Shown one piece after another: positions 1-42,153 of a DNA stretch of 42,153 nt. The notes below the pieces were generated by a model. The model was not told the origin of the DNA. It did not search any database and saw only the letters and a list, made by a program, of their open reading frames with translations. The DNA is from Clostridia bacterium (lineage in GTDB: Bacteria > Bacillota > Clostridia > Oscillospirales > CAG-272), in the NCBI GenBank assembly GCA_017621695.1, contig JAGASP010000079.1:1-42153 (forward strand), read 5' to 3'. Every line of letters begins with the position of its first letter. Within the stretch, counting starts at the first letter, position 1. Made by a program: the position numbers and the translations under genes.

Positions 1-110
1 CCCGTAGGGGCGACCCTATGTGGTCGCCCGTCGTCCCGACATCGACAAAACCCTTGTGGGTCAACAATCTTTTTGGCGGGAGGCCACACAGGGCCTCCCC
101 TACGGCCATG
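1..110. repeat. Interspersed short palindromes
   Basis: Two GC-rich hairpins are visible: GGGCGACC/GGTCGCCC at 8-15 and 22-29, and GGGAGGCC/GGCCTCCC at 78-85 and 92-99. A related GGGCGA/TCGCCC hairpin sits at 413-431 past 36000, before rlmN. They look like a genome-wide intergenic repeat family. I see no gene in 1-248. Confidence 0.6.
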
Positions 111-248
111 TTGGTCATACGCCCGTAAACAACAATTTATCGTTGTACTGCCCATCGGGTGATGCGCCTCCCATACGGAGAGTGTCACGCGATATTGGCC
201 GGCGGCACTGCCGCCTAAACAACAATTTACCCCCTGACAGGAGCCACC

Positions 249-1460
249 ATGAAACACATCTCCCTTCCTTGCCCCCCTGCGGTCAGAGCCTTGTTGCTAC
301 AATTCAATACCGCCGCCGTGGGCGCTTACCCCGTAGGGGGCTGTGTCCGCGACGCGCTCATGGGCATTCCACCCCACGACTGGGACGTCGCCGTTACTTG
401 TGTCCCCGAAGAAACCTTGCACCTCTGCGAGAGCTGGGGCTATCGCGTGATCCCCACAGGCCTCCGGCACGGCACCGTCACGGTGCTGACCGCCGACGGC
501 CCCGTGGAATGCACCACCTGCCGCACCGAGGGCGGCTACAGCGACGGCCGCCACCCCGACGGTGTCAGCTTTACAGGCAAGCTCACCGATGACCTGTCCC
601 GCCGCGATTTCACCGTCAATGCCATGGCCGCCGAGCTTTCGGAGGACAGCAATACCTTTGAGATCATTGACCTGTTCGGCGGACAAGCCGACCTTGCCAA
701 CCGCATCATCCGCTGCGTCGGTGACCCCCATACCCGCCTCACCGAGGACGCTTTGCGGGTCTTGCGCGGTGTGCGTTTTGCCGTCCGACTGGGCTTTGAT
801 ATCCACCCCGACACCAAGACTGCCCTGCGCGACTGCGGACACGGTCTTGCCCGCATTTCCCGTGAACGCATCAGCACAGAGCTGCAGGGGATCCTTCTCT
901 CCCGCGATCCCGAACGGGGTGTTTTACTGCTGGCCGAGTTAGAGCTTTTGGAGCACGTTTTGCCCTGCGGCATATCCCCCCACGGTATGGGAGACCTGCA
1001 AAGTCTTTCTGCAGATTTTTCGCTTCGGTGTGCCTCCCTGCTTTGGCAAATGCCCTCTGACGGGCTTGACCAAAATCTGAAAAGTCTCAAGCTCTCCAAC
1101 CATACGTCTGACAAAATCCGCGTCCTCGCAAGCGGTAGCATCCCCGCCGCTGTCTCTCCGCGCGCCGCCCGTGCTTTACGCCACGACTACGGCGAACTGG
1201 CACTCCCTCTCCTGTCCGTTGCCGCCTCCCGCGGCATAGAAACTGCTGAGCTGCAAGCGCTGGTCGAAGCATCTGAGAGAGCCGGCGACTGCGTCCGTAT
1301 TTCGAGCTTAAATATCAACGGACAAGACCTGTTGGCGCTGGGTATCAAGGGACACGCTGTCAAAGAAGCATTGAATGAGCTTTTGTCCTTTGTTTTGGAT
1401 CATCCCGAAAAAAATATCAAGGAATTGCTGATTAAAGAGCTTCAAACACGGATATCCTAA
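249..1460 (+). CDS. cca: CCA tRNA nucleotidyltransferase
   Basis: Adds or repairs the 3'-terminal CCA of tRNAs in the cytoplasm using CTP and ATP. The class II nucleotidyltransferase signature is clear: GG at residues 30-31 followed by VRDALMG, then the metal-binding D-W-D at 44-46. An RRDFTVNAMA motif and a DALRVLRGVRFAVRLGF segment follow, typical of the poly(A) polymerase/CCA-adding head and neck. The 403-aa length fits a clostridial CCA enzyme without an HD domain. The start follows a CAGGAG ribosome binding site. A tRNA-Gln gene lies 118 bp downstream, but that tRNA already encodes its CCA, so the enzyme would serve in repair or for other tRNAs. The sequence does not by itself separate CCA-adding from A-adding activity; CCA-adding is the likelier. 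Confidence 0.93.
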   Translation: MKHISLPCPPAVRALLLQFNTAAVGAYPVGGCVRDALMGIPPHDWDVAVTCVPEETLHLCESWGYRVIPTGLRHGTVTVLTADGPVECTTCRTEGGYSDGRHPDGVSFTGKLTDDLSRRDFTVNAMAAELSEDSNTFEIIDLFGGQADLANRIIRCVGDPHTRLTEDALRVLRGVRFAVRLGFDIHPDTKTALRDCGHGLARISRERISTELQGILLSRDPERGVLLLAELELLEHVLPCGISPHGMGDLQSLSADFSLRCASLLWQMPSDGLDQNLKSLKLSNHTSDKIRVLASGSIPAAVSPRAARALRHDYGELALPLLSVAASRGIETAELQALVEASERAGDCVRISSLNINGQDLLALGIKGHAVKEALNELLSFVLDHPEKNIKELLIKELQTRIS

Positions 1461-1531
1461 TGCTGTAAGTCCCCCAAAAGCGGGGACTTACAAAAACCTT
1501 AAAAATATTTCAATTTTTTTCCAAAAAGCCC

Positions 1532-1560
1532 TTGACAAATCGAACAACTTCTGCTATAAT
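1532..1560 (+). promoter_or_regulatory. Sigma-A promoter of tRNA-Gln
   Basis: TTGACA at 1532-1537 and TATAAT at 1555-1560 with a 17-nt spacer, a perfect consensus promoter ending 18 nt before the mature tRNA 5' end. Confidence 0.92.
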
Positions 1561-1578
1561 AGCGTCTGTTGAAAATAT

Positions 1579-1654
1579 TGGGGCATCGCCAAGCGGTAAG
1601 GCATCAGACTCTGACTCTGACATTTCCGGGGTTCGAATCCCTGTGCCCCAGCCA
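1579..1654 (+). tRNA. tRNA-Gln (anticodon CTG)
   Basis: Cloverleaf read by eye: acceptor TGGGGCA/TGCCCCA (1579-1585, 1644-1650), D-stem GCC/GGC, anticodon stem TCAGA/TCTGA around loop CTCTGAC (anticodon CTG at 1611-1613, decoding CAG), T-loop TTCGAAT at 1632-1638. Discriminator G1651 is followed by an encoded CCA (1652-1654). Confidence 0.95.
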
Positions 1655-1659
1655 GAAAA

Positions 1660-1691
1660 AAGACCAAGTCGATTTTGACTTGGTCTTTTTT
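1660..1691 (+). terminator. Intrinsic terminator of tRNA-Gln
   Basis: 11-bp perfect stem AAGACCAAGTC (1660-1670) / GACTTGGTCTT (1677-1687) with a 6-nt loop, running into a T tract. Confidence 0.92.
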
Positions 1692-1865
1692 CAACGAAAT
1701 TCGCCTTCGCGAGTGTAATTTGGCTTCGCCAAGTGAAATAGCTTCGCTGTGAAATATTTGCTTCGCAAATGTGAGGAGGCGAATTTTATTTCACATCGAA
1801 CAAAGTGAGATATTTTACAATTTCCGTAAGGAAATTATTTCACATTCGGCAGCGCCGAATATTTC
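1692..1865. repeat. Array of short hairpins separated by GTGAAAT-type linkers
   Basis: At least five small self-complementary units follow each other: TTGGCTTCGCCAA, AGCTTCGCT, TTTGCTTCGCAAA, TTTCCGTAAGGAAA and TTCGGCAGCGCCGAA. They are separated by short linkers of the form GTGAAATATT or its complement ATTTCAC. Stem sequences differ while linkers are conserved. No gene is seen here. Similar arrays occur between genes in gut clostridia; the role is unknown. Confidence 0.7.
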
Positions 1866-1867
1866 AC

Positions 1868-1896
1868 TTGCGATCTTCGCGCTTTTATGATATACT
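1868..1896 (+). promoter_or_regulatory. Probable promoter for the small gene at 1962
   Basis: TTGCGA (1868-1873), 17-nt spacer, TATACT (1891-1896). The -35 is imperfect (4/6) but spacing and -10 are good, and it overlaps the end of the hairpin array. Confidence 0.55.
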
Positions 1897-1961
1897 AATG
1901 GTCATCAGAGAATTTGCGCCCCAAGATATCAAAGTATCTTTTGCAAAACAAAGAGTTTTTT

Positions 1962-2165
1962 ATGAGTATTGAAAGTTTTTATGCAAATATTAAAATCGAA
2001 AATGTTAATATAGAAGATTTAAACAAGATCTTTAATGACAATAAGACATTCCAATTAGCGATGGCTTATCATTGGGATGATGTTGACAAAGAACTTTCAA
2101 TAAAGGCAACCTTAGTTAATCAAACATTTTTCCAAGCAAAATATGCTGGTCAGCATACACGCTGA
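1962..2165 (+). pseudogene. Small unknown gene, probably 3'-truncated
   Basis: 67 codons from the ATG at 1962 (product begins MSIESFYANIKIENVN); an in-frame TTG at 1914 would add 16 residues but has no ribosome binding site. A plausible promoter lies upstream. The last 15 or so codons run antisense through what appears to be the end of the truncated AraC-type gene, so the native reading frame probably stopped being original near 2115-2122. I do not recognise the family: the peptide is acidic, soluble and lacks a signal or membrane segment. It may be non-functional. Confidence 0.45.
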
Positions 2166-2631
2166 CAGAAGAAAAATCAAGCTGGTCATAAAAAAGGCCC
2201 ATCAACGTATACAGCGCACCCTTGACAGCCGCAAGATTTTCCTCGCCCTTTTTCTTTTTTTCATAATTTTCGTATAAGATATCGAACATTTTAAAGCTGA
2301 TATCATCCACGTTTCTCAAAACAGGAGATTTTAATGAGTATTTCATAAACCAAGGCGCAACGGCTGCCACAAGATCGGGACTGAATATGCAAATAAAGCA
2401 TTTGTTGTGTTCTACCGTCTGTTGGTTGTGAATACAATTGCTCCCCGCGAAGATCATATCGCCTTTTTGAAGGATATAATCCTTCGCTCCGCATCGCATA
2501 TTCATCTGCCCTTCCAGGACGATCGTTATTTCAAAACAACGATGCATATGAAGGGGAAAACTGAAATCCGTATTCAAACCTATGGTATAATAATCATGCT
2601 CCACGTCATGCTGACCTTCATAGTGTGCCAT
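2116..2631 (-). pseudogene. AraC-family regulator, N-terminal domain only
   Basis: 171 codons. Residues about 15-100 read as an AraC-type cupin sensor: H-M-H-x-C-F-E-I-T-I-V-L-E-G, then YILQKGDMIFAG and HNQQTVEH. The helical linker follows, but the protein stops after ILLGKMFD, exactly where the AraC HTH domain (about 100 residues with two helix-turn-helix motifs) normally begins. DNA binding is therefore lost. The start has a good GGAGAGG site 9 nt upstream. It lies downstream of the GH95 gene on the same strand, a usual position for a carbohydrate-responsive regulator, so it may once have controlled that gene. A short sensor-only protein could still be made. Confidence 0.75.
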
Positions 2632-2983
2632 GCTTCAACACCTCTCCATATCATATCTTAAAAAACGATTACACGATGGCTATATCACGGTTGTTTTTGA
2701 CATTCTCCGCGCGGTTTGTCCAATGATGTCATTTTAATCATTATACCATTCTTTCCGTCTTTTATCCACCGCAACATTAACTTTCACTTTGCCGTTATTA
2801 ACTTTTGTAACAAATTTTTGCACGCGATTTTGATTTTTTTGTGCATTTTTATATCCCGAAACAAACCGCATAACCAGGCTCAAACGTCCTCCCGCATATA
2901 ACGGACAGAGCCGCCTTGCCTGGCAGCATACCTACCATACAGGGCGGCTCTATGGCCTATTCATGATTTTCCTTGATGCTCCT
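2632..2983. other. AT-rich intergenic region with one stem-loop
   Basis: No gene seen. A TATAAT-like -10 for the minus-strand AraC gene lies near 2738-2743 without a clear -35. A 10-bp stem, AGAGCCGCCT (2907-2916) / AGGCGGCTCT (2942-2951), lies just past the GH95 stop codon; it lacks a T tract, so terminator function is uncertain. Confidence 0.5.
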
Positions 2984-5284
2984 TTACTCTGAGAAAGTAT
3001 AGCTTCCTCTCGCTCGGATCAAGCATCCGTTCACTTTTACGGAAAACTCCTGATCATCTTCTCCTTCAACTTGACAGTAAACGACTTTTCGGTTCTTCCA
3101 CGAAACAGACACGGTCAGATTTCCCCTGGCCTTCAAGCCATGGATCTCGCCGCATTGCCATTCCTCGGGCAGTGCAGGAAGAAGCTCAACGATTCGGTGA
3201 TCGGGGGAACCAAGATGGCTCTGGACAAGCATTTCGTTGATACCCGCCGTTCCCCCAAAGTTCCCGTCGATCTGGAACAGCATGGGCGGATGGATATCCA
3301 TCAGATTATCGGCGGTACAGTTGGTCAGAAGCCCATGCAAGCGATACAAGGCCGACTCGCCATCCTTCAAGCGAGCGAAGAAATTGACCATCCACGCCTG
3401 AGACCAGCCCACCGAGTGACAGCCCGCGCCCCCCTCTCCGCCATAGGTCAGGCGGCGGTTTAATGTCTTTTTTGCCGCCTCGAAAATGTCAGGAACGGTC
3501 TCGTTGATCTGATCCGCGGGGTGGAGGCCGAACAAGTGGGAGATATGGCGATGCCCCGGCTCAGTCTCCTCATAATCCTTGATCCATTCGCAGACGGTTC
3601 CGTACCTCTCGCTGATCCGCAGAGGGGGCAAACGCTCAAGCGTCTCGTTCAGCTTTTCCGCCAAGGAGAGGTCCTCACCCAAAAGCCTGCAGGCATAGGC
3701 GGTTCTTGTAAACAGCGCGTATATGATCTCAAAATCAACGGTCGCGCCCTGTGTAAACATACTGGTCTTGCGTTCTCCGTTCGGCTCGGTGTAAAAGAAG
3801 CTGTTTTCGGGAGAATTGGAAGGATTGGTGACAAGATAGCCGTCGGGGGATTCCATCAGATAGTCCAAAAGGAAACGGCAGGAGCCCTCCAAAATGGGAT
3901 AGATCTCCTTCAGATACACGCGGTCATTGGAATATTCATAATGCTCCCACAGGGACAGACACAGCCAAGGACCCGCCATCGGAAAGAAGCCGCAATCCAC
4001 CGAATCGTGAACTCCCGTTCGCCCGAAGATATCGGTGGTATGATTCATACACCAGCCCTCCGCGCCAAATTGCTCTCGGGCCGTCTGCTTACCAAAGCGG
4101 CTGAGCATCTTGACAAAATGGATCAGCGGCCGCAGCGTTGCGGAGCAGTTCCCCGCCTCCGCCGGCCAATAGTTCATTTGCAGGTTGATGTTCGTATGAT
4201 AATCCGCGCCCCACGGAGGGCGAAAATCGTGACACCAAATGCCTTGAAGATTTGCGGGCAAGGTGGCATTCTGCCCCGAGGATGCGATCAGGAGGTAGCG
4301 TCCGAAATTGTAATACAATGTGTAAAGATCGTGATCGGCGCGTTGCCCTTCACGATTCATTTTGAGGCGGTGATCGGTCGGCTCGTCCTCGTAGGCAGGC
4401 GCGTTCAACTGAAAGCTTGCCGCAGAAAACCATGGATGATAATCCTGTAAATGCCTTGCCTTGATCTCGTCATAAGACTTCGCGTCCAGCCGCTCCATAC
4501 AAGCACGAATCTCGGCAAGGTAATCCTTGCTTTCATCAATATCGAACGTTTTTACGTTGTAGTTTGTGGCAAATGCGCCATAGATGATGAGATAGGTCGC
4601 CGCCGTTACCTGAATCTGCTCATGATCGCGTCGAAGAATGCCATCCGACTTGACCTTGAGCATAGCACCAAAGGACATCCCTTCCCCACCCGCTCCGTAT
4701 AATTCTTCGTCCGCGTAGGTAATACGTCCGTTCAACAGCAGCATATCGTCTGCGATGACTGCCGTTTGGGCATCTTGCTTTCGCTTCATGGTTACAGTAC
4801 AGGAAAACGGCGCCCCGTCTGACGCGACCCGATACACCAAGGCATCAAAAGCCTCGCATACAAAGCACTCGCTTCGGTACTGCGTATCATCATATTTCCA
4901 CGAAACAGAAGCGATCGCATCCTTCAGCTCTAATTCTTTGCGGTAATATGTATAATGGCATTTGTTTTCAAAATCCAAGAAAATTTCACCAAAGCTCTCG
5001 TAGAACCTCACCCGCGGCGGGTCTGCCAAAAAAGTTTCCCGGCTCAGCTGTGCCGCCTCTTGCAGGCGCTCCTCAAATACCAAAGTCCGTATCTTCGCCA
5101 GATCTTCGGGCGTGGCGTGATTTCGCTCCTTGAGCTGCCGACCACTCCACAGGGACTCCTCATTGATCTCAATGACCTCACGGTCCGGATTTCCGTAGAG
5201 CATGGCACCGATGCGACCATTTCCCAAAGGTAACGCGTGCATCCAATCATCAACGTAACGGTCGTACCATAGTTTTGTGGACAT
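2984..5284 (-). CDS. Glycoside hydrolase family 95 (alpha-L-fucosidase / alpha-L-galactosidase type)
   Basis: Inverting exo-glycosidase expected to remove terminal alpha-1,2-L-fucose (or L-galactose) from glycans. The N-terminal beta domain starts with the family hallmark ALPLGNGRIGAMLYG (residues 17-31). The (alpha/alpha)6 catalytic domain holds NINLQMNYW (365-373, with the paired Asn of the active site), SPEN (491-494, the general acid Glu) and FQIDGNFGG (670-678, the conserved Asp). The 766-aa length is normal for a single GH95 domain. There is no signal peptide, so it appears cytoplasmic and would act on imported oligosaccharides. The start follows AGGAG at good spacing and a clear promoter. 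A truncated AraC-type gene follows on the same strand. The exact substrate cannot be read from sequence. Confidence 0.93.
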   Translation of the reverse strand: MSTKLWYDRYVDDWMHALPLGNGRIGAMLYGNPDREVIEINEESLWSGRQLKERNHATPEDLAKIRTLVFEERLQEAAQLSRETFLADPPRVRFYESFGEIFLDFENKCHYTYYRKELELKDAIASVSWKYDDTQYRSECFVCEAFDALVYRVASDGAPFSCTVTMKRKQDAQTAVIADDMLLLNGRITYADEELYGAGGEGMSFGAMLKVKSDGILRRDHEQIQVTAATYLIIYGAFATNYNVKTFDIDESKDYLAEIRACMERLDAKSYDEIKARHLQDYHPWFSAASFQLNAPAYEDEPTDHRLKMNREGQRADHDLYTLYYNFGRYLLIASSGQNATLPANLQGIWCHDFRPPWGADYHTNINLQMNYWPAEAGNCSATLRPLIHFVKMLSRFGKQTAREQFGAEGWCMNHTTDIFGRTGVHDSVDCGFFPMAGPWLCLSLWEHYEYSNDRVYLKEIYPILEGSCRFLLDYLMESPDGYLVTNPSNSPENSFFYTEPNGERKTSMFTQGATVDFEIIYALFTRTAYACRLLGEDLSLAEKLNETLERLPPLRISERYGTVCEWIKDYEETEPGHRHISHLFGLHPADQINETVPDIFEAAKKTLNRRLTYGGEGGAGCHSVGWSQAWMVNFFARLKDGESALYRLHGLLTNCTADNLMDIHPPMLFQIDGNFGGTAGINEMLVQSHLGSPDHRIVELLPALPEEWQCGEIHGLKARGNLTVSVSWKNRKVVYCQVEGEDDQEFSVKVNGCLIRARGSYTFSE

Positions 5285-5316
5285 ACAGATATTTCTCCTT
5301 TGATTTTTGTGTTTTT

Positions 5317-5345
5317 ATTTTATCAAAATGCAACGCTCCCGTCAA
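5317..5345 (-). promoter_or_regulatory. Promoter of the GH95 gene
   Basis: On the minus strand TTGACG (5345-5340), 17-nt spacer, TAAAAT (5322-5317), about 33 nt before the start codon. Confidence 0.75.
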
Positions 5346-5390
5346 GGGGAAAAAAAGCAGGAATTTCAGAAAATTCTATTGTCTCATGGA

Positions 5391-5420
5391 TTTCTCGCCA
5401 ATAGAGTTTTAGAGATGCCC
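5391..5420 (-). repeat. Interspersed repeat, copy 1
   Basis: The minus strand reads CTCTAAAACTCTATTGGCG plus AGA; the plus strand at 42017-42039 carries the same sequence with one extra A. Its presence at both ends of the window suggests a dispersed intergenic element. The rest of 5346-5480 shows no gene. Confidence 0.5.
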
Positions 5421-5480
5421 TGCCCAAGCTCCATCCAATCTTTTCAGAATTCAGTGAAAAGTGAAGAGTGAAAAAGTAAA

Positions 5481-5651
5481 AGAGAGAGGGATTCAGAACC
5501 CCCATTTGCGCGCACATTCACCTTTGAGCCAAACGATTGGAGCGCAAATCTTTCCGTGCCGCGCGGGCGGCACGGAGGGGTTCTTCATCGTACACTTTCG
5601 TAAAAAACAAAGAATCCGAACCGAAGTTCGGATTCTTTGTTTTTGGCGGAG
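5481..5651. repeat. 171-bp direct repeat, left copy (island boundary)
   Basis: Aligns without gaps to 26001-26171 with mismatches only at 5495, 5538 and 5581. It begins with a 14-nt piece matching the 3' part of tRNA-Ser (agagagagggattc) and ends with TGGCGGAG, the complement of a CTCCGCCA tRNA end. It contains a copy of the tRNA-Ser terminator hairpin (about 5603-5644). The left flank is GH95-side chromosome, the right flank the island. Confidence 0.85.
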
Positions 5652-5690
5652 GGTGTGGGACGTAAAACGACTTCGTCCATCGGTATTTAG

Positions 5691-5724
5691 CCACCGCCCT
5701 GTACAAGTTAGTACAAGGCGATGG
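5691..5724 (-). other. Stem-loop downstream of the surface operon
   Basis: In minus-strand RNA CCAUCGCCUUGUAC pairs with GUACAGGGCGGUGG (14 pairs, two of them G-U). It lies 25 nt past the stop codon of the last operon gene. No U tract follows in that direction, so it may be a 3'-end processing or pause structure rather than a simple terminator. Confidence 0.45.
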
Positions 5725-5748
5725 CAATTTTTTGAAATGTAGCCCCAA

Positions 5749-7623
5749 TTAGTGAATCTCCACATTCCATCCCGCAAGGTACTGCATAAGTCTAGTCACG
5801 TCCTTGTTATTATAAGACCCATCGTTGTTAACATCTAAGGCAGGCGTATTTACCGTCACGCTCCATCCCGCAAAATACTGCATCAAACGAGTAACGTCCT
5901 TGTTGTTAACAACACCGTCTCCGTTGATATCACCGGGAATATAGTCAATGACGGTGACCTCACCGGGCGTGATGTTAAGCGCAACATTTTCCTCGGCAAG
6001 ATTGTAGACGTTGTCGGGCTCGTAGGTGATGTTCAGTTTCGTGCTGTCTCCCGCCTTGGCGTTTTCGGAAACCTTGAAGGTTAAGGTGGCGAACACGCAG
6101 TCTTCGGACATATCAGCAAAGGGGCTGACCCAATACAGAGTTACGGAGCTATTCATACTCTGAGGAGGCACGGTCTGTCCGCCCATGGCTGTGTTATATT
6201 CCACAGAAAGCAGGGTCAACAGGGACTGGTCAAAGGATACGTTCAGAATGGCCGAGGCTATACCGGGGTTGTTTTCAAGACTGACGGTAACCTTGACGGT
6301 TTCGCCGGGGAGCGCTTCGTGGGAAGAAATTACAACCTGGGTTTTCAGAGTTGGAGCAGGGTCGTCGTAATCGCGTCCGCACACGCAATTCTTCGGAGCA
6401 CAATCTTCCATATCATATGTGCCGTCCGAATAGATAACTTTATGGCGCAAAATACCAGCGTACCACCTATAACCTACGATCGTTTTTCCACCAACGGTCA
6501 CTCGACACTCTGCTTTAAAATTACCGTCCGCAGTAGTAGCGGTAATCGTCACGGTACCATTGGCCTTGGCAACGAGAAAGCCACGCTCGTTGTTATCTCC
6601 ACTGGTAGCAACATCGACAATAGATTCATCACTGCTGGTCCAGTTCACCAATTGATTGGTAGCATCGCCGGGCAAGACAGTGGCATCAATCCACTTGCCA
6701 TCACCTATTTTCATGGTCACGTTGGTTTCGCTGAGGGTGATGCCGATCACAGGAACGGTGTCAGTACGGGTTGCGCCGCAATAGGTGCATTTTTGGCCGA
6801 CAAAGGAGTGGTTGGATTTAGGGGTAAAGTCATCTTGGTAGCTGTCACTGCAGGAGCATAAAAATATGGTATATCCTTCTGCAGTACAAGTAGGCTCAAC
6901 AACTTTATACGGAATGTAGTCGTGCTCGTGATCAGGAGGAATCTCTTCAACCTTCTCGTATCCGCAATCCTCGCAAGTATAGGTGATTTCACCGGACTCG
7001 TCATAGGTGGGCTCGAGGGTGATCTCACCGTCGTCAAAGTTGTGCTTTTCATATTCGGTTTCTCCACATTCGTTGCAGGTGCGGAGATGATAATTTTTTG
7101 TATATTCTTCCCACTCTCCCCATCCGCATTGATGTTCTTCAACTACGCTAATCGTTCCATTTGTTAAACGAACATCCACATTGTTCCCACTTGCATCAAG
7201 AGCATCATCTTGATTCATAGTTAACACAATCGAATAATCACCTTTATCCGCATTATGATTAATAGTAAAATAAAGATATACTACTGTTCCGGTAACAGTA
7301 ATGTTTTCATTTAATGTGTCATTAATCCAAGTAAGACGATAAGGTGAGGAAAAAATAGACTTATGATATTCATTTCCTAACAATCCTTGGTCTCGCACCT
7401 CTGTTAATGTGAGCGCAGATTCATCGTAATTAATATTTAGTGAAAGACTAACAAAACCGCTATTGGAGTTTATAGTTATCGGGACGATAACCGTTTCACC
7501 GCGTTGTCCATCCACACTACCCGCATAAATGGACACGGAAGACGCGGCAGAAATTACAAGCGCGTTCCCTAGCAAAAGTGAAAAAAGCAGTAAAATCGAT
7601 ATGCATTTGGTAAATTTACGCAT
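5749..7623 (-). CDS. Secreted cohesin / Cys-rich / BIG2 / cohesin / dockerin protein
   Basis: Last gene of the surface operon. Residues 1-27 are a signal peptide (MRKFTK, hydrophobic stretch, cut near ISAAS). A cohesin-like beta domain spans 28-162, a Cys-rich region with CxxC pairs 165-287, a BIG2 immunoglobulin-like domain 292-378 (GITLSETNVTMKIGD, VNWTSSD), a second cohesin-like domain 426-560, and a type I dockerin 562-621 with two calcium loops (DINGDGVVNNKD, DVNNDGSYNNKD). No catalytic domain is seen. The start at 7623 is chosen because GGGAGGGGGG precedes it and because it gives the signal peptide; the upstream gene's TAA overlaps it (ATGCGTAA), indicating translational coupling. It could bind another protein's cohesin through its dockerin while offering two cohesins itself. 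Binding is inferred, not shown. Confidence 0.85.
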   Translation of the reverse strand: MRKFTKCISILLLFSLLLGNALVISAASSVSIYAGSVDGQRGETVIVPITINSNSGFVSLSLNINYDESALTLTEVRDQGLLGNEYHKSIFSSPYRLTWINDTLNENITVTGTVVYLYFTINHNADKGDYSIVLTMNQDDALDASGNNVDVRLTNGTISVVEEHQCGWGEWEEYTKNYHLRTCNECGETEYEKHNFDDGEITLEPTYDESGEITYTCEDCGYEKVEEIPPDHEHDYIPYKVVEPTCTAEGYTIFLCSCSDSYQDDFTPKSNHSFVGQKCTYCGATRTDTVPVIGITLSETNVTMKIGDGKWIDATVLPGDATNQLVNWTSSDESIVDVATSGDNNERGFLVAKANGTVTITATTADGNFKAECRVTVGGKTIVGYRWYAGILRHKVIYSDGTYDMEDCAPKNCVCGRDYDDPAPTLKTQVVISSHEALPGETVKVTVSLENNPGIASAILNVSFDQSLLTLLSVEYNTAMGGQTVPPQSMNSSVTLYWVSPFADMSEDCVFATLTFKVSENAKAGDSTKLNITYEPDNVYNLAEENVALNITPGEVTVIDYIPGDINGDGVVNNKDVTRLMQYFAGWSVTVNTPALDVNNDGSYNNKDVTRLMQYLAGWNVEIH

Positions 7624-10600
7624 AATATCCCCCCTCCCACTTATCAAAGAATGCATCTATGGAAGTGTGACAATTCTTATAATATTGGCTATTGCTCATT
7701 AATTTCCAATAATCCTGATTTTTAAATAGCCAGAATTCATTAAGTTTCGCAGCTAACGAATTATACAGAGCTAAACAATCCGCCAACGCGTGCATCTGCT
7801 TCTTCATCTCATGGGAGATAGAAGCATCTTCGTTTTGGGAGTATTCAATCATTAGCACATCTAAATAATTCTCTATATCGAGTATAGTTTCTAAAACATC
7901 CGCCATAACAATAACTGCATCACCATGATTGTTAATACCAAAAGTAAACTGCTCCAGAATAGCAGTAATACCGCCAAAAAGGATTCCAGAACCTATATCG
8001 AGCATTCCTTCAGCAATTCTATTTAGTGTTCCCAAGAATGATTGATCAATACATTGTTTCATGTATTTGGCAGCCTTTAACAGATTTGTATTACTTCCAT
8101 TTTCTAAAGCGGAAATTAAAACATCAAGCTTAGCTTCTACAACGAGATAATCCTTGAAGCCAATATCATAGAATATTTCGCCAATTTGAGCAACCAGTTC
8201 TATTTTACCCAAATACTCATCAAAAATTTCTTTTACATACTCACAATCCCCTAAATATACTTCCACACTCTTCTTGGCTACCTTCATAATTTCGTCCATT
8301 GCTTCGTTAAAGCTTGGCATTTTAGCCGAATTAGCATACATTTTAGCAAATTCTCTTCGTATTCCGGTATCCGATTGACATATTTTGAACATTTTCTGAA
8401 GATGTTTCTGTACTTCTGCTTCGATAACAGGATCGGATGACAATTCGTGAGTTCTAAACCATGTTCTAATGCTAAGTAATTCAGAATAATGTTTTGACGA
8501 ACCAAATGTTTTGTTGAATTCGCTATCCGTAATATTTTTATTTCTAAAATATGCAATAAAAGTGTTTGATATTTGCAAGAATTTTTGACTATCAACAGCT
8601 ATATTCGTATAATACTCTGCGTCCATAGCATCCAAAATAGCTTTTAGAGCATGCGTTCCCGAATAAGTCTCGAAATCCCCATATTTATACACATCTGCTA
8701 TATTGCACAACATATCTGTCGTCATTGCAATTCCCAACGAAAGCTCATTGTTGCAATAGTCTACAAGCTCTTCATTAGCCAAAACGAAATTTTTAATAAA
8801 CGGTGCGTTTTCCTCAAAGTATGTATTATTTAATTTTTCTACAAGAACTGATACCTTTTCTGGTTGCTTTAGTATAGTCAGTGTCCATTTGGTGGTGGCG
8901 GTTTGATTTGTATAGGGAGAGGAAACCTTTGCTGTAATAGTCATCTCTCCTTCTCCCATATTTTGAAGTTGTGCTGCGGTAACAACTACCTGACCGGGTC
9001 CGCTATGAGAGAAGTTTTGTTGAATCGTCTTACCGTTCAAGGAAATAGTTAACTCAAATGCCTCAATTCCATAGCTTCCATCCCAATTGATAGTCACATC
9101 CCGATCATTGTATATTCTTTCCCCCCTATTAAGTGAAATGTTATCACTTGTTATAGAAGTAATCATACTTCCAGAATACAGCGGAACGGCATATCGCCCA
9201 ATCAAATATTCGGCTTTATTTGAGGCATCCAACACAACTCCCTGGGGAACTACATAGAATGAATAATAGCGTCCTCTTGGCAGGCCTATAGATGTTATCT
9301 TAAACGATTCTTCAGTTTTTCCTAAATCAAGATTTCTCCAATAGTGTTTGCCTTGATCATTTTCTGCAATAAATTGATACACAACATTATTGTTAATGTT
9401 TCCTGACTTTACCTTCAAATTAATATATAGAGAATTGGAAGAAAAAGACATATTCCACACAGCAGAATCCGGCTGAGGTGGAATAGGATTATAAAAAGCA
9501 GACAAATCCTCATATCCCTGCCAAGCCGCTAAATGGCGCATTAAAATATCCACATCAACTTGAGTTATTTCACCATCACCATTGATATCCGCTGCCGTTT
9601 TATCAACATTGGTATATCCTGTCATATTGGCAAGATATCTGTTCAGTAGGAAACGATCCTTGTTGGTGATCTGACCGTCGCCGTTGAGGTCGCCGCGCGT
9701 TGTACTTATGGCCACAACAGGCTTGTGATCCTTCACCAGCGTTCCATAAACATCCGACCAAGCATTCAAAACAACAATGTATACACCCGCATTTGCCAAA
9801 GACATTTCATAAGGAACATATTCATTATTGTTATTAAGTGTATACCCTTGAATGGTGGATCCTGCTCCGGTTTTGATCGTGCCCGATACCGGTTTGGAGG
9901 ATGCGTTTAGACCGGTATATCGAATATACACAGAATCCGCAAGCAACGATGCGTATTTCTCATTGTCAGAAATATACTTCGCATAGTCACTCTCCGTGCG
10001 GAAATATCCAATGGATACACTAACGGTATTCAATTTATAACCATTCCCGTAGGCTGTCCCGGAATATGTAAAGCTATCTCCAAGATTAATTTGCGTTTTA
10101 GATACTGTTAACTCGACCTCGGGAATTTCTATAGGTTCTTCCACGATAACCGCTTTGCGGACTTTGACGAGTTTTCCATAATCATCCGACCAAGCATTCA
10201 AAACAACAATGTATACGCCCGCATTTGCCAAAGACATTTCATGCGAAATATATTCATTGTTGTTATTAAGTATCTCTCCTCGAATTTTGGATCCCGCCCC
10301 AGTTTTAATCGTATTGGAAACCGATTTGGAGGATGCGTTTAGATCGGTATACCGAATATATACGGAATCCGCGAGCAACGATGCATATTTCTCATTGTCA
10401 GAAATATACTTTTCGTAGTCGCTCTCGGTTCGAAAATATCCAATGGATACACTAACGGTATTCAACTTATAATCTTTACCGTAGGCTGTCCCGGAATATG
10501 TAAAACTTTCGCCAAGTGAAATTTGTGAAGGGGTTACTGTTAAACTTACTTCAGGTTTCTTATAGTCTGGTTCTGTTACAGAAAATCTATATTCTTTTTT

Positions 10601-11884
10601 ATCATATTCGCCTGTGTTTTTACCGGAAGCGGTAATATAAAGCAAATAATCACCAACTTCATCGATTGCAAAATTGCTGTATGCATACCAATTGCCGTTA
10701 CTATCTTGCTGATAACCTGACGGTGCTTTTTTTCCCGTAGTAATTCTGCCATTCAAAATCTTTTCGGTATTAAATTTTGCGCCTCCAACACTGGTTTGTC
10801 GATAGTAAATATAATCGCCGTCAGATATTTTTTTCAAAGAAATAGTTACATTATCAAAAACATCGTTTTCGATATAAATGTATCCTTCCCAGATCAAATC
10901 TTCACCCAGAGCAACTGTCTTACTGATTTCAAATTCAGAAAAATCAAATTCTGTTTTTAGTTTTGCAGCCTCCTGGTAAACATCGATGGTTACTTTTTCG
11001 CTAGTTGATTTATCGGTTATAGTAATCGTACCCTCACGATCTTGAGATGTTGCATTCTCCTTGCACGTTACCGTGATCTTTTTATCACCGCTACCACTAG
11101 TCGGAGAAACGCTAATCCAGGATTGATTATCGGAAATCGACCAACTACCCGACGAATATACCCAAAAAGTGTCCGTGCCGCCATCTTCATCGAACTTCAG
11201 TTCTTCTTCGGAAACCTCAATTTCTTCTTCCTTGCCTTCTTGATACACCTCAATTTCAAAAGTATCACCAGATCCTGTGTGCGTTACCGTAATTGTTCCT
11301 TCTCTCTCGGCACCAACGTTATTTGAACAAGTAACGGTAATCGTTTTGCTTGACGATCCACTTGTAGGGGATACCGTGATCCACGAAAGATTTTCCGATA
11401 TCGTATAAGCACTCGACGACGTAATAGTGAATGTATCACTTCCTCCCGTAGCCGTAAATTTCAATTCATCTTCGGAAACTTTCATCGGAACCCAAACGTA
11501 GTCATATACCGATTCGGCCTCTCCGTATTGATTTTTTGCAACTATAACATAGTCAACGAAATCTCCCGGGTTCAACCCAGTTATTTTATGTGTAAATGTA
11601 ACATTATTACTGATCGTGCCATCCGTCACTCCAGACCAATTATAGTTCGAAGAAGAATGATTAACAATGTATCCAAAACCGTATCTTTGAATGGCTACAC
11701 CACCATTTGCAGTAATCTTACCCTTTAAAGTAACATAATTACTGCCAACATCCGGAGCTACTCTCTTTACGGTTGGCACACTTCCATCCGCCGCCCTCGC
11801 CTCAATCGGCGGAAAAGCCGCAAAAACCGACGCAAACATCAGTATCGCCAGGAAAAAGCTCAGAATTCTCCCTTTTACTCTCAT
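7616..11884 (-). CDS. Large secreted protein with BACON domains, internal dockerin and helical C-terminus
   Basis: 1422 aa. Signal peptide 1-32 (cut near ARAA); fibronectin III-like 33-130; two BACON-like domains about 133-215 and 222-305 (each with SW-I-x-VSPTSGS and an EGTIT strand); an unknown beta region 308-440; two long tandem repeats, 444-583 and 589-728, over 80% identical by eye; a dockerin in mid-chain at 731-790 (DLNGDGQITNKD, DINGDGEITQVD); further beta domains 805-1005; and a helical C-terminal region of about 410 residues that I do not recognise. No cohesin and no wall anchor are seen, so its attachment would depend on its dockerin. An AGGAGG site precedes the start, with only 17 bp to the upstream gene. 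The C-terminal block is the most novel-looking part and could be an effector or adhesin. Confidence 0.85.
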   Translation of the reverse strand: MRVKGRILSFFLAILMFASVFAAFPPIEARAADGSVPTVKRVAPDVGSNYVTLKGKITANGGVAIQRYGFGYIVNHSSSNYNWSGVTDGTISNNVTFTHKITGLNPGDFVDYVIVAKNQYGEAESVYDYVWVPMKVSEDELKFTATGGSDTFTITSSSAYTISENLSWITVSPTSGSSSKTITVTCSNNVGAEREGTITVTHTGSGDTFEIEVYQEGKEEEIEVSEEELKFDEDGGTDTFWVYSSGSWSISDNQSWISVSPTSGSGDKKITVTCKENATSQDREGTITITDKSTSEKVTIDVYQEAAKLKTEFDFSEFEISKTVALGEDLIWEGYIYIENDVFDNVTISLKKISDGDYIYYRQTSVGGAKFNTEKILNGRITTGKKAPSGYQQDSNGNWYAYSNFAIDEVGDYLLYITASGKNTGEYDKKEYRFSVTEPDYKKPEVSLTVTPSQISLGESFTYSGTAYGKDYKLNTVSVSIGYFRTESDYEKYISDNEKYASLLADSVYIRYTDLNASSKSVSNTIKTGAGSKIRGEILNNNNEYISHEMSLANAGVYIVVLNAWSDDYGKLVKVRKAVIVEEPIEIPEVELTVSKTQINLGDSFTYSGTAYGNGYKLNTVSVSIGYFRTESDYAKYISDNEKYASLLADSVYIRYTGLNASSKPVSGTIKTGAGSTIQGYTLNNNNEYVPYEMSLANAGVYIVVLNAWSDVYGTLVKDHKPVVAISTTRGDLNGDGQITNKDRFLLNRYLANMTGYTNVDKTAADINGDGEITQVDVDILMRHLAAWQGYEDLSAFYNPIPPQPDSAVWNMSFSSNSLYINLKVKSGNINNNVVYQFIAENDQGKHYWRNLDLGKTEESFKITSIGLPRGRYYSFYVVPQGVVLDASNKAEYLIGRYAVPLYSGSMITSITSDNISLNRGERIYNDRDVTINWDGSYGIEAFELTISLNGKTIQQNFSHSGPGQVVVTAAQLQNMGEGEMTITAKVSSPYTNQTATTKWTLTILKQPEKVSVLVEKLNNTYFEENAPFIKNFVLANEELVDYCNNELSLGIAMTTDMLCNIADVYKYGDFETYSGTHALKAILDAMDAEYYTNIAVDSQKFLQISNTFIAYFRNKNITDSEFNKTFGSSKHYSELLSIRTWFRTHELSSDPVIEAEVQKHLQKMFKICQSDTGIRREFAKMYANSAKMPSFNEAMDEIMKVAKKSVEVYLGDCEYVKEIFDEYLGKIELVAQIGEIFYDIGFKDYLVVEAKLDVLISALENGSNTNLLKAAKYMKQCIDQSFLGTLNRIAEGMLDIGSGILFGGITAILEQFTFGINNHGDAVIVMADVLETILDIENYLDVLMIEYSQNEDASISHEMKKQMHALADCLALYNSLAAKLNEFWLFKNQDYWKLMSNSQYYKNCHTSIDAFFDKWEGGYYA
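9701..10555 (-). repeat. Two tandem ~420-bp repeats inside the 1422-aa gene
   Basis: 10136-10555 and 9701-10120 encode the duplicated blocks (residues 444-583 and 589-728); both contain SVSIGYFRTESDY and NAGVYIVVLNAWSD. High DNA similarity suggests recent duplication and possible copy-number change. Confidence 0.8.
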
Positions 11885-11901
11885 GAATATATCCTCCTTA
11901 A

Positions 11902-13989
11902 TTATTTAACCGTAACCTTACCGCTCACAACCTCAAATGAGATATTGGTTTCGGTGATATCGTAGACGTTATCGGGCTGGTAGGAAAGAGAAATTTCGTA
12001 GTTCCCTTTCGCGGCGGTATCCGAAACCTTAAAAGTCAGAGTAACCAAGACGAAATCTCCCGTAGCATTGGCAAAGCCGTTGACCCAATAGAGGTTGAAG
12101 GGGCTTGTAAGGGTCTGGGGAGGCACGGTCTGACCGCCGATGCTCGTATTATAGGCCACACTTTGAAGATCAAGCATCGCATCATCAAAAGTGGTATTCA
12201 GAATGATCGAAGCGATACCGGGGTTGTTTTTCAGTGCCACGGTCACCTCGACGGTATCACCTGCCTTGGCGGTGGTCGACGAGACAATGAAGGCAGGGCC
12301 GGTGGGATCGGGGGTGGGGTCGTAGTTGTAGTGGATGGTGGCGGAGGTAAGTGCCTCATTACCGTACTCAATTTTTATCTTTGCCCAGTCAGCCTCGGAG
12401 CCGGCATAGTAGACGTTTTTCAGTGCATCACAATACTCAAAAGCCGCCCAATCAATTTTGACGATCGTGTCAGGAAGCACGATGGTTGTCATACTGCAAA
12501 GAAGAAAAGCATATTCATCTATCTCTACAACCTTGTCTCCGTCCGGAGATACAGATGGAATGATTACCATATTATCATCCGAATATGTACCTGCATAATA
12601 TACATAGCAAGTTCCGTCGCCATTTGAGCGGAACACGAGGGTTTGATCAGGCAACTTACATTCTGTACAATAACCATCCTCCATATTATGGTCGCCACGA
12701 GAATGAGTAGCTATTTGTACCTCCTCGGCTAAAACCAATTCGCAATCTTCACACCAATGTATTACAACTATTTCTTTACCACAGTTAGGAAATTCTTTGC
12801 TAGGCTTTCCTTCTATAACAATTATTCTATCGTGAGGACACTCCACCTCCACACCACAACGAGAGCAGAAACCGCTACCGTCGGACTCGTGACCCAAAGG
12901 AGACAGTTCTTCTCTCTGTGCCTCGAACCCCCAAGGAGAGCAAACAGTACAATAGGTCTCTGTCCAACCGGATTCTGTACAAGTAGGCTCGGTGATCACT
13001 CGCCATCCCAGATAATGCCCCGTGGCGGGAATTGTTTCCATTCCTTCAATACCCTGTCGACAATGGATACAGCGAGTGCCCGCCGTCCAACCATCTTCGA
13101 TACAGGTGGGCATTTTTGCCTCAACAAACTCGGGTTCATGCGCTCTGAGCGGTATGATCTCTTGAGCTAACAATATTTCGCCACAAGTCGCACACCGCTC
13201 ACCATCGGTCAATCCATATTCAGTACAAGTATTCGAATAACCGGGTATGATCTCAGTCTTCTCATGCTTGCAAACGGTAACTGCAGGGCCGCGGCTGATC
13301 TCCACGTCCCAACCGGCAACGTAGCGGAACAGAATGACGGCATCTCTATTGTTGACCTTGCCGTCCCCATTCACGTCCAGCGCATCGGCATCCACCTTAA
13401 CATCCATCCCTGCAACATACTGGAACAGGAGGATGGCATCCTTGTTGTTGACAGCTCTGTCGCCGTTGATATCTCCGGGGTAGCCGTGAACGATGTGAAC
13501 CTTACCGTTGATGGCTGCGGTGGTAATACTGTTATAATCACCGTCAAAGATATTTTCGTCATCGCAAATCAATCTGATGGCAGCATCGTATTGATCGGGA
13601 GCATTAGGCGAAACAAGGAAGGTCAAGGTGGCAAAAATACCGTTGGCCTTGACTTCCGAAAGAGGACTGATAAAGCTGATGCTCTGAGGATTTTTATAAG
13701 GCTCGGGAGCCGTGACGTATGCGCCAAAAGCGGTGCTGAACTCTACCTTTTGGAGGGTGAGCATTTCATCATAGGCTACATTAAACTTCAATGATGCCAA
13801 GCCGGGATTGTTTTCAAGATAAATCTGCACTTGTACCGTGTCGCCCGGCAGGGCTACCACGTCTTCTGCCCGAAGTATCATGTTTGGCATTTCAGCAGAG
13901 GCGTTGATGGGCTTGAAAATGCTGATGGTCGCAATAAAACACAGAACCACGGTGGCAAGGATGATGCGAATTCTTTTTTGATTTGCCAT
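11902..13989 (-). CDS. Secreted cohesin-dockerin / Cys-rich / leucine-rich / cohesin protein
   Basis: 695 aa from the ATG at 13989, preceded by GGAG at 6-nt spacing; an upstream in-frame ATG would spoil the signal peptide. Signal segment 1-33. Cohesin-like domain 36-165 (LENNPGLASLKFNVAYDE); dockerin 170-229 (DINGDRAVNNKD with R replacing the usual G, DVNGDGKVNNRD); a long Cys-rich region 240-447 with many CxxC pairs and PTCT/PTCIEDGWT units resembling disordered zinc-ribbon-like linkers; a BspA-type leucine-rich stretch 450-555; second cohesin-like domain 566-695 at the very C-terminus. Having both partners on one chain would allow head-to-tail chaining or attachment to the lipoprotein's cohesin. 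No enzyme domain is visible. The 17-bp gap to the next gene supports one operon. Confidence 0.85.
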   Translation of the reverse strand: MANQKRIRIILATVVLCFIATISIFKPINASAEMPNMILRAEDVVALPGDTVQVQIYLENNPGLASLKFNVAYDEMLTLQKVEFSTAFGAYVTAPEPYKNPQSISFISPLSEVKANGIFATLTFLVSPNAPDQYDAAIRLICDDENIFDGDYNSITTAAINGKVHIVHGYPGDINGDRAVNNKDAILLFQYVAGMDVKVDADALDVNGDGKVNNRDAVILFRYVAGWDVEISRGPAVTVCKHEKTEIIPGYSNTCTEYGLTDGERCATCGEILLAQEIIPLRAHEPEFVEAKMPTCIEDGWTAGTRCIHCRQGIEGMETIPATGHYLGWRVITEPTCTESGWTETYCTVCSPWGFEAQREELSPLGHESDGSGFCSRCGVEVECPHDRIIVIEGKPSKEFPNCGKEIVVIHWCEDCELVLAEEVQIATHSRGDHNMEDGYCTECKLPDQTLVFRSNGDGTCYVYYAGTYSDDNMVIIPSVSPDGDKVVEIDEYAFLLCSMTTIVLPDTIVKIDWAAFEYCDALKNVYYAGSEADWAKIKIEYGNEALTSATIHYNYDPTPDPTGPAFIVSSTTAKAGDTVEVTVALKNNPGIASIILNTTFDDAMLDLQSVAYNTSIGGQTVPPQTLTSPFNLYWVNGFANATGDFVLVTLTFKVSDTAAKGNYEISLSYQPDNVYDITETNISFEVVSGKVTVK

Positions 13990-14053
13990 TTTAATCTCCA
14001 TTCCGCCGCCGAACGACGGCAAAAATAAACTCTAAAATTTGTCCGTTTTAGCG

Positions 14054-17000
14054 TCAGGACGGATCGATGGTTTCGGTAGTGATAAACTCAATGGAACCAA
14101 CCAGCATAAAGGTATCGGGTAGAGTGTCATAAGTGAAATAAACTGGGCCGTTGTAATCAACATCAGTCAGGTCAATGATCACAGCCTCGGGAATCCAGCC
14201 GTGGAGAGTATAGGTCGTGGCGGCAATGATATCCTCTTCTGCGGGGGAATACGTCATATGTGTATCAACCTTGGACAGGATAATGCGATTATTGAGACTA
14301 TTGGCATAGTGCTCTTGCGTAACATAACTGTTATCACAACCGCAATATACAACAACATGGCTGTATTTGGACAGGTCGATTTCGCCAACGCCGACTGCAC
14401 CCCGGTGCAGCAGCGCGCCAACCTCCAGACCGCCTGCGCCGACCATGGGACCGATACCTTCCTTATCCTTGGAGGTCAGACCGGAAGCGTAACCGGAAAC
14501 AGTCCAGGTGTCCATGGGAACGTCATAGTCCGTAGCGGGAGCGGGAACGAACTCGATCTTACCAATAAGCATGAAGGTGCCGGGTAGCGTGTCGTAGGTT
14601 ACGAACACGGGGCCGTTGTAATCAACCTCGGTGAGGTCGATCTCGATGGTAACAAGGCTCCAACCCTCGAGGGTGTAGGTAGCGGAAGCAATGATATCTT
14701 CCTCTGCGGGAACGTTACTCATGTGATTGTCAACCTTAGACAGCATAATGCGGTTGTTAGCATTAGCTTCGTAGTGACCAACGGTAACAGGAGAGTTGTC
14801 GATACCATAGCTGATGATAGCCTTGGAATACTTGGAAAGGTCAATCTCGCCAATGCCGACGGCGCCCTGGTGCAGAAGCGCACCGGATTCAATACCGCCT
14901 GCAGCAACCATGGGAGAGTTGCCGTGACCTTCCTTGTGAACGATTTGAGCACAGTGACCGGAAACAGTCCAGGTGTCCATGGGAACGTCATAGTCCGTAG
15001 CGGGCTGCTGAGGATTTTCGGGTTCATCCGGATAATCAGGGTCATCGGGTTCGCCGGTATCAGCGGGCACGACAGAAGCATATGCCTTGTAATTTGTTCT
15101 TGTCCGTTCTCCTTCGAGATAGACTTCAACGCCTTCCACCGGATCAGCCTCCCAGGAGGTGAAAAACTTGGAGCCCGACAAATATTCAAGCTCGTAATAA
15201 ATATCGCCCTTGATCCCCAGTTCTATGGGAATATCTGTCAAGAAGGGCGTGTTATCCACATGGTTTTCGCCCAATAACAGGAAAAGCGGCTCTTCTGCCA
15301 CCGTGCTTTCGTAGTTACCATTCCATTGCCAAACCTTAAGGGACCAGGTATTGATGTTCCCGTCAGCGTACGTTGCCAGGTTTGCGATGAAGATTTGGCT
15401 AAGCACGTCTTCATTAATTTTAAACCGCTGGCCGAATCTTGTCTTATTCCAGCAAAACGGATCAAAAGAGCCTGAATTGCTGAGTTGAGCACCAAGTACG
15501 ATCTTTTTATATTTGGGGGTGTTGTCCGGGATTTCGATCTCCTCAGAAATGATCAGCACAAACTCAGTCAGGCAAACTTCAACACCATCAGGGTTTTTAT
15601 ACAAAACGCGGATGGTATTTTCGCCGGCCAGATCAGCTATTGAAATAGCGATTTTCATACGAGAGGCTGTGTCAGCACCCGTAACCATAATAGCAATATC
15701 ATACACCCTCGCCTCGGTTTCGTGTGTCCATGCATCACTATAGATGGGTATGTCGTTGTTGATCTGATAGCCAAAGCTGCCTACCTCACCCATGATACCG
15801 ATCCATCCCCAATAAGTCAGGGTATCGGCCTGTGAAGGATTCATTTGAGCAATATGATTCCATGTGGCGGAATCACCGGGATAGAAGAAAATATTGTTTT
15901 CGTCTTCACTGTTTGCTTCGCCCGTGCCCAAATAGAGTTGGTCAAAGGACAGATGGGTCACGATATCGTAGCGATCATCCCACATGGGCGGATCATTTGA
16001 TTCGACGTTGTCGTTGTCGAAATGGACGATAGCAGAGTCAAGGCAATCGTTAAAGACTTCGACACGAATGGAGTTCCATTCGACACGGGTACCGGAGAAG
16101 TAGACATCGTTAAGAGATGAGCATCCCAAAAATGCCGCAAAATCAATTTCAGTCACTCCTGCAGGAATCACAATACTGGCCAAATCACAACAGTAATAAA
16201 ATGCATGACTCCCAATCCTCGTCACGCCGTCGGGTAACACAATCGACGTCAAATAAGAGCAACCGTTGAAGACATCGTCACCCAAAATTACTACGTTATC
16301 CGGAATATCAATGGAGCTCAATGCTGTACAAGCGAAAGCACCGCTACCAATCTCTACTACACCATCGGGGATCATAATTGAAGATAGGCTGGAGCAATCC
16401 ATAAATGCGTTACCGCCAATAATAGTCACGCTGTCGGGAATCACAACGGAGGTCAAAGAGGAACAGCCGTTGAACATATCTTTACTAAGCTTATTTAATC
16501 TATTTGGAATCTTAACCGTAACCAAATTGGTACAACGGGCGAGCACACCGGCACCAACAAGTGTCACGTTATTGGGGATCACCATGGAGGTTAGTCCTGT
16601 ACACTCACAAAAAGCATCTTTGCCAATCGTCGTCACACTATCCGGAATTTCGATGCTCTTCAAGTTGCTACAGCTAAGGAATGCCTCCTCACCGATCTCG
16701 GTCACCCTATCCCCCTCGGGAGAATACTCGGGGATGACCAAATCAACGTCCGTACAACTGCCGATACCGACCACCGTGCAGGTACCGTCGCCGTTGGAGC
16801 GATACTCCAAGCCTTGACTGCCCTCAACGGAAGCATCGGGGTTGTAGTTCTCGTCCTCGTCGCCGCACCGTGTGCAGACACCATTCTCATAACCATGTCC
16901 CACAGCAGGAAGTTTCACAGGTTCGTTGATCACCTCGCCGCAATCCGCACACTTCTCCCCTTCCGAATATCCGTCCTCGGTGCAAGTGGGCAATACGGCA

Positions 17001-17743
17001 GGAATTTTCTCGGCCTTACGATGCTCACAAGCAGCAGAGGAAGGTCCACGGCCAATCTCTACGTCCCAGCCCGCCACGTAGCGGAACAGGGTGATGGCAT
17101 CCTTATTGTTGACACTGCCGTCACAGTTAACATCCAGTGCGGCTTCGTCTGCGGTCACGTTCCAGCCGGCAACGTAACGGAACAACATGATGGCATCCTT
17201 GTTGTTGACCTTACGGTCGCCGTCGATATCGCCGGGAATACCATGGATGATATTGATAGCACCGTTATGTATGTTTACACCCACAGGGGCAAGGTCACCG
17301 TCAAACACGTTTTCCGCATCGCAATCTACCGTGATCTTTGCCATGTAATTGTCGGGGGCATTGGCAGAAACACGGAAGGTCAGAGTTGCAAAGGTTCCGT
17401 TGGCATTGACCTCCTCCAGAGGGCTGATAAAGCTCAGCGTCTGGGGATTCTTATAGGGGGTAGGTGCCAGGACATAGGCACCAAAGGCCTGATCAAAGGT
17501 CAAGTTTTCCAGAGTCAAGTAGCTGTCATACACCACATTGAACTTTAAGGACGCTAAACCGGGATTGTTTTTCAGTTCGACGGTGATCTGAACAGTATTT
17601 TCCGGCATAGCCGTGACAGTATCCACATACAGATCCATCGTCTCGCCCGAGGCGGCCGACACGGAAATTATTAAGCTCGGAAGACTGAGAAGCATTGCAA
17701 AGATCAAAAGAATCGCAAGTCCTCTTTTCCCTATGTTTTTCAT
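14054..17743 (-). CDS. Secreted cohesin-dockerin protein with BspA leucine-rich repeats and duplicated C-terminus
   Basis: 1229 aa. Signal peptide 1-31 (cut near SVSAAS). Cohesin-like 34-165; dockerin 168-228 (DIDGDRKVNNKD, DVNCDGSVNNKD); Cys-rich linker 238-295; BspA/LRR_5-type leucine-rich repeats about 330-555 (recurrent IPDSVTxIGxxAFxxC), a fold often used for adhesion; unknown beta region 590-735; a beta module at about 745-890 with VWQWNGNYESTV that resembles part of the 520-aa secreted protein at 40389; and two C-terminal copies of a 150-residue domain (916-1068 and 1070-1222), each opening with ATDYDVPMDTWTVSG. AGGAG lies 8 nt before the start and the upstream stop only 22 bp away. 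Likely role: ligand-binding or adhesin subunit of a dockerin-attached surface assembly. Confidence 0.85.
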   Translation of the reverse strand: MKNIGKRGLAILLIFAMLLSLPSLIISVSAASGETMDLYVDTVTAMPENTVQITVELKNNPGLASLKFNVVYDSYLTLENLTFDQAFGAYVLAPTPYKNPQTLSFISPLEEVNANGTFATLTFRVSANAPDNYMAKITVDCDAENVFDGDLAPVGVNIHNGAINIIHGIPGDIDGDRKVNNKDAIMLFRYVAGWNVTADEAALDVNCDGSVNNKDAITLFRYVAGWDVEIGRGPSSAACEHRKAEKIPAVLPTCTEDGYSEGEKCADCGEVINEPVKLPAVGHGYENGVCTRCGDEDENYNPDASVEGSQGLEYRSNGDGTCTVVGIGSCTDVDLVIPEYSPEGDRVTEIGEEAFLSCSNLKSIEIPDSVTTIGKDAFCECTGLTSMVIPNNVTLVGAGVLARCTNLVTVKIPNRLNKLSKDMFNGCSSLTSVVIPDSVTIIGGNAFMDCSSLSSIMIPDGVVEIGSGAFACTALSSIDIPDNVVILGDDVFNGCSYLTSIVLPDGVTRIGSHAFYYCCDLASIVIPAGVTEIDFAAFLGCSSLNDVYFSGTRVEWNSIRVEVFNDCLDSAIVHFDNDNVESNDPPMWDDRYDIVTHLSFDQLYLGTGEANSEDENNIFFYPGDSATWNHIAQMNPSQADTLTYWGWIGIMGEVGSFGYQINNDIPIYSDAWTHETEARVYDIAIMVTGADTASRMKIAISIADLAGENTIRVLYKNPDGVEVCLTEFVLIISEEIEIPDNTPKYKKIVLGAQLSNSGSFDPFCWNKTRFGQRFKINEDVLSQIFIANLATYADGNINTWSLKVWQWNGNYESTVAEEPLFLLLGENHVDNTPFLTDIPIELGIKGDIYYELEYLSGSKFFTSWEADPVEGVEVYLEGERTRTNYKAYASVVPADTGEPDDPDYPDEPENPQQPATDYDVPMDTWTVSGHCAQIVHKEGHGNSPMVAAGGIESGALLHQGAVGIGEIDLSKYSKAIISYGIDNSPVTVGHYEANANNRIMLSKVDNHMSNVPAEEDIIASATYTLEGWSLVTIEIDLTEVDYNGPVFVTYDTLPGTFMLIGKIEFVPAPATDYDVPMDTWTVSGYASGLTSKDKEGIGPMVGAGGLEVGALLHRGAVGVGEIDLSKYSHVVVYCGCDNSYVTQEHYANSLNNRIILSKVDTHMTYSPAEEDIIAATTYTLHGWIPEAVIIDLTDVDYNGPVYFTYDTLPDTFMLVGSIEFITTETIDPS

Positions 17744-17765
17744 GATATATCTCCTTTATGTTAAT

Positions 17766-18986
<1,221 letters not shown>

Positions 18987-19007
18987 CTTTTTCTCCTCGT
19001 AGTTTTT

Positions 19008-19031
19008 ACTACATAATTCCTATTATGTAGT
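19008..19031. repeat. Left crossover site of the invertible promoter
   Basis: Dyad ACTACATAA - TTCCTA - TTATGTAGT (9-6-9, arms perfectly complementary). Its 19014-19031 part (taattcctattatgtagt) is the exact reverse complement of 19217-19234. A 9-bp-arm site with a 6-bp spacer is the layout used by Xer-like tyrosine recombinases. In the ON state it would lie in the 5' UTR and could form a hairpin. Confidence 0.85.
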
Positions 19032-19085
19032 AATAGTAGCAATATTCGAATTGGTTTTCCTGAACTCATATTCTATACGACATAT

Positions 19086-19130
19086 GTTAAAAGGCCAATG
19101 AAAAAACCATACTTTCATTGGCTTTTTAAC
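19086..19130. terminator. Bidirectional terminator inside the invertible segment
   Basis: 18-bp stem, 19086-19103 with 19113-19130 (one G-U), 9-nt loop, A tracts before and T tracts after on both strands. As assembled it would stop read-through from the minus-strand recombinase gene into the surface operon. After inversion it would lie behind the promoter and still insulate it. Confidence 0.88.
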
Positions 19131-19174
19131 GATGTTGTTTTTTGTTAAATTTCGGTAAACATATCCGCAAATTC

Positions 19175-19203
19175 TTGACAATTATATATGTAAGGTTTAT
19201 AAT
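19175..19203 (+). promoter_or_regulatory. Perfect sigma-A promoter in the invertible segment
   Basis: TTGACA at 19175-19180, 17-nt spacer, TATAAT at 19198-19203. It points toward the 3' end of the recombinase gene, where no plus-strand gene begins before 20519, so in this orientation it can only yield RNA antisense to the recombinase. Confidence 0.92.
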
Positions 19204-19216
19204 GAAATTAAATCAA

Positions 19217-19240
19217 ACTACATAATAGGAATTAAGTGAT
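19217..19240. repeat. Right crossover site of the invertible promoter
   Basis: ACTACATAA - TAGGAA - TTAAGTGAT: the same 9-6-9 layout as the left site with the spacer in inverted orientation (TAGGAA is the complement of TTCCTA). The outer arm is degenerate (6/9), which fits a weaker second recombinase-binding half-site. Confidence 0.83.
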
Positions 19241-19252
19241 AATTTCAAAAAG

Positions 19253-20185
19253 TGCAAAATACGTACTGCTAACATTTGAGCAATCCTAATTTTTGAATCT
19301 GCCTCCGATGCACATCACCCGTTTCCATGGTGTAGATGCGCGTCGTATTCACGCTACTGTGTCCAAGGATGTCCGCAAGACGTACTACGTCCTTTTGCCG
19401 GCTGTAATAAGTGCGCGCAAAAAGATGGCGGAGATTGTGTGGGAAAACTTTTTTCTCCGACACATTTGCCGCCTTGCATAGTTTTTTCATATCACTCCAA
19501 ATATTTGATCTGTCCAGCGGATTCCCGTTTTTCGTCACGAAAACGGACCCGCTTTTTATTTTTTGCTCTTTCGCATATTGCTTTAAGATCTGGCAGAGCT
19601 GCTTCGGCAAAAATACCTGTCGTCGCTTGCTCTTGCAGTTGATCTCGGCAACACCACGGTGGATCGATTCGACCGTGATATAGCGAACCTCGGAAACTCG
19701 GATGCCGGTAGAACAGATGGTCTGCATCAAGAAAAATAACCGCTGATTTTTCTTTTGTTTGGCCGTTTGCAAAAGGCGGTCATACTCGACCTTGGTCAGT
19801 TCCTTATCTGTAGACGTAAAGATCGGCTTTTGAATTTTAAGATTTTTTACCCTTAGATCGTACCATTCCATAAAATTGAAAAAGCTGTTGAGCGAGGACA
19901 ACGCAGCATTAACGCTTGCAGGCGCATAACGCTCGCAGAGGTACGCTTTGTAGGCAAGAACTGTCGTTTTGCATAGTTCTCCCTCGATTAGCCAGGCCTG
20001 GAAATCGCGAATGTCATGGAGATACTTTCCTATGGTTGCCGGTGCTTTTTCCTCGTTGATCAGGTAACTTTGGAATAATTGAATGATTTCGGTTGTAATT
20101 TTTCTCATGGTTGTCATCCTCCTTTTACCTGATATTGTATCACAAATGGATCTTTGCGACACGCGAATGACAAACGTATTTTGCA
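19253..20185. repeat. 12-bp inverted repeats flanking the recombinase gene
   Basis: TGCAAAATACGT at 19253-19264 and its exact reverse complement at 20174-20185, 4 bp past the stop codon and about 65 bp before the start codon of the recombinase. Could be recombinase binding sites, cassette ends or chance. Confidence 0.4.
19269..20108 (-). CDS. Tyrosine recombinase, candidate invertase of the promoter switch
   Basis: 279 aa, XerC/XerD-like. N-terminal core-binding SAM-like domain about 1-90 and catalytic domain about 100-279. All catalytic residues are readable: R137 (STGIRVSE), K161, H224 and R227 (PHNLRH), H250 (LGHSS) and nucleophile Y259 (TTRIYTM). The start at 20108 (MRKITT) is chosen because AGGAGG lies 9 nt upstream; longer forms from 20186 lack a ribosome binding site. 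The stop codon is 28 bp from the right crossover site, and the gene shares a strand with the surface operon. Placement beside an inverted-repeat promoter segment is typical of dedicated invertases such as RecV of Clostridioides difficile. It lacks the N-terminal arm-binding domain of phage integrases, which favours simple-site inversion over phage-like integration. An alternative role in island mobility cannot be excluded. Confidence 0.92.
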   Translation of the reverse strand: MRKITTEIIQLFQSYLINEEKAPATIGKYLHDIRDFQAWLIEGELCKTTVLAYKAYLCERYAPASVNAALSSLNSFFNFMEWYDLRVKNLKIQKPIFTSTDKELTKVEYDRLLQTAKQKKNQRLFFLMQTICSTGIRVSEVRYITVESIHRGVAEINCKSKRRQVFLPKQLCQILKQYAKEQKIKSGSVFVTKNGNPLDRSNIWSDMKKLCKAANVSEKKVFPHNLRHLFARTYYSRQKDVVRLADILGHSSVNTTRIYTMETGDVHRRQIQKLGLLKC

Positions 20186-20269
20186 ATAGCGCAAACCTTT
20201 TTCATGTACACCCAAGCAACTCACTATTAGGCATAATAATCCCCCGATTTTTGCCTTTCGTCCGTGTCC

Positions 20270-20297
20270 AGTGTAGCATAGCTCTCGCAGCTGTCAA
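20270..20297 (-). promoter_or_regulatory. Possible promoter of the tyrosine recombinase
   Basis: Minus strand TTGACA (20297-20292), 16-nt spacer, TACACT (20275-20270), leaving a leader of about 155 nt. Confidence 0.45.
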
Positions 20298-20336
20298 CGT
20301 GAAAAAATATCGCCGAAAAATGAAATAGTCAACGAG

Positions 20337-20367
20337 AAAGTCAAGTAGCAATACTTGGCTTTTTCTT
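20337..20367 (+). terminator. Intrinsic terminator (plus strand)
   Basis: 11-bp stem 20337-20347 / 20352-20362 (one G-U) with a GCAA tetraloop, then TTTTCTT. It would end the antisense transcript made by the OFF-oriented promoter and shield the gene at 20519. Confidence 0.78.
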
Positions 20368-20455
20368 TATCCAGAAGCAATATTTTTTCGTGTACTGAAA
20401 GGCATCTATACCTCTCGTTGACATCTGCACACCTCACTCGCAGTGATCTCGATTT

Positions 20456-20510
20456 CCTCCCGACCTATGCTCCCCCGACCCTGCCGAAAGGCGAAATAAA
20501 AATCGGGAGG
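20456..20510 (+). promoter_or_regulatory. Pairing that may hide the ribosome binding site of the 20519 gene
   Basis: CCTCCCGA (20456-20463) is exactly complementary to TCGGGAGG (20503-20510), which includes the Shine-Dalgarno sequence of the next gene. A TTGACA lies at 20418-20423 without a convincing -10. The rest of 20187-20518 holds the promoter and terminator listed and no gene. Confidence 0.4.
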
Positions 20511-20518
20511 TATAGAAA

Positions 20519-21157
20519 ATGAAAACTCAAAACCAAGTAAGAATCACAAACGAAAATGTAAGGATCACCGAAGAAAATGTCCAGCATATCGGTGAATGTA
20601 TCGCACTGTCTGCCATCAAGAAGATGATGCGGTTTGCCCACCATCCAAAGTCCTTGGACAAGCTGTATGCCGGATTAGTTGAAGACGTGTACGGTAACAG
20701 AGGCTACAACACGACCTTCTCGGATGGTTACGATCTCGCATCCGAGGTGATCTGCTTCCTCTGCCACTACATGGGTCACAACTTGGATGATCTGGCCTGT
20801 CAGAATCGTAGAGGCGAGCTACTAACTGTCCGCTTTGCCTGCTACCGTCACGTGTTGAGGTACATTGAGAAGGAGTATCTTTCCAGCTACAAGACCATCA
20901 GCATCGAAGAGTGTTCGCCGGCAGACGCGTCTATTGACTTTGAGACACAGTATGAGATCGAGGATTACACTAAGGTTGATACCATCATCCATCAAATGCA
21001 CTTGACCGTTGCAGAAACCGAAACGCTGAATCACTACATGGCAGGACTTGGATTCGTTGAGATCGCGCAAATGCAGAATGTCAACAATACTACCGTCTGG
21101 CGTCGCAGAAAGAGCATACAGAAGAAGTATCTGCGATATATCGTCATGCAAGGCTGA
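20519..21157 (+). CDS. Sigma-like HTH protein of mobile-element type
   Basis: 212 aa. The C-terminal 50 residues (about 160-205) read as a sigma region 4-like helix-turn-helix: LTVAETETLNHYMAGLGF, IAQMQNVNNTTVWRRRKSI. The middle (about 40-130) is helical and sigma region 2-like at best. GGGAGGT lies 9 nt before the start. Such sigma-like regulators are common in clostridial integrative elements. It is convergent with the XRE gene downstream and separated from it by a hairpin. Target genes are unknown; it could act on island promoters. I cannot assign a named family. Confidence 0.7.
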   Translation: MKTQNQVRITNENVRITEENVQHIGECIALSAIKKMMRFAHHPKSLDKLYAGLVEDVYGNRGYNTTFSDGYDLASEVICFLCHYMGHNLDDLACQNRRGELLTVRFACYRHVLRYIEKEYLSSYKTISIEECSPADASIDFETQYEIEDYTKVDTIIHQMHLTVAETETLNHYMAGLGFVEIAQMQNVNNTTVWRRRKSIQKKYLRYIVMQG

Positions 21158-21169
21158 TCCTATTTATAC

Positions 21170-21200
21170 ACAAACACAAAAGGGAGCTTTACGGCTCCCT
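21170..21200 (-). terminator. Terminator of the XRE gene
   Basis: AGGGAGC/GCTCCCT stem (21181-21200), followed on the minus strand by TTTTGTGTTTG. It lies between two convergent genes; only the minus-strand T tract is good. Confidence 0.7.
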
Positions 21201-21238
21201 AATGTTATGTGATATGAAAAGCTCCTTGCGCATAGGGA

Positions 21239-22345
21239 TTATTTCGCAACAGCACGGAGCATTGCAAGAATGTCCTTGAATTCATGCGCATCACGAATGA
21301 AATCGTATTGAGCATTATCCTTGTTGAACATCTTTTGGAGTAGATCGTAACTGCTGTTATGTCCGTCGTGCCACCAAACATCTCCGGGAACAATCCCTTT
21401 GGCCGCAGGAGAAATATGCTCATCCTCGGGGTTTGTCTTATCAAACATGATCGCGAATTTCGCCGCAGATTCCAAGCAGGCAATGGCATTGTCTGCATCC
21501 CTCCGGGAAGCATAAATATCAGCCATTTGACGATAGGCACTTTCCACATATTGTGCGTGGAAGAAATAATCGCCCTTGGGGAAATACAGAGCAAACATAT
21601 CAATGCACATCTGATTTAGTTCAAGGATCTCGTCGTCAGAATACATATTGTTGCCGCTATCATCCTTGGTTGCGAGCAAATCATCCAACAGCCCACCGAT
21701 AGCACTGGTAAACTGTCCCAGCATTTCATCGCGAATGACCTCAAACTGCCGTTTGCCAGTATAGATACGCCCTAACAATTCACCGCACGTCCAGGTAGCA
21801 CCTTCCAACGTCTTGGCCAATCGCTCGGCTTCCTCGGTACGACCCAATTTTGCATACCACAAGCAAGCCATAGAAAGGCTATTGTTTCGAATGCTTGCAT
21901 CTGTGCAATCGCTGAGGATATTGTCAATGTACATCAAAGCGCGGTTTCGATTGATTTCACGAACCTCTTCCGGGAAGATTTCGTTATACAGAAAGATCTC
22001 GTTGGCATAGAAATCCATCAGCTTATACGATGAAGGATGAAGCAGTAATGCCTTTTCAATCAAAGCGATGGCTTGCTTGTGATCTCCGCTGGCAGCAATC
22101 GTGTATGCTTCATCGTACAGCAGATCAATCTGCTTGCTCTTGCTTCCGATGTCAACACCCAAAAGATGATCGGTGGTGACATCAAATACACTGGCAAGGG
22201 GAGCCAGGAGGGAGATATCGGGAGCTGTTCGATCGCATTCCCATTGTGAAACTGCTTTGGGAGACACCCCAAGGTATTCGGCCAAATCCTCTTGTGTCAG
22301 ATTTTTGGCGCGACGGAGAGATTTAATGGTAGAGCCTATGGACAT
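21239..22345 (-). CDS. XRE-family regulator with C-terminal TPR-like helices
   Basis: 368 aa. Residues 5-60 form a Cro/CI-type HTH (IKSLRRAKNLTQEDLAEYLG, SPKAVSQWECDRTAPDI). Residues about 75-360 are helical with TPR-like spacing (QIDLLYDEAYTIAASGDH, AIALIEKALLLHP). This layout is common in clostridial regulators and in peptide-responsive RRNPP-like proteins, although no peptide can be identified here. AGGAGG precedes the start. A perfect 14-bp palindrome at 22375-22388 lies about 30 bp upstream and may be its own operator. It may repress the replication/integration genes or others on the island; the target is inferred only from position. Confidence 0.85.
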   Translation of the reverse strand: MSIGSTIKSLRRAKNLTQEDLAEYLGVSPKAVSQWECDRTAPDISLLAPLASVFDVTTDHLLGVDIGSKSKQIDLLYDEAYTIAASGDHKQAIALIEKALLLHPSSYKLMDFYANEIFLYNEIFPEEVREINRNRALMYIDNILSDCTDASIRNNSLSMACLWYAKLGRTEEAERLAKTLEGATWTCGELLGRIYTGKRQFEVIRDEMLGQFTSAIGGLLDDLLATKDDSGNNMYSDDEILELNQMCIDMFALYFPKGDYFFHAQYVESAYRQMADIYASRRDADNAIACLESAAKFAIMFDKTNPEDEHISPAAKGIVPGDVWWHDGHNSSYDLLQKMFNKDNAQYDFIRDAHEFKDILAMLRAVAK

Positions 22346-22374
22346 AATTTTGTCCTCCTAATTATGATGATAGT

Positions 22375-22388
22375 CAAAAGCGCTTTTG
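22375..22388. promoter_or_regulatory. Candidate operator of the XRE regulator
   Basis: Perfect palindrome CAAAAGCGCTTTTG upstream of the XRE start codon, next to a -10-like TATACT on the minus strand. Confidence 0.5.
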
Positions 22389-22522
22389 CACTTATAGTAT
22401 AACCCAAGATTACTGAAAATGGAAGGTATCATTTTGATAGAGAAAGTATAGTGATGCTATACGCCATTATATCACACATTTTGGGTATATGCAAGATAAA
22501 AATGAGCAGTTGGCACCGTGGC

Positions 22523-22681
22523 GTGTGCTTGTCTTATACAAGTCGGCTCGCTGCGCTCGCCGAGACAAGCACACACCCGCACCGCAAACAAACGAAAAAG
22601 AAAAAAACAAAGCCGAGCGGTCGCGGAGTCGCCCGCTGAGCCGCTTGGGCGTACGTCCGCGATCACGCTCGGCGGCTTTTT
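22523..22681. repeat. Paired large inverted repeats (candidate replication origin or element end)
   Basis: IR-A: GTGTGCTTGTCT (22523-22534) and its exact complement (22563-22574) around a 28-nt loop with a nested CGGC/GCCG. IR-B: AGCCGAGCG plus TCGCGGA (22611-22627) with TCCGCGA plus the complement of the first block (22656-22677), ending in TTTTT. Open frames here are low-complexity shadows and I see no gene between 22346 and 23179. The dense folding suggests a rolling-circle origin or a Rep target for the HUH protein downstream. Confidence 0.6.
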
Positions 22682-22932
22682 GGATAGATTTCGTTTTTGG
22701 CCGTTTGTTGGAGCGCCGTCGGGTGAGATCGTCAGCCTTCGCATCATGCCCGTCAGTCTCCGTGTGAGTTTTGTACAGTCGATCATCAAAAGTGGCCAGC
22801 CCCGTCAGTTGACAAATCCGATTCAGATGTGCTATCCTGTTTATGCGCCATGGAAGTTGTGAATACTTGGGAATGGTTGGGTAAACTTTGGATTTATTAT
22901 AGAAGATGTGAGAAAATATAGGTTAAGTTTGC

Positions 22933-22961
22933 TTGACAAGCTCGAACTTTTGTGGTATAAT
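22933..22961 (+). promoter_or_regulatory. Perfect sigma-A promoter of the Rep/recombinase operon
   Basis: TTGACA at 22933-22938, 17-nt spacer, TATAAT at 22956-22961; expected transcription start near 22968. Confidence 0.92.
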
Positions 22962-22967
22962 AGCAGT

Positions 22968-23137
22968 ACATTTCACTGAAAAAGGAATAGTCACAGTATA
23001 GTTAGTTCGTATGCAAAGTGTCAAGCCAAGAATGATGATGCCGTGAGGCCGAGCCCGTGTTCCGAGGGTTGAATCGGAAGGTTGCACTTAAAAGGCGTAA
23101 TACGTTTTCATGACAGAAAAGCGTATTGCGCTTTTTT
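22968..23137 (+). ncRNA. Structured leader RNA with terminator, upstream of rep
   Basis: About 170 nt between promoter and terminator. A 10-bp bulged stem (23016-23027 with 23080-23089) encloses smaller pairings such as CCGA/TCGG. A strong terminator hairpin follows (23094-23109 / 23116-23131) with six T. An 11-codon frame with a start codon at 23011 (MQSVKPRMMMP, stop at 23046) overlaps the first stem arm. It could be a small regulatory RNA, an attenuator, or both. I do not recognise a known riboswitch class. Confidence 0.6.
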
Positions 23138-23179
23138 CGTGCCTTTTTCTCTGGAAAATACACCAGAAGGAGAAAAGAA

Positions 23180-23332
23180 TTGAAAGAAAGAGAGGTCAAC
23201 ATCACCACAAACGGTGGCTTTGAAGTCAAACAAATGAGCGCAGCAGAACGAGAGGTATTCATGTCGGCTCTACTGGAGCGCATCTTGGAGCTTCGGCGCA
23301 AGCGAAAGGAGGTAGACGGTCATGCCATATGA
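23180..23332 (+). CDS. Small 50-aa protein preceding Rep
   Basis: Begins at TTG 23180 after AAGGAG; no in-frame ATG has a ribosome binding site except an internal one. Product starts LKEREVNITTNGG and ends in a basic helix (LLERILELRRKRKEV). It overlaps rep by 11 bp, suggesting translational coupling. Function unknown; a Rep accessory or copy-control protein is possible. Confidence 0.65.
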   Translation: MKEREVNITTNGGFEVKQMSAAEREVFMSALLERILELRRKRKEVDGHAI

Positions 23333-24197
23333 GAAAGTAAAGGTCTACTTCGACGGCAGCCACTACATCGCCATCCCACAAAACGAGGGCAAGAGTCCCG
23401 GGAAGGGCGGCTGCCACGGCAACGAAAACGACGAAATGAGAACGGCTTTTGAAAAGGCGTACAAGGGCGCAAAGGCCAAACGGCGAAAGGAAAAGGTAAC
23501 GGAAATCGTAGCGGAATTGAAACCGCAATTTGAGAGTGAGGAACAGGCGACCGAATATGTCAAGGCCGAGATGGAGCGAATCCAACGGAATCTGATTGTG
23601 AGGCGGACGAGGTTAGCGCGAAAGATCAACCTTGGGACTTGGAATTACTTCTGTACCTTCACCTACGACGATCAGAAGCATACAGAAGACAGCTTCAAGG
23701 CAAAGCTACGGGATTGCTTCAAGAAGATGTGCCACCGTAGGAACTGGATTTATATCGGCGTCTGGGAACGATCACCGAACAGTAACCGATTACATTTCCA
23801 CGGGTTTTTCAATATTCCCGAAAACAATATGGTTGGCGAGCTAATCGAGCATCAGGATTATAGCACCAAGAACTACAGGATGCAGACAACACTGCAGAAT
23901 AGTTACTTCACGGAACGCTTTGGCAGAAACGATTTTGAGCCGATCAATAAGCAGGAGCTTCCAAACGCTACTGCCTATCTCATGAAGTACATCGAGAAGT
24001 CCGGCGAGCGAATTGTCTACTCCAAGAACACACCGGCATATTTCATATCCGACATTCTGGATGATGACGTGGTGTGTACGATAGGGCAAGAGGACAGAAA
24101 ACTCTTGTTGTTCGATAACTTTATCTGCTTTGATGACGGGGTATATGTCGGTGAGGTCAGCCCCGAAGTCATTGAGAAGATGCCAAAGAAGAATTAA
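23322..24197 (+). CDS. HUH-type replication initiator (Rep)
   Basis: 291 aa. HUH endonucleases nick one DNA strand and start rolling-circle replication or transfer. Motif 1-like YFCTFTYDD (109-117), motif 2 LHFHGFF with metal-binding H158 and H160, and motif 3 AYLMKYIEK with candidate nucleophiles Y219 and Y223 occur in the right order and spacing. The N-terminal 95 residues are charged and helical. AGGAGG precedes the start, which overlaps the 50-aa gene. A 157-bp inverted repeat follows the stop and may be a replication signal. Together with the serine recombinase 200 bp downstream it resembles small clostridial integrative elements that replicate after excision. No relaxase or conjugation genes are present in the window. 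Confidence 0.82.
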   Translation: MPYEKVKVYFDGSHYIAIPQNEGKSPGKGGCHGNENDEMRTAFEKAYKGAKAKRRKEKVTEIVAELKPQFESEEQATEYVKAEMERIQRNLIVRRTRLARKINLGTWNYFCTFTYDDQKHTEDSFKAKLRDCFKKMCHRRNWIYIGVWERSPNSNRLHFHGFFNIPENNMVGELIEHQDYSTKNYRMQTTLQNSYFTERFGRNDFEPINKQELPNATAYLMKYIEKSGERIVYSKNTPAYFISDILDDDVVCTIGQEDRKLLLFDNFICFDDGVYVGEVSPEVIEKMPKKN

Positions 24198-24207
24198 AAT
24201 CAATTAG

Positions 24208-24364
24208 TCTTTCGCCTCTATGGAGCGTAAACGAAACCGCCGTCGAGGTCAAGGGGTCGAAAATATCGCTGAAAAATCGAAGTCGATTGACCTGAATGCA
24301 ATATTTTCGCCTGTTTCCCTTGACCTCTTTGGGCGGTTCCGTTTGGTTCGCTCCCGTCGAAAGA
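24208..24364. repeat. 157-bp imperfect inverted repeat between rep and recombinase
   Basis: Arms of about 60 nt (24208-24266 and 24301-24364) share TCTTTCG, AAACGNAACCGCC, GAGGTCAAGG and CGAAAATAT in matching order. The 34-nt loop contains the small dyad TCGAAGTCGA. No gene fits here. A candidate single-strand origin, double-strand origin or recombination site. Confidence 0.75.
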
Positions 24365-24398
24365 CAAATCTAAAGACAAATGAGAAAGGAAAAATGAA

Positions 24399-25859
24399 AT
24401 GAAAACAGCAGTTATCTACGCACGTTATTCCAGTGATTCTCAAACCGAGCAATCGATTGAGGGTCAGCTCCGAGTTTGCGAGGATTACGCACGAACCCAC
24501 GACATCCTGATTCTGGATACCTACATTGACAGGGCTATGACTGGCACGAATGATCTTCGTCCCAACTTCCAGCGAATGATCAAGGACAGCAGTAAGCGCG
24601 AATGGAACTATGTTCTGGTCTATAAATTAGACCGCTTTTCCAGAGACAAATACGCCACTGCTATCCACAAGAAGACCTTGAAGGACAATGGCGTGAAGCT
24701 CATATCCGCCACCGAGCATATTCCCGACACTCCCGAGGGAATTATCTTTGAGTCCATGCTGGAGGGTTATGCCGAATACTACTCCGCTGAGCTTTCTCAG
24801 AAGGTAAGGCGTGGCATGAATGAGACGCGGCAAAAGGGCAATTTTACGGGTGGATTCCTGATCTACGGTTACAAGATTGAAAACAAGAAGGTGGTGATCG
24901 ATGAGGAAACCGCCGAGGTCGTGCGCTACATATTTGAGCAGTATTCGCTTGGTGTGTATGTAAAGGACATTATCGCTAATTTGACGGCAAGAGAAATTTT
25001 GAACCGTGGCAAGCCTTTCGCAAGAAATACCGTCTATAACATTTTGAAGAACGAGAAGTATTCCGGCATCTACCGTCATGGGGACGAGGTGTTTGAGAAT
25101 ATGTATCCGCAGATCGTGCCCCAGGAGATTTTCGACCGAGTGCGAAGCAAGATCAACGCCAACAAGTACGGCAAGCGGAGTGTGGAGGTGGTCTATCTAC
25201 TCCGTCACAAACTCAAATGTGGCTATTGCGGCCAGCCAATCAGCGCAGAGTGTGGCACGTCCAAGACAGGAGCCAAGAAGCGTTACTATAAGTGCTTTGG
25301 TCGGAAGAATCACAACGGATGCAGAAAGTCTATGATGAGAAAAGACCAACTGGAAAGCCTGGTTGTATCCACTATCATCGACGAGTTATCCAAGCCCAGG
25401 ACTCTTGACCAGATCGTAGCCGGACTCCTTGAAGAACAGGAACGGTACATCAAAGAACACTCCATGTTGAATGTCCTGCTACGCGAGCAGCGGCAAGTCG
25501 AAACCTCCGTTGAGAACGTCATGGCGGCCATCGAGCGAGGTGTCATCACCAACACGACCACCAAGCGTTTGAAGGATCTGGAGGCAAGACAGGAAGAACT
25601 TGAAAGGCAGATCATCATTGAAAAAAGCAAGAACGCGGTGAGGGTATCCGCCGAGGAAATCAAAATGTACTACAAAGAGGCCTTGGCTTTGGAGGCACAG
25701 ATGCTCATTAACTATATCGTGAAGGAGATCGTCATGTATGACGATAAGATTGAGATCTTTTTCAATAAGCCTACACGGAACAGTCCCGATGAAAGTCGGG
25801 GCTGTTTTGTTTATAAGGGGCGAAAGGAGAACTTCGATATCGAGATATGGATCGTGTGA
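24399..25859 (+). CDS. Large serine recombinase (integrase)
   Basis: 486 aa. Resolvase/invertase N-terminal domain about 1-150 with nucleophile S11 (ARYSSDSQ) and the conserved YKLDRFSRD at 75-83. Recombinase domain about 155-265. Zinc ribbon with C274, C277, C299 and C308. Coiled coil about 360-410 and a C-terminal tail. This is the layout of transposon-type large serine recombinases (TndX/CcrA class), which excise and integrate elements through short attachment sites. AAAGGA precedes the start. The stop is 135 bp from the tRNA-Ser-like sequence at 25995, a usual location for an integrase next to its attachment site. It is the best candidate for moving the island, or a smaller element nested in it. 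Confidence 0.93.
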   Translation: MKTAVIYARYSSDSQTEQSIEGQLRVCEDYARTHDILILDTYIDRAMTGTNDLRPNFQRMIKDSSKREWNYVLVYKLDRFSRDKYATAIHKKTLKDNGVKLISATEHIPDTPEGIIFESMLEGYAEYYSAELSQKVRRGMNETRQKGNFTGGFLIYGYKIENKKVVIDEETAEVVRYIFEQYSLGVYVKDIIANLTAREILNRGKPFARNTVYNILKNEKYSGIYRHGDEVFENMYPQIVPQEIFDRVRSKINANKYGKRSVEVVYLLRHKLKCGYCGQPISAECGTSKTGAKKRYYKCFGRKNHNGCRKSMMRKDQLESLVVSTIIDELSKPRTLDQIVAGLLEEQERYIKEHSMLNVLLREQRQVETSVENVMAAIERGVITNTTTKRLKDLEARQEELERQIIIEKSKNAVRVSAEEIKMYYKEALALEAQMLINYIVKEIVMYDDKIEIFFNKPTRNSPDESRGCFVYKGRKENFDIEIWIV

Positions 25860-25942
25860 AACGGGGCATACAGAGAATTCTGAGGGCATAGAACGGCACT
25901 TGGAAGCACCTATAAGCCTCACGGGTAAAAAGGACAAAAAAG

Positions 25943-25992
25943 AAGAACCTAAGACAAACACGGGCTATGCCTAGTGTTCGTTTTAGGTTCTT
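25943..25992 (-). terminator. Stem-loop next to the island's right end
   Basis: AAGAACCTAA (25943-25952) pairs with TTAGGTTCTT (25983-25992), with further inner pairing of AACAC and GTGTT. On the minus strand it is followed by CTTTTTT, so it fits a terminator for leftward transcripts. The rest of 25860-25994 holds no gene. Confidence 0.6.
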
Positions 25993-25994
25993 AC

Positions 25995-26014
25995 TGGCGG
26001 AGAGAGAGGGATTC
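25995..26014. other. Duplicate of the tRNA-Ser 3' end (candidate attachment core)
   Basis: tggcggagagagagggattc is identical to 26164-26183, which is the T-arm, acceptor and CCA end of tRNA-Ser. The copies lie 169 bp apart in direct orientation. A displaced tRNA 3' end is the usual scar of site-specific integration into a tRNA gene. Confidence 0.7.
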
Positions 26015-26171
26015 TGAACCCCCATTTGCGCGCACATTCACCTTTGAGCCAAACGATCGGAGCGCAAATCTTTCCGTGCCGCGCGGGCGGCACGGAGGGG
26101 CTCTTCATCGTACACTTTCGTAAAAAACAAAGAATCCGAACCGAAGTTCGGATTCTTTGTTTTTGGCGGAG
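26001..26171. repeat. 171-bp direct repeat, right copy (island boundary)
   Basis: Matches 5481-5651 with three substitutions and no gaps. Its right end runs into the 3' end of tRNA-Ser, and it contains that gene's terminator. The unit is non-coding; a GTGCCGC/GCGGCAC pair lies inside. Confidence 0.85.
26123..26164 (-). terminator. Terminator of tRNA-Ser
   Basis: 18-bp perfect stem (26123-26140 with 26147-26164) and 6-nt loop, with T/A tracts on both sides. A second copy lies at 5603-5644 in the left repeat. Confidence 0.88.
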
Positions 26172-26255
26172 AGAGAGGGATTCGAACCCTCGTTGGGGTA
26201 TTAGCCCAAACACGATTTCCAGTCGTGCGCCTTAGACCAGCTCAGCCATCTCTCC
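26164..26255 (-). tRNA. tRNA-Ser (anticodon GGA)
   Basis: Minus strand: acceptor GGAGAGA/TCTCTCC, anticodon stem CACGA/TCGTG around CTGGAAA (GGA, decoding UCC), a long variable arm as in class II tRNAs, T-loop TTCGAAT, discriminator G at 26167 and encoded CCA (26166-26164). Confidence 0.95.
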
Positions 26256-26277
26256 ATCACTCTTTGGTGACCTGACT

Positions 26278-26306
26278 ATTTTACCACAAAGATTTTGGTT
26301 TGTCAA
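26278..26306 (-). promoter_or_regulatory. Promoter of tRNA-Ser
   Basis: Minus strand TTGACA (26306-26301), 17-nt spacer, TAAAAT (26283-26278), about 22 nt before the tRNA 5' end. Confidence 0.85.
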
Positions 26307-26399
26307 TAGTTTTTTGAAAATTATTTTTTGAAAAATCAAGTTTTTCGTTTGGGTTGTGTGGAAAGACCCATGATTACAGCAGATTTCGAAAAAGCCGAC

Positions 26400-26428
26400 T
26401 TGTAATTTTTTTAAAAATATAGTAAAAT
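26400..26428 (+). promoter_or_regulatory. Promoter of the ECF sigma operon
   Basis: TTGTAA, 17-nt spacer, TAAAAT. A short ACTGT/ACAGT hairpin lies in the leader near 26450-26466. Confidence 0.6.
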
Positions 26429-26500
26429 AAAGACATCCCCCGAAAAATTTACTGTCTTATACAGTAGAGGGACATTCTCCCCTGCAGAAAGGAGGCCGCT

Positions 26501-27043
26501 ATGACCGATCACGAGATCATTGAGCTGTATTTTGCCCGCGACGAAGCGGCCATTGCCGAGACAGACAAAAAATACGGTTCTTATTGCATGAGCATCGCCC
26601 AAAACATTCTGAAAAGCACCCCCGATGCCGAGGAATGCGTCAATGACACCTACGTCAAGACTTGGAACGCCATTCCGCCCGAAAGGCCGAACGCCTTAAA
26701 AGTCTTTTTGGCCTGCATCGTCCGCCGCCTGTCCATCAACCGCTACAACAGCTGGCACACCGCTAAGCGGGACAGAAACATGGAGGTGGCGTTTGAGGAG
26801 CTCTCCGAGTCCATTCCCATGCGGGATGAGGACGCGGGGGACTTACCGCAGTTGCTCAACGAATTTTTAGAGGCCTTGGATCCCGTTGAGCGGCGGATTC
26901 TGGTGCGGCGCTACTGGTACGCCATGCCGCCCGCCAAGATCGCCGCGCTGGAGGGCATCAGCCAGAATGCGGTAAACGTAAGGATCTACAAGACCAGAAA
27001 CAAGCTCCGTCTGTTTCTGAAAGAAAGGGGGTACACCGTATGA
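26501..27043 (+). CDS. ECF-type RNA polymerase sigma factor
   Basis: 180 aa. Region 2 about 10-80 (DAEECVNDTYVKTWNAIPP, the -10-recognition helix pair) and region 4 about 120-175 (LDPVERRILVRRYWYAMPPA, GISQNAVNVRIYKTRNKLR). There is no region 3 and the length is typical of ECF factors. AGGAGG lies 8 nt before the start. Its stop codon overlaps the next start (ATGA), so the membrane protein downstream is almost certainly its coupled partner. It would redirect RNA polymerase to a stress or surface regulon, which cannot be deduced here. Confidence 0.92.
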   Translation: MTDHEIIELYFARDEAAIAETDKKYGSYCMSIAQNILKSTPDAEECVNDTYVKTWNAIPPERPNALKVFLACIVRRLSINRYNSWHTAKRDRNMEVAFEELSESIPMRDEDAGDLPQLLNEFLEALDPVERRILVRRYWYAMPPAKIAALEGISQNAVNVRIYKTRNKLRLFLKERGYTV

Positions 27044-28989
27044 CGGGAAAAATCGCGTTTGAAGCGTGGGGCAACATTGACCCCAAATTCATTCTGGAAG
27101 CCGCACCCGATACGGACAAGCAACCCGTGGCCGGGATTTCTCCCGACGGTGCAAAGAAAAAAGGAAGCCGCCCGCCGTTTCACAGCGGTTGGATCGCCGC
27201 AGCCGTGTGCGCTGTGGTAGCGCTGAGTGTGTATCTGGGTGTTTTGTGGATAGGGCAGGACGAATGGAGACCGCCCGCGACGACCAATGATGAGATAGCC
27301 AATATCACAGAACCGACGGTCACCGATCCCGAAGAAACAACCGAAGAGCCGATGGTTACCGAACCGGAGGAAACCCTTCCGCCCGATGACGGACTTGCCG
27401 AGCCTTCTCCCACCTTTGCCAACAAGCATTACATGGTGGAAGAAATCGACGGACAGCTTTACCTCAATTTCTACACATCCCTCTACACCTCCCAAAACAA
27501 ATACGGCGGACTGATGACTGTACCTTTTATAAAATTTGAGGATGCCGAGGATATGTTCACTTCCCTCTACTACGGCGAGCTGGATGATGTACAACTGAGA
27601 GAGCTTTCCCGTTTTTCAAAAACAATATACGGCTACCAAACCATAGATCTCACTCGCCTTGCCACGCCCGTGCTTGAGGAGGGCGGTAGCATTCAAGATG
27701 TAGAGTATTATGGCAGCTATTACACATATCATTATGACATTCCCTCTATTTCCAAACCCGCCCGCATGACCATCGAACCCAACAAACACAAAAAAGGTTG
27801 GGCTGCCCAAAACGTAGCGGCACAGGGAAAAGATACCGACACCCGTGAGGAAACCGTCATAGACGGAATGTCTGCCGTGATTACCACCGATCATTCCTCT
27901 ACCTCAAGCCGGAGAACCGTCTACGTTTCCTATGCAGATGAGGCAACGGGGGTCGAGCTATACGCACACTTTAATTATTTAACCTCCTCCCACAGCTCAG
28001 CCGCCGACATATCCGAAACCGTTCCGTATAAGATTGAGGTGATCGGCACTTACAAAGATTGGAAATACACTGTGTATACAGGCCTCAAGCCCCTGGCATA
28101 CAAGGGCACCTTTGAGATCACCAAGGAATTTTTGCTCGCCTTTATGATCGAGCCCTTCGATCCTCCCCGTGTAAAGCCTTCTGCCGTCATGAAAAAACAG
28201 GCGTATGAGATCATCAAAGAGGATGGCGCTTGGTATCTGACCTTCCCCGAATGGGACGGCACGATGCCCGACGGAATGCTTCCTCCGGAGGGAGAAAGCA
28301 TCGCCATGCCTTCCTTTGAGAATGCCAAAGCCATGCGGGAAATTCTGATGGGGGATGATATGTCGCTTTACCATCAGCTACTGTTCAAGCTGAATGCCGA
28401 CGAAAAGAGACGGGTACAGATCCCGAATCTTGATCGATTGCTGGTGCACACCTTCCCACAGAATCGTCATGTCACAAAACCACCGCTCTCCATCACCGCT
28501 GACGGTTTCTATCAAGGAAGCACCTATTACATCGATTGCAGCACTCACCACTATGCAAGCTTTGGCGTGATGTCCGAAGCCGAGTGGCAGAAAAAGCGAG
28601 CCGAGCATTTCCCCGTAGCCGGTGAAGACGATGTCTTATCCGTGAACGCCGTGGTGGAAGGAACATACGACGGCCTGCCCTGTACCTTTTATGAATACAC
28701 CGTCGAGCAGCCTTTAGAAAATGGTGTCTTCGTTCGGTGTCACATACATCCCTCCGATGCCACCCGAGGACAGGAATATTTCTTCACGTATTTCGTGAGT
28801 GCAGAACTACTTGAATGGGTTGATATTCCCGCCCATGCTATGCAAGATATGCAAGACCTTCATGTTCGGGATGTTTTTGTCTATGGTTCGTGGGACGGAC
28901 AGCATTATGCGTTTAGTCTTTGTGAGTTGGAGGATCCCCCCACCGCAGCCACGCTGACTGAATTTTCCGTTTCGCCTCTCATTTCGTAA
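27040..28989 (+). CDS. Membrane-anchored ECF partner with duplicated extracellular domain
   Basis: 649 aa. A short cytoplasmic segment (1-50), one transmembrane helix at 51-72 (WIAAAVCAVVALSVYLGVLW), an acidic Thr/Pro/Glu-rich linker about 80-140, then two related extracellular domains beginning near KHYMVEEIDGQLYLNF and KQAYEIIKEDGAWYLTF. Each has a FENAK/FEDAE element and a DLTRL/NLDRL element, so they look like an internal duplication. Coupling to the sigma gene by ATGA and the topology suggest a sensor/anti-sigma role, although no recognised zinc anti-sigma (ZAS) motif is present in the short cytoplasmic part. A strong terminator follows. Confidence 0.75.
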   Translation: MTGKIAFEAWGNIDPKFILEAAPDTDKQPVAGISPDGAKKKGSRPPFHSGWIAAAVCAVVALSVYLGVLWIGQDEWRPPATTNDEIANITEPTVTDPEETTEEPMVTEPEETLPPDDGLAEPSPTFANKHYMVEEIDGQLYLNFYTSLYTSQNKYGGLMTVPFIKFEDAEDMFTSLYYGELDDVQLRELSRFSKTIYGYQTIDLTRLATPVLEEGGSIQDVEYYGSYYTYHYDIPSISKPARMTIEPNKHKKGWAAQNVAAQGKDTDTREETVIDGMSAVITTDHSSTSSRRTVYVSYADEATGVELYAHFNYLTSSHSSAADISETVPYKIEVIGTYKDWKYTVYTGLKPLAYKGTFEITKEFLLAFMIEPFDPPRVKPSAVMKKQAYEIIKEDGAWYLTFPEWDGTMPDGMLPPEGESIAMPSFENAKAMREILMGDDMSLYHQLLFKLNADEKRRVQIPNLDRLLVHTFPQNRHVTKPPLSITADGFYQGSTYYIDCSTHHYASFGVMSEAEWQKKRAEHFPVAGEDDVLSVNAVVEGTYDGLPCTFYEYTVEQPLENGVFVRCHIHPSDATRGQEYFFTYFVSAELLEWVDIPAHAMQDMQDLHVRDVFVYGSWDGQHYAFSLCELEDPPTAATLTEFSVSPLIS

Positions 28990-28994
28990 ATACC

Positions 28995-29027
28995 TCCCCC
29001 GCGGCCTGTTCCGCGGGGGATTTTTTA
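28995..29027 (+). terminator. Terminator of the ECF operon
   Basis: TCCCCCGCGG (28995-29004) / CCGCGGGGGA (29011-29020), 6-nt loop, then six T. Confidence 0.93.
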
Positions 29028-29055
29028 TCCCTTCCAAGAATTTTCTCAAAACCCC

Positions 29056-29084
29056 TTGTGCAATTCCATAAAATATAGTATAAT
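29056..29084 (+). promoter_or_regulatory. Probable promoter of lepA
   Basis: Perfect TATAAT (29079-29084) with a weak TTGTGC 17 nt upstream. Confidence 0.6.
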
Positions 29085-29130
29085 AATATAATACAATAGG
29101 ATTCTATACCCTCCGAAAGGATGAAAACAT

Positions 29131-30954
29131 ATGTCTGAAAATCAAAGAATGTCCCACATCCGCAATTTCTCCATCATCGCCCACATCGACCACGGCAAGT
29201 CCACCCTGGCTGACCGTATTCTGGAGCTGACCCAGACCCTTTCCGAACGCGAAATGGAAAACCGTGTGCTGGATAACATGGATCTCGAAAAAGAGCGCGG
29301 CATCACCATCAAGGCCCGTGCCGTCAAGCTGGACTACACCGCCGCCAACGGTGAGGTCTACCAGCTCAACCTCATCGACACCCCCGGCCACGTGGACTTT
29401 AACTACGAGGTCTCCCGTTCCCTCAACGCCTGCGACGGCGCGCTGCTCGTGGTGGACGCGACCCAGGGCATTGAGGCGCAGACTCTGGCCAACGCTTATC
29501 TGGCTGTGGACGCGGGCTTGGAGATCGTTCCCGTCATCAACAAGATCGACCTGCCCTCGGCACGCATCGACGAGTGCAGAAACGACATTGAGGAGATCAT
29601 CGGCATCCCTGCCGAGGGCTGTCCCGCCGTCTCCGCCAAGACGGGTCTCAATATGCCCGACGTATTGGAGGCGGTCATCCGCGACATTCCTGCCCCCAAG
29701 GGTGACGAGAACGCCCCCCTCAAGGCTCTGATCTTCGACTCCTACTATGACAGCTACCTCGGCGTCGTGGTCAACGTCCGCATCATGGACGGCATTTTGC
29801 GCGCAGGCGATAAAATCAAACTGATGAATACAGGCGCGACCTTTGACGTGGTTGAGGTTGGCACCATGGAGCCCTTTGGACTCAAAAAGACCGACTGTCT
29901 CTCTGCGGGCGACGTAGGCTATTTCACCGCCTCCATCAAATCCATCGGTGATACCCAGGTGGGTGACACGGTGACCCACCTGAACAACCCCTCCTCCACC
30001 CCCTGTCCCGGCTTTAAGCCTGCCAACCCCATGGTCTTTGCGGGTATTTATCCCGCCGACGGCGCTCGCTACGGCGATCTCCGCGAGGCACTGGAAAAGC
30101 TGCAGCTCAACGATGCCGCGTTGGTATTCGAGCCCGAGACCTCGGTGGCGTTGGGCTTCGGCTTCCGTTGCGGTTTCTTGGGACTTCTCCACATGGAGAT
30201 CATTGAGGAGCGTCTGGAGCGTGAGTTCAACCTTGACCTCATCACCACCGCCCCCAGCGTTGTATACCACGTTACCCTCACCGACGGGGAGGAGATCATC
30301 GTGGACAACCCCTCCAACTATCCCACCACCGACCGCATCAAAGAAGCACGCGAGCCTCTGGTGAAGGCTAACATCATTACCCCCACCGAGTTTGTGGGCG
30401 GGCTGATGGATCTCTGCCAGGATCGCCGCGGTACTTTTATTGACATGAAATATCTGGACGCTACCCGCGTAGAGCTTCACTATCATCTCCCCCTCAACGA
30501 GATCATCTACGATTTCTTTGACGCGCTGAAATCCCGTTCCCGCGGTTACGCATCCCTCGACTACGAGCTGATGGGCTACGAGCCCTCCAAGCTGGTGAAG
30601 CTGGACTTCCTGCTCAACGGCGAGCAGGTGGATGCCCTGTCCTTCATCGTCCATGAGGAGAAGGCCTACGGCCGCGCCCGCCGTGTGGCCGAGAAGCTGA
30701 AGGAGAACATCCCGCGCCAGCTCTTTGAAATTCCGATTCAAGCCGCTATCGGCTCCAAGATCATTGCCCGCGAGACCGTCAAGGCCATGCGCAAGGACGT
30801 GCTGGCCAAGTGCTACGGCGGTGACATTACCCGTAAGAAGAAGCTGCTAGAAAAGCAGAAGGAGGGTAAGAAGAAGATGCGCCAGCTGGGCTCCGTGCAG
30901 GTGTCGCCTGAGGCGTTCATGGCGGTTCTGCGGTTGGATAGCGACGATCAGTAA
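29131..30954 (+). CDS. lepA: Elongation factor 4 (LepA)
   Basis: 607 aa. A translational GTPase that acts on stalled or mispositioned ribosomes; a role in 30S biogenesis has also been proposed. G1 AHIDHGKST (18-26), G3 DTPGHVDF, G4 NKIDLPSA, and the LepA-specific C-terminal domain rich in Lys ([19 protein letters not shown]) are all present. Length and order (G, II, III, V, CTD) are standard. AAAGGA precedes the start. The gene stands alone between a terminator and an interspersed hairpin. Highly conserved housekeeping gene with no oddities. Confidence 0.97.
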
Positions 30955-30972
30955 GGAGAACGGGGAGTACGC

Positions 30973-31002
30973 AAGGGGGAACTTTTGAAAAAGTTCCCCC
31001 TT
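30973..31002. repeat. Interspersed hairpin after lepA
   Basis: AAGGGGGAACTT / AAGTTCCCCCTT, 12-bp stem, followed by GACCCCC and an A/T run. It shares its TTGACCCCC part with 37540-37560 and, inverted, with 38200-38220. May serve as lepA terminator. Confidence 0.7.
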
Positions 31003-31036
31003 GACCCCCAAAAAACTTTTAAAATGGAGTTGAAAT

Positions 31037-31378
31037 ATGGAATCTCAAAATAAGAATACTGCTATATGGGAAGAAATTGTTAGATCTTTTTCGGATAATC
31101 CTCGCGAGGTGCAGTCGCAGCCTATTACCAAACGAGATGCGGTATGGTTCTCCGTGTATGTTGAAGATAAAAAGCTTTTTGTTGATCGTGCAAAAGTTCA
31201 TAAACCCAGTAGCAATTTATCGCAGAGGAGATCACTGTCTGCCGAGGCTGATAAGTGTAATATAATGTACGATCTCTATTGTCGTCGAAAAAACGGGGCA
31301 TCAGTTTCAGCCGAAGCAACCGCAACGACCGTTAATCAGATCTATTGGTATGGAATATTTGCGGCTATGGGTTATTGA
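31037..31378 (+). CDS. Hypothetical protein
   Basis: 113 aa beginning MESQNKNTAIWEEIV. GGAG lies 7 nt before the start. No signal peptide or clear domain. The segment VWFSVYVEDKKLFVDRAK suggests a small alpha/beta protein, and the Ser/Ala/Thr-rich C-terminus ends in YWYGIFAAMGY. More AT-rich than its neighbours, so possibly acquired. I do not recognise the family. Confidence 0.55.
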   Translation: MESQNKNTAIWEEIVRSFSDNPREVQSQPITKRDAVWFSVYVEDKKLFVDRAKVHKPSSNLSQRRSLSAEADKCNIMYDLYCRRKNGASVSAEATATTVNQIYWYGIFAAMGY

Positions 31379-31472
31379 TAAGCCAATATTGACACGAAAA
31401 GACTGAATAGAGGAGTTTACTATCCCTGAATCACATACAGGATCCTGATGTAAACAATAAAGGAGGACACAT

Positions 31473-32540
31473 ATGTCGAACACCCGCTACAACTCCATCC
31501 GCCCCGGCAAAGTCTGGTTGGATACCGAGGGCAAGCGCATCCAGGCCCACGGCGGCTCGGTGATGTACTGGGAGGGCGCCTACTACTGGTACGGCGAGAA
31601 CAAGGAATTCACCGATCCCGCCAAGGGCATCTGGCACTGGGGCGTGCGGTGCTATAAGTCCACCGACCTCTACAACTGGGAGGATCTGGGGCTGATCATT
31701 CCCCCCAACACCGAGGATCCCACATCGTCTATCCATCCGACTTCTTTGATGGACCGTCCCCACATCATCTACAACCAGAAGACGAGGAAGTTCGTCTGCT
31801 GGCTCAAGATCATGCACCGCGACGGCACCCAGGACGAGACCGTCCTCACCGCCGATGCCCTCACAGGCCCCTACACCATTGTAAGAGAGGGTCTGCGCCC
31901 GTTGAACATGAGCGCGGGGGACTTCGATCTGGTGGTGGCGCCCGACGGAAAGGCGTATTACTATTTTGAAAGAGTCCACTCGGAAACCATCTGCGCCGAC
32001 CTCACCGAGGACTATACCGACGTGACGGGCTACTACTCCACCCATTTCCCTCGCCCCTATCCCCCCTATGTCCGTGAAGCCACAGCACACTTTATGCGCA
32101 AGGGGAAGCACTATCTCATCACTTCGGGTACAACAAGTTACCTGCCCAATCCTTCCGAATTGGCGATTGCCGATACATGGCACGGCCCCTATACGGTGCT
32201 GGGTGATCCCCACCCCACCGACGACAGCCGCACCTCCTTCCACAGCCAGGTCTCCAGCGTTTTCAAGGTGCCGGGCAAGAAGGATCTCTACATCGCCTGC
32301 GCCGACCGCTGGCTCCCTCACCGTATGGACGTTCCCTACAAGCTGTACGAGAAGGCTTTTGCAGACGCCTTCGGGTATGATTCCACCCCAGAGGAGCGCG
32401 CCGCAGCGGGTGCTTTGATCCCCACCCTGGAGCAGCCCAATACCAAAGAAGCAGATTACGTCTGGCTCCCCTTCCGCTTCGACGGAGAGATGGCCTACCT
32501 TGACTGGCACGACGAGTGGCGGATCGAGGACTATGACTGA
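31473..32540 (+). CDS. GH43-like glycoside hydrolase
   Basis: 355 aa with a five-bladed beta-propeller pattern. Opening IQAHGGSVMYWEGAYYWYGENK (split across residues 18-39) matches the start of subfamily 24-like GH43 enzymes (exo-beta-1,3-galactanase group). MDRPHIIYN and later WLPHRMD are blade motifs. No signal peptide, so intracellular processing of imported galactan- or arabinogalactan-derived oligosaccharides is likely. AGGAGG precedes the start. Family level is fairly secure; subfamily and substrate are inferred from the N-terminal motif. Confidence 0.78.
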   Translation: MSNTRYNSIRPGKVWLDTEGKRIQAHGGSVMYWEGAYYWYGENKEFTDPAKGIWHWGVRCYKSTDLYNWEDLGLIIPPNTEDPTSSIHPTSLMDRPHIIYNQKTRKFVCWLKIMHRDGTQDETVLTADALTGPYTIVREGLRPLNMSAGDFDLVVAPDGKAYYYFERVHSETICADLTEDYTDVTGYYSTHFPRPYPPYVREATAHFMRKGKHYLITSGTTSYLPNPSELAIADTWHGPYTVLGDPHPTDDSRTSFHSQVSSVFKVPGKKDLYIACADRWLPHRMDVPYKLYEKAFADAFGYDSTPEERAAAGALIPTLEQPNTKEADYVWLPFRFDGEMAYLDWHDEWRIEDYD

Positions 32541-32601
32541 TTTTTGAGGTGACCTTTTCACCGCATAAAAACTTACGAATCACTGGCAAAGGAGACGCAT
32601 C

Positions 32602-34005
32602 ATGTCTGCCAATCCCCGTTCCCTTGCCCTCGATACCCTTGCGGGCATCGGCCGAGGCAAATACGGCAACATCGCCGTAGATACCGTCCTGAAGCGCTCA
32701 GACCTTTCCGAGGCGGACCGTCATTTGTTCACCGCCCTCGTGTACGGCGTGATCGAGCGACAGGTCACGCTGGATTTTCTCATTGACCAGTTCTCTGACA
32801 GACCCACCGACGCGTTGGACGAGCCCCTTCGTCTGGCGCTGCGCATGGGGCTCTATCAGCTCATTTATATGGATCGCATCCCCGATCATGCCGCCGTGGG
32901 AGAGACGGTTGCCCTGCTTCCCAAGCGCACGCGCGGATACGCCAACGCCATTTTGCGCAGCTATCTCCGTCAGTCGGGCGCATCCCGCGAGCATACCCTG
33001 ACTTCCCCCAAAGCATGGGGCGAGCGCTATCCCGTTCTGCGCGATCCTGCAAGCGCTGCCAAGGGCTTTACCCCCGAGACGGTAGCGTTCGGTGTTCCGC
33101 TCACCATGTGGGAGGTTTACGTGCAAGCGCTCGGATATGCAGAGGCCTGCGCCGTTCTGTCTGCCTTTTCCCACAAGCCCCCCCTGACATTGCGGGTCAA
33201 TCCCCTCCGCCAAGCCACAGAAGCACTTGATACGGAGCTGACAAACGAGGGGCTTTCTCCCGAAAGCGGCCTGTATCTTTCCACCGCGCTCCGCCTGCCT
33301 ATAAGCGGAGATATCACCCGCCTTCCGGGATTTGCAAGCGGTGCGTTTTTCGTGCAGGACGAGGCCTCTCAGCTCTGCGTGGCCGTTTTGGGCGCCCAAC
33401 CGGGCGATACCGTCATTGACACCTGTGCCTGTCCCGGCTCCAAGTCCTTCGGCATGGGCATGGACATGAACAACCAAGGCTGTATTTTTGCCTTTGACCT
33501 TCACGAAAGCAAGCTCTCCCTCATTCAAAAAAATGCCGAACGCCTGGGGCTATCCATCATTTCGGTTGCCCGCCGTGACGCAAGAGATCCCGATCCCGCA
33601 CTCATCGGCAAGGCCGACCGCGTGCTTTGCGACGTTCCCTGCTCGGGGCTGGGTGTCATGGCCAAAAAGCCCGAGCTGCGGCACAAGGATCTTTCGGAAT
33701 CCTCCCGACTCCCCGGCATTCAGGCCGATATTTTAGAGGCCTCCTCGCGCTACGTCAAGGACGGCGGCGTGCTGGTATATTCCACCTGCACCCTCCTGCC
33801 CGAGGAAAATCAAAATATCATCTGTGCTTTTCTTGAAAAGCATCCTGAATTTTCCCCCGTGGATTTTAAAATATCTGCCAAAAACCCTGCCGTCAGGGAC
33901 GTTTGTTCCCAAAACGGTATGCTGACTCTGCTCCCACATCTTCATGGAACCGATGGATTTTTCATTGCGAAACTCACCAAACAGCAAAGGAACCAAACAT
34001 CATGA
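32602..34005 (+). CDS. rsmB: 16S rRNA m5C967 methyltransferase RsmB
   Basis: 467 aa. N-terminal NusB-like RNA-binding domain (about 1-135: DRHLFTALVYGVIERQVTLD) and a C-terminal SAM-dependent methyltransferase with the two RsmB/RsmF cysteines in DVPCSGLGV and YSTCTLLPEEN. Motif FFVQDEASQL precedes the SAM site. It methylates C967 of 16S rRNA using S-adenosylmethionine. The stop codon overlaps the next start (ATGA). It begins a run of genes that ends with rlmN, a second rRNA methyltransferase. Confidence 0.95.
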   Translation: MSANPRSLALDTLAGIGRGKYGNIAVDTVLKRSDLSEADRHLFTALVYGVIERQVTLDFLIDQFSDRPTDALDEPLRLALRMGLYQLIYMDRIPDHAAVGETVALLPKRTRGYANAILRSYLRQSGASREHTLTSPKAWGERYPVLRDPASAAKGFTPETVAFGVPLTMWEVYVQALGYAEACAVLSAFSHKPPLTLRVNPLRQATEALDTELTNEGLSPESGLYLSTALRLPISGDITRLPGFASGAFFVQDEASQLCVAVLGAQPGDTVIDTCACPGSKSFGMGMDMNNQGCIFAFDLHESKLSLIQKNAERLGLSIISVARRDARDPDPALIGKADRVLCDVPCSGLGVMAKKPELRHKDLSESSRLPGIQADILEASSRYVKDGGVLVYSTCTLLPEENQNIICAFLEKHPEFSPVDFKISAKNPAVRDVCSQNGMLTLLPHLHGTDGFFIAKLTKQQRNQTS

Positions 34006-34679
34006 ACGAAACCAACGCCAACCGTATCAAACTGCATCTTCCGCCTGTGATCGCCAGCATCATCGGTGATCGCTCTATGATCAAGCGCACCATCGGCAGA
34101 AGCGGAAATTCCGTCTATGCCGTCGGAAAAGATCTTTACCTCAAGATCTCTCCCCATATCGAGGATCTGCGCCGCGAACGAGACACGGATATCTGGCTGG
34201 AGGGAAAGCTGCCCGGCGGTATTTCGATTCCTCGCGTCGGCGCATACGACGAAGTCATTCATCCCATCAGCGGAGAGATGCTGGGCTATCTTCTGACATC
34301 CTCCGTATCGGGTACGCCCGCCAGCTCGCCGCCTTACATCAAGGATCCCACCCGCCTCTGCAATCTGCTTGCCGATGCTGTCCGTATTTTTCACGAGCTC
34401 TCCCCCGAGGGCTGTCCCGCACCTGCCGACAAGCTCCGCCCCGGAGACGTGGTGATCCACGGGGATTTTTGTCTCCCCAATATCCTTTTGCACCGCAGCC
34501 GCGTCAACGGCTACGTGGATCTCGGACACGTCACGGTGGGAGATCCCTGGGAGGATTACGCATGGTGTCTTTGGTCGCTGGAATATAATCTCAAAACTAA
34601 TGCCTATAACGCCCTTCTCCTCGATGCGCTTGGCTTGACCTTTGACGAGGAGAAATATAACCGATATACAAAGCTCTGA
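34002..34679 (+). CDS. APH-like small-molecule kinase
   Basis: 225 aa from ATG 34002, which overlaps the rsmB stop; a longer frame from 33903 would lie inside rsmB. The catalytic loop HGDFCLPNILL and the metal site VDLGHVTVGDPWEDYAW follow the aminoglycoside 3'-phosphotransferase pattern (HGDxxxxN and D-x-G). The N-lobe has a glycine-rich-type GRSGNSVYAV and the ATP-binding Lys in LYLKIS. At 225 residues it is slightly short for APH(3') (about 260), missing part of the C-terminal helical lobe. It may phosphorylate a small alcohol or amino sugar; antibiotic resistance is not implied. Confidence 0.78.
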   Translation: MNETNANRIKLHLPPVIASIIGDRSMIKRTIGRSGNSVYAVGKDLYLKISPHIEDLRRERDTDIWLEGKLPGGISIPRVGAYDEVIHPISGEMLGYLLTSSVSGTPASSPPYIKDPTRLCNLLADAVRIFHELSPEGCPAPADKLRPGDVVIHGDFCLPNILLHRSRVNGYVDLGHVTVGDPWEDYAWCLWSLEYNLKTNAYNALLLDALGLTFDEEKYNRYTKL

Positions 34680-34716
34680 AACACGGGAGCATCCCAAAAG
34701 CGAAAAGGAGGCCGCT

Positions 34717-36387
34717 ATGCAACTGCTCGGACGCGCTATGACCCCCGAATTTTGGCAAGAAGTCAGAAACAAGGACTGCTATGCCGACTATCGCAAAAAC
34801 TTATCGGATATGTGGGACACCTACAGCTCCTCCCCCATTCCGTTACTTCCTTACAGCGCCTTTAAGCTGTTTTTCACCACAGGCGACCGCGACACATACG
34901 AAAAACCCTATTTTGACCGCCGCCGTATGCTGGACTGTGCCGCTCTCATGTCCCTGATCTATCCCGACGAGCCTGCCTATCTTGATCGCCTCATGGACGT
35001 GATCTACGCCATCTGCGACGAGTATACGTGGTGTCTCCCTGCGCATCAAGGCACACTTGAAAAAAACAATAACGCGGTCATCGATCTGTTTGCGTCCGAA
35101 ACGGGACTGTATCTCGCTGAGATCTATACCCTCTTCGGCGACCGTCTGGAGCCGCTGATCCGCGACCGCATCCTCGTGGAGATCGACCGCCGTATTTTTA
35201 CGCCCTTCCTCTCCACAAAGCCTTATGAGCATTACAGCTGGTGGGAAACGGGTACGTCCAACTGGACGGCCGTCTGCATGGGCTCGGTGGCCTGCACCTT
35301 CATGCACCTGCGCCCCGACACCGCCCGCGCGCTGATCCCTCGTTTTGAGGCCGCCATGGCCTGTTTTTTGCAGGGCTACGGCAACGACGGCGTTTGTGAA
35401 GAGGGCGGAAGCTACTGGAACTACGGCTTTGGCTTCTTCCTTTTGTATGCCGATATGATCCGCACCCTCACCGAGGGCGAGATCGACCATTTCAAATCCC
35501 CCAAGGTGAGAGCCATCGCCACCTTTTATCAAAAGACGCTGCTGTCGGGGAATAGCTGCATCAGCTTTGCCGATGCCAACGCCGAGGGCGCCGTCAATCT
35601 CGGCCGCACCCATTACCTCATGCGGGAATACCCCGACGAGGTGGTCATGCCCAACGTGCCCTTCACCTACACCGAGACCGCCAAATTCAGCGTGCATCTA
35701 CGCTCTGCTCTGTGGTTTTCCGAGGAGTTTACCGTTTCGGAGCTGCCTGACTGCGAGTTCTATGCGCCCGATGCGGCGTGGTTCGTCAAGCGCACAGCCT
35801 CCTACGGCTTTGCCGCCAAGGGTGGTCATAACCAGGAGCCGCACAACCACAACGACGTAGGCAGCTTTATTTTGGCGAAAAACGGTCGCCAGCTTATCTG
35901 CGACCTGGGCTTCGGCCTCTACACCCGTCAGTATTTCCGAGAAGAAAGATACAACATTTTTGAGCCCTCCTCCCGCAGTCACAGCGTCCCCATCGTGGAC
36001 GGCAGATACCAGTACGCCGGTAAGCAATTCCGCGCACGGAACGCAAGCGCGGAGAACGGCACCTTCTCCCTTGATCTGGCCGCTGCCTATAACCGACCCG
36101 ACGAGCGCATCCTCCGCACCTTTACCTGCGACGAGGACAGCGTGACACTCACCGACACCTTCGATCTCAAGGAAGGCGCCGCCGTGACCGAGCGTATCGT
36201 CACCAAGTTCAAGCCCGTATGCACCGAGGGCAAAGTCACCATGGAGGAGCTGACTCTCACCTACGACCCCACCCTGTGGGACTGCTTTGTCAGCACCGAG
36301 CAGGCGACCAAGGACGGCGCGCTGTGTTATCTCATTGATTTTACACCCAAAGGAGATACCACAACCTTTGTTTGCCGTATGGCATGA
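34717..36387 (+). CDS. Heparinase II/III-like protein
   Basis: 556 aa from ATG 34717, chosen because AGGAGG lies 8 nt upstream; an earlier in-frame ATG overlaps the kinase gene. An N-terminal alpha/alpha toroid (about 1-330, with SWWETGTSNWTAVC) is followed by a heparinase II/III-type beta-sandwich containing the hallmark GGHNQEPHNHNDVGSF. The layout fits polysaccharide lyase families 12/15/21-like proteins acting on uronic acid glycans. No signal peptide is visible, so it would be cytoplasmic, unlike most secreted lyases. A lyase is likely, but the substrate is unknown. Confidence 0.82.
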   Translation: MQLLGRAMTPEFWQEVRNKDCYADYRKNLSDMWDTYSSSPIPLLPYSAFKLFFTTGDRDTYEKPYFDRRRMLDCAALMSLIYPDEPAYLDRLMDVIYAICDEYTWCLPAHQGTLEKNNNAVIDLFASETGLYLAEIYTLFGDRLEPLIRDRILVEIDRRIFTPFLSTKPYEHYSWWETGTSNWTAVCMGSVACTFMHLRPDTARALIPRFEAAMACFLQGYGNDGVCEEGGSYWNYGFGFFLLYADMIRTLTEGEIDHFKSPKVRAIATFYQKTLLSGNSCISFADANAEGAVNLGRTHYLMREYPDEVVMPNVPFTYTETAKFSVHLRSALWFSEEFTVSELPDCEFYAPDAAWFVKRTASYGFAAKGGHNQEPHNHNDVGSFILAKNGRQLICDLGFGLYTRQYFREERYNIFEPSSRSHSVPIVDGRYQYAGKQFRARNASAENGTFSLDLAAAYNRPDERILRTFTCDEDSVTLTDTFDLKEGAAVTERIVTKFKPVCTEGKVTMEELTLTYDPTLWDCFVSTEQATKDGALCYLIDFTPKGDTTTFVCRMA

Positions 36388-36412
36388 TGTTTCACTTCAT
36401 ATATTTTTAAGC

Positions 36413-36431
36413 GGGCGACCAATGCTCGCCC
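36413..36431. repeat. Interspersed GGGCGA/TCGCCC hairpin
   Basis: Hairpin with a 7-nt loop between the heparinase-like gene and rlmN, related to the repeat at 8-29. Confidence 0.55.
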
Positions 36432-36464
36432 TACAAACAAACCTCACCCAAGAAAGGATCGACC

Positions 36465-37550
36465 ATGCAAGATCTTTTATCCTGTCTCCCCGAAGAGCTC
36501 GAGGCCCTGCTGCTCTCTGCAGGTGAGCCAAAATACAGGGCAAAGCAGATGTTCCCTCAGCTTCACAAGGGGCTGTCTCCCGACGAGATGACCAACATCG
36601 GCAAGGTGACCCGCGAAAAGCTGGCCGCCGTTGCCTCCTATCATCTGCCCAAGGTGCGCCGCAAGCTGGTATCGGCTTTGGACGGCACCGTGAAATATCT
36701 TTTCGAGCTGTCCGACGGTCACTGCGTGGAGTCGGTGGTCATGCGCTACAACCATGGCAACACCATCTGCATCTCCTCCCAGGTGGGCTGCCGCATGGGG
36801 TGCAAGTTCTGCGCCTCCACCATCGGCGGCAAGGTACGGGATCTCATTCCCGGGGAGCTTTTGGGTCAGGTCATCGCCGCCCAGAAGGACATGGGAGAGC
36901 GCATCTCCAACATCGTCATGATGGGCATCGGCGAGCCGCTGGACAACTACGACAACGTGGTGAAATTTCTCCGTCTCGTCGCCCATCCCGACGGGCTGAA
37001 CATCGGCTATCGCCATATCTCTCTGTCCACCTGCGGGGTGGTGTCGGGTATTTACAAACTGGCCGAGGAGGAGTTCCCCATCACCCTGTCCATCTCCCTC
37101 CACGCCCCCGACGACGAGACCCGCTCCTCCATCATGCCCGTGAACAACCGCTGGGGTGTGGACGAGCTACTCACCGCCTGCAAGGATTACTACGACAGAA
37201 CCGGCCGCCGCCTGTCCTTCGAGTACACCCTCATTTCGGGAAAGAACGATACCCCCGAGGGCGCGTCCAAGCTGGCCAACGTCTTAAACCGCCACCTCCG
37301 CACCCGCACCACCACCATGCCCATCCACGTCAATCTGATCCCCGTCAACGAGGTGGAGGAGACAGGATTTTCCCGCTCCTCCGACGAGGCGGTGAAGACC
37401 TTCGCGGCGGTGCTGGAGAAACGGGGCATCCGCGCCACGGTGCGCAGAAAGCTGGGCGCCGACATCAACGCCTCCTGCGGTCAGCTCAGACGGGCGGAGC
37501 AGAAGGGGGAGAACGAGGGGCACGGAGAAACCGAGGGGCGCTGCCCCTGA
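36465..37550 (+). CDS. rlmN: Dual-specificity 23S rRNA/tRNA m2A methyltransferase RlmN
   Basis: 361 aa radical-SAM enzyme that methylates C2 of A2503 in 23S rRNA and A37 in some tRNAs. The 4Fe-4S motif is CxxxCxxC at C109, C113 and C116 (GCRMGCKFC); C338 (NASCGQLR) is the conserved methyl-transferring cysteine. GEPLDNYDNV and ISLHAPDD are RlmN hallmarks. AAAGGA precedes the start. The last 18 residues (after LRRAEQ, rich in Gly/Glu) come from an interspersed repeat that seems to have extended the frame. RlmN itself is secure. Confidence 0.96.
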   Translation: MQDLLSCLPEELEALLLSAGEPKYRAKQMFPQLHKGLSPDEMTNIGKVTREKLAAVASYHLPKVRRKLVSALDGTVKYLFELSDGHCVESVVMRYNHGNTICISSQVGCRMGCKFCASTIGGKVRDLIPGELLGQVIAAQKDMGERISNIVMMGIGEPLDNYDNVVKFLRLVAHPDGLNIGYRHISLSTCGVVSGIYKLAEEEFPITLSISLHAPDDETRSSIMPVNNRWGVDELLTACKDYYDRTGRRLSFEYTLISGKNDTPEGASKLANVLNRHLRTRTTTMPIHVNLIPVNEVEETGFSRSSDEAVKTFAAVLEKRGIRATVRRKLGADINASCGQLRRAEQKGENEGHGETEGRCP

Positions 37551-37559
37551 CCCCCGCTT

Positions 37560-37582
37560 GAAACCTTTTGATAAAAGGTTTC
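37560..37582. repeat. Hairpin after rlmN
   Basis: GAAACCTTTT / AAAAGGTTTC with a 3-nt loop, preceded by CTGACCCCCGCTT; same repeat family as the lepA-side hairpin. Possible terminator. Confidence 0.6.
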
Positions 37583-37682
37583 AAGACTTCCAAAACCTTT
37601 CAAAAAATGATCCTGCATCGCAAGGGAGGGGTTTCCCCTCCATGTATATTCAACGAAAAATATTTCAAACAGGAGTTTTATG

Positions 37683-38168
37683 ATGGGACTTTTTGATTTT
37701 TTGAAAAAGAAAAACGCAAATAGCAAGAACGAAGAAGAAATTGATCAAAATGCTATGGTCATAGATACATTTTCAGCGATTGATGAAAAGTGCGAATATG
37801 GCGATGCCATGGAAAAGCTGAATGAGCACGAGAGACTTTTCTACATCACGCAAACGCTGGAGCAAGAAGTCAACAACGGCGGTTTTTCCCAGTATTTCTA
37901 CAATTCAAGCGGCAATTTTGCCAACGAAATGGTTGATGCTTTCACCCGAATCGGCGCGCTCAAAACTGCGGAGATTTGCAAAAAAGCGGTGGCTGTATTT
38001 AACGGTCAAGTGCCTGTGGACAGAGATGAGCGGGAAAACCTTCTCGAAAGCTTGGATTGCGAAGATATCTTTGACGAATGTGATAACGCATTTTATGATT
38101 ACGAGGATGATTTGGAAGCCTTGAATTATGCGTATGTTATGAAACATAGAAAATTTTTCGTTAACTAA
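37683..38168 (+). CDS. DUF4375-like protein
   Basis: 161 aa from the second of two adjacent ATG codons (AGGAG at 7 nt; the first ATG gives 4 nt). After a basic start (MGLFDFLKKK) the protein is acidic, with LEQEVNNGGFSQYFYNSSG at about 60-80, the hallmark of DUF4375/DMP19-like proteins. Function unknown; members are often encoded near secretion or immunity genes, but no toxin is seen beside it here. No signal peptide. Confidence 0.7.
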   Translation: MGLFDFLKKKNANSKNEEEIDQNAMVIDTFSAIDEKCEYGDAMEKLNEHERLFYITQTLEQEVNNGGFSQYFYNSSGNFANEMVDAFTRIGALKTAEICKKAVAVFNGQVPVDRDERENLLESLDCEDIFDECDNAFYDYEDDLEALNYAYVMKHRKFFVN

Positions 38169-38217
38169 AACACAACCGCTTCCTCATATTCATTTTATTA
38201 AAAGTTCTTGGAGGGTC

Positions 38218-38248
38218 AAGGGAACCTTCTTACCAAGAAGGTTCCCTT
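38218..38248. repeat. Perfect 14-bp hairpin upstream of the ABC-F gene
   Basis: AAGGGAACCTTCTT / AAGAAGGTTCCCTT with a 3-nt loop and AGGGTCAAGG just before it; an inverted member of the hairpin family at 30973 and 37560. It lies 25 nt before the ABC-F start codon and could act as an attenuator-like element, though there is no T run. Confidence 0.6.
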
Positions 38249-38272
38249 GCGCTCTCCCCAAAGGAAAACCAT

Positions 38273-40273
38273 ATGATCATCATCAGCGTCACCGACCTGA
38301 CACTCAGGTTCGGCACCACCACCATACTTGAAAACATTTCCTTTTCGCTGGACGAGCGTGACAAGCTGGGCATCATCGGCGTCAACGGCAGCGGCAAGTC
38401 CTCCCTGTTCAAAATGATCACGGGAGAATACGAGCCCACCGAGGGCGAGGTGTATCTGTCCAAGGGCAAGACCCTGGGGATCCTCACCCAGGAGGGTGCC
38501 TTTGCCGCCGAAAGCGAGGATGGCAACGAGGACGAATCCGCCCTCGACCATATGTACCACGCCTTCCCCGCCCTGCTCCGTGACGAAGCACGCCTTGCTG
38601 AATTGGAGCGCAAGCTCAACGAGGGCATAGAGGCCGCAGGCGGGCAGGAGGCCTATGACATCCTGACCCGTGAGTTCACCGCCCTCAACGAGCGGTTTAT
38701 TGCCGACGGGGGTCTCGAGTTCCGCGGCCGTTGCCTGGGCATTCTGCGCCGTCTCGGCTTTGACGATGCCCTGGTCAATATGCCCGTCCGCCATCTGAGC
38801 GGAGGACAAAAGACACGTCTCGCCTTGGGCATCCAGCTCTCCCGCGAGCCCGACGTTCTGCTGCTCGACGAGCCCACCAACCATCTGGACATCGAGACGC
38901 TCGGCTGGCTGGAGCATTACCTTTCGGACTACAAGGGCTGTGTCATGATCGTCTCCCACGACCGTTACTTCCTCGACCGCGTGACCAATAAGACCCTTTG
39001 CATCCAAAACCACAAGGCTAAGCTCTACAACGGCGGTTACACCCAAAGCATGGAGCAGCGGGAGATCGACCGCGCCCTGGCCGAAAAGCATTACAAGGAT
39101 CAGCAGAAGGAGATCGCCCGTCAGGAGGCCTACATCGCCCAACAAAAGCGCTGGAACCGCGAGCGCAACATCATCGCCGCCGAGAGCCGCCAGAAGATGC
39201 TGGATCGCATCGTCCGCCTGGAAAAGCCGGAGAACGCCCCCACCCCCATCAAGCTCCGCTTCACCGCCTCGCGGCAGAGCGGTAACGAGGTGCTGGATCT
39301 TCGTGACGTGACCATGGGCTTTGGGGAGCGCATCCTGTTTTCGCATTTGAGTTTCCTTGTCAAAAAGGACGACCATCTGTTCATCCTGGGACAGAACGGC
39401 TGCGGCAAGTCCACCCTCATCAAGCTGATCATCGGCAAGTTAGAGCCGCTGTCGGGTGTCATCGAGGCAGGCTACAACGTGGAGATCGGCTACTACGATC
39501 AGGAAAACCAGAACCTCAGCCCCGAAAACACCGTTCTTGAAGAGCTGTGGAGCGCCTATCCCAAGCTCACCGAGACCGAGATCCGCAACCGTCTGGCGCA
39601 ATTCCGCTTCATCGGGGAAGACGTTTACAAGGAAGTGTCGGTCCTGTCGGGCGGCGAGCGAGCGAGGCTGACCCTGTGCAAGCTGATCCTTTCCAAGATG
39701 AACCTCTTGGTGTTGGACGAGCCCACCAACCACTTAGATATCGACTCCCGTGAGGCCTTGGAGACCGCCCTCAAGGATTTTGACGGCACCATCATTGCCG
39801 TGTCCCACGACCGTTATTTCATCGAAAAGCTGGCCACCCGTATGATCGAGATCACCCCCGGCGCGGGCATCTCGGGTATCACGGGCGAGGCCGACTTCAC
39901 CGATTACCACGTGGATCGCCCCGGCGAGGGCTACAGCGAATACCGTCGCTTCATGGAGAACCGCCGCACGGGCGGCATTTCTCCTACCAAGATGGGCGCG
40001 ACTGTCGCGGAAAGCACCACACCCTCCACCGCCAAGGAGGACTTTGAAAAGGCAAAGCGTTCCGCCTCCGATGAAAGAAAACGGCAGAATCGCATCAAAA
40101 AGCTCACCGCCGAGGCCGAGGCCTTGGAGCAAGCCATTGACGACATCGACACCGAGATGAACGGCGAGGCCGCCACGGATTTCGTCCGCGTAGCAGAGCT
40201 TGACACCCTCAAGACGCAAAAGGAAGAGCGTCTCATGGAAATCTATGAGGAGCTGGAGGAGTTGGAGGGTTAA
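38273..40273 (+). CDS. ABC-F family ATPase, YdiF/Uup-like
   Basis: 666 aa with two ABC ATPase domains and no membrane segments. Walker A motifs GVNGSGKSS and GQNGCGKST, signature LSGGQKTRLALG and LSGGERARLTL, and both Walker B motifs in LLLDEPTNHLD and LVLDEPTNHLD. The interdomain linker (KHYKDQQKEIARQEAYIAQQ) is the ribosome-reaching P-site tip region. A C-terminal coiled coil (about 595-666: ALEQAIDDIDTEMNG) places it with YdiF/Uup types. ABC-F proteins bind the ribosomal E site and act on stalled translation; some give antibiotic protection, but housekeeping use is more likely here. Confidence 0.92.
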   Translation: MIIISVTDLTLRFGTTTILENISFSLDERDKLGIIGVNGSGKSSLFKMITGEYEPTEGEVYLSKGKTLGILTQEGAFAAESEDGNEDESALDHMYHAFPALLRDEARLAELERKLNEGIEAAGGQEAYDILTREFTALNERFIADGGLEFRGRCLGILRRLGFDDALVNMPVRHLSGGQKTRLALGIQLSREPDVLLLDEPTNHLDIETLGWLEHYLSDYKGCVMIVSHDRYFLDRVTNKTLCIQNHKAKLYNGGYTQSMEQREIDRALAEKHYKDQQKEIARQEAYIAQQKRWNRERNIIAAESRQKMLDRIVRLEKPENAPTPIKLRFTASRQSGNEVLDLRDVTMGFGERILFSHLSFLVKKDDHLFILGQNGCGKSTLIKLIIGKLEPLSGVIEAGYNVEIGYYDQENQNLSPENTVLEELWSAYPKLTETEIRNRLAQFRFIGEDVYKEVSVLSGGERARLTLCKLILSKMNLLVLDEPTNHLDIDSREALETALKDFDGTIIAVSHDRYFIEKLATRMIEITPGAGISGITGEADFTDYHVDRPGEGYSEYRRFMENRRTGGISPTKMGATVAESTTPSTAKEDFEKAKRSASDERKRQNRIKKLTAEAEALEQAIDDIDTEMNGEAATDFVRVAELDTLKTQKEERLMEIYEELEELEG

Positions 40274-40323
40274 CGTACTCTCTGAAAATTTGTTACATTT
40301 TTGAAAATTGTATCGGTTTTCTC

Positions 40324-40352
40324 TTGCAATTTTGTTATCATTGATATAAAAT
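40324..40352 (+). promoter_or_regulatory. Promoter of the secreted protein gene
   Basis: TTGCAA (40324-40329), 17-nt spacer, TAAAAT (40347-40352). AAGGAG follows near the start codon. Confidence 0.6.
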
Positions 40353-40388
40353 GAGTACGTAATTTATTTTATATAAGGAGAAAAGCAA

Positions 40389-41951
40389 ATGAAAGCAAAA
40401 AGAATTTTAACCTTGGTTTTGTCTTTGATTTTGGTTCTGTCCTGTACTGCAGGAGCCCTGACCGTATTTGCAGACGAAACCGCCGACAAGTTTGCGCCTC
40501 AGAACGAGGAAGTTTTGCAAATGTTTGACGGAACGCAGAGCACCGATGCTCTGGGTGGCATAAACAAGGGCCAGTCTTTCGGTGCCTCCGTAACGATTCC
40601 CGACGGCAAGAGACTGTCTCAGATCAACATCTCCTCGCTGGCTACCTACGGCAACAACGCCAACCACATCGTCTTCCGCGTATACCAGTGGAATACCGAC
40701 TATGCAACCACCGTTAAGGGTGAAGTCCTGGCGCAGGCCAGCTTGAGAAATCACAACGACAATCAGCCTGCGGATGTTATCCTCCCCTTCAACCGCAATC
40801 TGACCGGCAAGCTCCTTTGGACAGCTACTTACGAAAGCGGCGGAGCACAAATGACGCCTTGGAAGGTCACCGGAACCGGTGTTGACGGAGTTGAGTATTT
40901 CTTGAACTTCGGAAAATGCAATCCCTTCTGCTTCTCCATCACCGTAGCAGACGAGCTGACCGTAAAGCCTGCATCCTATACCGCTACCTTTATGGCCGAC
41001 GGTGCCGAGGTTGCAACGACCACCTTCTACGAGGGCGATACCGAGCTGTGCAACATTCCCGAATGTCCTCCCAAGGAAGGCTTCTATGCTGACTGGGAGT
41101 CCTATACGCTGAGCAACGCAGACATCACGGTCAACGCCGTTTACACCAGCAGCGCTGATGCCGTCCCGGACGAGATCCCCGATGCGACCAACATCACCGC
41201 CTTTGCTGAAAAGCACATCTCCTGCCTGATCGGTGAGGGATGCATGTCTCAGATCAACCGTGACGGTACCCTGTCTTTGCTTCCCACCTGGGGCGTAGAT
41301 GACGATATCGAGGCTTATCTCACCATCAACTACTGCACCTGGATGATGAAATTCTACAAGGATTTCGGTTCCCGTAGCGACATCCCCAACAAGAGCCATG
41401 CATACAACGTTGTTGCCTTTAAGGTAAAGGCTCCCGAGGTTGCCGGTGATTATCCGCCCAGCCTGACCGCGTTCATCGGCCGTCACAACACCGAGATATA
41501 CTGCGACAAGCCCGCCAACGCGATCAAGTGTGACGGAACCGAAGAATACTGGATCTTTGATTTCTCCAATGAGCCTGATTTCTCTTCTGACTTTATCAGC
41601 TCCATGAAGCTCAGCTGGGCTTACAGCATGGGCACAGAGGAAAACATTGACGACGAAATGATCGTGCTGGGTATGCAGTTCTTTGATTCCGTAGAGGATG
41701 CTTTGAACTCTACCGGCGGTGAAAAGGCAACCGAGGCTCCCACCGAGGCGCCTACCGAGGCTCCCACCAAGGCCGAGGGCGAGGATTCTGCCAATGATTC
41801 CGCTGCCGCTTCCGGCGACAACGCCGCAGCAAACTCCGGTGCTGCCGAAACCGAGGCTCCCGAGGCATCCGGTTGCGGTGCTGCTCTGGGTTCTGTTGCC
41901 GTGATCCTGACCGCTATGGCCGCTGCCGTTGCGCTCAAGAAAAAGGATTGA
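40389..41951 (+). CDS. Secreted protein with Gly-Cys-Gly / hydrophobic / Lys C-terminus
   Basis: 520 aa. Signal peptide 1-29 (cut near VFADE). Region 30-195 is a beta-rich module whose VYQWNTDYATTV part resembles residues 803-865 of the 1229-aa island protein. InlB-like repeat region about 198-255. A beta domain about 265-435. A Thr/Glu/Pro repeat linker (EAPTEAPTEAPT), then SGCGAALG, a hydrophobic helix and KKKD at the end, a tripartite tail like a sorting or membrane-retention signal but without LPxTG. Likely surface-attached; ligand unknown. AAGGAG precedes the start. Confidence 0.82.
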   Translation: MKAKRILTLVLSLILVLSCTAGALTVFADETADKFAPQNEEVLQMFDGTQSTDALGGINKGQSFGASVTIPDGKRLSQINISSLATYGNNANHIVFRVYQWNTDYATTVKGEVLAQASLRNHNDNQPADVILPFNRNLTGKLLWTATYESGGAQMTPWKVTGTGVDGVEYFLNFGKCNPFCFSITVADELTVKPASYTATFMADGAEVATTTFYEGDTELCNIPECPPKEGFYADWESYTLSNADITVNAVYTSSADAVPDEIPDATNITAFAEKHISCLIGEGCMSQINRDGTLSLLPTWGVDDDIEAYLTINYCTWMMKFYKDFGSRSDIPNKSHAYNVVAFKVKAPEVAGDYPPSLTAFIGRHNTEIYCDKPANAIKCDGTEEYWIFDFSNEPDFSSDFISSMKLSWAYSMGTEENIDDEMIVLGMQFFDSVEDALNSTGGEKATEAPTEAPTEAPTKAEGEDSANDSAAASGDNAAANSGAAETEAPEASGCGAALGSVAVILTAMAAAVALKKKD

Positions 41952-42010
41952 TCCTGTCTCTTCATATTTGAAGGTAAATAAAACATCAACCCATAGACAT
42001 TTTCTCTGTT

Positions 42011-42131
42011 GGGAACCTCTAAAAACTCTATTGGCGAGAGAGCCGTGAGGAAGTTTTTCGTCAGATGATACAATTTTTCGCACGCGTAGTAGAGCTACGC
42101 GAAGGGAAAATCGCTTTCGCAAGCGAAAGCG
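42011..42131. repeat. Interspersed repeat copy 2 and adjacent hairpins
   Basis: 42017-42039 matches the complement of 5393-5414. Two perfect hairpins follow: CGCGTAG/CTACGCG (42083-42101) and CGCTTTCG/CGAAAGCG (42112-42131). No gene is visible in 41952-42153. Confidence 0.55.
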
Positions 42132-42153
42132 TGAAATATGACGGAAAAGTTAC

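What the first reader, a model, noticed from the sequence alone, without database searches (positions are those of the whole stretch)
19008..19240. Invertible promoter controlling a cohesin-dockerin surface operon, seen in the OFF orientation
Seen: 18-bp perfect inverted repeats (19014-19031, 19217-19234), each within a 9-6-9 dyad whose 6-bp spacers are reverse complements (TTCCTA, TAGGAA). Between them a perfect promoter points away from the operon. An intact tyrosine recombinase starts its stop-codon side 28 bp away. Known: tyrosine recombinases such as RecV of C. difficile invert short regulatory segments of this size. Inferred: inversion would place the -10 about 60 nt before the lipoprotein start codon and switch on a five-gene, 13-kb operon. 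The mechanism has precedents; this cargo, as far as I know, does not.
Basis: partly seen in the sequence, partly recalled or inferred. Interest (0 to 1): 0.93.

Follow-up and report, generated by a model that had tools for sequence, protein, structure and literature searches.

The report
Flip-switch for a bacterial adhesin complex
A 200-base piece of DNA that a neighbouring enzyme very probably flips back and forth carries a promoter that would switch on, in one orientation only, the genes of a self-assembling surface complex in an uncultured gut bacterium, and the same kind of switch sits in front of many different genes in related bacteria.

Summary
In detail: 18-bp perfect inverted repeats, a 12/12 consensus promoter facing away from the operon, and an intact tyrosine recombinase beside it. 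Comparison supports the interpretation. Of 93 distinct recombinase loci collected (window included), 74 have two motif-defined sites. In 74 of 74 the 4-base crossover spacer matches within the pair in inverted sense, although 48 different spacers occur (1.6% match between loci). Site-to-site distance is periodic at 10.4 bp, the DNA helical repeat. The first ORF of 100 aa or more beyond the switch points away from it in 70 of 71 loci. The promoter faces the recombinase (OFF) in 52, the cargo (ON) in 10, and is ambiguous in 12; some loci with homologous cargo are in opposite states. The window is OFF; inversion puts the -10 59 nt before the lipoprotein ATG. All 4 dockerins and all 6 cohesins found in the assembled genome (90.6% complete) lie in this operon, so the switch would control the whole cohesin-dockerin repertoire, apparently an adhesin complex rather than a cellulosome. 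Invertible promoters are known; a cohesin-dockerin cargo and helical phasing of such switches were not found in the papers searched. No reads were available: flipping in this strain is inferred.

The parts
19006..19033 (.). Left recombination site: perfect dyad TTACTACATAAT-TCCT-ATTATGTAGTAA (arms and asymmetric 4-bp crossover spacer)
19217..19242 (.). Right recombination site: inner arm ACTACATAAT, spacer AGGA (inverse of TCCT), degenerate outer arm; 18-bp perfect inverted repeat core 19217-19234
19175..19203 (+). Promoter TTGACA-17-TATAAT, pointing at the recombinase 3' end (OFF orientation)
19086..19130 (.). Internal palindrome/hairpin (GGCCAATGAAA...TTTCATTGGC), on the side of the promoter away from its direction of transcription in either orientation; a terminator of recombinase read-through or a protein site
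   Evidence: RNA fold -24.9 kcal/mol, z -7.9 on +; -20.8, z -5.5 on -; relatives carry AGACCRATG-N(about 15)-CATYGGTCT
19269..20108 (-). Tyrosine recombinase, 279 aa; the stop codon faces the switch
   Evidence: PF00589 5.9e-29 and SAM-like N-terminal domains; candidate catalytic residues R137, K161, H224, R227, H250, Y259 fall in columns invariant in 15 relatives (residue roles assigned from recalled knowledge)
17766..18986 (-). Gene 1: lipoprotein with collagen-like repeats, Flg_new repeat and a C-terminal cohesin
   Evidence: lipobox read
14054..17743 (-). Gene 2: secreted cohesin-dockerin-BspA-type LRR protein, 1229 aa
11902..14022 (-). Gene 3: two cohesins, dockerin, LRR
7616..11884 (-). 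Gene 4: BACON domains and dockerin, 1422 aa
5749..7656 (-). Gene 5: two cohesins, Big_2, C-terminal dockerin; probable end of operon
   Evidence: terminator-like 5503-5486 (where terminator-like sites in all are no more than in shuffles)

Best explanation
The element 19006-19242 is a site-specific DNA inversion switch. The tyrosine recombinase encoded beside it binds the two dyad sites, synapses them by forming a short DNA loop with an integral number of helical turns, and exchanges strands in the asymmetric 4-bp spacer (TCCT/AGGA), turning the roughly 200 bp between them (inferred from anatomy and comparison). In the assembled (OFF) orientation the strong promoter fires away from the operon, into the 3' end of the recombinase gene. 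In the ON orientation its -10 lies 59 nt before the start codon of a lipoprotein and drives a five-gene, 13-kb operon for a lipoprotein-anchored complex held together by cohesin-dockerin pairs and displaying collagen-like, LRR, BACON and Ig-like modules: most likely an adhesin (inferred). Only about 24 nt separate the left site from the start codon, so there is no room for a separate adjacent promoter; the internal hairpin lies between recombinase and operon in both orientations and may stop read-through (inferred).
For: Anatomy. Spacer: identical in inverted sense within the pair in 74 of 74 loci with motif-defined sites, the spacer not being used to choose the sites; 0 direct matches, 0 palindromic spacers, 48 distinct spacers; 86 of 5402 between-locus comparisons match. 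Helical phasing: best period 10.4 bp in a 6-20 bp scan, R 0.636, n 74, jitter null 0 of 1000; still 1 of 2000 after thinning recombinases below 65% identity (n 25); two control distances are not periodic. Cargo: first ORF of 100 aa or more co-directional in 70 of 71 (67 of 71 at 50 aa or more), 35 of 70 within 60 bp. Both orientations: 52 OFF, 10 ON; ON L076 and OFF L069 have homologous first cargo (TetR-like; TetR_N seen in 5 of 56 first-cargo proteins) and elements that align better inverted (z 13.4) than direct (5.9); ON L038 and OFF L065, both with collagen-cohesin lipoprotein cargo, z 4.7 against 0.8. Cargo unity: 4 of 4 dockerins and 6 of 6 cohesins found in the genome.
Against: No reads, no second strain of this species and no transcript data; only one orientation is seen for this locus. 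12 of 74 relatives could not be assigned a state and 19 of 93 loci lacked two recognisable sites (some cut by contig ends). ON/OFF calls rest on a promoter consensus; at least L044 (two promoters) and L102 (promoter 184 bp from the site) are doubtful. The ON/OFF alignments are the best five OFF partners per ON locus, and orientation was itself called from the promoter. Weak promoter-like sites occur on the - strand within the operon at about chance level (39 in all against 30.3 +/- 6.3 in shuffles, both strands), so leaky or internal expression is not excluded. At the strictest thinning (n 11) the phasing is no longer significant (295 of 2000).
Confidence: 0.9

Rival explanations
1. Locked or decaying switch: the element once inverted but is now fixed OFF in this lineage, as the degenerate outer arm of the right site might suggest.
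For: Right outer arm pairs at 6 of 9 positions; one orientation only in the assembly; other loci with imperfect arms exist (L066, L068, L119).
Against: Spacer and 18-bp core identical in both copies; recombinase intact with the candidate catalytic residues; the 209-bp spacing lies on the helical lattice (20 turns of 10.45).
Confidence: 0.06
2. The promoter's working direction is toward the recombinase: it makes an antisense or regulatory RNA against the recombinase, and control of the cargo is secondary.
For: The promoter faces the recombinase in 52 of 62 callable loci (49 against 6 among strong promoters); the site usually lies a few to some tens of bp from the recombinase stop, and no terminator was called between promoter and gene in the window.
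Against: In 70 of 71 loci the cargo is co-directional and often within 60 bp of the site, which an antisense-only function does not need; inverted copies exist. Compatible with the main explanation as an added layer.
Confidence: 0.1
3. The dyads are only operators or terminators of a conserved regulatory region, with no recombination.
For: Dyads can be operators; the left dyad folds as RNA (-12.1 kcal/mol, z -5.0).
Against: Spacers vary freely between loci yet are identical within each pair in inverted sense in 74 of 74; a tyrosine recombinase gene adjoins each by construction of the search; opposite orientations occur among relatives.
Confidence: 0.02
4. The complex is a small cellulosome-like degradative machine rather than an adhesin.
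For: Cohesin-dockerin architecture; a GH95 glycoside hydrolase gene follows at 2984-5284.
Against: None of the five operon proteins has a catalytic domain in Pfam at 1e-3; the GH95 protein has no dockerin hit, is separated by 464 bp and has its own promoter-like site at 5345-5317. Carbohydrate-binding function of BACON or LRR modules is not excluded.
Confidence: 0.2

Closest known systems
Invertons / invertible promoters of gut bacteria (PMC11892184, passages read; Jiang et al. 2019 recalled, cited in those passages)
   Same: Promoter between short inverted repeats, recombinase nearby, surface-protein cargo; that paper reports inverton groups in Clostridia-like Firmicutes_A, one of them (139) linked to tyrosine-type recombinase genes.
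   Different: Main text has no occurrence of cohesin, dockerin, lipoprotein or helical. I could not read its supplementary motifs, so the site family described here may coincide with one of its Firmicutes_A groups.
RecV-controlled switches of C. difficile (flagellar switch; PMC5386303, passages read)
   Same: Tyrosine recombinase inverting a short element (154 bp between 21-bp repeats) before a surface-structure operon.
   Different: The quoted repeat AAGTT(A/G)CTAT(A/T)TTACAAAAAA differs from ACATAAT-N4-ATTATGT; RecV acts on several switches in trans, whereas here each switch searched for lies beside its recombinase.
fimS/FimB-FimE of E. coli (recalled; PMC2845655 passages mention FimE-mediated ON-to-OFF inversion)
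   Same: Promoter inversion by neighbouring tyrosine recombinases; orientation-dependent recombinase expression is a precedent for feedback (recalled).
   Different: Single recombinase, different sites, cargo on the other side of the switch from the recombinase, phasing at 10.4 bp across a family.
Cellulosomes/amylosomes (listing only; PMC3796261 passages)
   Same: Cohesin-dockerin assembly on the cell surface.
   Different: No enzyme domains in the operon; lipoprotein anchor with collagen-like stalk; control by an invertible promoter.

Membership tests
Invertible-promoter phase-variation switch (inverton) | Promoter flanked by inverted recombination sites | tested here: met
Invertible-promoter phase-variation switch (inverton) | Gene correctly placed to be driven after inversion | tested here: met
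   -10 end 59 nt from the ATG; 70 of 71 loci
Invertible-promoter phase-variation switch (inverton) | Matched asymmetric crossover sequence in the two sites | tested here: met
   74 of 74
Invertible-promoter phase-variation switch (inverton) | Both orientations seen at the same locus in one species | not testable with these tools
   one genome per species, no reads; both orientations seen only across species
Tyrosine recombinase (Phage_integrase) | Catalytic domain with R-K-H-R-H-Y | tested here: met
   (roles of the residues recalled)
XerC/XerD/XerA equivalogs | NCBIfam curated cut-off | tested here: not met
   best 136 bits against a cut-off of 220 (NF040815); XerD 130 against 329.6
fim-type invertases NF007370/NF007371 | NCBIfam curated cut-off | tested here: not met
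   27.7 against 221 and 20.5 against 222 bits
Cellulosome | Dockerin-bearing enzymes on a cohesin scaffold | tested here: not met
   all 4 dockerins lie in four operon proteins without a catalytic domain in Pfam

The most novel reading that the evidence does not exclude
These Clostridial switches are compact nucleoprotein machines with two uncommon properties. (1) Both recombination sites, the promoter and an internal palindrome (AGACCRATG-N15-CATYGGTCT) sit on one helical lattice of 10.4 bp, so the palindrome would be an accessory-protein site assembling an invertasome-like loop with a tyrosine recombinase. (2) In OFF the promoter transcribes antisense into its own recombinase gene and so damps further switching, which would explain the OFF excess. 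In the window this machine makes a genome's whole cohesin-dockerin complex all-or-none, while a second element of the same kind in the same genome (contig C40) holds a surface-polysaccharide operon ON.
Probability: 0.35. Interest if true: 0.85.

Novelty: new variant of a known kind. Interest (0 to 1): 0.74.

Why it matters
It shows that cohesin-dockerin assembly, mostly discussed for plant-fibre degradation, can be under all-or-none phase variation, apparently as an adhesin system, in uncultured gut Clostridia. The family behind it is a portable recombinase-plus-promoter module found before lipoproteins, S-layer-type and LRR proteins, regulators and transporters. The spacer and 10.4-bp rules give simple sequence tests to find and rank such switches in assemblies without reads, and the phasing makes a physical prediction (insert 5 bp, lose inversion; insert 10 bp, keep it) that is easy to test in vitro.

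Tried and rejected
Rejected: operators or terminators without recombination. Rejected: a cellulosome. Rejected as strict membership: Xer and fim-type NCBIfam families, below cut-off. Not adopted: the internal hairpin as simply a bidirectional terminator; only 12 of 55 palindromes had 5 or more T in both 8-nt tails, and its distance to the promoter looks phased (best period 10.4, R 0.55, n 30, no null run), so both roles stay open. No null was run for the occurrence of the palindromes themselves. Tried without result: same-species copies in the opposite state (viral-contig scan: 22 loci, 15 examined, 10 with repeats; the only identical pair, L137/L138, is in the same orientation). In one search, 3 of 17 loci (L035, L042, L043) showed no repeat; L035 was resolved after correcting its recombinase end. 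In one search, 14 of 80 loci showed no repeat under the rules used. Literature: searches; cohesin + dockerin + phase variation gave one paper (PMC3796261), whose displayed passages treat the two subjects apart; cohesin + dockerin + invertible gave none. The library lacks most subscription papers, so absence there is weak evidence.

Full report
1. What is there. The inverted repeats, promoter and recombinase are as described. The left site is a perfect 12-4-12 dyad (19006-19033); the right shares an 18-bp core but has a weaker outer arm. The promoter TTGACA-17-TATAAT (19175-19203, +) points at the 3' end of the recombinase. A 45-nt hairpin (19086-19130; -24.9 kcal/mol, z -7.9) lies behind the promoter. 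The recombinase (19269-20108, -) is a tyrosine recombinase with the expected catalytic residues in invariant columns of a 15-member alignment (roles recalled). In-silico inversion puts the end of the -10 59 nt upstream of the ATG at 18986, and the 5' leader then contains the site dyad as an RNA hairpin (-9.7 kcal/mol for the leader fold).

2. The operon. Genes 18986 to 5749 (-) are separated by 31 bp or less, or overlap: a lipoprotein with collagen-like repeats, Flg_new and cohesin; cohesin-dockerin-LRR; two cohesins with dockerin and LRR; BACON-dockerin; and two cohesins with Big_2 and dockerin. Whole-genome searches found 4 dockerins and 6 cohesins over the curated cut-offs, all in this operon (genome 90.58% complete, 127 contigs). 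None of the five proteins has a catalytic domain in Pfam at E 1e-3. The complex is therefore self-contained and best read as a surface adhesin scaffold (inference). A GH95 gene follows after 464 bp with its own promoter-like site and is probably separate.

3. Relatives. A DNA search of 97 genomes (G000 and its relatives) matched 24; a profile scan of genome contigs kept the best 80 loci of a capped list, gut Clostridia MAGs for the most part by their record titles. I took 16 regions from the first set and all 80 from the second: 97 units with the window, 93 after removing 4 duplicates. Using only the arm motif ACATAAT-N4-ATTATGT (mismatches allowed) to place sites, 74 of 93 have two sites; the other 19 do not, some because the contig ends.

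4. Spacer test. The 4-bp spacer was not used to choose sites. It matches in inverted sense in 74 of 74 pairs, in direct sense in 0, is palindromic in 0, and takes 48 different values; between loci 86 of 5402 comparisons match. This is the signature of two sites that recombine with each other by inversion.

5. Helical phasing. The centre-to-centre distance clusters near 210, 220, 230, 240, 251, 261, 272, 282 and so on. The best period in a 6-20 bp scan is 10.4 bp (R 0.636, n 74; jitter of +/-6 bp reached this in 0 of 1000). After thinning by recombinase identity: below 80% n 65, 0 of 2000; below 70% n 46, 0 of 2000; below 65% n 25, 1 of 2000; below 60% n 11, 295 of 2000 (not significant). The phase is near zero, i.e. 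an integral number of turns. Control distances (site to recombinase end, site to cargo start) are not periodic (R 0.105 and 0.084 at 10.45). The distances from the -10 to the near site and from the -35 to the far site are periodic too (R 0.716 and 0.507, n 61, jitter 0 of 1000 each). The simplest reading is a short-loop synapse; phasing of promoter and palindrome may follow from the same constraint or mean a larger complex.

6. Orientation. With a promoter scan, 52 loci are OFF, 10 ON and 12 ambiguous of 74; among strong promoters 49 against 6. L076 (ON) and L069 (OFF) have homologous first cargo (score 639) and align better inverted (z 13.4) than direct (5.9); L079 (ON) and L069 likewise (8.9 against 2.7, cargo score 434); L038 (ON) and L065 (OFF), both with a collagen-cohesin lipoprotein first, give 4.7 against 0.8. 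These are the best five OFF partners shown per ON locus, and orientation was itself defined by the promoter; the L076/L069 alignment also matches at the far end of the element, away from the promoter. The OFF excess is a majority-consensus effect of assemblies and says nothing about rates.

7. Cargo. Of 71 loci with enough sequence (3 of 74 dropped), the first ORF of 100 aa or more beyond the switch is co-directional in 70 (exception L101); at 50 aa or more 67 (exceptions L032, L046, L070, L116, whose nearest ORF is 50-59 aa). The gap is 60 bp or less in 35 of 70. By a crude signal test 36 of 70 first products have a signal or lipobox. Pfam on 56 of the 70 first proteins (those of 1300 aa or less): LRR_5 5, Flg_new 5, TetR_N 5, collagen 4, SLH 4, cohesin 4. 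With home-made HMMs from the window's own domains, cohesin and/or dockerin occurs in the cargo runs of 12 of 70 loci, both in 8 (window, L036, L037, L038, L041, L061, L065, L087). In G026 both dockerins lie in the ON operon; in G007 the only one lies in the switch's operon; but in G054 (11), G074 (8), the genome of L065 (7), that of L087 (5) and that of L061 (17) many lie elsewhere, so the complete control seen in the window is not general.

8. A second switch in the same genome. Contig C40 of G000 begins inside another element: one site (123-140, spacer CGCC, one mismatch to the motif), an upstream TATAAT with extended TG and a weak -35 (TTGCAT, 3 of 6), 49 bp from -10 to site centre, pointing at an HA-domain helicase gene (159-2585) followed by a bacterial sugar transferase gene. 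L066 has the same kind of helicase as its first cargo, OFF. The other site and any recombinase lie beyond the contig end. The two spacers differ, so no exchange between the two switches is expected.

9. Mechanism and rest of the argument. Shown: anatomy, spacer rule, phasing, both orientations across species, genome-wide domain counts. Inferred: inversion by this recombinase, promoter activity, operon transcription, adhesin function, read-through block by the hairpin, antisense damping in OFF.

10. Compared with what is known. Invertible promoters with nearby tyrosine recombinases are a known kind (passages of PMC11892184, PMC5903667, PMC5386303). Those first two papers' main texts have no occurrence of cohesin, dockerin or helical. 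The searches for cohesin/dockerin with phase variation or invertible, and for helical phasing of invertible elements, found no such report, in a library that lacks most subscription papers. I therefore call it a new variant of a known kind.

Noticed in passing
G000:C40 (L130) 1-8000: A second half-element of the same kind at a contig end, in ON orientation, before an HA-domain helicase and a bacterial sugar transferase gene (likely surface polysaccharide operon).
   Followed up: partly
G099 C42, C95, C149, C163 (L132-L135; C95 is L061): One genome with four modules sharing the same spacer (TTTC), each on a contig with cohesin and dockerin hits; exchange between modules would be possible.
   Followed up: partly
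G054:C29 23877-23960 and G098:C38 4940-4990: Extra copies of the outer site in tandem, spaced 33 bp (three and two copies), offering alternative switch lengths.
   Followed up: no
L044 (G031:C3) 10375-10761: Inverted repeats of 67 and 41 nt that include whole promoters, one facing each way: a duplicated or double-promoter switch.
   Followed up: no
L136-L150 (viral contigs): Relatives of the recombinase with flanking repeats in contigs classed as viral (10 of the 15 examined); whether these are phage genes or host flanks was not checked.
   Followed up: partly
window 1579-1760: Gut-1 RNA (RF01706, 60.8 bits) directly after a tRNA gene.
   Followed up: no
window 20519-22345: Upstream of the recombinase: a 212-aa ORF without a Pfam hit and an HTH-TPR regulator gene; a role in switching is unknown.
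   Followed up: no
L087 6266-7810: First cargo gene has a CAP12/Pycsar-type TIR domain plus cupin, ahead of cohesin/dockerin genes.
   Followed up: no
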